From assembly GCA_020832495.1 (NCBI GenBank), contig JAFIEP010000011.1, forward strand, positions 1-64,000: a stretch of DNA of 64,000 nt, written 5' to 3'. Numbering within the stretch: the stretch's first letter is position 1; the number at the start of each line of letters is the position of its first letter. The DNA is from Acidimicrobiia bacterium. GTDB lineage: Bacteria > Actinomycetota > Acidimicrobiia > Acidimicrobiales > Acidimicrobilacustridaceae. The position numbers and the translations under genes were made by a program. Shown here one piece after another: positions 1 through 64,000 of this stretch. Below the pieces are notes generated by a model that worked only from the letters and a program-made list of their open reading frames with translations, was not told where the DNA came from and made no database searches.

Positions 1-1498
1 GAGGCGCCGCCCGGAGGCGACGCTGACCCTTGCTCCCCTTCCAACCTCAACGTCGGCCCGCCTGCGGCCGCAATGGAGGCGCCGCCCGGAGGCGACGCTG
101 ACGACTTGCGGAACAGGGCGGGGGCCTCGTGGCCACGCAGGCCGCAATGGAGGCGCCGCCCGGAGGCGACGCTGACCCGGGGCGCCTGAGATGCCCCGCA
201 CGACTCGCATCCCGCCGCAATGGAGGCGCCGCCCGGAGGCGACGCTGACCAGGCCGTGTTGGTGGTGCCCCCGGCGCTGCGGGTGCCCGCACAGGCCGCA
301 ATGGAGGCGCCGCCCGGAGGCGACGCTGACTGACGAGGAGCCGACCATGACCGCGACCCTGCACATGCCGCAATGGAGGCGCCGCCCGGAGGCGACGCTG
401 ACGGCGGCGGTGCTCGCCGACGAGGCCGCCACATGGCATCGCCGCAATGGAGGCGCCGCCCGGAGGCGACGCTGACCTGATCGAGATGGGCCAGTCGCCT
501 TCGGGTGACGCCATGCCGCAATGGAGGCGCCGCCCGGAGGCGACGCTGACCGACCTTGTGCGTCTGATTGAAGGAGCCTGACATGGCGGCCGCAATGGAG
601 GCGCCGCCCGGAGGCGACGCTGACATCCGAGGCGGACTCACCCCCTGGCAACGACGGCACGCCGCAATGGAGGCGCCGCCCGGAGGCGACGCTGACCGCT
701 CCCGGTGGTGTGATCCATGACGAGGAGATCCTAGCCGCAATGGAGGCGCCGCCCGGAGGCGACGCTGACCCGAGACCCCCGTATCGCCGTCGCCAAGCCT
801 GCCGGGCCGCAATGGAGGCGCCGCCCGGAGGCGACGCTGACCTCGTCGTGTTCCCGCCACCCAACGCGGCCGCCAAACCGCCGCAATGGAGGCGCCGCCC
901 GGAGGCGACGCTGACCGGCCGCTCACCACACGCACGCAAGGCCGCCTCGGAGCCGCAATGGAGGCGCCGCCCGGAGGCGACGCTGACTGATTGCTGTGAC
1001 GGTGGCCCGTCATGTGCGCCAGTTGCCGCAATGGAGGCGCCGCCCGGAGGCGACGCTGACATGATGTCGGAGAAATGCTCGTCCCACCGTCCCAGCAGCC
1101 GCAATGGAGGCGCCGCCCGGAGGCGACGCTGACCATGGTCGGCTCCTCGTCAAGTCCAGCAGCCGCACAGCCGCAATGGAGGCGCCGCCCGGAGGCGACG
1201 CTGACTTCCTCGGCCGGTGGGCCAACCTCATCCACGCCCTCAGGCCGCAATGGAGGCGCCGCCCGGAGGCGACGCTGACACGCCAGCCACCGGTCGTGAT
1301 GAACCGGGCCGAACCGCCGCAATGGAGGCGCCGCCCGGAGGCGACGCTGACCGATGGCGTGGCGTAGGACGGATGAGGAGCCCGCACCGGCCGCAATGGA
1401 GGCGCCGCCCGGAGGCGACGCTGACCGGGCTGCCCGGCCGATCACCGAATCAGGATCAACACGCCGCAATGGAGGCGCCGCCCGGAGGCGACGCTGAC
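1..1498 (-). CRISPR. CRISPR array, type I-G, 20 full repeats plus one partial
   Basis: A 36-bp repeat occurs 20 times without any change I could see, starting at 67, 141, 214, 295, 367, 441, 515, 589, 661, 734, 806, 880, 952, 1025, 1098, 1170, 1244, 1316, 1390 and 1463. Its last 27 bases also sit at 1-27, so the array continues beyond the left edge. Spacers are all different and 36-39 nt, except the one at 250-294, which is 45 nt. On the minus strand the repeat starts GTCA, has 8-nt arms GCGTCGCC and GGCGGCGC around a UCCG loop (one U-G wobble), and ends CTCCATTGCGGC. That end resembles the usual ATTGNNNC 5' handle of crRNAs. On the plus strand the wobble becomes a C-A mismatch. Transcription is therefore inferred to be on the minus strand, the same as the cas genes, with the leader at higher coordinates. 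Confidence 0.97.
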
Positions 1499-1686
1499 CG
1501 CTCTCGACATTCACCTGCGCTGAGCAGGGACAACGGGAGCGATTTCGAGCGGTGCGAGGAGCACACGAGGAGACCGTCGGACAATGAAGTTGTCAAGGAT
1601 CACGAATGCTAGTGCTCGCAAGCGGTTCGAGCGCTGGCCAGGGTCGCAGTGGCCACCCCAGCACTCGAACGTTGCGCGAAACGCCG
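1499..1686 (-). promoter_or_regulatory. CRISPR leader between cas2 and the array
   Basis: These 188 bp separate the cas2 stop from the leader-proximal repeat and hold no convincing gene. Read on the minus strand they contain a TTGACA hexamer (plus-strand 1591-1596), a possible -35 element for pre-crRNA, but I see no good -10 at 16-18 bp. A small inverted repeat (ACAA/TTGT) lies beside it at about 1581-1593. Leader identity rests on position and on the inferred direction of the repeats. Confidence 0.6.
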
Positions 1687-1986
1687 CTAGAAGACCCGGG
1701 CCTGGGGCTGGCCCGGCGGAAGGGGCGATCGCTGCCCCAGGAACTCGAAGCACTCGGTCCCCCTTCCCGTCGCCTCGCCGAGGTCGATGAACACCACCGA
1801 GTCCTCACCAAGGTCCATAGCATCGCGCAGTTGCGCCTTGAGTTGGATTCTCTCGCTGTCACTGAGATCGCACAGGAAGACGGAGTACTGCAACGCCTCA
1901 CCATGGCTGACGGCGATGTTGTGCACCTCGCGCAGGCGCTTCGGCTCACGAATGTCGTAGGCCAGGACGTAGCGCCGACGGCTCAT
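1687..1986 (-). CDS. cas2: CRISPR-associated endoribonuclease Cas2
   Basis: Cas2 is the dimeric scaffold of the Cas1-Cas2 spacer integrase. The 99-residue product has the usual length and the ferredoxin-like start RRRYVLAYDIREPKR, with the conserved Asp at position 11, followed by the second-strand motif YSVFLCDLSDSER. The start codon overlaps the stop of the Cas4-Cas1 gene as ATGA, so the two are translationally coupled. It is the last gene of the cas operon, directly before the array leader. Confidence 0.95.
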   Translation of the reverse strand: MSRRRYVLAYDIREPKRLREVHNIAVSHGEALQYSVFLCDLSDSERIQLKAQLRDAMDLGEDSVVFIDLGEATGRGTECFEFLGQRSPLPPGQPQARVF

Positions 1987-3650
1987 CGTGTGGTGAACGG
2001 CACGTAGTGAGGAACTTCACCGAGCAGATGGCCACCGAGGATCCTTACCTGCACCTCGAGGACCCTGCGGTAGGAGCACTTGTAGCCGAAGGTCGGGTGG
2101 GTGACTTCGGTGTCGAGTCGACGCTCGTAGGCGCCGAGGACCTTCTTCCGTCCAGGTGAGGTGAGCGCCACTCCCCCGGCCCTGACGACGAAGTCTGACT
2201 CCCGTACCTCGCCGTTGTTGATCAGCGTGAGTGCCGTCGACTCCGCAACGAGTGGTCGGAACTCCTCGGCAAGATCCAATGCCAACGCTGGGCGACCGAA
2301 GCGCGGCCGGTGGTAGAAGCCGAGGTAGGGGTCAAGCCCCACCGCGTGCGCGGTCACCGTCAGGTCCTTGGTCAACAATCCGTACAGGTAGCCGAGTAGG
2401 CAGTTCACCGGGTCTGGTGGCGGGCGGCGTTTGCGCCCATCAAAGCTGAACGGTTCGCCGGGCAGCGTGACCTCCAGCCGGAGCATCCCGGAGAACCCCT
2501 GAAAGTAGGTGCGAGCCGCGGCGCCTTCCACGCCGAGCAGCGAGTCGATCGAGTCCACGGCCGCGGTCTTCTCGGCAAGCGCCTTGAGCTGAGCGAGAGC
2601 CTCAGTTGGCTTGGTGCGACTGTTCCGTCGCAGGAGCGTGCGGCTGTTGCGGATCTTCCCATCAACCATGCGACGGGCGATCTCCAGGCTCCCCTGATGA
2701 GCGAGCGCCACCTGCCGGCGTCGCAACTCGACGTGTTTCGACGGCAAGCCTTCCGCCATACCTGCGAACCATCCGCCGTAGCTGAACCAGCACACCGGCA
2801 CCTCTCGGGCGAACAACTCTCGCAACAGCTGGGTGCTGATCTGCACATTGCCGTAGACGCAGACCTGGGACACGTCGAGCGCACGCACCGAGCCGATCGG
2901 CTCCTTGTTCTTCGTGATCTCGATGCGCCCTTTCTTCTTCGAGAGCCATGCGCCCTGTTCGGAGACGTAGAGCGGGCGCGGGTCCTGGTTGCGTGGGATG
3001 AGGCGCCGAGGTGGGGTGGCCTGGCGGATGGCGAGGGTGTTGGTCTCGTCGGGCAGACATATGCCGACGAGCGAACACCGAGGACACTTCGGCGAGTCCA
3101 CCAGCGGCGGCGGAGAGGTCTCCCGAGCAGCGACCTGTCGTAGCTCGTCCACGACCTCGAGCGTCCGCTCCACGAGTATCTCGTCAAAGGCGACCTCGAC
3201 CCGCTCGCGCGTCTCAGCGAAGTACAGCACCCCCTTGTCGGTGGTATAGCCGTTGTCCCGCAGCAGGAGGCCGATGACGCACAGCTGCACCCGCTCGGGC
3301 TCCCACGCTCGCTCAGGGTTATCGGGCGGTCGGCCTCGCTTGTAGTCGACCGGCGTCACGACCGTCCCGTCGCCTTCCAGGAGGTCGGCCTTCGCCACGA
3401 GGCCGAGACGCTCCGACGAGAGCATCACCGACCGCGCCGATCGAAGGACGTCCTCTTCATCAGCTCGGGGAGCGCTGCCGCCAGGGCTGTCGACCACGCG
3501 GTGCACCCACCGACCCTCGACCGTGTCGGTGTTATCAGCGAACTGAGCCGTGACCCACTCGAGGTGGAAGAGCCGCGGACAGTAGGTGAACTCGTTCACC
3601 ATCCGCGCCGGAACCAGCCCCGGCAGCGTGGTGTGGCCCAGCTCGGACAT
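1983..3650 (-). CDS. cas4-cas1: Cas4-Cas1 fusion, spacer-acquisition nuclease/integrase
   Basis: The product has 555 residues. The first about 205 are a Cas4 RecB-like nuclease: Cys24 in FTYCPR, Asp89, the VDYKRG motif (Asp102, Lys104), and the cysteine cluster CPRCSLVGIC (Cys189, 192, 198) that together with Cys24 would hold the 4Fe-4S cluster. The rest is Cas1, with the metal-binding triad Glu375 (LLGVEGAAA), His447 (LGFYHRPRFG) and Asp459 (LALDLAEEFRP) all present. Cas4 trims and selects PAM-containing prespacers; Cas1 with Cas2 inserts them into the array. Cas4-Cas1 fusions are a hallmark of type I-G and related systems. It starts 9 nt after csb3 with GAGGTG upstream of the ATG, and overlaps cas2 by 4 nt. 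Confidence 0.96.
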   Translation of the reverse strand: MSELGHTTLPGLVPARMVNEFTYCPRLFHLEWVTAQFADNTDTVEGRWVHRVVDSPGGSAPRADEEDVLRSARSVMLSSERLGLVAKADLLEGDGTVVTPVDYKRGRPPDNPERAWEPERVQLCVIGLLLRDNGYTTDKGVLYFAETRERVEVAFDEILVERTLEVVDELRQVAARETSPPPLVDSPKCPRCSLVGICLPDETNTLAIRQATPPRRLIPRNQDPRPLYVSEQGAWLSKKKGRIEITKNKEPIGSVRALDVSQVCVYGNVQISTQLLRELFAREVPVCWFSYGGWFAGMAEGLPSKHVELRRRQVALAHQGSLEIARRMVDGKIRNSRTLLRRNSRTKPTEALAQLKALAEKTAAVDSIDSLLGVEGAAARTYFQGFSGMLRLEVTLPGEPFSFDGRKRRPPPDPVNCLLGYLYGLLTKDLTVTAHAVGLDPYLGFYHRPRFGRPALALDLAEEFRPLVAESTALTLINNGEVRESDFVVRAGGVALTSPGRKKVLGAYERRLDTEVTHPTFGYKCSYRRVLEVQVRILGGHLLGEVPHYVPFTTR

Positions 3651-3659
3651 CGCGGCACC

Positions 3660-4616
3660 TCACCGTTGACTGCGTCGCCGACCCGATGGGGGCAATCGAA
3701 CGGTTGACGGGCCGAAGGTCCCGTAGCCACCCTGGTCGCTTCGGCGAATCGGCGCCTCGTAGATGGCGGTCACCCCGCGGCGCCGATAGCGGGACTCGGG
3801 TTCGCTTCCTACGTCGGCGGCCAGCAACGAGCGCACGACCGCAGCGGTGAGCGGCACGTTCCAGATCGGCCAGACGAAGGCGCCGTGCTTCCACGACCCG
3901 TGACAGGCAGTCGTGGCAAGCGGGTCGTGGGAGCCCGTGTCGCACCTCGCCACAGGAAAGAACACCATCCCCAAGAACCCCATCCAGTCGGCTCCTGGCA
4001 CTCCGCGTCGCTTCTCCTTCGACGGGTTGACCCCGCGGAGGGCGTAGATCCGCTCACCACGTGGATCCCAGCCGAGCATGGGTAGCGGCGACTCGAATCG
4101 CCACGGACCTTCGAGTGCTTCGCGCACCTCGTCGACGCCGACCTCATCGGCGAGCGCTCGAACCATGACCAGGAACTTCTGTTGTCCGGCGGTGAAATGC
4201 AGGTGGCTCGGCTTGGCATCGCCCTTGCCTGCGGACGCTCCTTCAGCAAGCAATGCGCACAACATGTCTGCGTCGCGCCGGTCGCTGCGCGACGGACCCT
4301 TCACCGCTTCGCTGATGAGGGCGCTCCAGCGCCGCAGCTCGACGGGTAGCGGTTTCACGTCGTTGATCGGCTGGCCATCCGGTCCGCCGTGGAGGAGCAG
4401 CGAATCGCTCCACGACTTGCGATCTTCCTCGACGACCCCGATCACCTCGTCGATGTCGTCGAAGCCGTCGACGATCGGGAACGGCACGATGGTCTCAGCC
4501 CAACGCAGGGTGACGTCTCGATCCGGCACAACCCGTTCGGCAGCACCGAGCACACCGAGGGCGGCCAGCAGGCCGATGGGTGTGCTCCCCGTCAATGGCC
4601 GTAGCTCAACTGACAT
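3660..4616 (-). CDS. csb3: Csb3-like subunit (Cas8u2) of type I-G Cascade
   Basis: The 318-residue protein lies between cas3 and cas4-cas1, the place of Csb3 in the Bifidobacterium animalis type I-G locus. It starts VELRPLTGSTPIGLLAALGVLGA, a Leu/Gly-rich opening seen in small Cas8-like and Csb3 proteins, and contains the aromatic-rich segment ADWMGFLGMVFFPVARCD. I see no catalytic motif; a structural or PAM-recognition role in Cascade is inferred. It is much shorter than Csx17, the roughly 700-residue Cas8 of other I-G loci. A strong GGAGG lies 6 nt before the ATG, and the gene overlaps the end of cas3 by 11 nt. The family name rests mainly on position, length and partners. Confidence 0.72.
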   Translation of the reverse strand: MSVELRPLTGSTPIGLLAALGVLGAAERVVPDRDVTLRWAETIVPFPIVDGFDDIDEVIGVVEEDRKSWSDSLLLHGGPDGQPINDVKPLPVELRRWSALISEAVKGPSRSDRRDADMLCALLAEGASAGKGDAKPSHLHFTAGQQKFLVMVRALADEVGVDEVREALEGPWRFESPLPMLGWDPRGERIYALRGVNPSKEKRRGVPGADWMGFLGMVFFPVARCDTGSHDPLATTACHGSWKHGAFVWPIWNVPLTAAVVRSLLAADVGSEPESRYRRRGVTAIYEAPIRRSDQGGYGTFGPSTVRLPPSGRRRSQR

Positions 4617-7600
4617 GGCTCACCTCCTGCACGGATCGTCGTTCATTGTCACCGGCCTGTTCGTCGCCCGAGCGCGCGGTTCGTTGCTCGGCCTCGCTCT
4701 GGCGGTGATCGGCCAATCGCAGGATCGCTTCGAACCAGGCCAAGCGGAACCATCCGTAGCGCCGAACCAGCCGCCAGAAGCGGTCCGGCACACCACGATC
4801 CAGGCGATCGAGTCCGTGGTCGGTGCTCGCCCGAAGGTCGCTTCCCATGACGCTGATGTCGACCTCCAACGGCGATGGATCGAGGACGGGGGGAGCGAAG
4901 GGTCGACATCGACCGTGATGGCTTGCGACGAGGTGGCACACGAGATCCCAATCGTGCGCGACGGAGCGCAGATCCTCCTGTGACTCGATGAGAGCCAGGC
5001 TCATCACCTCATGCCGGGTACCGCTGGGGTAGCCCGACAGCTCTTGGGCTCGACGCCGCGCCTGGTACGCCATCGCCGGCAAGGCTGACTTCGCCAGTGG
5101 CTGGTCGGTCGCCCATCGCGGATCTCCGTTGCGCAGCATCCGTTGAAAACGCGGGTCGGCCTTGCCCAGGTCGTGCAGGCGCCCAGCGAGGGCCAGGTCC
5201 GACACCAGCTCCGGTGGCACGCCGCAGTTGGTGGCGAGGCGCTCAGCCCACTCGCCTACGCCATCCAAGTGCCGGTCGAGCGGCACCTCCACGGACGTGA
5301 ACGAACTGGTGTCCGGATCGCTGTCGGCGATGTCCGAGTCCGGCATCCGATCGACGACACGTCCCTCCTCGGACGCAAAGCGGCTCCGCTCAGACGTCGT
5401 CAACGGCTTGCTTCGTGCCAGCAGGAAGTATTCGCGCCATTGGTCGGATGAACCAGGCCCAGGCAGCCAGACAGGCTCGATGGTGAGAGTTCGGCCGGCA
5501 GCCAGCAACAGTTCCGCAGCAGTGCGACGTGCCCCATCGAACCGGTCGACATTTTCGCCGAGCCACTGTTGGACGAGGCTGGGAAGGTCCTGCGCTTCGT
5601 CTTCAGCCGGATCCGGAAGGGGGGTGAACGCCGTCGGATCGACGTCGTCCAGACCGTCGCCAGCGCTGTTGTCAGGCTGTGCTGGCCGCTCGACACTTCC
5701 CCCGTCGAGCCCCGTTGGGGTCAACCGGAGCACCACCCGCCCACGCTGCACCCGTTGAGCCTCGTCGCTGAGGTCGTCGACAGCAACGGTGCTCGACGGA
5801 TCCCAGGATCGCCGGCCGATGCCTCCGTATGCGCAGGGCACGACGAGTACATCGCCGGGTCGAACCTGCTTTGGTTCGATGACCTCTGTGCCATCGCCGT
5901 CGTAGCGCACGACGAGCCGCTCTGGCTCTCGGAACCGGTCGGGTGGCGTCTCCACCTCCGATGCACCATCGACGTCACTCACCGGCGATGCCTCTCGATT
6001 CGCCAACCATCGGCGTACCGCAGTGATCGGCAGTGCCATCGATTCGAGGGCTCCAGGCGGGGCGATCGAGAGCAGCGACCGAATCGCCTCCATTGCCCTG
6101 GCGCCGTGGGGATCGGTGTCGTCGTTCGCTACAGCGAGCAGGCGGTCCGAGAGGTCTTCCCGCCATACGACAGTCACGTCGAGTTGGTGGGCGATGATGC
6201 CGTGCAGCCAGTCGCTGATCGGGGGATCGGGGGTTGGTTTCGGTGACGTCTGCACCCAGGCATCGAGATGAGCGGGAAACAGATGCGGCGCATGTCGCGC
6301 CTCCGGCCGAAGGCTCGGATCGCTCCTCAGCCCCGGCGGCAGGGCATTCAACCCGAAGTCCGCCGAGCCGAGCTCCTGCAGCGCCATCCACGTCGTCGCG
6401 ACCGCAGAACCGTACAGGGGGTCCTCCGCTCCGCTCTCGACAGCGTCCGCAGTGGCCACGATGACGTTGCGCGACGGCACACCAGCGGCGTGCAGTCGAC
6501 CGTCTCTGTCGACGCGGCCGAACCGCTGGATCAAGGCGTCGATGCTGGCGCACTCGGTCACCAGACCGTCGAAGTCGAAGTCGGCGCCAGCCTCGATGCA
6601 CTGCGTGGCCACCACCACCAACGGAACGTCCTCGGCGGAACGCTCCCTTCCCGTGCGCACGCGATCGAGCAAATCGTCCATCAGTTCATCCCGGTCGTGA
6701 GGTCGCATACGACCGGTGATCAACATCACATCGGCCTCGACTTTGCCCTTGTGCAGAGCAGCTTCGATGGCGTCGACCGTGGCCACGGCGTGCGCCACGC
6801 GGTTGACCACGACAGCCAGGGTCGCCCCGGGTCGTTCTGCCAACATCGGAACCACGATGGAGGCGCACTCACGGCCGAACTGCGCCGCCGCTCGGGCCGC
6901 GTCAGTCGGACGCTTCTTCAGGGGCTGCAGGACCGTCGGCTTCGACGCGTTCAGTCGCCGGACGAGAACCTCATTGTGGTCAGGCTCGAGGTCACCGTCC
7001 TCGGTGGAAAGAGTGAAGCGTGCCGCCGTCTCGTTCGTGGGGGTCGCCGAGAGTTCGACGCATTCCCACCGCGGCGCCACAGGCTCCTCGGCCCAGTGCT
7101 GATAGCGGGACGACAGCGCCCGCAGTGTCTCGGCGAACGGCTGTGAGAGGTGAACCTCGTCGAGCACGAACAGGGTGTCAGAACCCAACAACCCCGCCTG
7201 TATCGGGCGCATGGACGACGAGATGCCGTAGCCCCGGAACAGCAGTCGGGAGCCCACCTGGTCCACGGTCGAGCAGATCACTGTTGGGGTGTCAGGCCGT
7301 TTCGCCCAGCTGTCGTCACGAACCGTTCCGCCGCGCAGTGCCACCACGTCGAGGGGTGCCACAGCTGCCTCCCGATCTGGGGCGTAGGTGCGCAACGCTG
7401 CGGCAACCGCGTGAGCAATGCTCCCGTGCTCTGCATCCTTGAGGCGGCGAGCGAGCAACGACGCGTGTTCATGCGCCTGGTCGACTATGACTCGACGGTC
7501 GATGACGAACGCGAGCCGTCGCGGAACCCGTCGGTCCTGGGGATCGCGATGGGCATCGAGCGCGAGAAGGAACACCGCGATGTCGATGAGAGAGGTCTTC

Positions 7601-7773
7601 CCGGCGCCGGTGGGTACGTCGACCACGGCGGGAAACACTGCATCCGAGCGTTCACCTCGGAGGAGGCGGTCAACAGCTTCCGCTGCCAGCCGTTCCTGCC
7701 AGGCAAAGGGCCGGTAGCCGTGCACCTCTTCGTAGAAGGCAGCAAAATCCCCGGAAGTCAGTGATGAGCTCAT
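4606..7773 (-). CDS. cas3: Cas3 helicase-nuclease (helicase then C-terminal HD)
   Basis: This is the effector helicase-nuclease recruited to crRNA-bound target DNA. The 1055-residue product has Walker A VPTGAGKT (about 53-60), the DEVH box at 205-208, motif III LSATP (241-245) and motif VI QRFGRVDRDG. Near the C-terminus is an HD nuclease domain with HDLGKAD (His867, Asp868) and a second metal-site motif ASHHGR at about 951-955. The HD domain after the helicase is the type I-G arrangement; most type I Cas3 proteins have HD first. The ATG at 7771-7773 is chosen because it overlaps the csb2 stop as ATGA; an open frame extends further upstream but lies inside csb2. Confidence 0.96.
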   Translation of the reverse strand: MSSSLTSGDFAAFYEEVHGYRPFAWQERLAAEAVDRLLRGERSDAVFPAVVDVPTGAGKTSLIDIAVFLLALDAHRDPQDRRVPRRLAFVIDRRVIVDQAHEHASLLARRLKDAEHGSIAHAVAAALRTYAPDREAAVAPLDVVALRGGTVRDDSWAKRPDTPTVICSTVDQVGSRLLFRGYGISSSMRPIQAGLLGSDTLFVLDEVHLSQPFAETLRALSSRYQHWAEEPVAPRWECVELSATPTNETAARFTLSTEDGDLEPDHNEVLVRRLNASKPTVLQPLKKRPTDAARAAAQFGRECASIVVPMLAERPGATLAVVVNRVAHAVATVDAIEAALHKGKVEADVMLITGRMRPHDRDELMDDLLDRVRTGRERSAEDVPLVVVATQCIEAGADFDFDGLVTECASIDALIQRFGRVDRDGRLHAAGVPSRNVIVATADAVESGAEDPLYGSAVATTWMALQELGSADFGLNALPPGLRSDPSLRPEARHAPHLFPAHLDAWVQTSPKPTPDPPISDWLHGIIAHQLDVTVVWREDLSDRLLAVANDDTDPHGARAMEAIRSLLSIAPPGALESMALPITAVRRWLANREASPVSDVDGASEVETPPDRFREPERLVVRYDGDGTEVIEPKQVRPGDVLVVPCAYGGIGRRSWDPSSTVAVDDLSDEAQRVQRGRVVLRLTPTGLDGGSVERPAQPDNSAGDGLDDVDPTAFTPLPDPAEDEAQDLPSLVQQWLGENVDRFDGARRTAAELLLAAGRTLTIEPVWLPGPGSSDQWREYFLLARSKPLTTSERSRFASEEGRVVDRMPDSDIADSDPDTSSFTSVEVPLDRHLDGVGEWAERLATNCGVPPELVSDLALAGRLHDLGKADPRFQRMLRNGDPRWATDQPLAKSALPAMAYQARRRAQELSGYPSGTRHEVMSLALIESQEDLRSVAHDWDLVCHLVASHHGRCRPFAPPVLDPSPLEVDISVMGSDLRASTDHGLDRLDRGVPDRFWRLVRRYGWFRLAWFEAILRLADHRQSEAEQRTARSGDEQAGDNERRSVQEVSHVS

Positions 7774-9503
7774 GCTGCGCCTCCGACTTCCTTGCTCGCG
7801 CTCGCGGTGGCGTCGGCCACCGGCAAGCACAGTCCGTACCCCAGGTAGCGGCCAGCGCCCAACAGAACCGGTCCTGCCACGGGCTCGCTGAACTCGAGCT
7901 GCACGTGCACCGTGCTGCGAGGGAGGCGCCGTCCTGGCGATCGGTAGATCGGGAATCCCGCCACCGAAGGCACGGCCGTCACAGGGCCGGCCTTGGCCAA
8001 CACGACATCGGGGACCGGCAGCCCGATGTGCCCACATGCCCGTTGCACCGTGGCAGTGGCCTGCGCTTCTGCTGTCTCGTGCCGCTCGCGATCAGCACTC
8101 CACAACCCACGGGCCACGCGATCGAGTGCCAGGGGGGTCACCGATGCCCATCGGCGCGAACTTCGACACCACCTCGCCGATTGCAGCGCTGCTGGCGCGG
8201 TCAACGGATCGGCCGGGTCGAGATGGACCACCCCGGCACGTCCGAGCTGCACGTCGAGTGATCCGCTACGAGACCGCTCACGCCAACGTTCAAGGGCGAC
8301 GTCGAGCGCCCATCGGTCAGCCTCGGTTGCGTCGCCAGGAAGCACCAGCGCGACGCCACGGATACGACCGTCCGCGTGCTGGCTCCCGACGAACGGAAGC
8401 GGCACCACGGCCAGATGTGCCCTTTCCGACGGACCCGTCGGCTCCCCCGGCTGGGCGGACGGACGATGCCCTGACAGCACCTCTGGCAGTGGGTCGTCGG
8501 CATGGCTGAGGATCGCCGCTCGCACTGCGACGGTCAGATCCAGCGCCCGCCGGAGGGGAAGGAGGCGGGGCCCCGCACCCGACGACCCGCCTACTACGCG
8601 GAGGACTTGCCAGTCGGATCCGAGGAGTGGTGCGGCGATGTCCGCGTGGTGCTCAGCATCCTCGTAGCGGGCCATCACCTGCGGCAACACCCTGGGCTCG
8701 TTGCCCTGATGCGTGAGGTAGGCCCGTTCCAGCTCGTCAAGGAGGCCCGCCGCCGTCACCCGGACCAACTGGCTGCCCGTCGACGATGGCACCAAGGTGG
8801 GGCGCTCATCCGTCTCATCGACGACGCAGCAGCTCACCATGGACGACGAGTGACCCAGTCGAGAGATTCGGGAGAGAAGTCCGTCGAGCACCGAAACCTG
8901 GTCTTCGGTTGGCTGGGCGTCGGGCCAGCGGTACTGCACAACCGGGTCATGGGGGATGACAACGGGAAAAACTCGAGCCTGCTTACCTCGCTCCTCGGGT
9001 AGGAGCTGCACCCCGTCGGCCACGCTCGACGCCGATTCGTTCGCCTTGGCGAGCGAGGCTCGGGCAGAGTCGCCCGCAGCCTTCTTGCAGAGCTTGTCGA
9101 GTTGCTTTCGCAACTTCGTTGCTTGCTTGGCTGCAGCCTTGTCCTCTGGGTCCGCGCCGAGGCTCGCCATGACCTCGTCGAGCGCCTCGGTGGCCACCGT
9201 GATCTTTGTGTAGAGGTCGGCAAGGTCACGCACGACCACCGACCCAGCCTCGTTATTGGGGACGAAGTAGGTGACCGCAGCTCTATCGGTTGCACCGCTC
9301 ACCACGATCTCGGGCGCCGGTAGCGCCTCGAACCACTCGAGCACCTCCCGCTCGACCAGGTCGGGCGCATCGGCGTCGGCCCAGGTCGCCACCATCGCCG
9401 AGAACAGTCGGGCAGGGTGCGGCGGCCACTCAGGCTTGGTGCGATCGTTGAATCGGGTTGCCGCGTAGCGTTCGGCCAGCAACTCGATGCGGATGCCGAG
9501 CAT
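7770..9503 (-). CDS. csb2: Csb2, fused Cas5-Cas6-like Cascade subunit
   Basis: The 577-residue protein starts MLGIRIELLAERYAATRF followed by WPPHPARLFSAMVATW, typical of the GSU0054/Csb2 family of type I-G. In this family the N-terminal part is Cas5-like, and the C-terminal part is Cas6-like and processes pre-crRNA. Near the end the protein has a Gly-rich stretch, LLGAGRYLGYGLCLPV, resembling the Gly-rich loop of Cas6 RAMP domains. The start codon shares a base with the csb1 stop (TAATG), and the stop overlaps the cas3 start (ATGA). Family assignment is firm from context and N-terminus; the exact domain boundary is not visible to me. Confidence 0.9.
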   Translation of the reverse strand: MLGIRIELLAERYAATRFNDRTKPEWPPHPARLFSAMVATWADADAPDLVEREVLEWFEALPAPEIVVSGATDRAAVTYFVPNNEAGSVVVRDLADLYTKITVATEALDEVMASLGADPEDKAAAKQATKLRKQLDKLCKKAAGDSARASLAKANESASSVADGVQLLPEERGKQARVFPVVIPHDPVVQYRWPDAQPTEDQVSVLDGLLSRISRLGHSSSMVSCCVVDETDERPTLVPSSTGSQLVRVTAAGLLDELERAYLTHQGNEPRVLPQVMARYEDAEHHADIAAPLLGSDWQVLRVVGGSSGAGPRLLPLRRALDLTVAVRAAILSHADDPLPEVLSGHRPSAQPGEPTGPSERAHLAVVPLPFVGSQHADGRIRGVALVLPGDATEADRWALDVALERWRERSRSGSLDVQLGRAGVVHLDPADPLTAPAALQSARWCRSSRRWASVTPLALDRVARGLWSADRERHETAEAQATATVQRACGHIGLPVPDVVLAKAGPVTAVPSVAGFPIYRSPGRRLPRSTVHVQLEFSEPVAGPVLLGAGRYLGYGLCLPVADATASASKEVGGAA

Positions 9504-10771
9504 TACTCGCCATCCGGGGTCTCGGACTCGGTGATCTGGCGACTGCGTCGAACCAGATCAACCAAACGCTGCGCTGGGGTGAGGAGCACCTCGCCGTCGT
9601 GCCAGCCGAGGCCGAGCTTCCCTGCCTCGTCCTGAGCGACGCGCACCAGGTCGAGCGCAGCGCTGCCGTCGAGGCTAAACAAGGTCGGATCGCCACCTCC
9701 CCTCCGAAGCAGTTCGAAGGTGAGCGGCCCAGTGGGTGCAAGAACACAGCGGGAGCGAAGGTCGAAACCTTCCTCGTAGGCGAGGGTGATGGCGGCGAGT
9801 CCTAGCGCGGCCAGGGCGGTTCGCGCCGCCCGCTCGGCATCCCGCCGCTTCGCTGCCTCGAGGGCAACACCTTCGTGATCAACGGGGAAGCGGAGCCGGC
9901 GAAGGGCGATGAAGGACAACACGCTGATGCCGAGGATCTGATCCGCGGTGACGCCACCGGCTCGGTCGTCGATGCTCGGCGTGACGTTGCCGTGGTTCAC
10001 ATGGGACGGGCGACCCGCCTTGCCCTCGCCGCCGCCTTCGTAGGGGACAGGCTTCCCCTTCTCAGTACGCGCTTCGGACTCATCGGTGGTCCAACCACCG
10101 TCGTCGGTCTCGTAGATCGGCCCGGCGCTCAGTTCCACCCCCAGCGGGTCGATGCGAGAGGCCGTCTTCACCCCAGGCTCCTCACTTATGCCCACAGCGA
10201 CGACCTCAGAGGTGACAGTCCGCTCGAACTTCGAGCCTCGCCCTCCCTTGGGTCCGGTCGAGTCCCAACCGCCGAAGAGCAGCGTGGTCGGGCTGAAGTG
10301 GAACAACGCTGCCGCGCTGCGTGGTGTCGCCTCGGTGATCGAGCGACCGATGTCGGTGTGGCGGAACAGTGTCCCGTCGAGCAGGCTGTCGCGCAGGATG
10401 GCGTCGTAGATCCGGTGCGGAGCCTCCAGCACGCTCAGGCGGTCGAGATCAGCGAGTTCATTCACCTCCCGAAAGTCCACCGACACAAGGGGAATGGCCA
10501 GCTCGTCGGCGCGGATCGCCTCGAGCAGGGCCAGCTCCTGACGATTGGCCTGCGACGCAACCGAATCGAGCAGAACCGACCGCTTGTCCTCTCCCTTGAT
10601 GCGCCGACTCTCGATGGCGTACTTCGTCTCTGCACTGTCGGACACGGCGTACGTTGGCGGAAACACTTTGTCGCCCTCGCCGCCCAGTGGTTCGAGATGG
10701 ATGCGGGTCCGGACTCCAACGCCGTCGCCCCCCACTGCTTCTTGTAGCTCGTCGTAGCTGATGCCGTTCAT
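9503..10771 (-). CDS. csb1: Csb1, Cas7-like backbone subunit
   Basis: The 422-residue protein is the Cas7 homologue (GSU0053 family) that would polymerise along the crRNA. Recognisable features are the N-terminal region with LEPLGGEGDKVFPPTYA, the segment RKIxDAILRDSL-like IYDAILRDSLLDGTLFRHT, and FGGWDSTGPKGGRGSKFERT, a Gly/Lys-rich loop characteristic of Csb1. It is the first gene of the cas operon. The start at 10769-10771 is chosen because GGGAGG lies 8 nt upstream; an in-frame start 90 nt earlier has no such signal. It is followed directly by csb2 with a TAATG overlap. Confidence 0.9.
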   Translation of the reverse strand: MNGISYDELQEAVGGDGVGVRTRIHLEPLGGEGDKVFPPTYAVSDSAETKYAIESRRIKGEDKRSVLLDSVASQANRQELALLEAIRADELAIPLVSVDFREVNELADLDRLSVLEAPHRIYDAILRDSLLDGTLFRHTDIGRSITEATPRSAAALFHFSPTTLLFGGWDSTGPKGGRGSKFERTVTSEVVAVGISEEPGVKTASRIDPLGVELSAGPIYETDDGGWTTDESEARTEKGKPVPYEGGGEGKAGRPSHVNHGNVTPSIDDRAGGVTADQILGISVLSFIALRRLRFPVDHEGVALEAAKRRDAERAARTALAALGLAAITLAYEEGFDLRSRCVLAPTGPLTFELLRRGGGDPTLFSLDGSAALDLVRVAQDEAGKLGLGWHDGEVLLTPAQRLVDLVRRSRQITESETPDGE

Positions 10772-11227
10772 GTGGCTGTCCTCCCAGGACCGGTGTTGTG
10801 TTCGAAACAAGTGGTCAGCGGCCGAGTTGCCTGGTGTCGCAGTAACGGCTGGATGTGACAACGATCGGCACCGCGCTCACGCCTGACAGCAGTTCCACGC
10901 CACCGCACCTGATAGGCGGTCGCTCTCGACCTGACGTACATCGAGCTTGGCCAATCCGTCGGGCCGGCAACCAGCCACCACACGCCAGCCTTCTCCAACC
11001 ACGTTCATCATTCTTCCCAACGCCTCCCGGCCGCGCTGGGTACGAGCGCCGACGCCCGTGGACCGACGCCAAGTCCACCTCACTTCCCCTCCGTGTTCCC
11101 GCTCCCACATACCCACATTAGAACAGCAAGCAGGGCCCAGCATGAGAACCGGAGAACCGGGGCATCGCTCGCAGGTCGACGCTTGTAGCGCAACACCCGC
11201 ACCCCCACCCCCAACTACCCTGCCGCC
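10772..11227. other. Intergenic region between csb1 and the sulfotransferase gene
   Basis: 456 bp between two divergent genes, with no convincing coding sequence. It should hold the cas operon promoter, but I find no clear -35/-10 pair on the minus strand. On the plus side TACCCT at 11216-11221, six bases before the ATG at 11228, is a likely -10 for a leaderless mRNA. The part near 11140 has a short direct repeat (GAACCGG twice). No cas regulator is encoded here. Confidence 0.5.
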
Positions 11228-11935
11228 ATGCTGCACGTCATCGGCTCGGGCTTCGGGCGCACCGGCACACTGTCGCTGAAGGCAGCCCTCGAGACGATTG
11301 GCCTGGGCCCCTGCTACCACATGCAGGAGGTGCTGAAGCGACCCTCGCACATCGGGGCGTGGCATGACGTCGGCCGTGGCATCGCCGTCGACTGGGAGCG
11401 TCTCTTCGCCGGCTTTGCATCCACCGTCGACTTCCCCGCCAGCGTGGTCTACCGCCAACTGCTCGACGTGTACCCCGAGGCCAAGGTCGTCCACACCGTG
11501 CGTGACCCCGACCGTTGGTACGCCAGTACCTACGAGACCATCTACCAGGCCCGCACCTTGTTCCCTCGCTGGATGGTGGCCACGGTGCCCGTCGTCCGGC
11601 GCTACCTCGAGATGTCCGATGCCCTCGTGTGGGACGGACTGTTCGACGGCCACTTCGAGGACCGCGACCACGCCATCTCGGTGTTCGAGCGCCACACCGA
11701 GGAGGTACGTGCCGTCGTGCCCGCCGAGCAGTTGCTCGAGTTCCGGGTGGCCGACGGATGGGAACCGCTGTGTGCCTTTCTCGACCGACCCGTACCCGCC
11801 ACGGCGTTCCCCCACGTGAACGACCGGGCGCAGATGCAGCGTCGCCTCACTGCGGCCCGCATCGGATCCCGGGCGCTCCCCGTGGTGGCCGTCGGTGGCT
11901 CCGCCGCACTGCTCTGGCACCGCCGCGGCCGGTAG
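11228..11935 (+). CDS. Sulfotransferase family protein with C-terminal membrane anchor
   Basis: A 235-residue P-loop sulfotransferase. The 5'-phosphosulfate loop GSGFGRTGTLSLKAAL (about 5-20) and the 3'-phosphate segment VVHTVRDPDRWYAST are both present, so it should bind PAPS and transfer sulfate to an unknown acceptor. The C-terminal RALPVVAVGGSAALLWHRRGR looks like a short membrane anchor ending in positive charges, as in the actinobacterial and fungal Sulfotransfer_4 type. A TACCCT box ends six bases before the ATG and there is no Shine-Dalgarno, suggesting a leaderless message. Its stop codon lies inside the -10 of the next gene. Confidence 0.85.
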   Translation: MLHVIGSGFGRTGTLSLKAALETIGLGPCYHMQEVLKRPSHIGAWHDVGRGIAVDWERLFAGFASTVDFPASVVYRQLLDVYPEAKVVHTVRDPDRWYASTYETIYQARTLFPRWMVATVPVVRRYLEMSDALVWDGLFDGHFEDRDHAISVFERHTEEVRAVVPAEQLLEFRVADGWEPLCAFLDRPVPATAFPHVNDRAQMQRRLTAARIGSRALPVVAVGGSAALLWHRRGR

Positions 11936-11945
11936 GCTCCCAGCC

Positions 11946-12308
11946 GTGCACGCCCCCGGCCGCAGGCGCAGTCTCACCCGAGCGTCTCGCCTCTTCGTGC
12001 TTGCTGTGGTCTGCATCGCCATCGTGGGCATGCACGCCGCCGATGCCCACGCCCACCACTGCGAACTCCCGGGCGAGGGCCACCACCACGACCACCACGC
12101 CTCGGACGGGAGCGGCGAACCCCACGAGGCAGCGCCGGACTCCGAGACCGCCCCCGACCACGGCCCGTGCCACGGCGGGACGTGTGCCGCCCTCGTCATG
12201 CCCAACGTCGCCGACGACCACCCGCTCGCTGCACGAGCGAAGCCGGCGCTCCCCTGCAGCGCCGTGGTCGCCACCGCGACCAGCCCCGAACCTCCTGTAC
12301 CTCGCTGA
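11946..12308 (+). CDS. Small His-rich membrane or secreted protein (DUF6153-like)
   Basis: The 120-residue product has an N-terminal hydrophobic helix (RLFVLAVVCIAIVGMHAA), then a His/Asp/Glu-rich segment with HHCELPGEGHHHDHH, and a later CHGGTCAALVM motif. The layout resembles small actinobacterial DUF6153-type proteins often found near copper genes; this comparison is from memory. Metal binding is inferred from the His clusters. The GTG at 11946 is preferred because TAGGCT (11933-11938) sits seven bases upstream as a -10 for a leaderless mRNA. An ATG 51 nt earlier in frame would overlap the sulfotransferase. The next two genes also look metal-related. Confidence 0.6.
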   Translation: MHAPGRRRSLTRASRLFVLAVVCIAIVGMHAADAHAHHCELPGEGHHHDHHASDGSGEPHEAAPDSETAPDHGPCHGGTCAALVMPNVADDHPLAARAKPALPCSAVVATATSPEPPVPR

Positions 12309-12384
12309 CTCCGTGTACTGACGGCGACCCCACCCCGGCGGTCGCTCCACGAACGGACCAACGATCGGACAACGAGGAGACATC

Positions 12385-12936
12385 ATGAACATTCGACGCG
12401 CCTTCGGCGCACTCTTGGGCTGCGCCTTGACGGCAACAGCATGTGGCTCGGACGGATCCGTCGACGCCATGGGCGAGACGATCGAGGTATCGATGACCGA
12501 GATGGCCTTCGACCCCGAGGTGATCACCACCCGCCCCGGCCAGGAACTCTCACTGCGATTCATCAACGACGGCGCGGTCCGCCACGAGGCGATCATCGGC
12601 ACCGCAGCCGATCAGCAGGCGCACGGTGAAGCAATGGCCGAAGGCCCCCACGGGCCCGGCGGCACCGACGACCACCACGGCGAGCGGGGCGGAGGACACG
12701 ACGACGACGACGGCCACACCCCCAACGGCGACGGCCGTCACGGCGACGGCCAGCACGGCGACGGCCAGCACGGCGACGGCCAGCACGGCGATGCGCTGGC
12801 CGCAGTGACGCTCGAGCCCGGCAACAGTGCAACCGTGCGCTTCGTCGTGCCGGCCGGCGAGGATCTGATCATCGGCTGTCACGAACCCGGTCACTGGGAG
12901 GCCGGCATGGCGGCCACGATCAGGGTGGAACGGTGA
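12385..12936 (+). CDS. Cupredoxin-like lipoprotein with His/Asp-rich insert
   Basis: The 183-residue protein has a lipoprotein signal peptide ending LTATAC (Cys20), then a plastocyanin-like fold: a first His in VRHEAIIG and a C-terminal ligand loop GCHEPGHWEAGM giving Cys, His and Met, the usual type 1 copper set. Between the two halves lies an insert of about 60 residues rich in His, Asp and Gly, including tandem GDGQH repeats. It is probably a surface copper carrier or chaperone. The ATG follows GAGGAG at 7 nt. The insert looks like a recent repeat expansion in an otherwise standard domain. Confidence 0.82.
   Translation: MNIRRAFGALLGCALTATACGSDGSVDAMGETIEVSMTEMAFDPEVITTRPGQELSLRFINDGAVRHEAIIGTAADQQAHGEAMAEGPHGPGGTDDHHGERGGGHDDDDGHTPNGDGRHGDGQHGDGQHGDGQHGDALAAVTLEPGNSATVRFVVPAGEDLIIGCHEPGHWEAGMAATIRVER
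12727..12786 (+). repeat. Four tandem 15-bp units encoding GDG(R/Q)H
   Basis: The unit GGCGACGGCCAGCAC occurs three times in a row, preceded by one variant copy (GGCGACGGCCGTCAC). The period is a multiple of three, so copy-number change keeps the reading frame of the cupredoxin gene and adds or removes a His each time. Confidence 0.95.
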
Positions 12937-13012
12937 CGCGCACCGACCACCCACGTGCCGGCACCCACACCGCAGCCGCCGCTCGACACCCCCGGTGCCG
13001 GAGGCCGCCGAC

Positions 13013-13240
13013 GTGACCCGCCACGTTGATCGCCCCAACCGCCTGTTCCTGGTGGCACTCGCCGTCTGTTGCGCAGGCCCGATGCTGCTGATCGTGGTGC
13101 TGACCTCCGTCGTGGGCATCGCAGTCGGACCGGCAGCGGCGGCGACGATCGGCGCCGTCGCCGCTGGCCTCTGTGTCGCTGTCATGGTCGTCCGTCACCG
13201 TCGCGCCCCGGGAGGGCACGACGATCACTCGATCGAGTGA
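13013..13240 (+). CDS. Small membrane protein, unknown function
   Basis: The 75-residue product has two predicted membrane helices (LFLVALAVCCAGPMLLIVVL and a second Ala/Val-rich one), with a Cys-Cys pair at the first, and a His-containing tail (GGHDDHSIE). The Cys pair inside a helix and its place after a cupredoxin gene hint at metal traffic, but that is only context. The GTG at 13013 is chosen because GGAGG lies 8 nt upstream; an in-frame GTG 18 nt earlier lacks this. Confidence 0.6.
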   Translation: MTRHVDRPNRLFLVALAVCCAGPMLLIVVLTSVVGIAVGPAAAATIGAVAAGLCVAVMVVRHRRAPGGHDDHSIE

Positions 13241-13272
13241 GGCGTCGACGGCACCGGCTGCGCAGGGCCACC

Positions 13273-13890
13273 TCAGCGCGCTGAGGGCCGTGGTGCGCAG
13301 TCCCGCAGGTCGGCCAGCACGGCCCGGGCGGCGCGTTGGGCTGCCCTGCTGGCCTGGCCAGGGGCGAGGCCGTCCTGTTCGCGGAACCGCAACCAGGTCC
13401 GCGACGAGGCCAACAGGTGCAGCACCGCCACCGCCTCGGCCTTCTCGTCGGCGTCGAGGTGGTCGAGCTCGTCGGCTACCGCCTGGCGCAACATCTCCTG
13501 GTTGCGCCGGGTGAGGCTGGCCACCCGGGCCGGGTCCAAGTTGAGCAGCACCAGCGCCCGGGTGTGGGCCTCGTGCTCGTCGAACGAGGCGAACGAGGCG
13601 GGGATGGCGTCGACGAACTCGTCCAACGTCTCGATCTCGGCATTGTGGAGCACCCAACCCAGGCGCTCGGCCACGTGGTCGGCCAGACCGTCGAGTAGCG
13701 CGGCCCGGTCGGGGAAGTGGCGGTAGACCGTCCGTTCCGACACGCCGGCCCGGTCGGCCAGATCACGGATCGACAACTCCGCAGCACCTTCGGCCGCCAC
13801 CAGGTCGACGAGGCTGTCGAGGATGAGGTCGCGGGTCCGGCGGGCTTGCTCGTCGCGCAACGGGCTCCGGTAAGTGCGGGCGGCAGTCAC
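13273..13890 (-). CDS. TetR family transcriptional regulator
   Basis: A 205-residue regulator. The N-terminal helix-turn-helix is clear: RDLILDSLVDLVAAEGAAELSI, RDLADRAGVSERTVYRHFPD, then RAALLDGLADHV. The C-terminal ligand-binding part is helical and unlike families I know. The GTG at 13890 is chosen because GGAGG lies 10 nt upstream; the open frame extends further but across the putative promoter. The gene is divergent from the PEP-utilizing enzyme, with a perfect inverted repeat between them that is its probable operator. Confidence 0.9.
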   Translation of the reverse strand: MTAARTYRSPLRDEQARRTRDLILDSLVDLVAAEGAAELSIRDLADRAGVSERTVYRHFPDRAALLDGLADHVAERLGWVLHNAEIETLDEFVDAIPASFASFDEHEAHTRALVLLNLDPARVASLTRRNQEMLRQAVADELDHLDADEKAEAVAVLHLLASSRTWLRFREQDGLAPGQASRAAQRAARAVLADLRDCAPRPSAR

Positions 13891-13940
13891 CGTCAACGGT
13901 CCTCCTGCGTCGCGAGCGCCGAGGGCTCGGCACTCACTGC

Positions 13941-14002
13941 TTGACAGATCCTCTGACACCAATACACTAGCCACATATTCACGTCACATCTACTGACGTG
14001 AA
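13941..14002 (+). promoter_or_regulatory. Promoter with overlapping inverted-repeat operator
   Basis: TTGACA at 13941-13946 and TACACT at 13963-13968, 16 bp apart, form a good plus-strand promoter. Just downstream TTCACGTCA (13978-13986) and TGACGTGAA (13994-14002) are exact reverse complements separated by 7 bp. This sits at the expected transcription start, so a bound TetR dimer would block initiation. Assignment to the adjacent TetR protein is inferred from position. Confidence 0.75.
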
Positions 14003-14018
14003 CGGGAGGGACAGCGCC

Positions 14019-15683
14019 ATGGCACTCGCAGCGCAGACCATCACCTTCGAGCCACCCGGGCCCGGCTCGTGGATGCTCGACACCACCCACCACGGGCGTC
14101 GACCCGTCACCACTTTCTTCTCGCCCTACTACGAAGAGGTGTTCACCACCGGCTTCGCCACGATGTTCGAGCGCTACGGCCTGCCCGTCGCTGGAATGAA
14201 GGTGGCCAGGGTGCACGGGTGCCACTACGCCCGGATCGTGGGCGTCGGCGAGCCGGAGAACCCCAAGGGCGGCGCGCCACCCCGTCCCCTGCTGTGGCTG
14301 CTGGCGCGCCTGCACCCCGAACTGCGTCGCCGTCGCCGCACCGCGGCGATCGCCTGGGCAGAGAAGCGGTGGCGCCACGACGTCGACACCTGGTTCGACG
14401 GCGGCGGTCGCGACGCCGCCGTGGCCGCCAACCGCACCCTGCAGGACGTCGACCCCACGACGCTCGACGACGACGCCCTGCTGGCCCACCTGGACGACAC
14501 ACTCGCCAACTTCCGCCACGCCGGTACACAGAGCTTCGCCACCCACGGCGGCGACGTGATCCCCACCGGCGACTACTTCGCGCTGTGCCTCGACTGCGGC
14601 ATCGGTCTGGCCGACGCCGCCGCACTGCTGGCCGGCTCATCGCCTGCGTCCACCGAGACCGCCAGACTCCTCGCCCCCGTGGCGCGGGCCGTCGCCGACC
14701 TCCCCGCTGACAGGCGGCCCCACTCCGTGGACGACGTGCGGCGCCTCGGTCCCGAGGTGGCCGACGCCGTCGACGCCTGGATGGCCGACCACGGCTGGCG
14801 ACTGCTCTTCAGCGACGACCTGGACTCCACCACCCTGGCCGAGTCCCCCGACCTGGCACTGGCCGCCCTGCTGGGCGCCGGCGATGCCCACACGCCGGTC
14901 CCCGACGCCGCACCGGTACGCCAACGCATCCCGGCGACGCGCCGCGGCGACTTCGACGAGCGCCTGGCCGAGGCCCGCTACGGGATGCGCCTGCGCGACG
15001 ACAACGTCGCCGTCAACTGGAACTGGCCCGCCGGGCTGGTCCGGCGCGCGGTCATGGACGTCGGTCGCCGCCTGGTCGACCGAGGCCGCCTGGAGCACGC
15101 CGTGCACGTCCTGGGCCTGCGAGCCGAGCAGGTCGGCCCACTGCTCACCGACGCTCGGGGCCCGAGCAGCGACGACATGGCCGAGGCGTGGCGGTTCCGG
15201 ACCGCGGTCGAAGCTGCTGGACCACCCATTGCGCTGGGACCAGCCGAGGAGCCCCCACCCGTCGATCTGATGCCGGCTCCCCTGGCGCGCGCCACCGCAG
15301 CGGTCGTGGCCATCACCGTGGCCATGGAGGGCGAACCGCCGACGACCGACGCCGACTCGGCCGACGAGGTGCGCGGCACCGGCGTGGGTGACACCCCCTA
15401 CCGGGGCACGGCCCGGGTGGTCGACGACGCGGCGGCGGCCATGGCCACGCTCGAGCCGGGCGACATCGTGGTCACCAGCTTCACCGGCCCTGCGTGGAAC
15501 TCGCTGCTGCCCCTGTTGGGTGCACTGGTGGTCGAGCAGGGCGGAGCCCTCAGCCACGCCGCCATCGTGGCCCGCGAGTTCGGCCTCCCCGCGGTGGTCG
15601 GTGCCACCGACGCCACCCGGCGCATCCCCGACGGTGCCACCATCGAGGTGGACCCGACCAGCGGGGTGGTCCGCCTTCGGTGA
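14019..15683 (+). CDS. PEP-utilizing enzyme (swivelling His domain, no ATP-grasp domain)
   Basis: The C-terminal about 100 residues are a PEP-utilizer mobile domain, with the phosphorylated His in GGALSHAAIVAREFGLPAVVG, as in PEP synthase and rifampicin phosphotransferase. The first about 450 residues are not the usual PPDK_N ATP-grasp domain: they start with SWMLDTTHHGRRPVTTFF and hold helical segments with conserved Trp/Arg. The 554-residue length is well short of a full PEP synthase (about 800). It may act with a partner kinase domain or on a bound substrate. The ATG at 14019 has GGGAGGG 8 nt upstream; a GTG at 13998 lies inside the operator. Confidence 0.75.
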   Translation: MALAAQTITFEPPGPGSWMLDTTHHGRRPVTTFFSPYYEEVFTTGFATMFERYGLPVAGMKVARVHGCHYARIVGVGEPENPKGGAPPRPLLWLLARLHPELRRRRRTAAIAWAEKRWRHDVDTWFDGGGRDAAVAANRTLQDVDPTTLDDDALLAHLDDTLANFRHAGTQSFATHGGDVIPTGDYFALCLDCGIGLADAAALLAGSSPASTETARLLAPVARAVADLPADRRPHSVDDVRRLGPEVADAVDAWMADHGWRLLFSDDLDSTTLAESPDLALAALLGAGDAHTPVPDAAPVRQRIPATRRGDFDERLAEARYGMRLRDDNVAVNWNWPAGLVRRAVMDVGRRLVDRGRLEHAVHVLGLRAEQVGPLLTDARGPSSDDMAEAWRFRTAVEAAGPPIALGPAEEPPPVDLMPAPLARATAAVVAITVAMEGEPPTTDADSADEVRGTGVGDTPYRGTARVVDDAAAAMATLEPGDIVVTSFTGPAWNSLLPLLGALVVEQGGALSHAAIVAREFGLPAVVGATDATRRIPDGATIEVDPTSGVVRLR

Positions 15684-15813
15684 CCCGGCCGGGCTGAGGC
15701 GATCATCACCTCGTCCCGATCGATGCCAGCGCGATCGGGCCGTCCCGACCGGACGCACCAACCAGCATCGAGGTTTTCGGGAACCGTCCCGCCCGACCCG
15801 TCGTCGGAAGGGC

Positions 15814-17169
15814 ATGGATGCACACCGCACGACCCACGCCCCGCTGCTCCGCCTCGTCCTGGTCGCTGCTGTGCTGGCGCTGCTGACCGCCGCCTGCACC
15901 ACCGCTGGTGACAGCGACGAGGGAGCCGCCGTCCAGGCGGACAGCCCGCGCCTGCTCAGCGACCTCGATCACGAGTCCCTCGACGACCTGACCTTCGAGG
16001 CGCCGGAACGACCGACCTTCGACGAGGCAGCCGACGCCAGCTCGCCCGCCGAGACCCCGCCCGCCGAGTCGGGCCCGAGCGAGGCGACGCCGCTGCGCGC
16101 CGGCAGCGTGGACGACAACATCGACTTCGCCCGCTACCTCGAGTACCGGGCCCGCTTCGCCGGGAGCGGCATCCCGGTACGCCACCTCGACGTCTCCGTG
16201 CGCCACGTGGTGCAGGTCATCGGCAGCGACGACCGCCCGGTCCGCGGCGAACCCGTCGTGGTCATGGCCGATGGCGAGCGGGTCGGCGTGGTACGCACCG
16301 GCACCGACGGCCCGGCCCTCGTCCACCCTCGAGCGCTCGGCGTACCCGCTGACGTTGCGGTGGAACTCGAGATCGACGGTGACACCGTGGTTCCCCTCGC
16401 CGATGGCCCGACCGAGGTGTCTGTCGACCGTCCCGGTGGCACCGCCACCCCGGTGCCACTCGACCTCTACTTCATCGTCGACGTCACCGGCTCGATGGGC
16501 GCCGAACTCGAGCGCCTGACTTCCACCGTCGAGGACGTCGTCGAGCGAGTGGCCGACCTCCCCGGCGACCCCGACGTGCGACTCGGACTGACCGTCTACC
16601 GCGACGAGGGTGACGACTTCGTCACCCGCACCTACGACTTCACCCGCGACGTCGCTGCCTTCCGAGCGGTCCTCGCCGAGCAGCGCGCTGCCGGTGGCGG
16701 CGACATCCCCGAAGCGCTCGACGAGGCCCTCGCCGCTGCGCTCACCGAGCCCACGTGGCGAGCCCCCGGCGACGCCGTGCAACTCGCCTTCGTGGTGGCC
16801 GACGCGCCACCGCAGGTCACCCGCGACGTGCCCATGCCCTACGACGTCGCACTCGTCGAGGCAGCCGCACGGGGGCTGCGTCTCTACACCGTGGGCGCCA
16901 CCGGCACCGACGACGCCGCCGAGTACGTGTTCCGCCAGTTCGCCCAGTTCACCGGCGGGCGTTTCGTGTACCTCAGCCACGGCGTCGACGGCGTCGCCCT
17001 CGGCCCCTCCACCGACATCGACCACCTCGCCGACGACGAACTCCCGCTCGAGGACCTGCTGGTGCGCATCGTGGGCGAGGAACTGGCCAACACCATCGGC
17101 GAGCCGCCAGTCGATCCGACCCCCACGACGTCGACCACCATCGATCCCCGCCAGGTACAGGGCAACTGA
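15814..17169 (+). CDS. Lipoprotein with von Willebrand factor A domain
   Basis: A 451-residue lipoprotein: signal peptide with lipobox LLTAAC (Cys28), a low-complexity acidic linker to about residue 100, a beta-rich region, and then a VWA domain starting LDLYFIVDVTGSMGAEL. The metal-ion site is DVTGS (Asp223, Thr225, Ser227 region), with supporting residues in GGGDIPEALDEAL and VVADAPPQ. It probably binds a protein or polysaccharide at the cell surface. The ATG is inside a longer open frame; the signal peptide and the GGAAGGG upstream fix the start. It is convergent with a histidine kinase gene. Confidence 0.85.
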   Translation: MDAHRTTHAPLLRLVLVAAVLALLTAACTTAGDSDEGAAVQADSPRLLSDLDHESLDDLTFEAPERPTFDEAADASSPAETPPAESGPSEATPLRAGSVDDNIDFARYLEYRARFAGSGIPVRHLDVSVRHVVQVIGSDDRPVRGEPVVVMADGERVGVVRTGTDGPALVHPRALGVPADVAVELEIDGDTVVPLADGPTEVSVDRPGGTATPVPLDLYFIVDVTGSMGAELERLTSTVEDVVERVADLPGDPDVRLGLTVYRDEGDDFVTRTYDFTRDVAAFRAVLAEQRAAGGGDIPEALDEALAAALTEPTWRAPGDAVQLAFVVADAPPQVTRDVPMPYDVALVEAAARGLRLYTVGATGTDDAAEYVFRQFAQFTGGRFVYLSHGVDGVALGPSTDIDHLADDELPLEDLLVRIVGEELANTIGEPPVDPTPTTSTTIDPRQVQGN

Positions 17170-17244
17170 GCCGCCCATTCGCCACCGGTTCGCCGGCGGC
17201 GGCGACGGCCTGCCGGTCGGGTCTCACCCCGCGGGCTCCGGGCT

Positions 17245-19332
17245 TCAGGCCGCAGGCAGGTTGGCGGTGCCCAGCACCCGCTCGAGCACCTCGAGCAGTT
17301 CGGCCGCTCCGTAGGGCTTCTCGAGTGTGGCGGCCACGGTGTCGGGCAGCGGTCCGGCGCCGTGGAGGTCCCCGCTCACTACCACCACCGGCAGTCCCGG
17401 CTGCGTCCGGGCGATCCACTCGGCCAATGACGCACCGCTGCGACCCGGCATGGTGGCGTCGGTGAGCACCGCAGCCAGCCGCTCGCCGTACTCGACCACG
17501 GTTGCCTCCGCCTCGGTGGCGTCGAGGGCGACCAGCACCTCGAAGCCGTTGGCTTCGAGCAGCAGTTCGGTCACCCGCAGCACCGACGCCTCGTCGTCCA
17601 CCACCAACACGGCGCGCCCGTCGGATGCGTCTCGAGGCTCGCGTCGTGACTCCCCATCGGACGCCGGCGTGGGCGCGTCCACCAGCGCCGGGAAGCGCAG
17701 CGTGAAGGTGCTGCCCTCCCCCACGGTGGAATCGACCTCGATGTCGCCCCCGTGGCTGCGCACGATGGCCAGCGTGGATGGCAGTCCCAGTCCGGTGCCG
17801 TGGCCCGGCTCCTTGGTGGTGAAGAACGGGTCGAACAGGCGCGGTCGGACGTCGGGGCCGATGCCCACGCCGGTGTCGGACACCACCAACTCCACCGCGT
17901 CGCCCTCGGGCGTCGAGACTCCGCGTACCGCCAGGCGCAGGCTGCCCCGGTCGACGTCGGCCATGGCGTCACGTGCGTTGAGACACAGGTTCAGCACCAC
18001 CTGCATGAGCTGGGTGCGGTCACCCAGCAGTTCCGGACACTCGGGGTCGAGGTCGAGCGCCACCTCCACCTGGTCGGGCATCGCCTCGTGCACCGAGTTG
18101 CACAGGTCCTCGACCACCTCCGCCAGCGCCACCGGTTCGGGGTCCACCGCAGTGCCCCGAGCGAAGGACAGGATCTGCCGCACCAGGTCGGCCCCACGAC
18201 CCGCACTCTGTGCGATGAGGTCCAGCACCGCCTGCTTGTCGGGATCGTCCTCCTCGCTCCGCAACAGCTCGGTGGACATGAGCACCGGCGCCAACAGGTT
18301 GTTGAGGTCATGAGCCAACCCACCAGCCAGGGTGCCGATGCTCTCGAGGCGTTGGGTGCGCAGCAGCTGGAGCTCGATCTCACGGCGTTCGGTGACGTCG
18401 GTGCTCACGGTGAGGATCACCTCGTCGCGCCCGAAGTGGTCGCTCACCTTGGTCCAACGCGCCTCTACCACCACCTGCTGTCCGTCGCGGCGTTGTTGGT
18501 ACAGCTGACCTGACCACTGCCCGGTGGCCAGCACGGCCTCGGTGGCAACATCGAAACGCCCCGGGTCGCGGTAGAGCAGTTCGCGCACCGAACGACCGAC
18601 CGCCTCGTCACGCGACCACCCGTACAACCGCTCCGCACCCTTGTTCCAGAAGATGATCCGGTGGTCGAGGTCGCGAACCAGTACGGCGTCGGAGGTGAGA
18701 TCGAGTAGCTCGGCGCGGGCCTGCACCGCTGCTTGGGCCTCGTAGCGGGCAGTGATGTCGGTCATACCACCAACGGCGCGCACCGCCGTGCCGTCGGCGG
18801 CTCGCTCGAACTGGGCCCGATCGGTCACCCACACCACACGGCCGCTGCGGTGCAGGAAGCGGTACTCGGCGCTCCACGAGTCGCTTCCGGAGGCGATGGC
18901 CTCGCTGATGCTCTCGAGCGCCCAGTCGACGTCGTCAGGGTGGACGAAGTCGGTCCACGAGGCGATCCCCTCGGGGAGCGTGTCCACCGGGTGGCCGAAG
19001 AGCCGCTCGAACCCGTCGCTCCACCACAGCTCACCGGTGCGCAGGTCCCAGTCCCACAGGGCGTCGGTGGTGGCGTTCGACACGAGTTCGAAGCGGTGTT
19101 CGCTGACGCGCAATTGCTCGTTGGCATGCAGCAGTTCCCGGGCAGCATCGATGCGTTCGGGGAGCACCTCGAACAGGTTGCGCCCGACCACGTCGGAGCA
19201 GGCCAGCCGCCGCTCGGCCAGGAACGCTTCCGTGACGTCGCGCACCACGAGGTCGGCATCGACCGACACGAGGGCCCGATGGTCGCCGCGCTGGCGGCCG
19301 CTGTTCTCGCTCTGCTCGGGCGCGTCGTTCAC
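17245..19332 (-). CDS. PAS-containing hybrid histidine kinase with C-terminal receiver
   Basis: A 695-residue soluble sensor kinase. In order it has an N-terminal degenerate PAS-like segment, two PAS/PAC domains (the first with WDLRTGELWWSDGFERLFG, the second with RIIFWNKGAERLYGWSRDEA), a His phosphoacceptor box LAGGLAHDLNNLLAP, an ATPase domain with N box LNLCLNARDAM and G boxes VSDTGVGIG and GHGTGLGL, and a receiver domain with VLVVDDEASV and phospho-Asp in VLTDATMPG. No transmembrane segment is visible, so it likely senses a cytoplasmic signal. The GTG at 19332 is chosen for the GGGGAGG just upstream. It is the last gene of a three-gene signalling operon. Confidence 0.9.
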   Translation of the reverse strand: MNDAPEQSENSGRQRGDHRALVSVDADLVVRDVTEAFLAERRLACSDVVGRNLFEVLPERIDAARELLHANEQLRVSEHRFELVSNATTDALWDWDLRTGELWWSDGFERLFGHPVDTLPEGIASWTDFVHPDDVDWALESISEAIASGSDSWSAEYRFLHRSGRVVWVTDRAQFERAADGTAVRAVGGMTDITARYEAQAAVQARAELLDLTSDAVLVRDLDHRIIFWNKGAERLYGWSRDEAVGRSVRELLYRDPGRFDVATEAVLATGQWSGQLYQQRRDGQQVVVEARWTKVSDHFGRDEVILTVSTDVTERREIELQLLRTQRLESIGTLAGGLAHDLNNLLAPVLMSTELLRSEEDDPDKQAVLDLIAQSAGRGADLVRQILSFARGTAVDPEPVALAEVVEDLCNSVHEAMPDQVEVALDLDPECPELLGDRTQLMQVVLNLCLNARDAMADVDRGSLRLAVRGVSTPEGDAVELVVSDTGVGIGPDVRPRLFDPFFTTKEPGHGTGLGLPSTLAIVRSHGGDIEVDSTVGEGSTFTLRFPALVDAPTPASDGESRREPRDASDGRAVLVVDDEASVLRVTELLLEANGFEVLVALDATEAEATVVEYGERLAAVLTDATMPGRSGASLAEWIARTQPGLPVVVVSGDLHGAGPLPDTVAATLEKPYGAAELLEVLERVLGTANLPAA

Positions 19333-19477
19333 CGGGTCCTCCCCGGCACGGGCACCAGCAACCGTGCGCCTCCATCGTACCGCACCCTGCACCGACACGC
19401 GGCTCGCAGTGGCACTTCGTCGAGCGCACACGGCCGGCACGACCAGGAGCCTGCCGGCGTCGGGCTGGCGCGGGACG

Positions 19478-21397
19478 TCAGGGGTCGGTCGGCTGGCACC
19501 GGTCCAAGATGGCACGCACGCGCCCCGCCAACTCCCGTGACAAGAAGGGCTTGGCCAGGAAGTCGACGTCGCGAGCGGGGACACCGCGGGTGATGACGCT
19601 GTTCTCGGTGTAGCCCGACACGTAGAGCACCTCGAGATCCGGGTGCCGGAGCTTCAGGACGTCGGCCAACTCGTGGCCCGTGCGATCGGGCATGACCACG
19701 TCGGTGATGAGCAGGTCGACCGGAGGAGAGGCGATGGCCGCCAAGCCCGCTGCATGGTCGGTGTCGTGGGCGACCAGCACGGTGTAGCCACGGTCTCGGA
19801 GGATCCGTTCGATCAGTGAGCGGACGCTGGCGTTGTCGTCCACCACCAGGATCGTCTCGGTGCCGCCGGGGTCGTCGTCGGGGTCCGTGTCGTCGCTGGC
19901 CTGCCCACTCGGCACGGGCTCCCCGTCGAGGTCGGTGAGGGGCAAGTACACCCGCACGGTGGTACCCACCCCGGGTTCGGAATAGAGCGACAGCACGCCG
20001 CCGGCCTGGCGAGCGATCCCGTGCGCCGCCGAGAGACCCAACCCGGTGCCGCCGTGGGCGCGGCGGGTGGTGAAGAACGGCTCCAGCGCGCGGCGCAGGA
20101 TCTCGTGGTCCATGCCCACGCCGTCGTCGGACACCGACACGACGCCGTACCGGCCGGCCGGGCGACCCGGATGGTTCAACGCCGTCTCCTGGTCGACGTC
20201 GGCAACGGTGACCTCGAGCAGCACCGTGCCGGCTCCCTCGAGGGCGAGCACGGCGTTGTCGACCAGGTGACCGAGCATGCGCCGGAGTTCGCCCACGTCG
20301 ACGAAGGCCGGGATGGGCGGCGTGTCCACCACGGCAGCCACCTCGACGCCGTCGGGCACGGACCCCTCGCGTTCGTGGGCCAGGCGTGCCACCTGCTCGA
20401 CGAGATCCACCGTCGTGGGGCGCACCACCTGGCCTCGGCTGAAGGTGAGCAGTTGGCGGGTCATGCCGATGGCTCGGTCGGTGGCCTCGATGATGGCCTG
20501 CACGTCCTCGGACCCCTTGTGAGCGCGACCGAGGTCCTCGGCCAGCAACGAGGCGTGCCCGGCCACCACCATCAGCAGGTTGTTGTAGTCGTGGGCGATC
20601 CCGCCCGCCATGGTGCTCACCGTCTCGAGCCGGTCGAGCTGTGACAGGTGCGCCTCGAGCCGCCGTTCGGCCCCGACGTCCGCGAAGTAGATGGTGAGGC
20701 CGTTCGCGTCCGGATAGGCCCGCACCCGGAACCAGGTGTCGAGGGGTGCCGGGTAGTACTCGTCGAAAGTGACCGTCTCGCCGGTGTCCACCGCATGGCG
20801 ATACTGGCGCTCGAACTCCGAGCCGACCGCGTGAGGGAACTCGTCCCACACCACCCGGCCGAGCAACGTGTCAGGCCCTCGATGCAACATCCGGTGAGCT
20901 GCCGCGTTGGCATACGTGACCCGCCACTGCCGGTCCAGCGCCAGCACGGCGTCGCTGATGCGCTCGATCACCGCTTCGGTGCTCCGGCGGGCGGCGATCT
21001 CGGCCTGTTCGAGCTTCGCCTGCTCGGTGACGTCGACGAAGCGGACCACCAAGTGGTTCCCCACCCGGCTGGCGTGCAGTTCGAAGAACCCCGAGACCGG
21101 CGCGGAGGTGAACTCGAGCACCGACACGAGGTCCTGGCCGGTCTCGAAGGCGGCCCGGTAGCGATCGAACAACCCCGACGGCCCGTGCTCGGGACTCACC
21201 TCGAGCAACAGCGAGCCGTCGAACACCTCCCACGGTCGATGGAGGATCTCAATGGCAGCCTCGTTGGCATAGCACCACCGGAAGTCCACCAGCGTCCCGG
21301 CATGGTCTCGCACCGGTTCGAGCGCAATGACCCCGAGCGCCAGGGAGTCGAGCAGTTCCTCGGCGTCGAAGGGCACGCCGTCCTCGGACCGACTCAC
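19478..21397 (-). CDS. PAS-containing hybrid histidine kinase with C-terminal receiver
   Basis: A 639-residue kinase of the same design as the gene downstream: two or three PAS domains (LLDSLALGVIALEPV, then RISDAVLALDRQWRVTYANAA), the phosphoacceptor box MAGGIAHDYNNLLMV, an ATPase domain with SDDGVGMD and GGTGLGLS, and a receiver with ILVVDDNASVRSLIE and ITDVVMPDRTG. The HDYNN box and the fused receiver are typical of hybrid kinases that pass phosphate internally. No membrane span is visible. The GTG at 21397 is preferred, as the open frame upstream lacks PAS-like sequence; GGGGAG lies nearby. It starts 64 bp after the receiver-EAL gene and ends 145 bp before the next kinase. Confidence 0.9.
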   Translation of the reverse strand: MSRSEDGVPFDAEELLDSLALGVIALEPVRDHAGTLVDFRWCYANEAAIEILHRPWEVFDGSLLLEVSPEHGPSGLFDRYRAAFETGQDLVSVLEFTSAPVSGFFELHASRVGNHLVVRFVDVTEQAKLEQAEIAARRSTEAVIERISDAVLALDRQWRVTYANAAAHRMLHRGPDTLLGRVVWDEFPHAVGSEFERQYRHAVDTGETVTFDEYYPAPLDTWFRVRAYPDANGLTIYFADVGAERRLEAHLSQLDRLETVSTMAGGIAHDYNNLLMVVAGHASLLAEDLGRAHKGSEDVQAIIEATDRAIGMTRQLLTFSRGQVVRPTTVDLVEQVARLAHEREGSVPDGVEVAAVVDTPPIPAFVDVGELRRMLGHLVDNAVLALEGAGTVLLEVTVADVDQETALNHPGRPAGRYGVVSVSDDGVGMDHEILRRALEPFFTTRRAHGGTGLGLSAAHGIARQAGGVLSLYSEPGVGTTVRVYLPLTDLDGEPVPSGQASDDTDPDDDPGGTETILVVDDNASVRSLIERILRDRGYTVLVAHDTDHAAGLAAIASPPVDLLITDVVMPDRTGHELADVLKLRHPDLEVLYVSGYTENSVITRGVPARDVDFLAKPFLSRELAGRVRAILDRCQPTDP

Positions 21398-21461
21398 CGT
21401 GGCTCCCCGCACGATCCCGCCTGGGCCTGATGGCGACCGGTGGGCCACGCTCGACGCGCCG

Positions 21462-23177
21462 TCACGCGAAGCCGACCTCGTCGCAGGGCACCGGACGACC
21501 GAACAGATAGCCCTGTCCGAAGGGAATGCCAAGGGAACGGAGCACATCGTGCTCCTCGGTGACCTCCACCCCCTCGGCCACCACCGCCGCTCCGGAGACC
21601 TCGGCGTAGGAGTTGATCCCCATGAGCAGTGCCTGCCGCGCCGGGTCCTCGTGGATGCCTCGCACCCACTCCCGGTCGAGCTTCACGAAGTCGGGTTGCA
21701 GGGAGAACACGTGCCGCAGGCTGGCCCAGCCCGACCCGGCGTCGTCCACCGACGTCCGCACGTGATCACCGAGCGACACCAATGCCTGACGCACACCGTC
21801 GTAGTCGTCGATCCGCTCGTGCTCGGTGAGTTCCACCACCAGCGGTCGGCTGGTGAACCCCGCGAGCAGCTCTCGCATCCCGCGATCGCCCAGCAGGGCC
21901 GCCGAGACGTTCACCGACAGGTAGCTGTCACCGGGCAGATCGACGGCGGTCCGCGCCGCCGCCGTCAGCGTGGCCAGCTCGAAGTCGGCCCCCAGTCCGG
22001 CGGCGGCTGCTTCGGCAAAGCGACGATCCGGTGGGGTGCCGTCGGTGAAACGGGTCAATGCCTCAAAGCCCACGGTGTGCAGTCCGTCGAGTGTCACGAT
22101 CGGTTGGAACACCGGGAAGAAGGCCTCCTCGGCGATGACCTTTCGCAGGCTGGCCGCCGCCGACCCGCTGAGTCGGCCCCGTTGCAACGCCCGACCGAGG
22201 GTCTGGTCGATCACCGGCAGCAGGTCGAGCACCGCAGCCCGCACCGCTCCCCGGGGGCCGTGGTCCTCGGCGGACGCGTTGACCACCACGGCGGCGATCA
22301 CGGCGTCGTGGTCGTCGAGCACAGGGGCGACGTAGGCATCGCCGACGTCATCGCCGAAGAGTGAGGCCGTCGTGCTGCGGCCGAGGGAGGTCACATCGTG
22401 GAGGAGGTCGTCGCCCCGAGTCCCGAGGGCCTGCGCCACCTCGGCCACGAGTGACGGGGCGAGGTCGAGGCCGGGCCCGGCGGTCGATGTGTCCGCAGCG
22501 GCGTGCGCCAGCAGCGCTCGGTGGTGCTCGCCGTCGAGGTCGACGACGACAACCCCCTGCACACCGGGCAACTCGGTCAGGAGGTCGGCCACCTGCGCCG
22601 CCGCCTGCTCGGGCTGCTCGTCGCGGGGCACCGCCGCCAGCGCACCGGCCAGCACCGCACGTTCGTGCAACAGGTCCGCCACCTGTGATCGCCAGGCGTC
22701 GCGGCCGCGGAGCTGGGCCCGAACCCGCGCCACGAGCTCGTCGAGATCCACCGGCTTGACCACGTAGTCGTCGGCCCCCGCTCCGAGCCCGTCGACCCGG
22801 TCGGCGGGCTCGGAGCGTCCCGTCACCATGATCACCGGCAGCGTCGCCGTTCTGGGGGTTTCTCGTAGCCGGCGAAGGATCTCCAGTCCCGACATGTCAG
22901 GCAACACCGTGTCGAGCAGCACCACGTCCACCAAGGCGTCGTCGAGCACTGCCCCGGCGGATGCCCCATCGGCCGCGGTGAGCACCTCGAACCCTCGGCG
23001 GGTCAACGCCCGCTCGAGTAGACGCAGTACGGCAGGGTCGTCATCGACCACCAAGATGCGCGCCTCGGGACCATCGGTGCCTGCCGCCACTGTTCCGCCC
23101 CCCTCCGGATCTGCCGTTCCCGTGCTCTCCACCGAGCCCGACACTACTGCACTCGTGCTTGCTGCACCGCGGAACAT
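21462..23177 (-). CDS. Response regulator with EAL (c-di-GMP phosphodiesterase) output
   Basis: A 571-residue protein with an N-terminal receiver (ILVVDDDPAVLRLLER, phospho-Asp in LLDTVLPDMSG, Lys in DDYVVKPVD), a GAF-like middle, and a C-terminal EAL domain. EAL key motifs are kept: FEALTRF, LSVNVSA, VVELTEHE, SVDDAGSG, FVKLDREWV and VVAEGVEV, so hydrolysis of c-di-GMP is plausible. It is the first gene of an operon with two hybrid kinases that could phosphorylate it. The start at 23177 is uncertain; the frame is open upstream of the receiver for only about 40 residues and I see no strong Shine-Dalgarno. Confidence 0.88.
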   Translation of the reverse strand: MFRGAASTSAVVSGSVESTGTADPEGGGTVAAGTDGPEARILVVDDDPAVLRLLERALTRRGFEVLTAADGASAGAVLDDALVDVVLLDTVLPDMSGLEILRRLRETPRTATLPVIMVTGRSEPADRVDGLGAGADDYVVKPVDLDELVARVRAQLRGRDAWRSQVADLLHERAVLAGALAAVPRDEQPEQAAAQVADLLTELPGVQGVVVVDLDGEHHRALLAHAAADTSTAGPGLDLAPSLVAEVAQALGTRGDDLLHDVTSLGRSTTASLFGDDVGDAYVAPVLDDHDAVIAAVVVNASAEDHGPRGAVRAAVLDLLPVIDQTLGRALQRGRLSGSAAASLRKVIAEEAFFPVFQPIVTLDGLHTVGFEALTRFTDGTPPDRRFAEAAAAGLGADFELATLTAAARTAVDLPGDSYLSVNVSAALLGDRGMRELLAGFTSRPLVVELTEHERIDDYDGVRQALVSLGDHVRTSVDDAGSGWASLRHVFSLQPDFVKLDREWVRGIHEDPARQALLMGINSYAEVSGAAVVAEGVEVTEEHDVLRSLGIPFGQGYLFGRPVPCDEVGFA

Positions 23178-23182
23178 GGTGG

Positions 23183-23269
23183 TGCACTTACTCGATCCTC
23201 GGAGGGCCGTGGACAGCGGTGCACGCCCGACTCCCCAACACCTCTCAGGCGGCTGGCAAGTACACTTAC
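23183..23269 (+). promoter_or_regulatory. Promoter region of the P450 gene with a 10-bp direct repeat
   Basis: GTGCACTTAC (23183-23192) and GTACACTTAC (23260-23269) differ at one base and lie 77 bp apart in the divergent gap between the receiver-EAL gene and the P450. The second copy contains TACACT (23261-23266), a good -10 nine bases before the P450 ATG, pointing to a leaderless mRNA. The repeat may be a regulator site; that is inference. Confidence 0.45.
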
Positions 23270-23275
23270 CCCGTC

Positions 23276-24679
23276 ATGGCCACGGTGCAGCGGGACCCAT
23301 CCGGTGGCGGGCGTCGGCCACCTCGACCATCACCACTCAACCACGTCCGGGCGCTGCGCGGGCTGCTGAAGGACCCGCAGCCCGTCCTCGACCAGCTCCG
23401 CAAACAGGTCGGGCCGGTGTGCCTGCTCGGCTACGGACCGGCCCGCATGGCGGTGGTGGGTGGACCGCGCGAGATCCGCGACCTGTTTGCCAACCCGAAC
23501 GAGTCGTTCCGCTGGGGCCACCCGGCGAACACCCTGGGGTTCGTCGTCGGCCGAGGATCGATGATCGTGTCCGACGGGGAGGATCATCGTCGCCGACGCT
23601 CACCGGTCCAGCACGCCTTTGCCGTCCGCCGCCTCCAACAGTGGATCCCGATGATCGTCGAACGAACCGATGAGGCCATCGACGATCTGCTGGCCCGGAC
23701 CGGCGACGAGCCGACCACGCTCGACCTCTACCCGATCGAGCGGCACCTCATCCTGCAGATCGTGCTCCAAGCCCTGTTCGGAGAGCGCATGCTGCGCCGG
23801 ACCGACGAGTTCGGCCACCACTTCCAGAGCCTGCAGGACTACCTCGAACTGCCGGCGCTCCGCCAACTCCCCCACCCGATCCCGCGCACCCACCGGGCTC
23901 GGGCAGCCGCCGACCGACGAGCGCTCGACCGGTTGATCGACGACGAGATCGCTGAGCGTCGACGACACCCCTCCGGCGATCCCCTCGATGTCCTCGAGGT
24001 GCTCGTACAGGATGACACGCTCACCGACGACGAGATCCGCGATCAGGTGGTGACCTTGGTCGGAGCCGGTTACGACACCACCGCGGCAGCGTTCGCCTGG
24101 ATGCTGTGGTGTACGGCGCTGCGGCCCGGCGTGTGGGAGCGCTTGCGCAACGAAGCCGACAGCGTGCTCGGTCCGCTGGATGTCGACGAACGCCCGGCTC
24201 CTGGACCTGAGCAGCTCCGTGCCCTGACGCTGGCCGACCGGGTGGTGCGAGAGACGCTGCGTCTCCACCCTCCAGGCACCATCTCACCTCGGCAGACCCT
24301 GGTCGACGTCACCGTCGGGGACGTCACCATCCCGAAGCGCACCCTGGTGTTGTGGTCGGCGTATCTCGCCGGACGCGATCCCGAGGCATGGGAGGACCCG
24401 CTGCGCTTCGACCCGGACCGGTTCGTTGAGCTGACCGACGAGCAACAGGCCCAAGCCGACGCCGCCTGGGTACCCTTCGGCGGCGGTGCCCGACGGTGCA
24501 TCGGCTTCGCCCTGGCGCAGATGGAGCTCACCCTGCTGATGGCCCGCTTCGCCCAACGACTCGACGTTCGACCCACCGACGTGAAGCCCCCGGCGCCGGT
24601 GGGCATGGTGGTGAACCGGCCGACCGGCGGGGTGCCCGTGACCGTCGCCCGCCGAGGGGCACTCGACCCGTCGGCCTAG
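23276..24679 (+). CDS. Cytochrome P450
   Basis: The 467-residue enzyme has the main P450 motifs: I-helix oxygen-activation site GAGYDTTAAAFAW (about 263-275), the K-helix ETLR (326-329), and the heme-ligand loop FGGGARRCIG with Cys408. There is no membrane anchor, so it is a soluble monooxygenase needing separate redox partners, which are not in this window. Substrate is unknown. The overall layout is like the CYP families related to fatty-acid and terpene hydroxylation, but I cannot assign a subfamily. The ATG at 23276 is chosen for the TACACT box just upstream. Confidence 0.95.
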   Translation: MATVQRDPSGGGRRPPRPSPLNHVRALRGLLKDPQPVLDQLRKQVGPVCLLGYGPARMAVVGGPREIRDLFANPNESFRWGHPANTLGFVVGRGSMIVSDGEDHRRRRSPVQHAFAVRRLQQWIPMIVERTDEAIDDLLARTGDEPTTLDLYPIERHLILQIVLQALFGERMLRRTDEFGHHFQSLQDYLELPALRQLPHPIPRTHRARAAADRRALDRLIDDEIAERRRHPSGDPLDVLEVLVQDDTLTDDEIRDQVVTLVGAGYDTTAAAFAWMLWCTALRPGVWERLRNEADSVLGPLDVDERPAPGPEQLRALTLADRVVRETLRLHPPGTISPRQTLVDVTVGDVTIPKRTLVLWSAYLAGRDPEAWEDPLRFDPDRFVELTDEQQAQADAAWVPFGGGARRCIGFALAQMELTLLMARFAQRLDVRPTDVKPPAPVGMVVNRPTGGVPVTVARRGALDPSA

Positions 24680-24708
24680 ACGCAGCCTGCACGAGCCGGA
24701 GCGACGGC

Positions 24709-27018
24709 TCACAGGGCACCGAAGTCCTCAGGTGGGGCATCGAGGTCGAGGCCGGGATCCGTCGACGGCACCGAACCACCGAGGTCAGGCGCCGCTTCGA
24801 TGGGCTCGAGGTCAGCGACGTCGACGCCGGCACCAGGCGCAGCGAACGATGCAGCCACGGCCGGAGTGTCGGCGCCGAGGTCGGGGGTCGCCACCGCTGC
24901 GTCCCCGTCGTCACCACCGGCGTCCCGACCGCTCTCGCGCACGACGTCGCGCCCGTCGGCTTCCTGTCGCGCCGCACCGGATCCGAAGTCGCGGTCAGCC
25001 AGTGCATCGTCGCCGTCGGTCGCCTCGCGCTCACCCGGTGACATGGCCTCGTCGTGGGTCGGAGCGCCCGCCATGGCGCCCTCGGCGTTCTCGACGGTGT
25101 ACTGGGTGTCGTCGCCCTCCGAGCGCTCGGCGCCGTCGGCCTGCTGGGGCTGCGTCTCTGCGCGCAGTTCGACCGCCTGGTCGTAGACGTCCTCCCGACG
25201 CTCACCGAGCTGCTCGTGGCTGCGAGCCAGCTCCTCGCAGCGAGCGTCGAACTCGACTGCATCGAGCTCCTGGCGGGAGTCGACCAGTGATCCCATCGAC
25301 TCGGCCAGCGCCTCTTGCTCGCTGCACAGCAGCTCGGCGTCGCGTCGCACCTCCTCGAGCACCGCCACTCGTCCGGCGTCCACCTCGCGCATGGCCGGGG
25401 ACTCCTCGGGCCGACCGCCGTCGCCGCCAGCCGGCCCGTCGAGCAGGTCGGCGGGATCCTGGTACAGCTCGTCTGTGGGCAGGTCGACCTCGGCGGCGAT
25501 CTCCTCGAAGCGACGCAGGAGGTCATCCAGCTCGAGATCGCGCGAGTAGATGACGTCGCGTTCCAACGCCAGCTCGGACAGGCGGGCGTCGTACTCCTCG
25601 GGAGCCAGGGCGTGCTCGTTGGCTCGCAACGTCTCGAACTCGTAGTGGAGCACCTCTTCGGCCAGGTCACAGAGCGCTCGCTCGGCCGCCACATCCTCGG
25701 GTCCGCGTGGGTTGCCGAGCGACCAGCCGCCGATGTACTCGCCGAGCACCGTGTTGGAGCTCGGGTAGGTGGGTCCCTCGTTCCAGCCGAGGTCGGAAGT
25801 GCCGCGGTACACCTCCTGGCCGAGGACGTGGGCCGAGGAGGAACCGTGAAGTCCGTCGCCGCCCACCCCGACGCTCGTCTCGCCCGACACCACCTCGTGG
25901 CCCAACACGGTCCCCGAGCCCGACGCACCGACCCCGTGACCCTGCAACCCGATCGACGACTCACCGGCCATCGCCTCCCGGTCACCGACGTGGGCCGAGG
26001 CCGAGGTGCTCAGATTGCCGCTGTTCAGGTCGCCGGCGTGCAAGGTGCCTTCCTGTTTGCCCAGCTGCTGATCGCCATGGGAGGCCGTGGCCGAGAGCGT
26101 GGCATCACCGGAGGGGTCGACGTCGGCGCCGAGGCCGGCGCTCACCCCGTCGAAGTTCGCCTCGACACCCACCGAGCCACCGCCACCGATGGTGCCCTGC
26201 GCCTCGGCGCTGGCCCCCATCTCGAGCCCACCGATGTTGGCTGATCCCCCCGAGGTCACTGTTCCTTCGCTGAAGTCGATCGAGCTGCCCATCTCGCCGC
26301 TGGCCACCTCCTCGCCCTTGTAGGACACCGAACCCTGAGCGAACATGCCGTCCTCACTGGTGGGGATGACCCCACCCGAGGCCTCCACCCCGACGGCCTC
26401 ATTGCCCATGACCGAGCCGGTGGCCGACAGCCCGGCCGTACCGGCCACGAGGTCGCTCTCCGCCGAGTACTCGGCACCGAGCACCTCGCTGCCGCCCTTG
26501 GTCACCGAGCCCGAGGCGTCGAGCGAGCTGGCCAGACCTCCCTGGTGGGGCAGCGTGTAGTCCGCCTCCACCTCGCCGGATGCCTCCACGTCGCGGTAAC
26601 CCACCGAGCCGCTGCCGGCGAAGGACGTCCCCTGGACCGAGCCCTCGGCCGACGCGCTGTGGCTCCCTGCGGAGGCCGTGCCGGCGGCGGCGAACGAGCC
26701 GTCGGACTGCAGTCCTGCGCTGCCCGACACCGAGCCGGTCGGTGTGGTGGCCGACGCCGTGAACTGCCCGTCGTCATCCACCCCGAAGGTCACCGCCCCG
26801 CCGCTGGCGCTGTCGGCCGCCTCGCCGGCCTGGTTGACCGCACCGGTCGCCGCGTCGCTGGCCGAGTCGTAGGCGTTCTGCGCATCCTGCTTGGCTCCCT
26901 CGGCCGTGCTCGTGGCCGTGTCCTTGGCCGCATCCCACGCGCCCTGAGCATCACCGCTCGAGGCGGAATCCCACACGCTCTTCGCCCCGTCCTTGAAGTT
27001 CGACCACGCGTTCGACAT
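24709..27018 (-). CDS. Large Gly/Ser/Ala-rich repeat protein, unknown function
   Basis: The 769-residue product has no signal peptide. Residues 1-72 are an amphipathic Ala/Asp/Lys helix (SAxDAAKDTATSTAEGAK style) like LEA or apolipoprotein helices. About 76-430 is a long series of short beta-like units with many GS(V/A)S, ASGSV and GEVxSGE turns, resembling a beta-solenoid or a repeated barrel-like sheet. About 437-620 is charged coiled-coil (VAAERALCDLAEEVLHYEF), and 620-769 is an acidic, disordered tail. I do not recognise the family. AAGGAG lies 9 nt before the ATG. The neighbours (P450, SRPBCC protein) give no clue. Intracellular location is inferred from the lack of a leader. Confidence 0.75.
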   Translation of the reverse strand: MSNAWSNFKDGAKSVWDSASSGDAQGAWDAAKDTATSTAEGAKQDAQNAYDSASDAATGAVNQAGEAADSASGGAVTFGVDDDGQFTASATTPTGSVSGSAGLQSDGSFAAAGTASAGSHSASAEGSVQGTSFAGSGSVGYRDVEASGEVEADYTLPHQGGLASSLDASGSVTKGGSEVLGAEYSAESDLVAGTAGLSATGSVMGNEAVGVEASGGVIPTSEDGMFAQGSVSYKGEEVASGEMGSSIDFSEGTVTSGGSANIGGLEMGASAEAQGTIGGGGSVGVEANFDGVSAGLGADVDPSGDATLSATASHGDQQLGKQEGTLHAGDLNSGNLSTSASAHVGDREAMAGESSIGLQGHGVGASGSGTVLGHEVVSGETSVGVGGDGLHGSSSAHVLGQEVYRGTSDLGWNEGPTYPSSNTVLGEYIGGWSLGNPRGPEDVAAERALCDLAEEVLHYEFETLRANEHALAPEEYDARLSELALERDVIYSRDLELDDLLRRFEEIAAEVDLPTDELYQDPADLLDGPAGGDGGRPEESPAMREVDAGRVAVLEEVRRDAELLCSEQEALAESMGSLVDSRQELDAVEFDARCEELARSHEQLGERREDVYDQAVELRAETQPQQADGAERSEGDDTQYTVENAEGAMAGAPTHDEAMSPGEREATDGDDALADRDFGSGAARQEADGRDVVRESGRDAGGDDGDAAVATPDLGADTPAVAASFAAPGAGVDVADLEPIEAAPDLGGSVPSTDPGLDLDAPPEDFGAL

Positions 27019-27200
27019 CTGCTGCTGCTCCTTGGAGACCGCTACCGGACGATCCGGTACCGGGTCCGAACCTACGGATCGAGCCCGACCGCAACATCCG
27101 GGAACCCCCGGAGTTTGGGCAACGGTTGTGGGCCCGCCACGTCGCGTCCTTCGGGTGCACCGGTAGCGTGATGCCAACAACCCTGCAGTCGGGAGGTGCC

Positions 27201-27671
27201 ATGGCAACCGTTCAGTTCGAGGTGCGACAGCCGTTTGATGCTCCGGCTCGGGCGGTGTGGGACGCCCTCGTCGACTGGTCAGGTCACGCCGAGTGGATCC
27301 CCATGACGCGGGTGTCGGTCGAGCCCGGCGACTCGACCGAACCGGGCGCCCGCTTCACCGCCTGGACCGGCCCCGGCCCCCTGGCACTCGAGGACCGCAT
27401 GGAGGTCGAGTCCTGCGACTGGGACGACGAACTCGGTGGCGGGCGATGTGTGGTCCGCAAACTCGGCCCGGTGCTCCGAGGCCGCGCCGGCTTCACGGTG
27501 CTCCCCACCGACCACGGCAGCGAGCTCCGCTGGTTCGAAGACGTCACCGTGCCGCTCGTACCCCAGCTGCTGTCGCCCGTCGTGACGAAGCTGAGCGCTG
27601 CCGGGTTCCGCCACGGTATGCGGAACCTGGCCCGTCAGCTCACGACGACGAGGACCCGATCGACTCGATGA
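27201..27671 (+). CDS. SRPBCC (START-like) family protein
   Basis: A 156-residue protein of the polyketide cyclase/START fold: start VQFEVRQPFDAPARAVWDAL, then the WSGHAEWIP segment, a central FTAWTGPGPLALEDRMEV strand pair, and a C-terminal helix (VTKLSAAGFRHGMRNLARQL). Such proteins bind hydrophobic ligands; the ligand is unknown. GGGAGG lies 5 nt before the ATG. The 3' end overlaps the convergent serine-hydrolase gene by 32 bp. It is divergent from the repeat-protein gene. Confidence 0.85.
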   Translation: MATVQFEVRQPFDAPARAVWDALVDWSGHAEWIPMTRVSVEPGDSTEPGARFTAWTGPGPLALEDRMEVESCDWDDELGGGRCVVRKLGPVLRGRAGFTVLPTDHGSELRWFEDVTVPLVPQLLSPVVTKLSAAGFRHGMRNLARQLTTTRTRSTR

Positions 27672-28878
27672 TCGGCGCCAGGAACTCGGCGTCGCTCCAT
27701 CCCGGCGAGGGCCGGAGCGTGCCCCGATCCTCTACGAGGCCGCTGGGGTAGAACTCGTACAGGCTCGGGTCGGCCACCGGCTCCCCGTCGTGCTTGATGT
27801 AGGTGCCGTTGCGCACGACCACCAGGTCGAGGCTCGGGATGACGTAGATGAACTGCCCGTCGTGTCCGCGTGCGGAGTAGAGGTCGTCGGGAAGGTCGTC
27901 GTCACGGACCCCGGTCAGCCACCACTGGAACCCGTAGTAGTCGGCCGCCGGCGAGGGCTCGACGGATACTTCGACCCATGCGGCCGGCACCACCTGCTCC
28001 CCTTGCCAGGCGCCCCCGTCGAGGTACAGCTGTCCGAAGCGGGCGAAGTCCCGGCTGGTCGTGTCGAGACAGCAGTAGGTGAGGGTGGTGCCCACGGCAT
28101 CCTCCCACCACTCCACCTGCTCGATGCCGAGGGGGCCGAACAGCTTCTGCTCGGCGTACTCTGCCGCCGACATCCCGGTCACCTGCTCCAGCACACCCGA
28201 GAGCAACAACGTGTCACCGCTCGAATAGTTGAACACCGTGCCGGGCTCCTCGAGCTCGGGACGATCGGCGGCGTAGGTCAGCTGGTCGGGGCTGGCCAAC
28301 ACCAGTTGGATGATGTCGGAGCTCTCGAGGTCGGCCGGGTCGTAGCTCTCGGTGAAGTCGAGCCCGGACGCCATCTGGAGCACGTCACGCAAGGTGATGT
28401 CCTCACGAGGTGAGCCCTCCCACTCGGGGTACCAGGTGGTCATCGGCTCGTCGACCGACTCGATGAGCCCCTCGTCGATGGCGATACCCACCAAGGCGCT
28501 GGTGAAGCTCTTGGCCACCGACCAACTGGCCGCCCACGAGTCCTGATCAGCATCGGATGCGTACCACTCGGCCACCAGGCGACCCTCGCGGATCACGACC
28601 ACGCCCTGGGTATGCTCCACCTCCTCGAAGGCGTAGCTGCGCGCCTGCTCGAGGGTGGCAGCGTCCATGCCGACCTCGGAGGGGTCGACCACCTCCCAAT
28701 CCCAGGCGGCGTCCTCGGTCGAGGAGTCGCCGTCGCCGGGTTCGTCAGGCCCACCGTCCGTCGTTGCCGAACGCTCGTCATCGACGGTCGCCGTCGCGTC
28801 CTCCGCGACGTCGTCACCCGCACACGCTGCCAGCACCACGGCCAACGCACACACCACTGCCATCACACGACGTCTCAT
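27640..28878 (-). CDS. Serine hydrolase lipoprotein, class C beta-lactamase fold
   Basis: A 412-residue lipoprotein (lipobox LAAC, Cys19) of the beta-lactamase/6-aminohexanoate-dimer hydrolase family. The active-site SVAK (Ser120, Lys123), the second motif Tyr218-Ser-Ser, and HDG (339-341, in place of KTG) are present. An acidic linker follows the signal peptide. Substrate is unknown; esterase or amidase activity is typical. GAGGGGG lies just before the ATG. The next gene upstream on the same strand is a close paralogue, with the same leader and linker design, so this is a tandem duplication. Confidence 0.9.
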   Translation of the reverse strand: MRRRVMAVVCALAVVLAACAGDDVAEDATATVDDERSATTDGGPDEPGDGDSSTEDAAWDWEVVDPSEVGMDAATLEQARSYAFEEVEHTQGVVVIREGRLVAEWYASDADQDSWAASWSVAKSFTSALVGIAIDEGLIESVDEPMTTWYPEWEGSPREDITLRDVLQMASGLDFTESYDPADLESSDIIQLVLASPDQLTYAADRPELEEPGTVFNYSSGDTLLLSGVLEQVTGMSAAEYAEQKLFGPLGIEQVEWWEDAVGTTLTYCCLDTTSRDFARFGQLYLDGGAWQGEQVVPAAWVEVSVEPSPAADYYGFQWWLTGVRDDDLPDDLYSARGHDGQFIYVIPSLDLVVVRNGTYIKHDGEPVADPSLYEFYPSGLVEDRGTLRPSPGWSDAEFLAPIIESIGSSSS

Positions 28879-29016
28879 GGGTCCCCCTCGAGTCCCGTGG
28901 AGTGTAGGACAGCCTCGCCAGCACCCCACAGGTCGCGGTTCGATGGCCCTCAGCAGGCCCGGCGAGACGCCACTGCCACCCGCCGGCCGCCCGCGCTCGG
29001 TCGCCGCTTGCCGCCG

Positions 29017-30240
29017 CTACTGCTCGATCGACTCGACGATGGGCACCAGGAACTCGGCGTCGCTCCACTCCGGGTCCGGACCGCGAGTACCGCGATCCTC
29101 GATCAGGTCGCTCGGGTAGAACTCGTACAGGCTCGGGTCGGCCACCGGCGCCCCGTCGTGCTTGATGTAGGTGCCGTTGCGCACCACCACCAGATCCAGA
29201 CTGGGGATGACATAGACGTACTGGCCGTCGACCCCGATTGCCGCGTAGGTGTCGTCGGGGACACCGTCGTCGTACGCTCCGACCAGCCACCACTGATAGC
29301 CGTAGTAGTCGGCGGCCGGCGACGGCTCGATCGACTCGGTGACCCACTCGGCGGGCACCACCTGCTGGCCCTGCCACACACCGCCGTCGAGGTAGAGCTG
29401 GCCGAACCGGGCGAAGTTTCGGCTGGTGCTGTCGAGACAGCAGTAGGTGAGCGTGGTGCCCTCGGCGTCCTCCCACTACTCGGCCGGCTCGATGCCGAGC
29501 GGTGCGAAGAGGCGGTCGGCGGCGTAGTCGGCGACCGACATGCCGGTCACCTGCTCGAGCATCCCCGACAGCAGCAGCGTGTCACCACTCGAGTAGTTGA
29601 AGATGGTGCCGGGCTCCTCGACTGCGGGTCGGCTGGCGGCGTAGGCAAGCTGGTCCGGGTGGAACAGCACGAGCTGGGTGATGTCGGCGGTCTCGAGATC
29701 GGCGGGGTCGTAGCTCTCGAGGAAGTCGAGCCCCGACGCCATCTGCAGCACGTCACGCAAGGTGATGTCCTCACGAGGCGAGCCCTCCCACTCCGGGTAC
29801 CAGGTGGTCATGGGCTCGTCGACCGAGTCGATGAGGCCCTCGTCGATGGCGATGCCCACCAGCGCGCTGGTGACGCTCTTGGCCACCGACCAACTGGCGG
29901 CCCACGAGTCCTCGTCGGCATCGGATGCGTACCACTCGGCCACCAGACGGCCATTCCGGATGACCACCACTCCTTGGGTGTGCTCCACCTCGTCGAAGGC
30001 GTAGGTGCGGGCCTGCTCGAGGGTGGCGGTGTCCATGCCCACCTCGGAGGGGTCGACCACCTCCCAGTCCCACTCGGCCACGTCCTCCGTCGAGATGTCG
30101 TCCTCACCTCCACCTGCGGCCTCGGCCGCCGCGGTGGTTGTCGTCTGCTCGTTCGCCGCTGTCGTGGCGTCGTCGTCACCGCTGCAGGCGGCGACGAGCA
30201 CGGCCATGGCGAGCATGACGAGTCCGATGATGTTGCGCAT
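29017..30240 (-). pseudogene. Serine hydrolase lipoprotein paralogue interrupted by in-frame TAG
   Basis: This copy matches its neighbour along the whole length: lipobox VAAC, SVAK active site, FNYSSGD, and a C-terminal half ending DAEFLVPIVESIEQ. At codon 255 (29476-29478) a TAG stands where the intact paralogue has the first Trp of EWWED; the frame then reads on without further stops to 29017. A single G-to-A change explains it. The His of the HDG motif is also changed to Val (GVDG), so function may have been relaxing before the stop. Alternatives are a sequencing error or stop readthrough. The first 254 codons could still make a truncated lipoprotein carrying SVAK and YSS. Confidence 0.8.
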
Positions 30241-30293
30241 GTGGTCCCCCTCGATGTCGGTCGCCACAGTACCGGCGCGGCGCACCCCAACAG

Positions 30294-30327
30294 CCAGTGG
30301 GTTCCTCCAGCCAGTGGGTTCCTCCAG
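30294..30327 (+). repeat. Two tandem 17-bp units upstream of the hydrolase paralogue
   Basis: CCAGTGGGTTCCTCCAG occurs twice back to back between the DUF6351 gene stop and the paralogue start. It looks like a recent local duplication. Confidence 0.9.
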
Positions 30328-30364
30328 CCGGGCCGCTGCCGAGCGACACGACCCGACTCGGAGC

Positions 30365-33298
30365 TCACTCGGTTCGGCGACGCACCCGCAGGAGAGCGAA
30401 ACCACCGCCGATGGCCAGAACCCCGACCGCGGCAAGTGCCGCCGCCTCCGCACCAGTGCGGGGCAGGATCCCGCGGCGACCGGGTGTGCCCGGCCGAGAT
30501 GTCGTCTGTCCGGGGAAGCCGGCACGCATACCCGGACCGGTCGCCGTCGGTGACTGCCACGGCGGGCGACCGGCGCCCGAGGTAGCGGGCCGGGTCGTGG
30601 TCGTGGGTTCGCTGACCCCACCGGCCACTGCGGTGGTGGTGGTCGTGGAGGCGACCGTGGTCGTGGTGGTCGGCTGCGGCGCCGTCGTGGTGGTCGTCTC
30701 GGGTACCGGCGTCGACACCGTGATCGACACCGAGGCCACCGCGGAGCGGAGGTCCCCGTCGTCGGCCTGCCAGGTGAAGCTGTCGGTGCCCTCGAAGCCG
30801 GGGTTCGGGGTAAAGGTGAGCTCTGGCGCGACGCCGTCCACGGTGCCCGCCGTCGGTGGGTCGAGCAGTCGGTAGGTGAGGGGATCTCCGTCGGGATCGG
30901 TGGCGTCGAGGTTGACCGTCACCGGCGTGCCGACCGTGGTCTCGGCCGACGTCGACGAGGCGACGGGCGCAGCGTTGAACGGCGACCCGACCCCCACCCG
31001 TGAATAGTCGCAGACCCCGTCGGGGAAGATCGTCTGGAGCTGGGCCCGCTCCGCCGGCGTGGGGGTCCACTCGCCGTAGATGCCCTCGTCGATGGCAGCC
31101 TCGACCGACATGGTGCGGCACTTGTACACGTCACCCTCGATGGGCCCGCCGGCCACGATGCGCGACGTGGAGTAGAGCGGGAAGTGGGCGGCGCAGGGGC
31201 CGACGGATTCACCTGCCACGGTCTCGGGGGCCGAGCCCGTCCATGCGCCGGCGCCGGAGGTCACCAACTCCTCGGCACCGTGCCACACCTCGGACCCTTC
31301 GGCGACGAGGGTCCCGTCGGTGGTCCAGCAGCGGTCGACGGCGGACGCCGGACGGTTGGCCGCCACGGACCGGGCAGGGTCGGCGTCGATGGCCAAGAGC
31401 CACTCGTCGAGCAGCCGGAAGGCGTCGACGTGCAGTTGGAAGGTGGCTGCCTGGTCGATCGTCGGGCGGGCGTCGAGGAACCAGATGAGGTGGTTGTCGG
31501 GGTTCATCCCGGCTCGCTCCAGGCGCTGACGCGCCCCGAAGGACTGCTGCACATTGTGCATGTCGAGTTGGTGCTCGAGGTAATGGCGAGCGTCGATGAT
31601 CGGGATCTCGCGAGGCAGCCGTCCGGTGAAGACGAGGCCCGAGTCGTAGGCGGCGCGGATGGCATCGACATCACCCTGACGCCGGGGCGCCGGGTGCGCG
31701 GGGTCGGCCGAGAACTGCATCTGCCGGGCGCTGTGCTCGTCGAGTTCCGCGCCTTCGCACATACCGATGAGCTGGGCGAACATGGCCAGGTCCGTGCCCA
31801 CCATGGCGCCGACCAGCCCGCACGACTCCAACACGGTGTCCTCGGGCTCCTTCCACGACCCCACCTGGGCGTTCAGCCCCAGGAACTCGTCGGGGGTGAG
31901 GGTGCCGTCGGCCACGTACCGCAGCCCGTACTGCACACCCACGTTGTCCCACGGCACCCGGGCGAAGCCGGTGTCGGGGTCCGTGCCGTACACCTCGCGG
32001 ACGTCGTCCCAGTGCGTCCACTCCACCCAGGTGCCCCCATCGGGGGCGACCCGCAGCAGTCGTCCCAGGTCGGGGAAGTCGTCGGGCACCGGCGGTTGGC
32101 CGGCGTTCAGCTTGGTCAGCATCTCCGCTGCGTAGGGCAGGATGACCGAGTCCATGCGGGTGGCCAGACCGAACGTGGGGTTCATGGCCAGCGGCGTCGA
32201 GCCCCGCCATCCCTCGATGCACTCCGTCGATCCGGGCGCCCCGGTGCGAGCCTGCCACGACGAGGTGAACCCTTGGATCGAGTTGAGCCCCAACAGCAGC
32301 CGCCGGTTGTCCCAGTCCTGCCAACGCGCGTTGTCGGCGTCGAGTACGTCCATGTAGTGGGCCAGCAGTTCGCAGTCACCGATGTGGATGGTCTGGGTGC
32401 TCATGTCCGGGTAGGAGTACTGCGGGACAGCGGCATCGAGCAGGCCCGGGTGGTTCTGGGCGTAGACGTACTGCTGGATGCCGCCGCCGCTGCCCCCGAT
32501 ACCGATCGTGAAGCGGGGCGCGCCGTAGCGGTCCGAGAACAGGTCCTTGGCCTCCACCGCCGTTCGCCCACCGAGCATGAGGTTGTAGTGCACGCTGGTG
32601 CGGTTGCCGCTCGTGTAGATCACCGCGTGGCCCAGACGCATGGCCTCGTCCATGGTGGCCGCCCCGGTGGACAGGTCACCCTGGCTGTGGCCGATGCCAA
32701 CCCCGCCACCGAAACTGAACAACAGTCTGCGGTTCCAGTGGGCGGTGGAGCGCTCACCAGTGGTGACCTCGTCGAAGGGCACCAGCATGGCGATGCTGTA
32801 GAGGAAGCGGTGCTCAGGCAGCGTGCCTCGCTCGAAGCGGAGGACGTAGGGGATCTGCGCTGCCCCGCCGAACTCCATGGCGTCGGCACCCACGAGTCCG
32901 CCCACGTCGAGCATGGCCACGTCGGCCGGCAGCTCGGTGGTGCCTGGGGCCAGCGTCTGCAGCGACCCGCCCGTGGTGCGGTAGCGGTACTCGACGAGGT
33001 CGGGCGCCTGGCAGCGTTCGCTCCACCCGAGGGGCGGCTGGCTGCGATCAGGCTGCCCGTCGGCTCCGGTGGGATAGACGGGCGTACCGCGCTTGTCCTG
33101 GTTGTCGACGATGGGCTGGCCGAGACCGTTGAACTCGGTGGTGCACAGGAAGGGCACTCGGGTGGTGTCGCTGCGCGGTGACGCCTCCGCCGCCGGATCG
33201 GTCCCCGGCGCGGCGAACGGCAGCAGCAGTGCAGCGACTACCAACGCCGCAGCGGCAACCACGAACTGACGCATCGACTGGCGCGCGCTGCGAGCCAT
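30365..33298 (-). CDS. Sortase-anchored DUF6351-type hydrolase with cadherin-like domain
   Basis: A 977-residue secreted protein. It has a signal peptide (VVAAAALVVAALLLPFAA), a roughly 750-residue catalytic-looking region of the DUF6351 type with the nucleophile-elbow-like GIGGSGGGIQQYVYAQ, then an Ig/cadherin-like domain (VTVNLDATDPDGDPLTY to FTWQADDGD), a Thr-rich linker, and a C-terminal LPRTG signal at about 945 followed by a hydrophobic helix and RVRRRTE. The sorting signal predicts covalent attachment to the cell wall. The alpha/beta-hydrolase idea rests on the GGSGG elbow and local GHSQG; substrate is unknown. AGGAGG lies 7 nt before the ATG. No sortase gene is in the window. Confidence 0.8.
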   Translation of the reverse strand: MARSARQSMRQFVVAAAALVVAALLLPFAAPGTDPAAEASPRSDTTRVPFLCTTEFNGLGQPIVDNQDKRGTPVYPTGADGQPDRSQPPLGWSERCQAPDLVEYRYRTTGGSLQTLAPGTTELPADVAMLDVGGLVGADAMEFGGAAQIPYVLRFERGTLPEHRFLYSIAMLVPFDEVTTGERSTAHWNRRLLFSFGGGVGIGHSQGDLSTGAATMDEAMRLGHAVIYTSGNRTSVHYNLMLGGRTAVEAKDLFSDRYGAPRFTIGIGGSGGGIQQYVYAQNHPGLLDAAVPQYSYPDMSTQTIHIGDCELLAHYMDVLDADNARWQDWDNRRLLLGLNSIQGFTSSWQARTGAPGSTECIEGWRGSTPLAMNPTFGLATRMDSVILPYAAEMLTKLNAGQPPVPDDFPDLGRLLRVAPDGGTWVEWTHWDDVREVYGTDPDTGFARVPWDNVGVQYGLRYVADGTLTPDEFLGLNAQVGSWKEPEDTVLESCGLVGAMVGTDLAMFAQLIGMCEGAELDEHSARQMQFSADPAHPAPRRQGDVDAIRAAYDSGLVFTGRLPREIPIIDARHYLEHQLDMHNVQQSFGARQRLERAGMNPDNHLIWFLDARPTIDQAATFQLHVDAFRLLDEWLLAIDADPARSVAANRPASAVDRCWTTDGTLVAEGSEVWHGAEELVTSGAGAWTGSAPETVAGESVGPCAAHFPLYSTSRIVAGGPIEGDVYKCRTMSVEAAIDEGIYGEWTPTPAERAQLQTIFPDGVCDYSRVGVGSPFNAAPVASSTSAETTVGTPVTVNLDATDPDGDPLTYRLLDPPTAGTVDGVAPELTFTPNPGFEGTDSFTWQADDGDLRSAVASVSITVSTPVPETTTTTAPQPTTTTTVASTTTTTAVAGGVSEPTTTTRPATSGAGRPPWQSPTATGPGMRAGFPGQTTSRPGTPGRRGILPRTGAEAAALAAVGVLAIGGGFALLRVRRRTE

Positions 33299-33403
33299 GA
33301 CACACCTCCTGCGAGTCCCCCTAATTCGGCCCTGCGCCGCACCGCAGCACCTCGGGCCGTGGGGCACCCTACCGCGACGACTTCGGCGCCGCCCGACGCC
33401 GAC

Positions 33404-33461
33404 CCGATCCGGTGGCCCACTGCGCGCAACCAACCACCGATCCGGTGGCCCACTGCGCGCA
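33404..33461 (+). repeat. Two 25-bp direct repeats with 33-bp period
   Basis: A 25-bp sequence starting CCGATCCGGTGGCCCACTGC occurs at 33404-33428 and 33437-33461, exact in both copies, in the divergent gap between the DUF6351 gene and the glycosidase gene. It may be a recent duplication or a pair of regulator sites. Confidence 0.85.
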
Positions 33462-33505
33462 GTCGGCCGCGCAGGTGACGATCAACCCTTCGCTACCCTC
33501 CGGCG

Positions 33506-34801
33506 GTGCCCGCTGCGCTCCGACTCGAGGTCGCCCCCACCCACGATCACCTCACCGCCGACGGACGGCCCCACACGCCCCTCGTCGACACACTGTGGTC
33601 AGTGCTCACCTCGGCGACCCAGGCCGAACTCGCCACCCACCTCGCGCTGCGGCGCCAGCAAGGCTTCGACGCAGCCCTGGTCAACCTGCTCCCACAGTGG
33701 GATCGCAGCCTCGGCGCCGACGTCCTGCTCCCCTACGAACTCGACCGCCACGGCATGCCGCGCTACGAGCGGCCCGAGCCCCGCTGGTGGCCCCACGCCG
33801 TCACGTCGCTCGAACTGCTACACCGCGCCGGCATGACGCCAATGGTCGTGCTGCTGTGGGCCGACGTGGTCCCGGGCACGTGGCTGTCGAGCGCCATGGC
33901 TGATCGGGTCCTACCGCCCGAACACCTCGAGTCCTACCTGTCGACGGCCATCGAGCGCACCCGCCACCTCCACCCGGTCTACGTGGTGTCGGGCGACGCC
34001 GACCTGACCAGCGCTGACACCCTGCGGACCTACCAGGTGGCGCTCGACGCCGTCGCCGCGCACGCCCCCGGCTGTCTGGCGACCCTGCACCCCTGGGCGC
34101 TGGAGCCACTCGTCCCCGAGCCCCTCGCCGGCCACCCTGCGCTGTCGTTCTGGTCCTACCAGTCCGGCCACGTGGCCGAGGCGCGCCACTGGCCAGCGGC
34201 GTGGGCCGAGCGACTCGGCAGCCAGCGTCCCCACAAGCCGGTCGCCGACCTCGAACCGTGCTACGAGGGTCTCTCACTCGGTGGCCGCCCCTTCGACCGA
34301 ACCGACGTCCGCAGTGCGATCTGCGGCGGCGTCCTGGCGGGCGCCACGGCAGCCATCGCCTACGGCGCCCACGGCGTGTGGAACTGGCATCGCTCGGGCT
34401 GTTCGTCGCCCGTGGCCGACGACACGCTCGACACCCCCTACCGGTGCAACGACCCGCTGCCGTTCGCCCAGGCGGCGCGCCTGCCGGGCGCCGATGACGC
34501 GGCGACCGCACGACAACTGGTCACGTCGCACCGGTGGCAGCGGCTGACACCACGCCAGGACCTTCTCGTGGACGGACCGGATGGTGCCAGGGTTGCCGTC
34601 ACCCGACCTGATGGCCGCCTCGTCCTCTACAGCCCGACCCCTCGGGCGGTGACGCTCGGGCTCGACCTGCGAGGCTGGCGCATCCGGATGGTGAGCCCCG
34701 TGTCAGGGGTCGAGGAGCGGTGGCCGACCGTCAGCGATGGGCGCGCCACGACCGTCACACCGCCGGGCGACCTCGACTGGCTCCTGCTCGCCGAGCCGTG
34801 A
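33506..34801 (+). CDS. Apiosidase-like glycoside hydrolase (GH140/DUF4038)
   Basis: The 431-residue protein has the (beta/alpha)8 layout of the DUF4038/GH140 family: FDAALVNLLPQWDRSLG and MTPMVVLLWADVV early, VYVVSGDADL in the middle, then KPVADLEPCYEGLSLGG with a likely catalytic Glu at about 248, GGVLAGATAAIAYGAHGVWNW, and a C-terminal beta domain (DGRLVLYSPTPR). No signal peptide, so cytoplasmic. Substrate may be apiosyl- or related glycans, which is family knowledge only. TACCCT (33494-33499) is six bases before the GTG, pointing to a leaderless mRNA. Confidence 0.8.
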   Translation: MPAALRLEVAPTHDHLTADGRPHTPLVDTLWSVLTSATQAELATHLALRRQQGFDAALVNLLPQWDRSLGADVLLPYELDRHGMPRYERPEPRWWPHAVTSLELLHRAGMTPMVVLLWADVVPGTWLSSAMADRVLPPEHLESYLSTAIERTRHLHPVYVVSGDADLTSADTLRTYQVALDAVAAHAPGCLATLHPWALEPLVPEPLAGHPALSFWSYQSGHVAEARHWPAAWAERLGSQRPHKPVADLEPCYEGLSLGGRPFDRTDVRSAICGGVLAGATAAIAYGAHGVWNWHRSGCSSPVADDTLDTPYRCNDPLPFAQAARLPGADDAATARQLVTSHRWQRLTPRQDLLVDGPDGARVAVTRPDGRLVLYSPTPRAVTLGLDLRGWRIRMVSPVSGVEERWPTVSDGRATTVTPPGDLDWLLLAEP

Positions 34802-34838
34802 GTCGGTCGCTCGACCGGGCGTCCGACCCGCCGCAGGA

Positions 34839-35396
34839 TCAGGCGACCGCAGCCACCGGGTGCAGCAGGAACATCCGCGGGCTCCGGTTGGTCAAGCGTT
34901 CGAGGTAAGTGTCGTAGCCGGGGTAGATGGCACGTAGACGAGGCCACAGCTTCTCGAAGCGATCCTTGTCGACCAGTTCCGCTCGCACGGCGATGCTCTC
35001 CCCGGCCACTTCCACCACCGCCGTCGGGTCGGCCAGCAGATTCACCGTCCACCCCGGATGGTGCTCGGTCCCGAAGTTCGTGCCCACCACCACGAAGGCC
35101 TCGTCATCGCGGGCGTAGAACAACGGCGACTGGCGGCGCGTGCCGCTCTTGGCGCCGGTGGTGACGAGTACCAGGGCAGGGAAGCCGTAGAGCTTGGTGA
35201 TGCCCCCGCCCGTTCGACGGAGCAGCCACGGGTCGATGCGAGGACCGATGCGGCGGTACACGGCGATGAAGGGCTTGGTCGGGCCGACCCGGCGCAGCAA
35301 CCGGTTCAGCAGCGTCGGCCGGAGCCCGGCCTCGAAGGCAGCCACCCGGGCGAGCTTTCCCTGCAGTTCCATGTCGATGTCGGTGTCGTCGCTCAC
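34839..35396 (-). CDS. Deazaflavin (F420)-dependent nitroreductase family protein
   Basis: A 185-residue protein of the Ddn/FDOR-B family. The signature VLVTTGAKSGTRRQSPLFY and VGTNFGTEHHPGWTVNLLADP, both cofactor-contacting, are present, and the family binds F420. The GTG at 35396 is chosen because TACGCT (minus strand 35410-35405) lies eight bases upstream, so the message is probably leaderless; a TTG nine bases earlier in frame is less likely. Substrate unknown. It is convergent with the glycosidase. Confidence 0.88.
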   Translation of the reverse strand: MSDDTDIDMELQGKLARVAAFEAGLRPTLLNRLLRRVGPTKPFIAVYRRIGPRIDPWLLRRTGGGITKLYGFPALVLVTTGAKSGTRRQSPLFYARDDEAFVVVGTNFGTEHHPGWTVNLLADPTAVVEVAGESIAVRAELVDKDRFEKLWPRLRAIYPGYDTYLERLTNRSPRMFLLHPVAAVA

Positions 35397-35580
35397 CGAC
35401 GTCAAGCGTAGGCGCGCTCGGCGGCGTCGTCAGCGGCGTCGATCATCTCCACGCTTTCACCAGATCTCCTCCAGGACTTCCGGCACCCCGAGCGAGATGG
35501 TGAGTGGGACGACACCAGCGACCCGCTCCCATCGTCCATCCGCCGAGAGGGGCAACGGGCCCACGACAGGAGGACACACC

Positions 35581-36372
35581 ATGACCCGCACCCGTCAACT
35601 CGACGACGAACTCACCGTCGATCCGGCCACGTTGCGCGCCGAGGTGCGCGAGAAGTACGCCGAGGTGGCCACGAACCCCGACGCCACCTTCCACTTCCAC
35701 ACGGGACGACCGCTCGCCCACCACCTCGGGTATGCCGAGGACATCGTCGACGGCCTGCCCGACGAGGCGATGGCCAGCTTCGCCGGTGTGGCCAACCCGT
35801 TCTCTCCTGCACCCATCCCGTCGGGCAGCAAGGTGGTCGACCTCGGCTCCGGGGGTGGCTTCGACTGCTTCGTCGCTGCCCGCCTCGTGGGGTCGACCGG
35901 CCGCGTCATCGGCGTGGACATGACCCCGGCCATGCTGGAGCGGTCCCGTCGGGTGGCCGACACCCTGGGCCTGACCAACGTCGAGTTCCGCCAGGGCATC
36001 CTCGAGGAACTGCCCGTCGAGGACGGCTGGGCCGACGTGATCATCAGCAACGGCGTCCTGAACCTCGTGGCCGACAAACCCAAGGTTTTCGCTGAAGCCC
36101 ACCGTGCCCTGCGGTCCGGCGGGGTGATCCAGTTCGCCGACATCGCCGTCGGCCGAGAGGTTCCCCACGACGCACGCTGCGACGTCGAACTCTGGACCGA
36201 CTGCATCGCCGGCGGCCGCTCGGTCGACCAGTGGTGCGATCTCATCACCGCGGCCGGCTTCACCGGGGTGGCCGTGGGGCTCCCCACCGACACCTTCTCC
36301 GGTGCCGCCGGTGAGGAGCGGGCTCGCGCCTTCGACGTGGTGGCCCACACGTTCCGCGCCCGCAAGAGCTGA
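35581..36372 (+). CDS. SAM-dependent methyltransferase, ArsM-like
   Basis: A 263-residue class I methyltransferase with SAM motif I VVDLGSGGGFDCF (85-97), GVDMTPAMLERSR, and motif ISNGVLNLVADKPKVF, which matches the SN(G/C)VxNLxxDK stretch of arsenite methyltransferases. ArsM uses several Cys to bind As(III); here only Cys96, Cys200 and Cys208 are present and the N-terminal pair is replaced by FHFHTGR. Arsenic methylation is therefore uncertain, and a different small-molecule substrate is likely. AGGAGG lies 7 nt before the ATG. No arsR or transporter is nearby. Confidence 0.8.
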   Translation: MTRTRQLDDELTVDPATLRAEVREKYAEVATNPDATFHFHTGRPLAHHLGYAEDIVDGLPDEAMASFAGVANPFSPAPIPSGSKVVDLGSGGGFDCFVAARLVGSTGRVIGVDMTPAMLERSRRVADTLGLTNVEFRQGILEELPVEDGWADVIISNGVLNLVADKPKVFAEAHRALRSGGVIQFADIAVGREVPHDARCDVELWTDCIAGGRSVDQWCDLITAAGFTGVAVGLPTDTFSGAAGEERARAFDVVAHTFRARKS

Positions 36373-36443
36373 CACTCGAGCAGTGACAACGCCTCGACGG
36401 CGCTGCCCGCCGGTGGTCACCGGGACCCGCTCCCGGCCAGGCC

Positions 36444-39017
36444 TCAGCGGGCAGCGTCGTGGTCGTCGATCACGACGCTGAGCGCATCCACCGCCCTCGT
36501 GGCCGCCTCCGGCGGTCGCCAGGAACGCCCTTGCGCGACCAGTGGCTCGTAGGCGTCACCCAACGATGCCGCCAGATCCTGCTGCACCAGCAGCGACAGG
36601 ATCTCCGAAAGGCCCGAGGCGTACCCCGACGCCAGGCGTGCGCCGATGAGCCGAGCGGCCATCTCTTCGTCGCCCACGTCGGCGAGGAGGCGAGCCGCCA
36701 TCACCACGTCGGCCGAGATCAGGTTCCACAGGCTCCGCTCGCGATAGCGGGTGAGGGTGCGGCGCAGGGTGGCCATCGCCTCTGGCAGCGGTCGAGCCGG
36801 CAAGGTGATCTGCGTGAGGGTGCTGGCCGCTGCGCCCAGCAGGAGCCGGTAGTCCCGGCGCAGTGATATCTCCACCACGGCCTCGAGCAGGCCGGCAGCA
36901 GACTCGGGGTCGGCGGTGCAGAGGCGGAGCCCTTCGGTGAAGACGTCGAACGTTCCCAGCAAGCCGTCCTCCACCCGCGCCGGATCCACGGCGGTCGACG
37001 TGATCGACGCTTCTTGGCGCACGGCGGACACGATGGCCTGGAATCCATCGGCATAGCCCCGATCCAACCCGCGTTCGCTCCGGCTGGTGGCCACCAGGAG
37101 TGGTGCGAGGTCCATCACCCGCTCGAGGTCACCCGAGTAGTAGGCGCACCACACCACCGAGAGCACGGTGGCGTGCGACTCGTGGCGACCCAGTGCCTGC
37201 TTGGCCAGCGGCGGGGCCTCGGCCAAGCGCCCCTGGTGGGCGAGAGCACGCGCGCGGATCGAGACCACCTCGGCAGTCCGCTCGGGGTGGGCATCGAGAT
37301 CGACGTCCCCGTCGATGCCCGCCAGCCGGCACCACTCACCCACCTCGTGCACGGCGAACAGGTCGGCGTACTGCGCCACGGCGACGACGATCCGACGGAC
37401 GGATGCGACATCGCCGACCTCGGCGGCGTACCGCACCGCAGCCCGCACGTTGGGCCAGGCCGCTCGGAGTTGCTCGACCGCCGCGTCGAGGCGCGGCGTC
37501 TGGAGCTCGGCGTCGAGGTGTTCCACCCGCTCGACGTAGTGGCGAACGTGCGCCGCCTGGGTCGCAGGGGCCGATGACATGCGGGCGGCGGCGAAATCGC
37601 GCACCGACTCGAGCAGGCGGAACGTGCTGCGGGGTCCGATGCTCGGACCGACGGCCACGAGCGAGCGGCGAACCAGGCGTTCGAGGTGGTCGACCGCATC
37701 GAGCGGATCTGCATCCGCCATGGCCACCGCACGGGCATCATCGAGGGTGAATGCTCCGACGAACACGCTGAGGTCGGCCAGCACCTGCTGGGGCACCGGC
37801 TCGAGCGCCTCCCACGACGACGAGATGGCGGCGTGCAACGAGCGGTCCTCGGGTCCGTCGGTACGGCGCAGCAGACGAAAACGGTCAGTGAGGAACTCGA
37901 CGAGCTGCACCGGCGTCGCCACCCGTGAGCGGGCAGCGGCCAACTCGAGCGCCAGCGGGATACGGTCGAGGCGATCGCACAACTCGGCCACCGCCGGATC
38001 GGCGACGTCGATCGCCACGCCGTGGTCGGCTGCACTCCGCACGAACACCGCAACGGCAGCATCCACATCGAGCGGCGCCAGCGGGTACACCGTCTCGCCG
38101 GGAACGTCCAGCGGTTGGCGGCTCGTGGCCAGCACCCGGACCGCCGGCGCCCGGTGGACGAGCAGACCAGCGAGGTCCGCTGCGGCGTCGAGCAGGTGCT
38201 CACAGTTGTCGAGCCGCACCACGCCCGACCGAGCCTCGACCAGCCGGAGCAGCGATTCGGTGGGGTCGGCGCCCCCCTGTTGTGCCTCACCGAGCGCCTC
38301 GAGCACCACGAGGGCGAGGGCTGTCGGATCGCGGGTGGTCAACAGGTCGCAACACCACCACGAGGTCGCTGCCTGCTCGGAGCCGGCCCCAGGGGCGAGG
38401 GCGTGCGCCACCGCGGTCTTCCCCACACCCGCCGGTCCGGTGATCATCACCACCTGATCGCTGTCCAGACGTTGACGCACAGCAGCGATGTCCGCCTCCC
38501 GACCCAGCAGACCACGAGCCACCGGTGTGGCCCAGTTCGTACCGGTGTGCCTCGTCGCACGGAGGCGCCCGCTCGCCCCGTTGCCACCACTGTCGTTGTC
38601 GGGCCGGTGACCACGTGCGGCCTCGTCGACGTTCGGCTCACCGTCGAACGCGCTGGGTGCGACGGCCTCGACGTCCGCCACGAAGCGATAGCCGACCCGG
38701 TGGACGGTCCGGATGTGGGTCTGGGATCGCCCGTCGTCACCCAAGGCCGCTCGGGCCAGCTTCACCTGCGAGCTCAGGGCCGAGTCACCGACGAACTGGT
38801 CGCCCCAGAGGGCATCGAGCAGTTCCCCCTTCGGAACCGCCCGATTGCGGTGAACCACCAGGTAGGCGAGGACGTCGAAGGTGCGCGGCTCCAGGTCGAC
38901 GGGCCGGCCTTCCACCACCAGTTGTCGGGCTCCGAGGTCCAGGCGCGCCGATCCGAACCGCAGACGGCCGGTGGCGTGGGGCTGTCCCGGCACCGATGCA
39001 GGATCGTCGGCCACCAC
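36444..39017 (-). CDS. Winged-helix/NB-ARC/TPR transcriptional regulator
   Basis: An 857-residue regulator. Residues about 17-110 are an OmpR-type winged helix (LVVEGRPVDLEPRTFDVLAYL, SQVKLARAALGDD, HRVGYRFV). A P-loop ATPase follows with MITGPAGVGKTAVAHAL and later LAVSRQP-like VLATSRQPLDVPGE, and the C-terminal half is helical TPR-like. This matches the large AfsR/SARP-like or LAL-type ATP-dependent activators. CATGCT six bases before the GTG could be a -10 for a leaderless mRNA. Target genes unknown; the neighbouring lipoprotein gene lies downstream on the chromosome but is separately started. Confidence 0.85.
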   Translation of the reverse strand: MVADDPASVPGQPHATGRLRFGSARLDLGARQLVVEGRPVDLEPRTFDVLAYLVVHRNRAVPKGELLDALWGDQFVGDSALSSQVKLARAALGDDGRSQTHIRTVHRVGYRFVADVEAVAPSAFDGEPNVDEAARGHRPDNDSGGNGASGRLRATRHTGTNWATPVARGLLGREADIAAVRQRLDSDQVVMITGPAGVGKTAVAHALAPGAGSEQAATSWWCCDLLTTRDPTALALVVLEALGEAQQGGADPTESLLRLVEARSGVVRLDNCEHLLDAAADLAGLLVHRAPAVRVLATSRQPLDVPGETVYPLAPLDVDAAVAVFVRSAADHGVAIDVADPAVAELCDRLDRIPLALELAAARSRVATPVQLVEFLTDRFRLLRRTDGPEDRSLHAAISSSWEALEPVPQQVLADLSVFVGAFTLDDARAVAMADADPLDAVDHLERLVRRSLVAVGPSIGPRSTFRLLESVRDFAAARMSSAPATQAAHVRHYVERVEHLDAELQTPRLDAAVEQLRAAWPNVRAAVRYAAEVGDVASVRRIVVAVAQYADLFAVHEVGEWCRLAGIDGDVDLDAHPERTAEVVSIRARALAHQGRLAEAPPLAKQALGRHESHATVLSVVWCAYYSGDLERVMDLAPLLVATSRSERGLDRGYADGFQAIVSAVRQEASITSTAVDPARVEDGLLGTFDVFTEGLRLCTADPESAAGLLEAVVEISLRRDYRLLLGAAASTLTQITLPARPLPEAMATLRRTLTRYRERSLWNLISADVVMAARLLADVGDEEMAARLIGARLASGYASGLSEILSLLVQQDLAASLGDAYEPLVAQGRSWRPPEAATRAVDALSVVIDDHDAAR

Positions 39018-39083
39018 GCGACCAGCATGGCACCTCGGCGGGGTGTCGACGACTGCTCCCTACCCCCTCGGCCAGGGACTCGC

Positions 39084-41240
39084 TCAGGGAATGGGAGGCG
39101 CCCCGAAGCGTGGGCACTGGCCTCCCGGTGGCTCCGGCGGGGTCGGTCCCGGGTCCACCACGCTGGGTCCACCGGCGGCGATCGAGTCCACGAACGAGCG
39201 GCCGATCGCCGGATAGGTCCGGGCCCCGAAGTGGCCGCTGTCGACCTGCACGACCACACCGGTACGGCCACCCGGCAGGTTCTGCGACACGGGGGTCACC
39301 ACGTTCGACGGCTCGAACGGCGAGTCGTAGTCGGCCTGGGCCAGCACCAGCGGGCCGTAGAGGGGCTGGCGGGTCTGCGGGTTGGCGATCGGGATGCCGA
39401 GCGCGGTGGCCAGGTGGGTGCTCACCTCGATGGCGGTGCAGCCGTCGCGCAGACCGCCGTACATGACCACGTCGGTGGTGATGGCTGCGGCGTAGTTCGC
39501 CGGCTCGGCCGGCTCTGCGAACGTCTGGAGGAGCTGCGGATAGGGATGGTAGACGTCGAGTTCTCCCGGTTCGGCACCGATCAGGTTCTCCACCAGCGAG
39601 CGAACGTCGGCCCGGTAGACGATGGAGTGGTAGAGCCCGGCTCCCGACGCCGACAGATAGGCACCCTGGACGTTGCCCGGGGCGTAGGCCAACGTGAGGG
39701 GCAAGGTCGTGGCCCCCTGGCTGTGACCGCCGAACACCACCGTTGCGAGGTCGAAGCGTCCGTCGATCCCGCCACCGGCTTCGTCCGGAGCCACCTCGAA
39801 GCCATGGAGCAGTCGCTCGATGTACAGCACGTCAGCGGCCTGTTGCATGGCGTTGGTGCGCGCCGCCAGGGGGTTCCCGTAGTTGAAGAACTGGAAGTCC
39901 GAGGTGTTGAACGGCACCGGCACACCGCTGATGAGGCGGTCCCCCGAATAGAGCGGTGCGATCGAGACGACCGCATAGGGCAGGTCCGGCCCGAGTTCGT
40001 TGATCGGTGCCGCCCGGGCCACTGCGCCGGTGCCACCGATCCACACCAGCAGCGGCCAGCCGCCCTCGGGAGCGGGACCGCAGGGGATGGCGACGTCGAG
40101 GAGGACCCCGTCCCCGCTGCTCCCCAACTCCACGCCTTGCTGCACGGCGAGACCGTTCCCGTCCACCTCGATGTTCCCACCGGCATCGACGAACGGACGG
40201 GTCCCCGCCTGCCAGATCGGCAGGGCGACACGAGCAGTGCTGCGAGCCAACCCGCCGTCGACGCACGGCTCGGCCGTGGGTTCACGACTGAGGACCTCCG
40301 GCTCCGGAAGGGCCGCAACCGCCGCGGCGATGGCATCCATCTCGGAGGTCGTGGCCTGTGTGGTGAAGGCGGCGAAGGCGACCAGATCGGCCGGTCGCCA
40401 CAGGGTGCGGGCTCGAACGGCATCGATGACGTCGTCACGATCCTGACGCAGCGCCGCCCACGTTTCGGCTGGGACGCCTGCGGGGGCCGAGCCGTCGAGC
40501 GCCTCGATGGTCGGGGAGGGAGCCAGCCGGAAGCCGTCGGCATCGCGCAGGCCGTTGAACACCGCCGCGCCGTAGCGGGTCGACGGCCTCAGGGGATGTC
40601 CGGGGTACGGAAGCACCGCGAGCAGATGTGACGGGCGCCTCGGGGTTCCCGTTGCCTTGTAGTCGACGAGCACCGGGACGGGCGCAGCAGTGGGGTCGTC
40701 GAGGTCGAGGAGCAGGACGGTCGATCGAGGCTCGATGGTGGACTCCGCCAGATCGGGCACGCTCGAGAGATCCAACTCGCCCGAGGCCCGGAAGTACACG
40801 GCGCTGTTCGTCCCGAAACCGAAGGTGTCGGCTTCGCCACGACCGATGACGATGTCTGCGATCTCGAACGACGACCGGCCCGGGAAGTCGGAGAGGTCGA
40901 GCGACCCGTCAGCTCTGAGTCGGCTGTCGGACGGCCACGGCGCATCGAAGAAGCCGCCTGCCAGGGTCGGGTCCAACAGCACGGTGGTGGCACCGATGGC
41001 CGGCGAAGGGAGGAAGATCTCGGCCTCGATCTCGGCGGCGGCAGCCCGCGCTGCCTCGGCTGACGCGTCGTCGCCGTTCGCCTCGGCGACGTCGGCCTCG
41101 TCGAGAAGGGCGTTGATCTGGGCACGGGCCTCCGACGCGCCGGGACTCCAGGTGTCGAGTGGCGTGTAGCGACAGCCCGCGGCAACGAGCACGATCGCCA
41201 CGGTGACGGCCACGAGACGGACGGTGGAACGGGAGAGCAT
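39084..41240 (-). CDS. Secreted alpha/beta-hydrolase lipoprotein
   Basis: A 718-residue lipoprotein (lipobox VAAGC near residue 18). The C-terminal half has the nucleophile elbow VFGGHSQGATTLPL and a late His in VDSGHFGARTYP, the Ser and His of a hydrolase triad. The N-terminal half holds beta-rich segments with LLDLDDPTAAPVPV and FFDAPWPSDSRLRADG, like a large family of actinobacterial and myxobacterial lipoproteins of unknown substrate. Signal peptide MLSRSTVRLVAVTVAIVLVA fixes the ATG at 41240 within a longer open frame. It is divergent from the ABC transporter pair. Confidence 0.8.
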   Translation of the reverse strand: MLSRSTVRLVAVTVAIVLVAAGCRYTPLDTWSPGASEARAQINALLDEADVAEANGDDASAEAARAAAAEIEAEIFLPSPAIGATTVLLDPTLAGGFFDAPWPSDSRLRADGSLDLSDFPGRSSFEIADIVIGRGEADTFGFGTNSAVYFRASGELDLSSVPDLAESTIEPRSTVLLLDLDDPTAAPVPVLVDYKATGTPRRPSHLLAVLPYPGHPLRPSTRYGAAVFNGLRDADGFRLAPSPTIEALDGSAPAGVPAETWAALRQDRDDVIDAVRARTLWRPADLVAFAAFTTQATTSEMDAIAAAVAALPEPEVLSREPTAEPCVDGGLARSTARVALPIWQAGTRPFVDAGGNIEVDGNGLAVQQGVELGSSGDGVLLDVAIPCGPAPEGGWPLLVWIGGTGAVARAAPINELGPDLPYAVVSIAPLYSGDRLISGVPVPFNTSDFQFFNYGNPLAARTNAMQQAADVLYIERLLHGFEVAPDEAGGGIDGRFDLATVVFGGHSQGATTLPLTLAYAPGNVQGAYLSASGAGLYHSIVYRADVRSLVENLIGAEPGELDVYHPYPQLLQTFAEPAEPANYAAAITTDVVMYGGLRDGCTAIEVSTHLATALGIPIANPQTRQPLYGPLVLAQADYDSPFEPSNVVTPVSQNLPGGRTGVVVQVDSGHFGARTYPAIGRSFVDSIAAGGPSVVDPGPTPPEPPGGQCPRFGAPPIP

Positions 41241-41419
41241 CACGATCAGCCGATCGACGAGAGGTGCGGACGGGGACTCAGCGGGGACGGCCGACAACGG
41301 CCGATGCGATCCGCCGGGCCCGCGCCGCAACGATAGGCGTCCCGGTGTGCCCGTGCTGCCCGAGCCGTGATGACCAACGACCCTGGATGCTGTCGCACCC
41401 TCGCTCTAGCCTGCGCCAG

Positions 41420-42187
41420 GTGACCTCCTCAACCGATGTCGTCGACAACTCCGACCGCACTCCTCCCGCCGACGCCGAGGTGGTCATCGACCTCCGCAAC
41501 GTCACCCGCTCCTATCACCTCGGTGAGACCACGGTCACGGCGCTGAGCAACGCCAACCTGGTGGTGACCGCCGGTGAGTTCGTCGTCGTCCTGGGGCCGT
41601 CCGGCTGCGGCAAGACCACGCTGCTCAACATGATCGGGGCCCTCGACATCCCCACCTCCGGAGAGGTGACCGTTGCCGGCGAGCGCATCACCGGCGCGTC
41701 GCGACGGGACCTCTTCCGCTACCGACGCCGCACCGTCAGCTTCGTCTTCCAGACGTTCAACCTGTTCCCCGCCCTGACCGCCGGCGAGAACGTCCAGTTC
41801 GCCATCGACGTTGCCCGCCAGGATGCCGCCGGGCCGACCGCCGCCGAGGTTCTCGGCGAGGTCGGACTGGGCGAGCGGGTCGACCACTTCCCTCACCAGC
41901 TGTCGGGAGGCGAGCAGCAGCGGGTGGCCATCGCCCGGGCGCTGGCCACCGGCAACCCGGTGTTGTTGGCCGACGAACCCACCGGCGAACTCGACTTCCG
42001 CACCGGGGTCGCCATCCTCGAACTACTCCGACGTCAAGCTCAGGCCGGCACCACGGTCATCATGGTCACCCACAACCGGGAGATCAGCCGGGCCGCCGAC
42101 CGGGTCATCGAGCTGTCGAGCGGTGAGATCGTCAGCGACGCACCGCCTGCAGGTGGCCGTGTCGAGATCGACACCCTCCACTGGTGA
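41420..42187 (+). CDS. ABC transporter ATP-binding protein, MacB/LolD type
   Basis: A 255-residue ATPase: Walker [14 protein letters not shown]-loop [13 protein letters not shown], signature [15 protein letters not shown], Walker [13 protein letters not shown] and switch VTHNREIS. The [12 protein letters not shown] region and short length match the MacB/LolD group that works with FtsX-type permeases. TAGCCT (41407-41412) is seven bases before the GTG, suggesting a leaderless mRNA. Its stop overlaps the permease start (GTGA), so the two are coupled. Confidence 0.94.
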
Positions 42188-44631
42188 GTCGACCCATGGC
42201 CCACTCCCCCCGCCTGCTCCTCGTTCGCTGGTCCTGGCGCGACCTGCGCGCCCGCTGGCTCCAGGTGCTGGCCATCGCGCTGGTCATCGGCATCGGCTCG
42301 GGCTTCTACTCCGGTCTGTCGAGCACCTCGGCCTGGCGCATCGACACCTACGACGCCGCCTACGACGAACTGGCCATGTGGGACCTCCGCGTCACGCTCG
42401 CCGAGGGTTCCAGTGCGTCGACCGACGAGCTCCTGGCCGCCGCCACCACCACAGCAGGGGTGGCGTCGGTGGAGGCGCGCCTCGAGGTCCCCACTCAGGT
42501 CGACCTCTCCACCGACGACCAGACGATCCTGGTCCCCGGGTTGGTCATCGGGGTCGACGTCGCCGACGGGGGACCATCGATCTCACGCCTGCACCCCACC
42601 GAGGGCCGATCGCTCGAGGACACCGACGACGGTGCGGCCGTCGTCCTGCTCGACGACCACGTGGCCGACCACTATGACCTGGGCGAGACCGGATCGCTCA
42701 CCGTCGGCGACGGCACCACCCTCGACTGGGTGGGACGAGGCCTCGCCCTCGAACACCTCATGATCATCCCTCCCCAGGGCACCGTCTTCGGCGAAGCCGG
42801 GTACGCCGTCATGTGGGCACCCCTGACCACGGCGCAACAGCTCGCCGGCCGACCTGGCGAGGCCAGCGAACTGGTGGTGCTCACCGAGGACGGAGCCGAT
42901 CCGGCCGAGGTCGGCGACCGGCTGACCACGGCGATCGGGGCGACGTTCGACGGCTTGGGCAGCACCGTCACCCTGCGCGACGACGAACAGGTGCTCCGGA
43001 TCCTCTACGACGACATCGACGCCGACCAGCGGTTCAACAACGTCTTCGCCGTCCTCATCCTGGCCGGTGCCGCCTTCGCTGCGTTCAACCTCACCGGTCG
43101 GATCGTCGAGGCACAGCGCCGGGAGTTCGGCATCGGCATGGCCATGGGAGTCTCCCCGAGCGCGCTGGCCGTCCGGCCCATGCTGGTGGGTGGCCAGATC
43201 GCCCTGACCGGTGTCATTTTCGGCATCGGTGTCGGGCTGCTCATCAACTGCGGCTTTGCCGGACTGCTGGACTCGGTGTTCCCCATGCCTCGCTGGATCA
43301 CCGACTTCCAACCAGCGGTGTTCGCCCGCGGCGCAGCGTTGGGTTTCGTCCTCCCGCTCGTGGCCACGCTGTTCCCGGTGCTGCGCGCCGTACGGGTGGC
43401 GCCGGTGGACGCCATCCGCACCGGCCACCGTGCCGCTTCCGGCGGACTCGCGCCGTTGCTGGCCAAGCTGCCGCTGCCGGGCAAGAGCACCACCCAGCTC
43501 CCCTTCCGCAACGTCCTGCGCTCACCACGCCGCACCATCGTGACCGCGCTGGGCATCGCCGCTGCCATCACCACCCTCACCGGAGTGGTCGGCATGATCG
43601 ACTCCTTCGTCGCAACCCTCGACCGCGGCGAAGAAGAGATCCTCGGCGACGCCCCCGACCGGCTCGTCATCGATGTCGACCCGGCGCCGATCGACGCGCC
43701 TGCCGTCAGCGACTTGCTCGAGTCGCCGTTGCTCGCCCGAGCCGAGGCGGGGCTCACCATCGGCGGATCGCTCGACCCCGCCGGCGAGGACATCGAGGTG
43801 TTCCTGAGCGTGGTCGACCTCGAGAGCGACCTGTGGTCCCCGACGCTCGAAGGAGCGACCGGGCCGGTGGCACCCGGTGGGATCGTGCTGTCCCGCAAAG
43901 CGGCCGACGACCTCGGCGTGGCTGTCGGCGATGACATCGAACTCCGGCATCCGCTCCGCCAGGGGCTCTCCTTCACCTTCGCCGAGAGCCAGGTCACGGT
44001 TGCCGCGGTCCATCCCAACCCGTTCCGTTTCGTCGCCTACATGGATCTCGACGACGCATCGCTGTTCGGTCTCGAGGGCATCACCAACACCGTCACCGCC
44101 CTGCCGGCGCCCGACGTCGGCCTCGACGGTGCCCGTCAAGGGCTGTTCGGCCAGCCCGGTGTCATCTCCGCCCAGCCGGTGAGCACCCAGGTGGAGACCA
44201 TCCGGGACCGGATCGGCGAGTTCCTGGCCATCTTCACCATCGTGCAGCTGGGCGTGCTCGTGCTGGCCCTGCTCATCGCCTTCAACTCCACGTCGATCAA
44301 CGTCGACGAGCGTCGTCGCGAACACGCCACCATGTTCGCCTTCGGGCTCCCCGTGCGCTCGGTGGTGCGGGTGTCGGTGATCGAGAGCGTCATCACCGGC
44401 CTGCTCGGGACGATCATCGGCGTGATCGCCGGCCGGCTGCTGGTGGGATGGCTCACCCAGGTCCTGCTCGCCGACTCGATGCCCGACCTCGCCGTGGTGC
44501 CCACTGTGGCCCCGAACACGGTGATCACCGCCATCATCTTGGGAGTGGTCGCCGTCGCCGCCGCGCCGCTGCTCACCATCCGCCGTCTCGTCCGCATGGA
44601 CATTCCCTCCACGCTGCGTGTCATGGAGTAA
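42184..44631 (+). CDS. ABC transporter permease, FtsX/MacB type
   Basis: An 815-residue membrane protein with a first helix (WLQVLAIALVIGIGSGFYSGL), a large extracytoplasmic domain (about 45-270), then FtsX-like helices (FAVLILAGAAFAAFNLTGRI and MLVGGQIALTGVIFGIGVGL), a second large domain, and further FtsX helices at the end (IVQLGVLVLALLIAFNSTSI, VIESVITGLLGTIIGVIAGRL). The duplicated layout is usual for one-chain FtsX-like permeases. Such transporters move lipids or lipoproteins or act as mechanotransmitters; the cargo here is unknown. It is translationally coupled to the ATPase gene. Confidence 0.92.
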   Translation: MSRPMAHSPRLLLVRWSWRDLRARWLQVLAIALVIGIGSGFYSGLSSTSAWRIDTYDAAYDELAMWDLRVTLAEGSSASTDELLAAATTTAGVASVEARLEVPTQVDLSTDDQTILVPGLVIGVDVADGGPSISRLHPTEGRSLEDTDDGAAVVLLDDHVADHYDLGETGSLTVGDGTTLDWVGRGLALEHLMIIPPQGTVFGEAGYAVMWAPLTTAQQLAGRPGEASELVVLTEDGADPAEVGDRLTTAIGATFDGLGSTVTLRDDEQVLRILYDDIDADQRFNNVFAVLILAGAAFAAFNLTGRIVEAQRREFGIGMAMGVSPSALAVRPMLVGGQIALTGVIFGIGVGLLINCGFAGLLDSVFPMPRWITDFQPAVFARGAALGFVLPLVATLFPVLRAVRVAPVDAIRTGHRAASGGLAPLLAKLPLPGKSTTQLPFRNVLRSPRRTIVTALGIAAAITTLTGVVGMIDSFVATLDRGEEEILGDAPDRLVIDVDPAPIDAPAVSDLLESPLLARAEAGLTIGGSLDPAGEDIEVFLSVVDLESDLWSPTLEGATGPVAPGGIVLSRKAADDLGVAVGDDIELRHPLRQGLSFTFAESQVTVAAVHPNPFRFVAYMDLDDASLFGLEGITNTVTALPAPDVGLDGARQGLFGQPGVISAQPVSTQVETIRDRIGEFLAIFTIVQLGVLVLALLIAFNSTSINVDERRREHATMFAFGLPVRSVVRVSVIESVITGLLGTIIGVIAGRLLVGWLTQVLLADSMPDLAVVPTVAPNTVITAIILGVVAVAAAPLLTIRRLVRMDIPSTLRVME

Positions 44632-44725
44632 CGGAGGCCGGGTGGTGCGACCCGGCAACGGGCGGCCCGCCGGCCACGAACACCACCGATCCTGTCCTCG
44701 GAGCGTCGCGCTACGGTCGACGCTC

Positions 44726-45742
44726 ATGGCCCGGGTCACGATGCGCCTCACCTGCCGGACAGCCGGTCCACCCGCAGAACTGGCCACGGTCGCTTCATGG
44801 GCGGTCGACGACGGGCTCGGGCGAGGCCCACAGCCACTGCTCGATTGGCTGGTCGGGCAGGGACCTGAACCCTCCTGGCTGGTGGTGGCCGATCACCACC
44901 CCACGATCGGCGCCACCCTGCGATCGTTGCGCGGGAGCCTCACCTCCGGTGATGCGATGGACTCGGCAGCATCCGATGGTTCACCCTGGCGCGCCACCGT
45001 CACGATCGAAGGCCAACCGACGGTCGTCACGGTCGAGCGATCGGCACGCACCGGTGGGCCGCTGGCGCTGCACACCGCAGCCGTGGACGCCGCCACCGAA
45101 CATGCCGATCCGGACTCCGCCGGCAGCCCGCTCCCTCCGCCCGGCAGCCAACTGATCACACTCCGCCACCTCGACCTCTCCCCTGTCGCGGAGCAGCCCG
45201 CGGGTAGCGCCCGCGGCAGCGCTGATGGCGCTGTGCTCTGGCGGTGGCAGGTCCGCGCCGGCGACATCACCGTGCTCATCGCCGCGGAGGGACTCCCCTC
45301 GGATGCTCAGGGTGCGGCCCCGCTCGATCGCTCCCCGGTGGCGAGGACGTCGGCAGGCAGAACACTGTCGGCGAACCACTTCACGCTCGAGGTGCTGGCC
45401 GGTCCGCCTGAGATCGTCGGCGCCGTGTTCCGCATCGAACCCGACGGTACCGGTTGGTCAGTTGCCGGCGAAGGGATGCGCGCCAGATCACTCGGCGGCG
45501 CCACCGTCGCCGCCAGGGTTCGCCTGCGCGCCGACCGACGACTGCGACTACACATCCGCGCACGTGTCCACGGCGGCCGCCGAAGGTTCTGGCTGGGGGT
45601 GGCCTCGGTCACCTGGTGGATGGCGCGTATCCCGGTCCAACGGCGCTTCTCCGACGGGGTGCGCGTCCGGATCGACCGGGTGATGCAGAGCGACGGATGG
45701 CGCGCTGCCGTCGCTCAGGCGGAACGATCGTCGCGCCGCTGA
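44726..45742 (+). CDS. Conserved-looking protein of unknown function
   Basis: I do not recognise this 338-residue protein. It has a mixed alpha/beta N-terminus (VTMRLTCRTAGPPAELATV), several beta-rich segments (WRATVTIEGQPTVVTVERS, FTLEVLAGPPEIVGAVFRIE), and a basic C-terminal tail with FWLGVASVTWWMARIPVQRRF. There is no signal peptide. TACGGT (44712-44717) eight bases before the ATG suggests a leaderless mRNA, which supports it as a real gene. The 3' end overlaps the convergent thiamine-binding gene by 28 bp. Confidence 0.6.
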   Translation: MARVTMRLTCRTAGPPAELATVASWAVDDGLGRGPQPLLDWLVGQGPEPSWLVVADHHPTIGATLRSLRGSLTSGDAMDSAASDGSPWRATVTIEGQPTVVTVERSARTGGPLALHTAAVDAATEHADPDSAGSPLPPPGSQLITLRHLDLSPVAEQPAGSARGSADGAVLWRWQVRAGDITVLIAAEGLPSDAQGAAPLDRSPVARTSAGRTLSANHFTLEVLAGPPEIVGAVFRIEPDGTGWSVAGEGMRARSLGGATVAARVRLRADRRLRLHIRARVHGGRRRFWLGVASVTWWMARIPVQRRFSDGVRVRIDRVMQSDGWRAAVAQAERSSRR

Positions 45743-46047
45743 GCCAGTCGTTCCTCGACGGCTGCCACCTTGTGCTCCATCGCACCGCTTGCGCCCGGGC
45801 GGTCGTCGATCTTCATCGAGACGCTGACCCGCGGGGCTCGCTCGAGAACGGCGTCCATCGCTCGGCGGATCACGGCCATGACCTCGTCCCATTCACCCTC
45901 GACCGTGGTGAACATCGGCCCCGTCTCGCTCGGCAATCCCGATGCGCGCACGATCCGCACAGCGTCGGCGACATGCTCACTGACGGAATCCCCGATACCG
46001 ATCGGTGTGATGGAGAAGGCCACGACCACAGGAGCATTCTGCACCAC
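45715..46047 (-). CDS. Thiamine-binding (MTH1187/YkoF-like) family protein
   Basis: A 110-residue protein of the MTH1187 family: VVVAFSITPIGIGDSVSEHV, then SGLPSETGPMFTTVEGEWDEVMAVI and VSVSMKIDDRPG. These are the two beta-alpha-beta halves of a ferredoxin-like fold reported to bind thiamine or hydroxymethylpyrimidine. The length is normal. It starts at GTG 46047, with a second GTG three bases inside. The 3' end overlaps the gene on the other strand. Confidence 0.82.
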   Translation of the reverse strand: MVQNAPVVVAFSITPIGIGDSVSEHVADAVRIVRASGLPSETGPMFTTVEGEWDEVMAVIRRAMDAVLERAPRVSVSMKIDDRPGASGAMEHKVAAVEERLAQRRDDRSA

Positions 46048-46091
46048 CGAGGCGCGCCGGATCCGGTTTCACCACTGCCCACCATGCCGAC

Positions 46092-46547
46092 TCACCTGGT
46101 GTGGCGCCATGCTGCCCGCCACATCGGTAGCTGCAGGGGCAGCCGGAGCCACACGGCGACTCCCATGAGGTCCTTCGGGCGACCGGTATCGATGGCCATC
46201 TGAACATTTGCCGGGTAGACGAGCACCAGCGTGACCAGTGCCAACCAGGCGCCCGCCCTCCGGGTGGGCGGCACGAGGAGTAGGAGCCCGGACACCACCT
46301 CGGCTGCACCACTCCACATCACGTGGAACCTTGCGTTGCCGGCCCAGCGGGGCACGATCTGTTCGTAGAAGCGGGGCACGACGAAGTGCAGCACCCCCGC
46401 CACGATCAGCAGTCCCGCCAGAGCCAAGCGACCCGGTGGGGCGTCACCGGAGCTCGAGCCACCCGCCGACCGTCCGCCGACGCCACCATCGGGACAGTCA
46501 TCGTCGGCGTTGCCGACAGGCGTTGGCGCCACAGGGGTGGTCGTCAT
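46092..46547 (-). CDS. DoxX-like four-helix membrane protein
   Basis: A 151-residue protein with about 40 variable N-terminal residues and then DoxX-like helices: LALAGLLIVAGVLHFVVPRFY, VMWSGAAEVVSGLLLLVPP, GAWLALVTLVLVYPANVQMA and a last helix. The HFxxPxxY and P(A/G)N(V/I)xMA motifs are typical of DoxX/SURF4-like proteins. Function in this subfamily is unknown. GGAGG lies 6 nt before the ATG. It is divergent from the HNH gene. Confidence 0.82.
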   Translation of the reverse strand: MTTTPVAPTPVGNADDDCPDGGVGGRSAGGSSSGDAPPGRLALAGLLIVAGVLHFVVPRFYEQIVPRWAGNARFHVMWSGAAEVVSGLLLLVPPTRRAGAWLALVTLVLVYPANVQMAIDTGRPKDLMGVAVWLRLPLQLPMWRAAWRHTR

Positions 46548-46560
46548 GAGCTGCCTCCGG

Positions 46561-46602
46561 GGTTCGGTCGTGGAGGTTCGGTCGTGGAGGTTCGGTCGTG
46601 GC
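46561..46602 (-). repeat. Three tandem 14-bp units upstream of the DoxX-like gene
   Basis: GGTTCGGTCGTGGA occurs twice and a third copy differs only in its last base, back to back, about 14 bp before the DoxX-like start codon. It would lie in the 5' untranslated or promoter region; its role is not known. Confidence 0.85.
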
Positions 46603-46782
46603 CGCCACCATCGGCCGGCTCCGGTGGCGAGGCTAGCGGCGCATGACACCGACGAGCCTGCTCCCAGGGAGTCCACTGACCCCGAGCCCGGCTGCGACTA
46701 CCGAGCGTGGTCGACGCTCAAGGTGGGGATTCTTCTGGGTTTCTCGTTGCACACCACGCACCACGGCGATAGAGTCGTACAC

Positions 46783-48534
46783 ATGTTCGGGCAGATCGAC
46801 GATCTCAGGCCTTCGGCTGACAGCGGGGCTCCTGATGGCGACCCGTCGAACCGTCCGGGTCCTCGGGGGGAGCGTCACCGACCGCCCACGGTCGCTGACG
46901 CGCTCCGGACCCTTCGCCACACAGTTGAGCTGCTCGACACCGAGCGCATTGACGTCACGACCGCCACTGCGCTTGCCGAGCAGTACAGCGCCATCGAACG
47001 CCTCGCTGCTGCCGCCACGTCACGCTGTGCTCAACGAGCAGCCAAGGGCGAGGAATGGAAGCGCGCCGGCCACCGCTCCCCCGCCCACTGGATGGCGGCC
47101 GTCACCGGATCGACACCCACCGCCACGGCACGGCATCTCTCGGCGATTGCCCAGCTCGACCGAAACCCCAGGGCGGCCGCTGCGTACACCAACGGTCAGC
47201 TCTCGCGATCACAGGCGGCGCTGCTCGCCCCGGCACTTGCCGAGGCACCCCACCAAGCCGACGAGTTGCTCGATGCAGCACTCGAGGACAGCGTGGCCGA
47301 ACTGCGTGACAAGTGCCGCGACGCACGTGCGCGGGCGCGTGGTCCGGCCGAGGGGCAACGCCACGCCGAACAACGACAACGACGACGACTGACACGCCGC
47401 ACCACCGCCGACGGGCTCGAGGAACTCGCGCTGGCCGGCACCGCCGACGACATCGCCTTCTTCAATGCCGGCGTCTCGGCGCTCCGGGATGCGGCCTACG
47501 CCGACCACAAGCGCCTCCACCCCGACACCGAGCCATCGGCGGCCGCGATCGGGTTCGACGCCGCCATGCTGCTCGCCCGCCATGGCCTCCACGACGTCGC
47601 TCGCCGAGCTGCAGCTGCGCGTTCCGCACGGGCCGATGCCCCCGCTGCTGACAATGCCCAGGGGGCGACCGATCCCCCGCTCCCGTCGAACGATCCCCGC
47701 CCATCGGGCAGTGATCGCGGCAGTGGGAAACGGTTCCGTGTTGCCGCCCCCGAACTCACGGTCCGCGTCGACCACACCGCCTTGGCCCGAGGGCACGCGC
47801 TGCCGGGCGAGATCTGCGACGTTCCCGGGGGCGGACCACTCGCCGTGTGCGTCGTCGAAGGGCTGATCGAGGCCGGTTGTCGGATCGCCGTCGTCGAGGT
47901 GGACGACCTCGGTGCTGTGCGGCGCGTGGCTCATCGCAAACGACGATCCCCCTCGACATCATCGCGGGGAGGACCGACGCTCGACCCGACGGCCAAGGTC
48001 CACCCGACCACCGGGGCGGACACCGTCGACCGATCCCCGCCGTGGTGGTTGGACGTCACGGTCATCGTCGGGGTGCGGTCGACCACCACCGGGGCCGGGG
48101 CCGGGGTCGAGTCCGATCCCGCACCGCCCACGGAGAGCGCCCCAGCGACCGTTGATCGACAGCAACAGGTGAGCGCGCTCCTCGCCCGACTCGACGCCGA
48201 AGGAACCGCAGTCGGAGGCCTCGTCCGCCACCGTCGTGCTCCATCCGCCCACCAACGCACGGCACTGCGGTGGCGCGACCCCACCTGCCGGGTGGAGGGC
48301 TGCACGTCGAGCGCTCGGCTCGAGATGGACCACCACGTCGACTGGGCACACGCTCACCGGACGACGCTCGACGAGCTCGGCCACCTGTGCCCACACCACC
48401 ACCGGCTACGAACCTTCCATGGCTATCGGCTCGGCTCCGGACCAGGGAAACAGCCGCTCCTCCCACCCGTGCGCTCTCAGTCGCCACACACACCCCGACC
48501 CGACGGGCCGACCGGCGATCAGCCACCCGGGTGA
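46783..48534 (+). CDS. DUF222/13E12-type HNH endonuclease
   Basis: A 583-residue protein with a DUF222 helical N-terminal half (ATALAEQYSAIERLAA, SPAHWMAAVTGSTPTATARHL, YTNGQLSRSQAALLAPAL) and a C-terminal HNH motif: RDPTCRVEGCTSSARLEMDHHVDWAHAHRT, then LCPHHHRLRTFHGY. The zinc-binding Cys pairs and His residues are all present. This family is the REP13E12 type, multicopy in mycobacteria and other actinobacteria; no inverted repeats or transposase flank it here. The ATG at 46783 is supported by TTGCAC (46747-46752), a 17-bp spacer and TAGAGT (46770-46775), with seven bases to the start, a textbook leaderless promoter. Confidence 0.92.
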   Translation: MFGQIDDLRPSADSGAPDGDPSNRPGPRGERHRPPTVADALRTLRHTVELLDTERIDVTTATALAEQYSAIERLAAAATSRCAQRAAKGEEWKRAGHRSPAHWMAAVTGSTPTATARHLSAIAQLDRNPRAAAAYTNGQLSRSQAALLAPALAEAPHQADELLDAALEDSVAELRDKCRDARARARGPAEGQRHAEQRQRRRLTRRTTADGLEELALAGTADDIAFFNAGVSALRDAAYADHKRLHPDTEPSAAAIGFDAAMLLARHGLHDVARRAAAARSARADAPAADNAQGATDPPLPSNDPRPSGSDRGSGKRFRVAAPELTVRVDHTALARGHALPGEICDVPGGGPLAVCVVEGLIEAGCRIAVVEVDDLGAVRRVAHRKRRSPSTSSRGGPTLDPTAKVHPTTGADTVDRSPPWWLDVTVIVGVRSTTTGAGAGVESDPAPPTESAPATVDRQQQVSALLARLDAEGTAVGGLVRHRRAPSAHQRTALRWRDPTCRVEGCTSSARLEMDHHVDWAHAHRTTLDELGHLCPHHHRLRTFHGYRLGSGPGKQPLLPPVRSQSPHTPRPDGPTGDQPPG

Positions 48535-48588
48535 CGAACGGCAGCAGCCGCGACGATCCTTGAAAACTGAATCGGCGGCCCCGGGACG

Positions 48589-50133
48589 TCAGGGGTTCAC
48601 GTAGATGAACGAGTAGCCCTCGTCGCGGTAGTCGACCCCACTCTCGTCGAGCGCGTCCGCCCAGTTCCCGGTGCACGAGGGGTCGCTCTCCTGCATCCCG
48701 TGGTCCGCAGTGACGAAGAACGCCGTCCGGTCCCATGCCCCGGAGGCCTCCACTGCCTCGAGGACGCGGCCGATCCGGGCATCGGTGTCGTGCACGCTCG
48801 CTGCTGCGATGTCCGAGTACGGACCGCCCTCGTGGAACGCCGCGTCCGTGAGGGTGAAGTTCACCCAGGTGAACTTCGGCACGGGCCACTCGGTGCCCCG
48901 GTAGTGACCGCTCCAGATCCCACAGGCCTGGTCCACCGAGGTGTGGTCGATCTTCGACGCCGTCTTGTAGTCCTTGCTCGGGCGGACGAAACGTTCGGTG
49001 GCGTCGGGCAACTCAGCGGTCGGTGGTGCAGTCGGGATCTCGGCGCCGGTGCGGAACAACTCGAAGATCGAGTAGTCCGCCCCCGCGTCGCACGGCTCGT
49101 TGATCGACACGGCCAGCGACCCCGGGAAGTGACGCTTCACCGCCGAGTAGAGCGACTCGACCTCGGGTGAGAGATGCTGCATGGAGGTCATCCAATGGGC
49201 CGGTGAGTTGGTGATGATCTGCTCACCCCTTCGTCGGTCGTACCAGGCGTTGTGCAGGATGCCGTGGTGCCCGGGAAAGCAGCCGGTGAGAATCGACGTG
49301 TGATTGGCCAGTGTCACCGTGGGCAGTGCGGAGATCGCACCGTGGCCAAAGGTCGACCCCATCTCCATCAGTCGAGCGATGTTCGGGGCTTCGCCCCTGG
49401 CCACCATGTCGTGGAGCACGTTGGCGTTCGTGCCGTCGATGAGGAAACCGACCACGTGCTCAGGTGCCGATCCGTCGAGCACCTCGTCGAGCACGTCGCC
49501 GTCCTGGCGAGCGAGGTAGGCGTCATCGCGACGGCTCCCGTTGCGGGCCACGCCCGTGGTGGGTTCGGCGCCGAGCAGCGCAAGCACGGTCGGTGCAATG
49601 TCCACGACCGAGCACGCCGACGCCACCATGCCCTCCTGACGCACACCCGCACCGGCAATGACGAACGGTGCCCGAGCCTGCACCACACCGATCGAGCCGT
49701 GCTCCCCGCGGTGGCCCCCTTGGTCCTCCCAATTGTGCGCCCCGGTGTGGATGGCCACCAGATCCGGCGCTGCCGGACTGTCGAACAGTTGGACCACCTG
49801 CTCGTAGGCCATCGGATACGAGTTCTGGTCCCGGGTGGGCGCCGGGTCGGCCCGCTCGGCGTCGAGCGGCGCGAGGTGCCCGGCTGCCTGATGCGCCACC
49901 GGGTTCTCCCCTTCCACCGCCACCACCGAGATGTCCCAGCCGGATCCGGCGGCGCCAGCGGTGAACCGCACGCTGCCCTCGGCCGATGACGCCAGGTACT
50001 CGGTACCGTCGGCCTCGAGCACCATGTCCACGATGTGCGCCATCGACGGATCCAACAGCGCCACACGGGCCCGATCCACGTCGGCGCGATGCTCGTCGGA
50101 GATCGGTCGGTCCACTGGGTCCATGATCGCCAT
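48589..50133 (-). CDS. Alkaline phosphatase superfamily phosphodiesterase, apparently permuted
   Basis: A 514-residue protein of the type I phosphodiesterase/nucleotide pyrophosphatase group. The catalytic core starts only at about residue 228: VGFLIDGTNANVL (metal Asp233), LPTVTLANHTSILTG (nucleophile Thr274), LTDAAFHEGG (Asp430, His434) and TADHGMQE (Asp477, His478). The protein then ends 36 residues later, before the usual last metal His. The N-terminal 220 residues instead carry what normally follows that point: VVQLFDSPAAPDLVAIH, GGHRGEHGSIGV (His145) and DIAPTVLALLGA. This looks like a circular permutation. No signal peptide. TACGGT six bases before the ATG at 50133 marks the start. Confidence 0.85.
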   Translation of the reverse strand: MAIMDPVDRPISDEHRADVDRARVALLDPSMAHIVDMVLEADGTEYLASSAEGSVRFTAGAAGSGWDISVVAVEGENPVAHQAAGHLAPLDAERADPAPTRDQNSYPMAYEQVVQLFDSPAAPDLVAIHTGAHNWEDQGGHRGEHGSIGVVQARAPFVIAGAGVRQEGMVASACSVVDIAPTVLALLGAEPTTGVARNGSRRDDAYLARQDGDVLDEVLDGSAPEHVVGFLIDGTNANVLHDMVARGEAPNIARLMEMGSTFGHGAISALPTVTLANHTSILTGCFPGHHGILHNAWYDRRRGEQIITNSPAHWMTSMQHLSPEVESLYSAVKRHFPGSLAVSINEPCDAGADYSIFELFRTGAEIPTAPPTAELPDATERFVRPSKDYKTASKIDHTSVDQACGIWSGHYRGTEWPVPKFTWVNFTLTDAAFHEGGPYSDIAAASVHDTDARIGRVLEAVEASGAWDRTAFFVTADHGMQESDPSCTGNWADALDESGVDYRDEGYSFIYVNP

Positions 50134-50260
50134 GCGACGACCGTAGTCATCTGTCACAACAGGTGCGCTCCTGCGCAGCTGAACCTTCGGTGAACACCCC
50201 GCGGCCGGCCTGTCCGTCGCCCACCTTTCGCCCCCCGGCCACACCGGGCATCATTGACCC

Positions 50261-51460
50261 ATGAACGCCTCCGACGAGCGGCCCTTTGGCGTGGGTGACC
50301 CCCGCGACTTCCTCGAGATCGACGCACTCCTCGACGACGAGGAACGCATGCTCCGCGACACGGTGCGGCGCTTCGTCGACGACCGGGTACTGCCCGACGT
50401 GGCGGACTGGTTCGAGGAGGGCACGTTCCCCCGCGACATGGCGAAGGACCTCGGCGCGCTCGGGCTGCTCGGCATGCACCTCGAGGGCTACGGCTGTGCC
50501 GGCGCCAGCGCCACCGCCTACGGCCTGGCCTGCCTCGAACTCGAAGCCGGCGACTCCGGCGCGCGCTCGTTCGTGTCGGTGCAGGGCTCCCTGGCCATGT
50601 TCCCCATCTGGCGCTTCGGCTCCGAGGAACAGAAGCAGCGGTGGCTGCCTCCCATGGCTGCCGGGGAAGTGATCGGGTGCTTCGGCCTGACCGAACCGGA
50701 CTCCGGCAGCGACCCGGCCTCGATGCGCACCACCGCTCGCCGTGACGGCGGCGACTGGGTCCTCAACGGCACCAAGATGTGGATCACCAACGGTTCCATC
50801 GCCGACGTCGCCGTCGTGTGGGCCCGCGAGCCCGAGACGAGTGCCATCCACGGCTTCATCGTCCCGACCGACACCCCCGGCTTCAGTGCCCCCGAGATCC
50901 ACCGCAAGCTGTCACTACGGGCCTCGATCACGAGCGAGCTCGTGCTCGACGACGTTCGCCTCCCCGACGAGGCCCGCCTGCCCGAGGTGGCCACCATGCG
51001 AGGGCCGCTGTCGTGCCTCAACGAAGCTCGCTACGGCATCCTGTGGGGCGCCATGGGCGCAGCCCGAGCCTGCTACGAGGCCGCGCTCGACTACGCCGGC
51101 AGCCGCATCCAGTTCGACGTTCCCATCGCCAGCTTCCAGCTCACCCAGCGCAAGCTCGTCGACATGATGGTCAAGGTCAACAAGGGCACCCTGCTGGCGC
51201 TGCACCTGGGTCGCATGAAGGACCGCGGCCAACTGTCCTCGACCCACGTCAGCTTCGGCAAGATGGACAACGTCCGCGAGGCGCTGTGGGTCGCACGGGA
51301 GGCCCGAGGAGTCCTCGGCGCCAACGGCATCACGCTCGAGTACCCGGTCATCCGGCACATGAACAACCTCGAGTCCGTGTACACCTACGAAGGCACCAAC
51401 GAGATCCACACGCTCGTCCTCGGGCAGGCCATCACCGGCATCAGCGCCTTCCGCGCCTGA
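50261..51460 (+). CDS. Acyl-CoA dehydrogenase, glutaryl-CoA dehydrogenase-like
   Basis: A 399-residue FAD enzyme. FAD/substrate motifs are GCFGLTEPDSGSDPAS and WVLNGTKMWITNGSIADV, and the C-terminus has TYEGTNEIHTLVLGQAITGISAF, with the catalytic Glu in YEGTNE; this stretch closely matches glutaryl-CoA dehydrogenases, which end ILGRAITGI-like. It would oxidise and decarboxylate glutaryl-CoA to crotonyl-CoA in lysine/tryptophan breakdown. The Arg and Tyr that set decarboxylation cannot be judged without alignment, so general acyl-CoA dehydrogenase is the fallback. CATCAT lies six bases before the ATG. Confidence 0.85.
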   Translation: MNASDERPFGVGDPRDFLEIDALLDDEERMLRDTVRRFVDDRVLPDVADWFEEGTFPRDMAKDLGALGLLGMHLEGYGCAGASATAYGLACLELEAGDSGARSFVSVQGSLAMFPIWRFGSEEQKQRWLPPMAAGEVIGCFGLTEPDSGSDPASMRTTARRDGGDWVLNGTKMWITNGSIADVAVVWAREPETSAIHGFIVPTDTPGFSAPEIHRKLSLRASITSELVLDDVRLPDEARLPEVATMRGPLSCLNEARYGILWGAMGAARACYEAALDYAGSRIQFDVPIASFQLTQRKLVDMMVKVNKGTLLALHLGRMKDRGQLSSTHVSFGKMDNVREALWVAREARGVLGANGITLEYPVIRHMNNLESVYTYEGTNEIHTLVLGQAITGISAFRA

Positions 51461-51470
51461 GTCCCCGCGT

Positions 51471-51509
51471 CTAGGTCGTTTGGCCTAGACTAGGTCTAAA
51501 GACCTAGTC
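51471..51509 (+). promoter_or_regulatory. Perfect 10-bp inverted repeat, putative operator
   Basis: GACTAGGTCT (51488-51497) and AGACCTAGTC (51500-51509) are exact reverse complements two bases apart. CTAGGTC at 51471-51477 and GCCTAG at 51483-51488 add half-sites just upstream. The core TAGGTCT/AGACCTA recurs at 59216-59232 near two TetR genes. It could alternatively be a terminator hairpin for the dehydrogenase gene, but no T-run follows. Confidence 0.65.
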
Positions 51510-51531
51510 GGACTCCGTCGATGGATACCAC

Positions 51532-52023
51532 GTGCAACGAAACGGTCAGCACACGGCCCGGGCAGCAGCCATGGAGGAGGACCTCGACCGCATCCTCGCG
51601 TCGCTGCCCGCCGACCACCTCGTGGCACACCTGGGCGTCGCACGACTGTGCATCGGCCACACCGGCGCCTTCGTGATCGCTCCATCGGGCGACTCGCTCG
51701 GCGAGGCGGCCGCCACTGTGCACAGCCTGGCCGAGCACACCCGGCAGGTGCTGTCTGACCACCTTCCATGGACCCCGTTCCTCGACGCACTGGTCATCTG
51801 CGGCGGCGACGACGGCGACCACGTGCCGGCCGCCACCACCGTGCCGCTCGACCTGCTCGCCTCCACCCTCTGTGAAGGACCCACGCTGGTCGACGAACGT
51901 GTGCTCACCGCCGTGCGGCACCTGCTCCGCCAGGGTCGACTCGACGGCTGGCAGGCGGGCACGCCCTCGGTCGATGGCAGAATCGACCTGTGCAACCCTC
52001 CCATCGGCCAACCAGGTACCTGA
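51532..52023 (+). CDS. Hypothetical protein downstream of the operator
   Basis: A 163-residue protein I do not recognise. It is mixed alpha/beta with LPADHLVAHLGVARLCIGHTGAFVIAP, a central SLAEHTRQVLSDHLPW, and LDALVICGGDDGDHVPAATTVPLDLLA, resembling small NERD-like or nuclease-related domains that open with an early His/Gly segment, but the match is weak. The start is uncertain between GTG 51532 and ATG 51571. It sits just after the TAGGTCT operator, and its 3' end overlaps the next gene by 34 bp. Confidence 0.6.
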   Translation: MQRNGQHTARAAAMEEDLDRILASLPADHLVAHLGVARLCIGHTGAFVIAPSGDSLGEAAATVHSLAEHTRQVLSDHLPWTPFLDALVICGGDDGDHVPAATTVPLDLLASTLCEGPTLVDERVLTAVRHLLRQGRLDGWQAGTPSVDGRIDLCNPPIGQPGT

Positions 52024-52844
52024 GCTCCACCGGCGGTGTCACCGTCGCCACCCACGACTTGGGCGGCGACGGACCACCCACGCTCCTGGCGCACGCCACC
52101 GGGTTCTGCGGCACGGTCTGGCGACCGTTCGCCGCAGCCCTGCCGCAACGGTGGTGTGTCGCTCCCGACCTCCGCGGCCACGGCCAGACCTCGCTCCCCG
52201 CTGGTGAGCCGCTCACCTGGGACGGCTTCGCCGACGACATCCTCGCCGTGGTCGACGGACTCGGGCTCGACCGCCCCATCGGCGTGGGACATTCCAAGGG
52301 TGGAGCCGCCCTGCTCCGGGCGGAGATCCGCCGCCCGGGCACCTTCGCTGCCCTCTGGTGCTTCGAGCCGATCGTGTTCCCCGGCCCGTCGATCCGCAAC
52401 GAGGCGAACCCCCTCGCCGAGGGCGCGCTGCGGCGTCGTGCCCTGTTCTCGTCGCGCGAGGAGGCCTACGCCAACTTCGCCAACAAACCGCCCATGGCCG
52501 CCTTCGACCCCGATGCACTCGCCGGCTACATCGAGGGCGGCTTCGTCGATGACCCACCCGCCACCGACACCCGCCCGGGGAGTGTGACGCTGGCCTGTCG
52601 ACCCGAGGTGGAAGCCGAGATCTACCGCACCGGCTCGGCACACGACACCTTCGAGCGCCTCGCTGCGGTCAGCTGCCCGGTCGTCGTCGCCTGTGGCGGA
52701 GACGGCGGGTACCCCGCCCAGCTCGCACCGCTGGTGGCCGAGGAGCTTCCGGACGGGCACCTCCACCGCTTCGAGCACGTCGGCCACTTCGGCCCCCTCG
52801 AGGCCCCAGCGGAGCTGGCCGCCGACGTGGCGACGCTCAGCTAG
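51990..52844 (+). CDS. Alpha/beta hydrolase
   Basis: A 284-residue alpha/beta-hydrolase fold protein. Oxyanion-side HATGFCGTVWRPFAAAL and LRGHGQTSLP precede the nucleophile elbow GVGHSKGGAALL (Ser), an acid in CGGDGGYP, and the catalytic His in FEHVGHFGPLEAP. Length is standard. It is cytoplasmic, with no leader. Substrate unknown; an ester or epoxide hydrolase is possible. CAGAAT six bases before the GTG is a weak -10. It begins inside the end of the previous gene. Confidence 0.88.
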   Translation: MQPSHRPTRYLSSTGGVTVATHDLGGDGPPTLLAHATGFCGTVWRPFAAALPQRWCVAPDLRGHGQTSLPAGEPLTWDGFADDILAVVDGLGLDRPIGVGHSKGGAALLRAEIRRPGTFAALWCFEPIVFPGPSIRNEANPLAEGALRRRALFSSREEAYANFANKPPMAAFDPDALAGYIEGGFVDDPPATDTRPGSVTLACRPEVEAEIYRTGSAHDTFERLAAVSCPVVVACGGDGGYPAQLAPLVAEELPDGHLHRFEHVGHFGPLEAPAELAADVATLS

Positions 52845-52855
52845 TCTCACCGCTC

Positions 52856-53464
52856 GTGTCAGCACCGGACGAGGCCGAACCCACCACGGGTGCCACCGAC
52901 GTCGCGCCCGGCATCCTCGACCGATTCGACACCGTGCGTCGCTTCGACGACGGCGTCGACCAGGCCTTCGAACGCCTCCGCGGCAACCGACTGGCCGATC
53001 GCAGCTTCTACACCATCACCGAGCTCGGCGACTTCGGGCTCGTCTGGATCGTGCTGGGCGGCGTTCGGGCATTGACCGACGTCGACGAGGACGGCACGTG
53101 CGATCCCCACAACGAGTTCGCCCGGCTCGTGGTCGCCATGGCCGCCGAGTCGGTGTTCGTGAACGGCGTGGTAAAGTCGCTGGTCCGGCGCGAACGGCCG
53201 GTGGTGCAAGAACCCCGGCCGCACAAGCTACGAATCCCACTCACCACCAGCTTCCCCAGCGGCCACGCCTCGTCAGCGATGGTGGCCGCCAGCCTGCTGG
53301 GCGAGGGGCGACGTACCGCCCCGCTCTACTACGGGCTGGGGTTGTGGGTGGCCTCGAGCCGCATCTACGTGAAGATCCACCATGCCTCCGACGTGGTGTG
53401 TGGGCTGGCCCTCGGGCTCGTCCTGGGGCGGATGGCCCGCCGGGTCTGGCCCCGCACTCGCTGA
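52856..53464 (+). CDS. PAP2 family phosphatase
   Basis: A 202-residue phosphatidic-acid-phosphatase type 2 protein. All three motifs are present: KSLVRRERP, TSFPSGHASSAM and SRIYVKIHHASDVV with the two catalytic His. Hydrophobic segments around them suggest a membrane protein that hydrolyses lipid phosphates. It lies between an alpha/beta hydrolase and a WS/DGAT gene, and diacylglycerol from such a phosphatase would be a WS/DGAT substrate; this link is inferred. TAGTCT is eight bases before the GTG, a likely -10. Confidence 0.9.
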   Translation: MSAPDEAEPTTGATDVAPGILDRFDTVRRFDDGVDQAFERLRGNRLADRSFYTITELGDFGLVWIVLGGVRALTDVDEDGTCDPHNEFARLVVAMAAESVFVNGVVKSLVRRERPVVQEPRPHKLRIPLTTSFPSGHASSAMVAASLLGEGRRTAPLYYGLGLWVASSRIYVKIHHASDVVCGLALGLVLGRMARRVWPRTR

Positions 53465-53497
53465 GCACGCCGGTCACCCACCGTTTAGCCTGCGGTC

Positions 53498-54934
53498 ATG
53501 GCTGAGCATGGGCGTCGAGAACGAGCCGTCCGCAATGACCGTCACATGACCGACGTCGAAGCGCTCATGTGGAACGTCGACAAGGACCCGTACCTCTCGT
53601 CGAACTTCGGGACGGTCACCATCTTCGACCAACCGGTCGATGCCGAGCGGCTTCGACCCCGCCTCGAGCGCATGGTCGACAAGGTGCCCCGCCTCCGTCA
53701 GCGCGTGGCCCCCGTGCTCGGACGGCTGGCACCACCCGAGTGGCAGGACGACCCGGACTTCGACCTCGACTACCACCTGCGTCACCTGGCACTGCCGGCT
53801 CCGGGTGACACCCGCCAACTCTTCGACCTGGCCACCCGGATCGTGGCCGATCCGTTCGACCGGACCCGTCCGCTGTGGGAATTCGTCATCGTCGACGGCC
53901 TGGCCGACGGCCGCGGCGCCATGGTGCAGAAGATGCACCACACCATCACCGACGGCGAGGGCGGCATCCGCATGTCCGAACAGTTCGTCGACCTCGAGCG
54001 TGACCCGCCGCCTCCCGAACCGGTCGACACCAGCGCCTGGCGGAGCGAGAGCCCTCCCGCCGAACGTCACGCCGACCTCCTGGCCGCTGCCGGCGATGCA
54101 CTCGCCCACACGGCACGACGCAGCCTGGGCGCCACCCGGCGGGCCGCCCCCGGTGCGGTGTCGGTGGCCGCTGCGCCGCAACGACTTCCTGCGGTCGGCC
54201 GCGACGTCGTGGAGTTCACCCGCTCGGTGCTGCGCCAGGCCACCGTGACCGACCATGCCCACTCGCCGTTGTGGTGTGAACGGTCGCTCCAACGCCACCT
54301 CGACGTCCTCGACGTCCCCTTCGACGATGCCTACCGGACGGCCAAGGCCCTCGGCGGCAGCCTGAACGACCTTTTCGTCGCCGCTGTGGCCGGCGCCGCA
54401 GGGGCGTACCACCGCCAACTGGGTGTGCCGGTGGCCGACCTGCGCATGGCCATGCCGGTCTCCACCCGCAGCGACCGCTCGGCCGGCGGCAACTCCTTCG
54501 TACCCACCAGGGTGCTCGTGCCCGTCGCCGAACGTGACCCGCTGCAGCGGTTCCTCGCCGTGCACGAACGACTCAACCAGACCAAGTCGGAACGGGCCAT
54601 CGGCATGGTCGACATGATGGCAGGGGTGGTGAACGCCCTACCCACCTCGGTGGTCGTGCGATTCGTGCGCCAACAAGCCGAAACGGTGGACTTCACGACC
54701 TCGAACGTGCGGGCCGCACCGTTCGACCTGTTCATCGGCGGTGCCCGCCTGGAGGCCACCTACCCGCTCGGCCCCCTGGTAGGCACGGCAGTGAACGTGA
54801 CCATGATGTCGTACTGCGGGACCCTGAACATCGGCGTGCACTTCGACGCCGGCGCCGTCGCCGAACCCGCCGTCTTCATGGACGCCCTGAGGGACTCGTT
54901 CGACGAGCTGCTCGACACACACCCGCCGAGCTGA
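53498..54934 (+). CDS. Wax ester synthase/diacylglycerol acyltransferase (WS/DGAT)
   Basis: A 478-residue O-acyltransferase. The catalytic motif is HHTITDG (His147, His148, Asp152), and the family segments PLWEFVIVDGL, NDLFVAAVAGAAGAYHRQLG and ASNVRAAPFDLFIGGARLE-like are present. It esterifies acyl-CoA to diacylglycerol or fatty alcohol, making storage lipid, a trait common in actinobacteria. Length is normal. TAGCCT (53486-53491) is six bases before the ATG, suggesting a leaderless mRNA. It follows a PAP2 phosphatase that could supply its substrate. Confidence 0.93.
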   Translation: MAEHGRRERAVRNDRHMTDVEALMWNVDKDPYLSSNFGTVTIFDQPVDAERLRPRLERMVDKVPRLRQRVAPVLGRLAPPEWQDDPDFDLDYHLRHLALPAPGDTRQLFDLATRIVADPFDRTRPLWEFVIVDGLADGRGAMVQKMHHTITDGEGGIRMSEQFVDLERDPPPPEPVDTSAWRSESPPAERHADLLAAAGDALAHTARRSLGATRRAAPGAVSVAAAPQRLPAVGRDVVEFTRSVLRQATVTDHAHSPLWCERSLQRHLDVLDVPFDDAYRTAKALGGSLNDLFVAAVAGAAGAYHRQLGVPVADLRMAMPVSTRSDRSAGGNSFVPTRVLVPVAERDPLQRFLAVHERLNQTKSERAIGMVDMMAGVVNALPTSVVVRFVRQQAETVDFTTSNVRAAPFDLFIGGARLEATYPLGPLVGTAVNVTMMSYCGTLNIGVHFDAGAVAEPAVFMDALRDSFDELLDTHPPS

Positions 54935-54949
54935 GGCGGTTCGCAGCGA

Positions 54950-55138
54950 TCAGTTGGCCGAGACGGGCTCGTCGAGATCGCTCGGGTCGAGATCGGCCAC
55001 GGCCAGCAGCGTCCGCACGTCGAGCAGCAGATCGGCCACCTCGCCCGTCGAGACCAACTCGCGATGCAGCATCTCCGACAGACCCTGGTCGATCAGACCG
55101 AGTGCCTCGGTGATCCGTTCCTCGGTGATGTCAGTCAT
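54950..55138 (-). CDS. Small acidic protein, unknown function
   Basis: A 62-residue acidic, helical protein (ITEERITEALGLIDQGLSEM, then VADLLLDVRTLLAVADLDPSD). I do not recognise it. GGGAG lies 5 nt before the ATG, supporting expression. It is convergent with the WS/DGAT gene, 15 bp from its stop, and divergent from the kinase gene. Confidence 0.6.
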   Translation of the reverse strand: MTDITEERITEALGLIDQGLSEMLHRELVSTGEVADLLLDVRTLLAVADLDPSDLDEPVSAN

Positions 55139-55277
55139 CGCTACTCCCGGGTCGTGGTCGAGCGTGGAGTTCTTCTGAGCACCGTAGCGCCTCGGCGACC
55201 GGTTGCGACGTCATGAGGCGACGTCGATCGGTCACACCGCCCCGGTAGCCTCAGCACGTGGCAACGCAGGGGCAACT

Positions 55278-56780
55278 GTGACCTACACCGTGCAACGCCG
55301 CCTCGGTCGGGGCGCCATGGGTGTCGTCGACCTCGCTGTCGACGCCGACGGCCGTGCCGTGGCCATCAAGCGCCTGGTGCTGTCCGGCTCAGCCGACCAG
55401 ACCGCCCGTGCTCGCGCTCGCATTCGCCGCGAGGCCGAGGCGCTCGAGCGCCTCCGCCATCCCCACATCGTCCCGCTCCTCGAGGTGCTCGACGACGGTG
55501 ACGACATCGTGCTCGTCATGCCCTACCTCACCGGTGGCAGCCTGGCCGATGCCCTGGCGGGGGGCACGCCACTCACCGACGGTGAGGTGCGCGCCATGAC
55601 CGCTCCGCTGCTCGATGCGCTGGCCCACGCCCACCGCCGCGGCATCGTCCACCGGGACCTCAAGCCGGCCAACGTATTGTTCGACGGCCACGGTCGGCCG
55701 CACCTCGCCGACTTCGGCATGGCCCTCCTACGAGATGCCACCGACGGACTCACCCTCGCCGGCGCGCTCGTCGGGACCCCCGAGTTCATGGCCCCCGAAC
55801 AGGCCCGCGGCGAGGTCGCCACTCCTGCCGTCGACCTGTTCGGACTGGGAGCGACGCTGCTGGCGGCGCGTACCGGCTCCGGCCCATGGGGTCCGCCCGG
55901 GGTCGAACCACTCGTCGCCGTTCGTCGGGCGGCCGACGGCGAGGTGGCCAAGCTGCCACGGGACCTCGCCCCCGACGTGCGCTCCCTGCTCGCCAAGCTG
56001 CTCCAACGACGGCCCGACCGTCGACCCACGGCGGTCGAGGCTGCTGCGCTGTTCCCCATGGCTCAGCCCACCCACACGCTGCTCGCCGACCGAGCCGATG
56101 CCGGCGCACCAATGCGCAGTCGGCGGCTGCGACCACTCGCCGGGATCATCGGCGCCGTCGCCCTGATCGCCGTCGGTCTGGTCGGCATGGCATGGACCCG
56201 CAGTGGCGCGCCGAGCAGCGCCGAGGCGGCCGAGGGATCCCCGACCGAGGTGCTCGACGACGCGACGAAACGCTCCGCCACCACCTCCACCACCGAGGCA
56301 CCCTGCACCGACCTCCCCTACCAGCCGTGCGGGGAACCGCCCGCCCCCAACACCGACGGTCGCCGCTGCCTCGGCGACACGGCGGACTACGACGGCGACC
56401 CCGCCACCGGCTGCGAGGCCGAGCCCGACGACCTCGACGGCACGCCGCTCGTCGACCAGCTCGAGGCCAACCTCGTGCCCGCCGACGACGTCGACCGCTA
56501 CCCCACCGTGGTGGAGGATCGCTGGCAGCTCCTCTGCGACGGCACCCTGCACGTGTCGCTCACCGCCCCAGGGGGCGTATCGATGCGCCTCGACGTGCTC
56601 GACCGCGGTGGCGAGGTGCTCGGCACCACCGTGTCGAGCAACGGACGGCGATCCACTGTCAGCCTGCGAGAGCCGTCCTGCGCGCAGGACGACTCCACGA
56701 CACTGACGGTGCAAGTGCGTTGGGAGGGCGACGAGCGGTCTGCCGAGCCGTACGTGCTCGAACGGTCCGGGTCGTGGTGA
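55278..56780 (+). CDS. Membrane Ser/Thr protein kinase
   Basis: A 500-residue PASTA-less transmembrane kinase. The kinase domain (1-275) has GRGAMGVV, Lys31, HRDLKPAN (His125-Asp127), DFG at 145-147 and TPEFMAPEQ. A helix (about 286-308, LAGIIGAVALIAVGLVGMAW) is followed by a Ser/Thr-rich linker and an extracellular region with four Cys (CTDLPYQPC, CLGDTADYDGDPATGC) and a beta-rich end. The external part probably senses a ligand. The GTG at 55278 is chosen for the kinase start; AGGGG is upstream and TAGCCT at 55246-55251 would give a short leader. Confidence 0.9.
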   Translation: MTYTVQRRLGRGAMGVVDLAVDADGRAVAIKRLVLSGSADQTARARARIRREAEALERLRHPHIVPLLEVLDDGDDIVLVMPYLTGGSLADALAGGTPLTDGEVRAMTAPLLDALAHAHRRGIVHRDLKPANVLFDGHGRPHLADFGMALLRDATDGLTLAGALVGTPEFMAPEQARGEVATPAVDLFGLGATLLAARTGSGPWGPPGVEPLVAVRRAADGEVAKLPRDLAPDVRSLLAKLLQRRPDRRPTAVEAAALFPMAQPTHTLLADRADAGAPMRSRRLRPLAGIIGAVALIAVGLVGMAWTRSGAPSSAEAAEGSPTEVLDDATKRSATTSTTEAPCTDLPYQPCGEPPAPNTDGRRCLGDTADYDGDPATGCEAEPDDLDGTPLVDQLEANLVPADDVDRYPTVVEDRWQLLCDGTLHVSLTAPGGVSMRLDVLDRGGEVLGTTVSSNGRRSTVSLREPSCAQDDSTTLTVQVRWEGDERSAEPYVLERSGSW

Positions 56781-56790
56781 ACTCTCACCC

Positions 56791-57801
56791 ATGAACCACG
56801 CACCCGGGGTCACCTTCGCTTCTTTCGCCGGTCTCGGCCTCCACGCCGGGCTGGACGCCGCACGATGGGCCACCGAACTCGGCTACGGCTCCTTCTGGAC
56901 GGCGGAGACCACTGGGCCCGAAGCCTTCGCCACTCTCGCCGCTGTGGGCGCTGCGCAGCCCTCGCTCGACCTCGGAACCGGGGTCTTGGCGTTGCAGGTC
57001 CGATCACCCATGGTGGCGGCCATGGGGGCCGCCACCCTCACCGAGCTCGGCTCTGACCGCCGAGTGCTGCTCGGTGTCGGCGTGTCGTCCCCTGTGGTCA
57101 CCGAGCGCTGGCACGGCGTGCCCTACGGCGACCGTCCGCTGCGCCAGACCCGCGAGTACCTCGAGGTCGTGCGGGCCATCCTCGACGGCGACGCCGTCAC
57201 CTACGAAGGCGAGCACTACCAGCTCCGACGGAGTCGCCTCGGGGTCCGTCTCGGCGAGCGTCGGCCTGAACTGGTGCTCGGCGCGCTCGGTGAGCGCATG
57301 CTGCAGCTGGCCGGTGAGCTGGCGGACGGCGTGTTGCTGAACTACCTCCCCGCAGCGGCGGTGCCCTGGTGCGTCGAACAGGTGCACGCCGGTGAGGACG
57401 CCGCCGGCCGGCCACGGGGGTCGTGCACCATCTACGCCTACGTGCACGTCGGGGTGTGCGACCGCTCCGACGCACTCCCCAAGGCCCGGCGGGACCTGTT
57501 CTCCTACGCCGTGGTCGAAGCCTACGCCACCGCCTTCGCCCGCGCCGGCTTCGCCGAGGAGGTCGACGCCATCCGAGAGCGACACGCCGCCGGGGACCGC
57601 GACGGAGCGGTCGCCGCCGTGTCGGAACGCATGGTGGATGCCATCGACGTGGTGGGTGATGCCGACCACGTGGCGGCCACCGTGGCGGCGTACCGCGCCG
57701 GCGGCGTCGACGTACCGGTCATCATGCCGCTGCCGTGGGGAGCGGATCGCCTCGAGGTGGTGCGGGCCACCATGGAAGCAGCCGCCCCCGAGGCCACCTG
57801 A
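56791..57801 (+). CDS. LLM-class F420-dependent oxidoreductase
   Basis: A 336-residue luciferase-like protein: N-terminal TFASFAGLGLHAGLDAARWATELGYGSFWTAE-type barrel start, DLGTGVLALQVRSPMVAAM, LLGVGVSSPVV and GALGERMLQLAGELADGVLLN, all typical of LLM F420 enzymes. It would use reduced F420 on an unknown substrate. It starts 10 bp after the kinase stop, with no clear Shine-Dalgarno, so it may be read from the same transcript. Confidence 0.88.
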   Translation: MNHAPGVTFASFAGLGLHAGLDAARWATELGYGSFWTAETTGPEAFATLAAVGAAQPSLDLGTGVLALQVRSPMVAAMGAATLTELGSDRRVLLGVGVSSPVVTERWHGVPYGDRPLRQTREYLEVVRAILDGDAVTYEGEHYQLRRSRLGVRLGERRPELVLGALGERMLQLAGELADGVLLNYLPAAAVPWCVEQVHAGEDAAGRPRGSCTIYAYVHVGVCDRSDALPKARRDLFSYAVVEAYATAFARAGFAEEVDAIRERHAAGDRDGAVAAVSERMVDAIDVVGDADHVAATVAAYRAGGVDVPVIMPLPWGADRLEVVRATMEAAAPEAT

Positions 57802-57807
57802 GGCACC

Positions 57808-58113
57808 GTGTCCGGCCGCGCACGCTCCCCGGAAGCCCGGACCGAGGGCGACCCCTTCGACGCGGCAGGCCTGGCGGAACTCGGGTTGTCCGTCGGCGAA
57901 CAGGTGCGCTTCACGACGGCCGGGCGGCCTCGACCAGCCACGGTGCGGGGTCGTGAACGTGACGGCTCGGTCGCCCTCGTCGACGCCAACGGCTCGTCAC
58001 GCTCGGTCGCGCCGGATCGGCTCCTCGTGGCCCGCACCGGCCCGCGAGGAGGACGAGGCTGGGAGCCCCTCGGTGAGCGGCTGGCCCGCCACGAACAACG
58101 TCGACTGTTGTGA
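57808..58113 (+). CDS. Small SH3-like hypothetical protein
   Basis: A 101-residue basic protein with a likely beta-barrel core (LGLSVGEQVRFTTAGRPRPATVRGRERDGSVALVDANG), like small SH3 or Tudor-type folds. I do not recognise the family. It begins six bases after the oxidoreductase stop and overlaps the DNA glycosylase start by 4 bp (GTGA), so the three look like one operon. Confidence 0.6.
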   Translation: MSGRARSPEARTEGDPFDAAGLAELGLSVGEQVRFTTAGRPRPATVRGRERDGSVALVDANGSSRSVAPDRLLVARTGPRGGRGWEPLGERLARHEQRRLL

Positions 58114-58832
58114 ACCCACCCGACGGCGCGGCCGCGGAATGGCTGCCGCTGGCGCTGGCACACCTCCACCGACGAACGTCCGTCGGCGCGGTCGCCTCGG
58201 TGCGGATCTCGGCCAGTCTGCGCGACGCCTTCGCTCGAGTCCCTGACCTCACGTTCGACGACCTGTGCGAGGGTGCGGGCTTCGAGTGGTGCGGCGCGCA
58301 GGGCACCGAGGTCGAACTCCGTCGGCGCCGGAGCCTGGCCGACACCGTCGGGCCCGCCATGGCGGTGCTGGTCTGTGGGCTGAACCCCAGCCTGCACGCC
58401 GCCGATGCCGGCGTCGGTTACTGCGGGCCGGGCAACCGCTTCTGGCCCGCAGCGCGTGCCTCGGGCTTGCTGCGGGCCGACCGGGATCCGATCGCAGCAC
58501 TCGTGGCCGACGGCGTCGGCATGACCGACCTGGTCAAGCGGGCGTCGGCTGCAGCGGACGTGCTCGCCGACGACGAGTACCGCCACGGCCTGCGGCGACT
58601 GGATCGACTCGTCGGCTGGCTCGCTCCCACCGTCGTGGCCGTCGTGGGCCTCACCGGCTGGCGCGTCGCCGTCGATCGCTCCGCACAGCCCGGCTTGCAG
58701 GCCCGGCGCCTGCGAGGCCGGCCGGTCTACGTGTTGCCGTCGACGAGTGGGCGGAACGCCCGCACCTCGTTCGACGCCCTCGTCGAACACCTGCGCACGG
58801 TGCACCAGGTGGCCGCTGCACACACGCGATGA
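58110..58832 (+). CDS. mug: Mug/UDG-type mismatch-specific DNA glycosylase
   Basis: The 240-residue protein has an uncommon N-terminal extension of about 85 residues, and then the Mug core: VCGLNPSLHAADAGVGYCGPGNRFWPAARASGLL, matching the GxNPG...GNRFW catalytic and pocket motif, and the C-terminal intercalation motif LPSTSGRNAR. It would excise U or T from G mismatches. The extension (LPLALAHLHRRTSVGAVASV) is not seen in E. coli Mug and has no motif I recognise. Two hairpins follow its stop, a likely end of the operon. Confidence 0.85.
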   Translation: MNPPDGAAAEWLPLALAHLHRRTSVGAVASVRISASLRDAFARVPDLTFDDLCEGAGFEWCGAQGTEVELRRRRSLADTVGPAMAVLVCGLNPSLHAADAGVGYCGPGNRFWPAARASGLLRADRDPIAALVADGVGMTDLVKRASAAADVLADDEYRHGLRRLDRLVGWLAPTVVAVVGLTGWRVAVDRSAQPGLQARRLRGRPVYVLPSTSGRNARTSFDALVEHLRTVHQVAAAHTR

Positions 58833-58873
58833 GAGGGGCGACCTCGCCCGGCCACCCCTCTCTCGTCCCTCCA

Positions 58874-58927
58874 CACCGGCTGTGCCGGTGAGAGCTGGCG
58901 GGCCCCGGTTCGCCTGCCGGGGCCCGC
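58874..58927 (+). terminator. Tandem GC-rich hairpins after the DNA glycosylase gene
   Basis: CACCGGC (58874-58880) pairs with GCCGGTG (58884-58890) over a 3-base loop, and GCGGGCCCCGG (58898-58908) pairs exactly with CCGGGGCCCGC (58917-58927) over 8 bases. There is no T-run, so this would be a factor-assisted or U-less terminator. Confidence 0.6.
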
Positions 58928-58976
58928 AGCGGTTCCCGCGTGTTGGTTCCCGCGATCTTGGTCCGTTGGCCGGGCG

Positions 58977-59180
58977 TCAGACCCGACTGCCGGCGGCTTC
59001 CCGCCACGGATTGGTACGAGTGGTCGTGTCCGCACGGTTCGCGTCACGTCCCGGCGCGGAGCCGAGACTCATGAGGAACGGGCGGAACTCTTCGTCGAGG
59101 AGGTCGCCGCCGTGCCACGGGTTGCGACGGGCGACGACGAACGAACGCTGAAAGCTGTCGAGTTGCTCGTCGAAGGTCAT
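58977..59180 (-). CDS. Small protein next to the ATAGGTC operators
   Basis: A 67-residue protein (TFDEQLDSFQRSFVVARRNPWHGG, then LDEEFRPFLMSLGSAPG) that I do not recognise. The ATG at 59180 lies six bases after CACACT, a possible -10 for a leaderless mRNA. It is transcribed away from the TetR gene across the operator cluster at 59201-59284, so it is a likely target of that regulator. Confidence 0.55.
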   Translation of the reverse strand: MTFDEQLDSFQRSFVVARRNPWHGGDLLDEEFRPFLMSLGSAPGRDANRADTTTRTNPWREAAGSRV

Positions 59181-59200
59181 GGGCACAGTGTGCGGTGCCG

Positions 59201-59284
59201 AAATCAATAGGTCCATAGGTCTTATAGACCTATTGATTTGACATTTTGATGACATCTATCGATCTATAGGTTCGAACGACCTAT
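59201..59284. promoter_or_regulatory. Cluster of ATAGGTC inverted-repeat operators
   Basis: AAATCAATAGGTC (59201-59213) and GACCTATTGATTT (59227-59239) are perfect 13-bp reverse complements. Between them ATAGGTC (59215-59221) also pairs with GACCTAT (59227-59233), so two overlapping palindromes share an arm. ATAGGT (59266-59271) and ACCTAT (59279-59284) form a third site, whose right arm is at the -35 position of the TACCGT box (59302-59307) of the TetR gene. This fits autoregulation and control of the divergent gene. Confidence 0.8.
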
Positions 59285-59314
59285 GCGCGGATGTCGACTG
59301 CTACCGTCTGGGGT

Positions 59315-59929
59315 GTGAGCGATGACGACACCCCCCAGACCAAGGGTGAGCGAACCCGACAACGGCTGCTCGAGATCGCCATCGACCGCTTCGGCGAACG
59401 CGGGTACCGGGCCACGTCGGTGTCAGAGATCGCCCGCGCCGCCGGTCTCACCCAAGCTGCTGTCTACGCCTACTTCGCCAACAAGGAAGAACTCTTCGAC
59501 GCCGCAGTCGACGCCGACGCCTCCACCGTCATCCACTCGGCGTGGGCGGAGGCCCGCCAGACCCCGGCGCGCCAACTCGTGCCCATGTTGTTGCTGCTGT
59601 TCATCACCGCGCTCGACCAGCACGCGCTGCTGCGTCGGGTGGTGGCCGGCCAGGAACCCGAGGCACTCCAGCGTCTGGTCGACCTACCCGCCCTGCAGGA
59701 ACTGAGCGAGTCCATGGCGGAGCGCATCCGGAGCGAACAAGCAACAGGGGAGGTACGTCCGGATCTCGACCCGGAACTGTTCGCCGGCGGAGCCGAGGCC
59801 ATCCTCCTCAGCCTGCTGATGAGCACGTCACAGATCGGCTCGAGCACCGTGGCGCGACGTCAGCTCGGTGTGCTCTCGATCTTCGACACGGTCCTCCGAC
59901 CCCTGCCGGACCACGTCGGCGCCACCTGA
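59315..59929 (+). CDS. TetR family regulator, first of a tandem pair
   Basis: A 204-residue regulator whose helix-turn-helix, TSVSEIARAAGLTQAAVYAY followed by FANKEELFDAAVDAD, is almost identical to that of the next gene. The C-terminal ligand domain differs. TACCGT (59302-59307) is seven bases before the GTG, so the mRNA is probably leaderless, and the operators lie on its -35 side. TetR repressors of lipid or drug genes often bind such sites; the ligand is unknown. Confidence 0.92.
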   Translation: MSDDDTPQTKGERTRQRLLEIAIDRFGERGYRATSVSEIARAAGLTQAAVYAYFANKEELFDAAVDADASTVIHSAWAEARQTPARQLVPMLLLLFITALDQHALLRRVVAGQEPEALQRLVDLPALQELSESMAERIRSEQATGEVRPDLDPELFAGGAEAILLSLLMSTSQIGSSTVARRQLGVLSIFDTVLRPLPDHVGAT

Positions 59930-59988
59930 TCGCGCGGTTAAATCTACGGTTCTTCCCAAATTATTGATTCTCGTCTACCATGGTGGCC

Positions 59989-60606
59989 GTGAGCGACACC
60001 GCTGAGGTCATCGCCGACCGCCCCACCACCGAGACCAAGGGCGAGCGCACTCGCCGGACCCTGCTCGAGCTGGCCATCGATCGGTTCGGTCGGCGTGGCT
60101 ACCGGGCCACGTCGGTGTCGGAGATCGCCCGCGCCGCTGGGCTCACCCAAGCTGCTGTCTACGCCTACTTCGCCAACAAGGAAGACCTCTTCGACGCCGC
60201 GGTCGACGCCGATGCCGAGGCACTGCTGCGCGGGGCACGCACCCAGGTCGAGGACGTACCGGTGACCTCGTTGGTGCCGGCCTTCCTGATCTCGGTGTTC
60301 GGCCTGCTCGAAGCGCATCCGCTCGCCCAGCGCGTGCTCGCCGGCCAGGAAAGCGAGGTCATGCCCCGCCTGGTCGACCTGCCGGCGATCCGTCAGTTCA
60401 CGGCGTTCGTGGCCGAGAAGCTGTCCGACGGCCAAGCCGCCGGTGCGGTGCGATCCGACATCGAGACCGACGACCTTGCCGCCGGCATGGAGGCGCTCGT
60501 ACTCGGCCTGTTGTTCTCGCTCGTGCAGTCCGGCGGTGTGGCCACGCCGAGGCACCAGCGTGGCGTGGTGGCGGCGTTCGACGCCATGGTGCGCCCCGCC
60601 CCCTGA
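59989..60606 (+). CDS. TetR family regulator, second of a tandem pair
   Basis: A 205-residue paralogue of the preceding gene: the first about 60 residues including the helix-turn-helix are nearly the same (RATSVSEIARAAGLTQAAVY, FANKEDLFDAAVDADAE), the rest is diverged. TACCAT (59976-59981) is seven bases before the GTG at 59989. It has no ATAGGTC palindrome of its own, so it may share the upstream operators and compete with or cross-regulate the first copy; that is inference. Confidence 0.92.
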   Translation: MSDTAEVIADRPTTETKGERTRRTLLELAIDRFGRRGYRATSVSEIARAAGLTQAAVYAYFANKEDLFDAAVDADAEALLRGARTQVEDVPVTSLVPAFLISVFGLLEAHPLAQRVLAGQESEVMPRLVDLPAIRQFTAFVAEKLSDGQAAGAVRSDIETDDLAAGMEALVLGLLFSLVQSGGVATPRHQRGVVAAFDAMVRPAP

Positions 60607-60636
60607 CCGCCTCGGCCTGAACACCTCGGTGTCAGG

Positions 60637-61395
60637 TCACTCCTCGGCAGCGTCCTCGGGCGGGCCGGCGTTCTCAGGGGGACCCTGCCCCTCGGGCGGA
60701 CCGACACCCTCGGGCGGACCGACACCCTCAGGCGGACCCTGCCCCTCGGGCGGACCGGCACCCTCGGGGCGACCGGCGTCGGGTTCGTCGCTCTCGGGGC
60801 ACTGTGCCCCTCGTTCGGCCTGCATCGCAGCCCGCTCGTCCTCGCTGAGGTCCGTGCGCCCCGCCCACGGCGGACGCCCGCGACAGGGATCTTCCGCATG
60901 CGGACGCCCGACACCGTCGGGCGGTCCCGCTCCCTCGGGCCGACCGACCCCATCGGGCGCGCCGGCATGTGCGGGCGGGCCACCAGTGCCCCGGGCAGAG
61001 GTGACGGGCATCCCACAGCGGCTCTGGGCCGCCGCTCGGACATCGCCACCGGCCTCGGCAACCTCGGACACGTACTCGCCGTGGCTGGCGTACTGCCGGC
61101 CGTCCGGGCAGTCCTCGGTGCTGCGGGGAACCTCGACGCCCACCACGGCGAAGGCCGAGGCGGCGGCGTTCTGCGCCGGTCCGGGCAGGGACCCGGCTGC
61201 GGCCAGACCGCTGCTGCCGAGCACCAGGCCGGCGACGAACGCGCCGGTGACCTTGGCGGCGGTTCGACGACGCCGATGCTGCGCCATCGAGGTGGTCACC
61301 CCCGAGATGGCCGACAGGTGCCGATCGGCGAGGTCGGCAGGAAGTTCCTGGCGACCCGCACTCCGGAGCTGATCTTCGACCCGTGGCTCGTCCAT
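60637..61395 (-). CDS. Membrane protein with GPPEG repeats, probable sigma-factor partner
   Basis: A 252-residue protein encoded 43 bp after the ECF sigma gene. Residues 1-45 (VEDQLRSAGRQELPADLADRHLSAI) look like a cytoplasmic anti-sigma-like part, followed by a membrane helix (KVTGAFVAGLVLGSSGLAAAG), a Cys-containing external region, and a C-terminal low-complexity tail of G(P/R)PEG(A/V/Q) units. It may hold the sigma factor at the membrane, but no zinc-binding HxxxCxxC motif is visible. The start at 61395 has AGGGG near it and is uncertain. Confidence 0.65.
   Translation of the reverse strand: MDEPRVEDQLRSAGRQELPADLADRHLSAISGVTTSMAQHRRRRTAAKVTGAFVAGLVLGSSGLAAAGSLPGPAQNAAASAFAVVGVEVPRSTEDCPDGRQYASHGEYVSEVAEAGGDVRAAAQSRCGMPVTSARGTGGPPAHAGAPDGVGRPEGAGPPDGVGRPHAEDPCRGRPPWAGRTDLSEDERAAMQAERGAQCPESDEPDAGRPEGAGPPEGQGPPEGVGPPEGVGPPEGQGPPENAGPPEDAAEE
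60662..60770 (-). repeat. Tandem 18-bp units encoding GPPEG(V/Q)
   Basis: On the plus strand the unit reads close to CCTCGGGCGGACCGACAC, about six copies with a few changes, inside the tail of the membrane protein gene. The 18-bp period keeps the frame. Confidence 0.85.
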
Positions 61396-61438
61396 ATCCC
61401 CTACAGCGTCAGCGTCGCAGCGGAGGATACGGGTGGTC

Positions 61439-61912
61439 TCAGCCCAACAACTCCGGCGACACCGAGGCCTCGAGCCGGGCGAGTGCACGATGCTGCAAGG
61501 ACTTCACCGCACCGGGACTCCGATCGCACAGGTCCGCCACCTGCTCGATCGACAGGTCACCCACGAAGCGCAACAGGACCACCTCGCGTTGTTCGTCGGT
61601 CAGTTCCTCGAGCGCCCGTCGCAGCGCCGGCTCGAACGGAGGGTCGGCCGGAGGCGCGGCGACCTCGGGGAGCGAACCGCCGAGCTGTGGTCGACGCTGA
61701 CGGCGTCGGCCCTCGTCGATGGCCCGGTTGCGGGCGATGGTGAACACCCACCGGCGAAGGTCCTCGTCGTCGCCCTTGAAGCGACGCCAGTCCCGGGCCA
61801 CCTGGAGGAACACCTCCCCGAGCAGGTCCTCCGGTTCCGCCGCAGCGCGAGCGCGCAGGTACCCGAACACTGCAGGGGCAAGGCGTCGATACGCGTCGGC
61901 AGGGCCGTCCAC
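61439..61912 (-). CDS. ECF-type RNA polymerase sigma factor
   Basis: A 157-residue sigma-70 family factor of the ECF type. Region 2 is EPEDLLGEVFLQVARDWRRF and RWVFTIARNRAIDEGRRR; region 4 is ALEELTDEQREVVLLRFVGD and LSIEQVADLCDRSPGAVKSL. Length and lack of region 3 are typical. It is followed by a membrane protein gene that is likely its regulator. The GTG at 61912 is the best start but has no strong ribosome-binding site. Confidence 0.93.
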   Translation of the reverse strand: MDGPADAYRRLAPAVFGYLRARAAAEPEDLLGEVFLQVARDWRRFKGDDEDLRRWVFTIARNRAIDEGRRRQRRPQLGGSLPEVAAPPADPPFEPALRRALEELTDEQREVVLLRFVGDLSIEQVADLCDRSPGAVKSLQHRALARLEASVSPELLG

Positions 61913-61956
61913 ATCTGCTACAGCGTCGAGGACGACGCTTTCGATATGGGTAGAAC

Positions 61957-63207
61957 TCAGTTCTTTCCCTCGAGAGCACGGATGATCTCGACGCGTTGTT
62001 CGCTGGCGTTGGCGTCGTCGCCCTGCTCGTCGAGCAACGCTGCCCGGTCGGCCTCGGCGGCGGCGGCGGCCCCTTCCTCGGCGCGCGCCAGCGCAGCGTC
62101 GACGCCGTCGTCGGCGATGATGCCGGCCCAGTGCACCAGGGCATCGACCATCTCGTCCTCGGCGACCACCGACACCACCGAGCCCTTGACGAACACGTGG
62201 CCGCGCTTGCGCCCGGCCGAGATGCCGAGATCGGCCGAGCGGGCCTCACCGGGTCCGTTCACCACGCAGCCCATCACCGCCACCTGGATGGGGATCTTCA
62301 TGTCCGACAGCGCCCGTTGGGCCTCGTCGGCCAAGGCAATGACGTCCACCTCGGCGCGCCCACACGACGGACAGGCGATCAGGTCGAGGCCCTTCCGCTC
62401 ACGCAGGCCCAAGGACTCGAGCAGGAGGCGACCGGCGACCGCCTCCTCCACCGGATCCGCAGTCAGCGAGTAGCGGATCGTGTCGCCGATGCCCTCGCAC
62501 AACAGGGTGGCGATCCCCGCCGTGGCCTTCACCAACCCGCCGGGCAGCGGGCCGGCCTCGGTGACCCCGAGGTGCAGCGGTACTGAGCGACCCTCGTCGT
62601 CGATGAAGAACGGGTCGTCGGCCAACAACCGGTAGGCCTCGATCATCAGCGGCACGTTCGAGGCCTTCACCGAGATCTTCACGTCGTCGAAGCCCACCTC
62701 GCGGAACAGCGCGTATTCGTGGCGGGCCGACTCGACCATGGCCGCCGCGGTGACCTCGCCGCCGTGGCGCTCGTAGAGCGCAGGGTCGAGCGAGCCACCG
62801 TTCACGCCGATGCGGATGGGCACCCCCCGCTCCCCTGCGGCGGTGGCCACCGCCTTGATCTTGTCGGGGTTGCGGATGTTGCCCGGATTGAGGCGCAAGC
62901 AGTGCACCCCGGCCTCGAGTGCTTCGAGCGCCCGCAGGTGGTTGTTGTGGACGTCGGCCACGATGGGCACCGGCGACCGGGGGACGATGCGGGCCAACCC
63001 TTCTGCGGCGGCCTGCTCGTTGCAGGTGCAGCGCACGATGTCGGCACCTGCCGCCGCCAGCGCATAGATCTGTGCCAGCGTCCCGTCCACGTCGGCGGTC
63101 TTGGTGGTCGTCATGGACTGCACCGTCACCGGGGCGTCGCCACCCACGGCCACGTCGCCCACCATGATCTGGCGGGTCGGCCGCCGTGGGATCAGTTCGC
63201 CGATCAT
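61957..63207 (-). CDS. ispG: IspG, HMBPP synthase of the MEP isoprenoid pathway
   Basis: The 416-residue enzyme makes HMBPP from MEcPP with a 4Fe-4S cluster. Seen are the start PRRPTRQIMVGDVAVGGDAP, the TIM-barrel motif VQSMTTTKTADVD, IRCTCNEQ-like VRCTCNEQAA, RLNPGNI, and the C-terminal cluster ligands ACPSCGR and MGCVVNGPGEARSADLG. The C-terminal about 40 residues are Ala/Glu-rich and longer than usual. The start codon overlaps the stop of the upstream protease gene as ATGA. This rseP-ispG order is common in actinobacteria. Confidence 0.97.
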   Translation of the reverse strand: MIGELIPRRPTRQIMVGDVAVGGDAPVTVQSMTTTKTADVDGTLAQIYALAAAGADIVRCTCNEQAAAEGLARIVPRSPVPIVADVHNNHLRALEALEAGVHCLRLNPGNIRNPDKIKAVATAAGERGVPIRIGVNGGSLDPALYERHGGEVTAAAMVESARHEYALFREVGFDDVKISVKASNVPLMIEAYRLLADDPFFIDDEGRSVPLHLGVTEAGPLPGGLVKATAGIATLLCEGIGDTIRYSLTADPVEEAVAGRLLLESLGLRERKGLDLIACPSCGRAEVDVIALADEAQRALSDMKIPIQVAVMGCVVNGPGEARSADLGISAGRKRGHVFVKGSVVSVVAEDEMVDALVHWAGIIADDGVDAALARAEEGAAAAAEADRAALLDEQGDDANASEQRVEIIRALEGKN

Positions 63208-64000
63208 GGCAGCGACAACGGGTCGGTGACGTCCAGCCAGATGGCCGACAGGCCCAGGCCCAACAGCACGAACACCACGGCATAGGTGAGCGGCATGAGC
63301 TTGGCGATGTCGACGCGGTGGATGCGCCCGGTGAGCTTGCCGCGAATGGCCTCGTAGGTGGCGACCAGGGCGTGGCCACCGTCGAAGGGCAGCAGCGGCA
63401 CCAAGTTGATGAGCGCCAGGAAGATGTTGACCAGCGCCAGCAGTCCCAGCAGACCGGACCAGCCGAGCGAGTCACCGATCTGTCCGCCCACGTTGACGAT
63501 GCCCACGATGGAGACGATGCGCTCCTCCGGCGGGGGTGAGGCCGCCGGGCCGGCACCCGAGGTGCCCGCGTCGGCCGGTCGCAGCGCCGGCACACCGGCC
63601 TCGGCCTGGCGGGCCGACTCGCCGCTCGTCACCACCAACTCCGCGTAGCGGGACAGCCCCGACGGGGAGAACAGGTTGCCGAGCACCTGGCCCATGGCCG
63701 ACGCCGTCTCGGGCACGGTGCGCACGGCGGCCACAGCGGCGTCGGCGGGACCACCGTCAACCGGATCCGGCTCCCGGCTCACGCCGAGGAAGGCCCGCAC
63801 GCCTTCGTCGGGTAGCGCCAGCGGTCGGTCGACATCGAGCAGGAAACGACCTGCGGCCGTCTCGACGGTCAGTGTGACCGGGTCCCCGGGCGCGGCCAGC
63901 ACCTGCTGCAGTTCGGGGAAGCCCTCGAGTGCCTCACCCTCGATGGCCAGCACCCGCGTGCCGCCGGTCAACGCCGGTCGGGACGGAATCGCCTCTGCGC
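63204..64000 (-). CDS. rseP: M50 site-2 protease (RseP-like), 5' end beyond the window
   Basis: The frame is open to the right edge, so the start lies outside; at least 264 codons are visible. It begins with a PDZ-like part (TRVLAIEGEALEGFPELQQVL), then a linker, and ends with membrane helices and the second active-site motif NLVPLLPFDGGHAL (Asp of the LDG-type motif), followed by KLMPLTYAVVFVLLGLGLSAIWL. The HExxH motif should be in the missing N-terminal part. The family cleaves membrane-bound anti-sigma factors, which fits the nearby ECF sigma gene and its membrane partner, though a link is only suggested by proximity. Confidence 0.9.
   Translation of the reverse strand, partial: AEAIPSRPALTGGTRVLAIEGEALEGFPELQQVLAAPGDPVTLTVETAAGRFLLDVDRPLALPDEGVRAFLGVSREPDPVDGGPADAAVAAVRTVPETASAMGQVLGNLFSPSGLSRYAELVVTSGESARQAEAGVPALRPADAGTSGAGPAASPPPEERIVSIVGIVNVGGQIGDSLGWSGLLGLLALVNIFLALINLVPLLPFDGGHALVATYEAIRGKLTGRIHRVDIAKLMPLTYAVVFVLLGLGLSAIWLDVTDPLSLP

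Follow-up and report, generated by a model that had tools for sequence, protein, structure and literature searches.

The window analysed here is a stretch of 64,000 nucleotides from an Acidimicrobiia bacterium (contig JAFIEP010000011.1). A solitary gene on its minus strand encodes a protein of 77 kDa (pI 4.05), in which an amphipathic helix, a Gly/Ser/Ala-rich strand region, two helical hairpins, and an acidic tail follow one another from the N- to the C-terminus. The neighbouring cytochrome P450 gene (23159-24679) is convergent and the Polyketide_cyc2 gene (27201-27671) divergent. The features of the gene and its product were as follows:

24709..27018, minus strand: whole coding sequence, 769 amino acids plus stop
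27028..27033, minus strand: AAGGAG ribosome-binding site, 9 bases 5' of the ATG, read from the sequence
26806..27018, minus strand: amphipathic helix, residues 1-71, with an Ala-rich and weakly hydrophobic apolar face (AF2, periodicity)
26809..26940, minus strand: four consecutive 11-mers in the group-3 LEA register, residues 27-70 (periodicity, consensus match)
25723..26802, minus strand: Gly/Ser/Ala-rich strand region, residues 73-432 (alternation, self-alignment; low-confidence strands in the model)
26437..26523, minus strand: strand-repeat unit 1, training row of the unit profile
26344..26427, minus strand: strand-repeat unit 2, training row of the unit profile
26260..26340, minus strand: strand-repeat unit 3, training row of the unit profile
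25933..26013, minus strand: strand-repeat unit 4, training row of the unit profile
25849..25932, minus strand: strand-repeat unit 5, training row of the unit profile
25774..25851, minus strand: strand-repeat unit 6, training row of the unit profile
25489..25701, minus strand: helical hairpin 1, residues 440-510 (AF2)
25153..25398, minus strand: helical hairpin 2, residues 541-622 (AF2), with the motif E[YF]DARxxELA
24712..25152, minus strand: acidic Ala/Asp/Gly/Pro-rich tail, residues 623-769 (147 aa), predicted to be disordered (charge, AF2)

The frame was checked from the ATG at 27018 to the stop at 24709, and the coordinates given by an earlier reading of the DNA (the sequence-only reading) were exact in strand, length, and ribosome-binding site. 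GC at the three codon positions was 0.74/0.54/0.86, as in the neighbour genes, and the frame was thus taken as a true gene; its coding is real. Two overlapping frames tested at the same place were without this pattern. A longer frame of the gene extends to a TTG at 27207, and the N-terminal part added in this way has no hydrophobic core.

Elsewhere in the window, CRISPR-Cas genes were found at 1983-10861 on the minus strand (a Cas4-Cas1 fusion, Cas3, and GSU0054- and GSU0053-family proteins), a set that we take to be type I-U/I-G. Three adjacent signalling genes (17245-23177) encode two hybrid PAS histidine kinases with receiver domains and one receiver-EAL protein. Two beta-lactamase-fold genes lie in tandem (27640-28929 and 29017-30621). 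The second of them appears to be split, one frame (29476-30621) carrying the first half of the domain and another (29017-29379) what reads like the rest of it, and is therefore disrupted or mis-assembled. A DUF6351 tannase-like protein with a bacterial Ig/cadherin-like domain is encoded at 30365-33433, and two long coding-like frames (39084-41330, 748 aa, and 46510-48534, 674 aa) had no Pfam match at E 1e-5.

The N-terminal helix, described as LEA-like by the sequence-only reading, was borne out. AF2 prediction of the full protein placed helices at residues 2-21 and 24-71, the helical hydrophobic moment at 100 degrees reached z 7.2, and the apolar autocorrelation of residues 1-71 was strongest, among the lags tried, at lag 11 (z 5.3). 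The best helical angle was 97 degrees, the ideal 3-11 helix having 98.2 degrees. Across residues 24-72 (H 0.01, moment 0.25, net charge -6), the apolar side of the helix is nearly all Ala, with one Trp, one Tyr, and one Val; residues 2-20 had H 0.19 and moment 0.46, and the helix is acidic overall (net -7). An 11-mer pattern score (28, the largest shuffle giving 22) was designed after the sequence was seen and was therefore not used as a test. Residues 27-70 were compared with the tandem group-3 LEA consensus 11-mer, TAQAAKEKAGE as quoted in an excerpt of PMC6559209, and shared 16 of 44 positions with it, a count equalled by 21 of 20,000 shuffles.

In common with group-3 LEA proteins (e.g. Deinococcus radiodurans dr_1172), the repeat protein has an Ala-rich, weakly hydrophobic stretch in which four 11-mers follow one another in the shared apolar register. 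Unlike them, it has only this one short stretch, which is Asp- rather than Lys/Glu-rich, and its helix is followed by a large strand region and the hairpins. In biophysical terms, the group is defined by chains that are disordered in water, become helical on drying, and are protective. LEA membership is not claimed, since no Pfam LEA_4 match was obtained despite the 11-mer register; the protein is not classed with the LEA proteins, and may work in an LEA-like manner. A plain LEA-type stress protectant, mostly disordered and acting as a molecular shield on water loss, with strand repeats and hairpins as accessories, would account for the register, the extreme hydrophilicity and acidity, and the low AF2 confidence across most of the chain. 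However, the LEA-like part covers only ~70 of the 769 residues, strand alternation and confident hairpins point to folded parts, and LEA_4 matched neither the protein nor anything in its own genome, although the genome search proves little, as its control gave no match anywhere. We regard this explanation as unlikely, if by no means negligible.

Extended 3-11 helices are described in apolipoproteins, synucleins, and perilipins in the sections of PMC6164224 used here, which also discuss LEA helices as protectants and present the poorly hydrophobic helix type as known from coats and desiccation proteins. The 11-residue periodicity and the poorly hydrophobic face are shared with the perilipin/synuclein helices as those sections describe them, whereas the helix of the repeat protein is net negative and shorter, and the likeness observed is one of pattern. 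In actinobacterial lipid-inclusion proteins, e.g. TadA, HBHA, and Tgs1, an amphipathic helix has been proposed as the inclusion anchor, and helices were selected by H 0.40-0.60 and moment 0.40-0.75 (both from an excerpt of PMC10699116). The repeat protein also has an amphipathic helix, but both residues 2-20 and residues 24-72 fail the selection window given in that excerpt.

The strand region spans ~360 residues with a diverged unit of 27-30 residues, the consensus of six units being LxASGSxxVxGxEVxxGExSxGxxxxxGx. The apolar autocorrelation of residues 73-432 was z -3.9, +2.5, and -6.2 at lags 1, 2, and 3, the signature of strand alternation, and the hydrophobic moment of residues 73-415 at 160-180 degrees gave z 4.1-4.4. 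Self-alignment of the region scored 306.6 against 25 shuffles (mean 147.6, sd 11.6, largest 177.5). An ungapped lag scan peaked at lag 27 with a z of only 3.0. In a leave-one-out test of the six units, which had been chosen by hand, the real score was reached by 0, 0, 0, 1, 12, and 38 of 2000 shuffles. Three units could be aligned between residues 160-262 and 330-432 with 32% identity (BLASTP E 2e-4 across 57 columns). Alternation, self-similarity, and the leave-one-out test all agree with the ~350 residues of short Gly/Ser/Ala beta units that had been read from the sequence. At the DNA level, direct repeats in the region were short (63-81% identity to reference copies) and no tandem expansion was found by DNA repeat analysis, from which the strand repeats are judged to be old.

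Structure prediction, suggested earlier as a check, gave confident helices and a poor strand region: in the whole-protein AF2 model, predicted without relatives, the latter had pLDDT of about 30. When a 103-residue piece (three units) was predicted from an alignment with its internal copy, six short-linked strands of 7-13 residues each were obtained within 82 residues, at a mean pLDDT of 46.8. A Foldseek search of the PDB with this low-confidence model gave no match with E < 0.001. Because of that low confidence, the topology of an elongated antiparallel sheet is given as a suggestion rather than a result, and the ladder size of about 26 strands is an extrapolation from the three-unit model.

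What had been called a coiled coil is better described as two predicted helical hairpins, residues 440-510 and 541-622, with AF2 pLDDT mostly 81-92. Each contains the motif E[YF]DARxxELA where its second helix begins. A duplication of the hairpin was considered and set aside as statistically insecure, BLASTP of one hairpin against the other giving E 0.027 over ten residues only and self-alignment of the hairpin region (56, shuffle mean 62) being no better than shuffles. The acidic tail reported before was confirmed, with a net charge of -25 across the final 129 residues.

The fold search with the hairpins matched generic helical proteins, none with E < 0.001. PDB sequence search gave four weak matches, the best being the coiled coil of the Mpa/ARC proteasome ATPase (3m9b; E 0.018, residues 537-630); this similarity is generic, and the repeat protein, unlike Mpa/ARC, has no ATPase domain in Pfam. 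The long repeat region and the hairpins would suit a cytoskeletal or filament-forming protein assembled through hairpins and strand ladder, but the lack of any fold match with E < 0.001 and the short, acidic hairpins make such a protein rather improbable.

No signal peptide was found in the 769-residue protein or in the upstream extension to TTG 27207, in line with the earlier statement (hydropathy ≤0.24 in N-terminal windows), and no transmembrane stretch was found, the highest 19-residue hydropathy in the protein being 1.05. These two absences are the sole basis for the cytoplasmic location that had been proposed, which stands as a default and not as a finding, since the composition is like that of exported proteins. 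With Arg at 3.8%, Asp+Glu at 18.9%, and Gly+Ser+Ala+Thr at 45%, the make-up of the repeat protein is outside the range of the 27 other window proteins compared. The nearest in pI, Arg, and Asp+Glu is the neighbouring beta-lactamase-fold protein (27640-28929), which has a lipoprotein-like leader as judged by eye.

Strand repeats of this style, Gly/Ser/Ala-rich and alternating, are common in bacterial surface and toxin-delivery proteins and resemble the strand region here. The protein could accordingly be extracytoplasmic, leaving the cell through a specialised secretion system that needs no classical signal, with the strand ladder as a surface or delivery scaffold; in favour of this, it is like the leader-bearing neighbour in being poor in Arg, rich in Gly/Ser/Thr, and low in pI. 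On the other side, and unlike such surface and delivery proteins, it shows neither a signal peptide nor any toxin or adhesin domain recognised in Pfam or NCBIfam. EccC, part of the actinobacterial type VII secretion machinery, gave two weak matches in the own genome (best 94.9 bits, cut-off 509) in a search that placed 0 of 14 controls above the cut-off, and no secretion genes were recognised among the 29 other window proteins searched in Pfam. Export is considered improbable, though a serious competitor.

No family had been recognised in the first reading, and profile searches led to the same outcome: Pfam and NCBIfam had no match to the protein at E up to 1, PHROGs had a single weak one (E 0.31), and none of them showed the evident likeness to an established secreted or structural family that would have spoken against that reading. 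Whole-protein searches recovered the gene itself and one other match in 61 relatives (L002), three in 395 genomes of the class (L002-L004), and one in 396 genomes of the phylum (L002), all rejected. From family and order up to class and phylum, the whole-genome searches thus yielded chance matches only. In the 61-relative set the own genus was represented by the own genome alone, and in the class and phylum searches, which are of low sensitivity for this reason, two candidates were scored per genome. The genome sets overlap and include the own genome.

Part queries were similarly negative. The N-terminal helix had 0 other matches in 99 genomes, the strand region one in 99 genomes, the hairpins six in 248 genomes, and a second repeat profile six in 395 genomes, and the matches of the last three were rejected on reading. 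The non-self whole-genome matches were judged by eye to be shadow frames of ordinary genes, frames with internal stops, or unrelated proteins. The six-unit profile, applied to the 61 genomes, matched the protein itself six times, all of them training rows; seven further short matches (E 0.009-0.09), spread over six genomes, were regarded as noise. As a positive control, the Polyketide_cyc2 neighbour was matched in 37 of 61 genomes (own included) with the same search engine, and no similar repeat protein was seen around its closest relative (G042).

The search of the own genome yielded no paralogue. Peptide scans matched 37 stretches in genome_contigs and two in viral_contigs, none of them a relative, and tblastn found nothing in phages or plasmids with an E-value limit of 0.1. 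The tandem-repeat DNA pattern occurred in at least 119 stretches of genome_contigs; when the unit profile was run against these 119 and four other loci, only the query was clear (next best E 0.78, reversed control 1.4). No description of such a helix, strand-ladder, and hairpin architecture was found in the literature searched.

At the search depth used here, the protein is thus an orphan. Distant relatives are hard to detect with a low-complexity composition, so this status is no proof of uniqueness. That no relatives were found in any search would fit a recently arisen, weakly constrained orphan of little function, whose apparent order reflects biased composition. Against this stand the intact 769-codon frame with its strong ribosome-binding site and codon-position signature, as well as the divergence of the repeats, whose halves share about 32% identity, and the lack of any recent tandem expansion in their DNA, both of which speak for age; we consider a young orphan distinctly unlikely.

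The function that we tentatively prefer, while giving it less than an even chance, is that of a structural or protective protein, specific to the lineage, encoded by a single gene, and probably cytoplasmic, with an adsorbing helix, a strand body, associating hairpins, and an acidic tail. The 11-mer helix, whose pattern is seen directly, would be an adsorption helix of low hydrophobicity, like those of LEA proteins, perilipins, and synucleins, and would fold onto a surface, which might be that of a membrane, a lipid inclusion, or a partly unfolded protein. The 360-residue region, in which alternation and repeat are evident, may form an elongated antiparallel sheet of 27-30-residue two-strand units according to the low-confidence model. 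The two hairpins could serve in self-association or partner binding, and the acidic tail may keep the assemblies soluble and separate. This anatomy is compatible with the coat, scaffold, or stress role suggested by the sequence-only reading. Against a cytoplasmic scaffold count the composition, like that of the exported neighbour, the pLDDT values of the three-unit and full models, and the missing LEA_4 match.

A wax ester synthase/diacylglycerol acyltransferase (wax ester/triacylglycerol synthase-type) gene in the window (53498-54934) suggests neutral-lipid storage and makes a lipid inclusion conceivable as the target of the helix. It lies 26 kb from the repeat-protein gene, a distance that gives no functional link, and the H and moment of residues 24-72, outside the PMC10699116 range, and the net charge of -7 argue against that target. 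The more specific proposal, in which an LEA/perilipin-like helix is fused to a new, long cytoplasmic antiparallel strand ladder of undescribed fold with cross-linking hairpins and forms a coat around an internal surface, e.g. a lipid inclusion, is doubtful and given a small probability.

If disordered or exported, the protein would be one more orphan acidic protein, which is a common thing. The orphan status is sound, and the fold is possibly new. If the strand ladder is truly folded, it would represent a long strand-repeat fold inside the cell that no family model matches, joined to a kind of helix known to coat membranes and lipid droplets, and desiccation-type helices would then be linked with structural assembly in bacteria.

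Follow-up and report, generated by a model that had tools for sequence, protein, structure and literature searches.

Does a bacterial phosphoesterase carry the last part of its catalytic domain at the start of its polypeptide chain? The question arises from a gene in a 64,000-nucleotide stretch of Acidimicrobiia bacterium DNA (assembly GCA_020832495.1, contig JAFIEP010000011.1, positions 1 to 64,000; hereafter the window). An earlier note on this DNA had suggested that the encoded enzyme of the alkaline phosphatase superfamily is circularly permuted. We therefore analysed the chain order of the protein, its relatives, its predicted structure and the conservation of its putative active site.

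Chain order of the window protein

The features of the gene and its product are compiled in Table 1. A GTG-started version of the open reading frame (551 aa) is likewise open, and its extra 37 residues lie outside the conserved protein. In Pfam, PF01663 (Phosphodiest) matched with 122.6 bits (gathering cut-off 23, E=3.6e-35) over residues 227-514, using positions 1-255 of the 342-position profile. The end of the family is therefore absent from its expected place. As the earlier note had read, D233, T274, D430/H434 and D477/H478/G479 follow each other in the normal order, and a GEHGS motif with H145 as well as the segment VDIAPTVLALLG are found in the N-terminal part. Given their conservation in 52 sequences (see below), these motifs are unlikely to be accidental. 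Its statement that the chain ends after DHG holds in that the motif is near the end, but 35 residues follow (35-42 in the family). Likewise, the displaced region that it placed at residues 110-190 is N-terminal but larger, comprising about residues 35-191 (columns 352-491 of a 496-column reference family, see below). That is, the C-block precedes the N-terminal half instead of following DHG, the latter being the usual order, which we count as typical of superfamily members and not as strictly defining.

Table 1. Positions in the window (group B: in the respective loci) of the gene, its segments and predicted active-site residues, and of tandem relatives
Feature	Coordinates	Strand	Remarks
Permuted alkaline-phosphatase-superfamily enzyme gene	48589..50133	-	514 aa + stop; PF01663 on residues 227-514 only
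Displaced block, residues 35-191	49561..50031	-	C-terminal in conventional-order relatives; hhalign columns 352-491, score 70, E=2.3e-8
VDIAPTVLALLG, residues 177-188	49570..49605	-	Usually near catalytic-domain end; helix 176-186 in AlphaFold2 model
Linker, residues 189-225	49459..49569	-	Connects old C-terminus with old N-terminus; length in homologues about 25-45 residues
N-terminal half of conventional fold, residues 226-514	48592..49458	-	Usual internal order; Z 16-19 versus XacNPP 44-295, ENPPs, PafA, SPAP
Asp233	49435..49437	-	Predicted metal ligand = NPP3 D168; invariant 52/52; aligned to 2gsn
Thr274	49312..49314	-	Predicted nucleophile = NPP3 T206; invariant 52/52; aligned to 2gsn
Asn295	49249..49251	-	Predicted phosphate-binding Asn, Thr+21; Asn in 50/52
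Asp430-x3-His434	48832..48846	-	Predicted metal ligands = NPP3 D326, H330; invariant 52/52
Asp477-His478	48700..48705	-	Predicted metal ligands = NPP3 D373, H374; invariant 52/52
His145	49699..49701	-	Predicted seventh metal ligand = NPP3 His483 / XacNPP RGSHGY His; invariant 52/52
Group B tandem genes	L060:1121-4948, L061:1574-5116, L062:1716-5744, L063:1828-5994	+, +, -, -	

An acyl-CoA-dehydrogenase-like gene (window 50261-51460, plus strand) adjoins the gene divergently, and related ORFs occur in neighbourhoods from three other genomes (L099, L100, L110). A long ORF at 46510-48534 (plus strand) has an HNH-endonuclease/DUF222-type look, judged by eye from its C-terminal sequence. In a gene neighbourhood comparison, several neighbours were common to the closest genera only, among them an acyl-CoA dehydrogenase, a PAP2-like protein and a wax-ester-synthase-like protein (named by sequence reading). 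The neighbourhood thus yields no functional clue.

Rotation yields a collinear alignment

For the homology of the displaced block, we compared a profile of residues 103-205, built from 52 sequences, with all PDB sequences (matches taken to E 1, best 0.0022). All 21 matches were members of the alkaline phosphatase superfamily, and it was always their C-terminal parts that matched; they comprised sulfatases, ENPP4, iPGM, phosphonate monoester hydrolase, lipoteichoic-acid synthases and PafA. The VDIAPTVLALLG segment fell on the C-terminal parts of PafA (475-523), sulfatases and iPGM. As conventional-order reference, a family of 496 columns was assembled from relatives found in the same genome searches (L046, L048, L051, L053, L055-L057). 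Aligned to this family in native order, the window protein gave crossed blocks: residues 214-479 matched columns 1-285 (score 138, the best hhalign block with 226 columns), while residues 35-191 matched columns 352-491 (score 70). Rotation of the chain by 195-220 residues turned these into a single alignment of 419-430 columns that spanned nearly all 496 (score about 190, E about 7e-25), and all other rotations in the scan scored lower. Rotation thus restored collinearity with a conventional relative over the full length, the mark of a circular permutant. Profile-profile alignment was used here since the corresponding HMMER scan was uninformative, its local alignment ending after the first block.

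A second reference of conventional order, provided by the inner domain of the tandem proteins described below, showed the same crossing, and hhalign of the displaced block against a conventional family gave E=1.8e-9. Against XacNPP (2gsn), the family profile aligned in crossed order as well, with query residues 232-300, 404-488 and 137-192 on chain residues 14-77, 145-229 and 317-372. The third piece alone is non-significant (-0.2 bits) and places H145, out of order, on the GSHGY His of chain A; because of this lack of significance, the displaced block was subjected to the independent tests given above. In addition, in the homologue L040 the final part of the Pfam Sulfatase profile (219-301 of 301) was found at residues 105-183, ahead of the first part of PF01663 at 212-473.

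Predicted structure

The AlphaFold2 model, calculated from the 52-sequence alignment, forms one confident globule (pLDDT 95.3, pTM 0.94). With such a pTM, one would not expect the first 200 or so residues to form a domain that is separate or floppy. Residues 223-514 superposed on residues 44-295 of XacNPP (Z 18.2, 2.7 A, 242 residues), in a comparison with NPP structures of the kind that the earlier note had called for. Structural comparison with a sequential aligner, which is unable to show the displaced block in place, covered residues 218-514 only (matches in Table 1), as would be expected if the remainder is out of order. The common core fold of the superfamily was thus recognized by structure for residues 218-514 and by sequence profile for residues 103-205. 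A structure search of viral models gave nothing significant.

The permuted chain might also be domain-swapped, the block of one subunit completing the site of its neighbour so that a dimer would have two normal-looking sites. The linker is long enough for either arrangement, and the superfamily includes dimeric members (PMC11677397). We nevertheless consider a swap improbable, since the monomer was predicted confidently throughout, which would be unusual for a block without a place in its own chain.

Conservation of the putative active site

The alignment comprises the window protein and 51 full-length homologues of the same chain order with 36-74% identity. H145, D233, T274, N277, H278, D430, H434, D477 and H478 are invariant in all 52 sequences; T274 sits within PTVT-LANH, and in two sequences a His replaces Asn295. 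In NPP3, the two metal sites are formed by D168, T206, D326, H330, D373, H374 and H483 (PMC6052110), and an Asn at Thr+21 is found in NPP3 (N227), XacNPP (N111) and SPAP (N110) (PMC6052110, PMC3145672). The window protein has counterparts for all seven ligands of the alkaline phosphatase superfamily, D233, T274, D430, H434, D477, H478 and, as predicted, H145. His is invariant in just four columns. Two of them, H434 and H478, are candidate ligands, and a third, H278 (T274+4), is the counterpart of SPAP His93, the residue that holds the nucleophile in place (PMC3145672). As these three are accounted for, H145 is the sole candidate for the seventh ligand. Furthermore, the GDHGY His of ENPP4 aligned with H145 in the profile search with residues 103-205. 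Model confidence, homology and elimination together lead us to predict that His145 is placed at the metal site. Both the pTM and this elimination contradict the arrangement that, according to the earlier note, would speak against permutation, namely a separate N-terminal domain with His145 at a distance from the metal site.

Could the protein be permuted and at the same time catalytically retired, with a regulatory or scaffolding role? Such a role would fit a gene neighbourhood that is conserved only among the closest genera, but even homologues with as little as 36% identity retain all seven ligand positions together with the second-shell Asn/His, and we regard retirement as very improbable. 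Least probable of all is a truncated catalytic domain preceded by a separate, unrelated domain whose resemblance to superfamily C-termini would be coincidental: the third XacNPP block was weak in a single-sequence comparison (-0.9 bits), but the block profile matched superfamily members exclusively, the displaced block aligned significantly to a conventional family, and no invariant His besides H145 is left for the seventh ligand.

Relation to known enzymes

With the NPPs (XacNPP, ENPP1-7), the window protein has in common the Thr nucleophile, the seven metal ligands and the Asn at Thr+21, whereas the last part of the fold is C-terminal there and N-terminal here. The Thr and the Asn also occur in PafA and SPAP (PhoK), alkaline phosphatases of the Thr type, which were matched at Z 17.9-18.9 over 280-284 residues; relative to them, the chain order of the window protein is permuted. 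After rotation of the window protein, the conventional-order actinobacterial relatives that make up the reference family are homologous to it from end to end; they run from N-half to C-block, whereas the window protein runs from C-block to N-half.

The best NCBIfam match, PafA (NF042991), reached 64.9 bits versus a cut-off of 650 (E=4.8e-18), too low for assignment to this equivalog, and phosphonoacetate hydrolase PhnA (TIGR02335) likewise stayed far below its cut-off (45 bits versus 407.55). In SPAP, K171 and R173 form the Lys/Arg pair of monoesterases (PMC3145672). No placement was found for their counterparts in the alignment of the window protein, nor for the NPP and PafA/SPAP substrate determinants in general. 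By sequence reading, no signal peptide is evident, and the protein is therefore probably cytoplasmic, unlike the group B proteins below.

Homologues of the same order and tandem relatives

The search for homologues of the same order, also proposed in the earlier note, revealed collinear proteins in many genomes. Homologues (E <= 1e-30) were detected in 50 of the 397 sampled genomes of the window's taxonomic order, and other families of the phylum as well as three named actinobacterial assemblies also carry intact genes with the same chain order. Phages and viral contigs yielded no homologue, and plasmids no full-length one. An assembly or sequencing artefact was rejected as explanation, as the order recurs in many independent genomes. 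Since it is kept in dozens of related genomes, we take it to be a real, old natural rearrangement. One gene of the window family (group A), L041:1009-2249 on the plus strand in genome G198, is split over two reading frames by a frameshift or an assembly error.

Two further architectures were identified. Group B comprises four proteins of 1181-1389 aa (L060-L063) with the order C1-N1-C2-N2. In profile comparisons, the C-block of the window family matched C1 far better than C2 (score 220 versus 43) and its N-half matched N2 far better than N1 (337 versus 145). The Pfam match to a conventional domain stretches across N1-C2 and is nearly complete (profile 2-340 of 342 in L061). The permuted halves therefore flank a complete conventional domain. 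This arrangement, as read from the sequences, fits either a conventional domain inserted into a permuted one or a preserved duplication intermediate. AlphaFold2 prediction for L061 (1047 aa, 4-sequence alignment) gave a pLDDT of 31.5 and a pTM of 0.25. The group B proteins start with export-signal-like segments and have a secreted look; some carry a C-terminal CarboxypepD/Ig-like domain, and L063 ends in an LPRTGG-type anchor.

The proteins of group C (L045, L047, L049, L052, L054, L058, L059, L068) are about 570-700 aa long, carry hydrophobic segments at the N-terminus and have a membrane-anchored look. Their alignment to the window family runs collinearly through the junction (315 columns, score 175) and sets the His of an SHAS motif on His145; against the conventional family hhalign returned short blocks only. 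We assign them the order C-block, then N-half because of the collinear match to group A. Their segment after DHG is longer, and the cut point may thus differ from that of the window family. In a tree of the N-half, the deep branches were long and weakly supported, and the tree is compatible with one shared permutation event for groups A, B and C or with several.

Discussion

The rotation scan, the displaced-block profile, the homologues of the same order and the single-domain AlphaFold2 model all agree with circular permutation, as the earlier note had suspected. Most probably by a wide measure, the window protein is a natural circular permutant from the NPP/PafA branch, a phosphoesterase folded as a single domain in which His145 completes the two-metal site. 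The conventional chain would read metal Asp, Thr nucleophile, DxxxH and DHG, followed by a terminal block in which the last metal His as well as the final strand and helix lie. This block would have been re-cut to the chain start and joined to the old N-terminus through the linker of about 25-45 residues, presumably by duplication and trimming. In the single domain, His145 would then complete the two-metal site together with D233, T274, D430, H434, D477 and H478. By analogy with the family, we infer metal binding and catalysis at a two-zinc site: Attack of Thr274 on the phosphorus would give a phospho-threonine intermediate, with the phosphoryl oxygens held by Asn295 and one of the metals, and a water bound to metal would then free phosphate or a phosphate monoester. 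The reaction is, again by analogy, probably the hydrolysis of a phosphate mono- or diester.

In the open-access literature we found no report of a natural circular permutation in the alkaline phosphatase superfamily, which is weak evidence as subscription papers were outside this scope; the word stem 'permut' is absent from a 2024 superfamily review. Engineered circular permutants exist for E. coli alkaline phosphatase (Kojima 2005, as cited in PMC2395249). As far as that citation describes them, they indicate that the fold tolerates re-cutting, and they were made in the laboratory, whereas the permutation described here is natural and widely inherited.

For annotation, the permutation explains why the match of such proteins to family profiles stops after three quarters of the model, so that they look truncated. 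It also provides a natural test of how chain order relates to folding and catalysis, with one metal ligand moved to the opposite chain end. The tandem relatives offer a visible route to permutations, namely duplication followed by trimming or insertion. We tentatively suggest, while holding it to be somewhat less probable than its opposite, that the permutation is ancient and founded an actinobacterial branch (groups A, B and C), in which group B would preserve the duplicated intermediate (C1-N1-C2-N2) as two-site enzymes. If so, the group B proteins would be cases of one catalytic domain threaded through another of the same fold.
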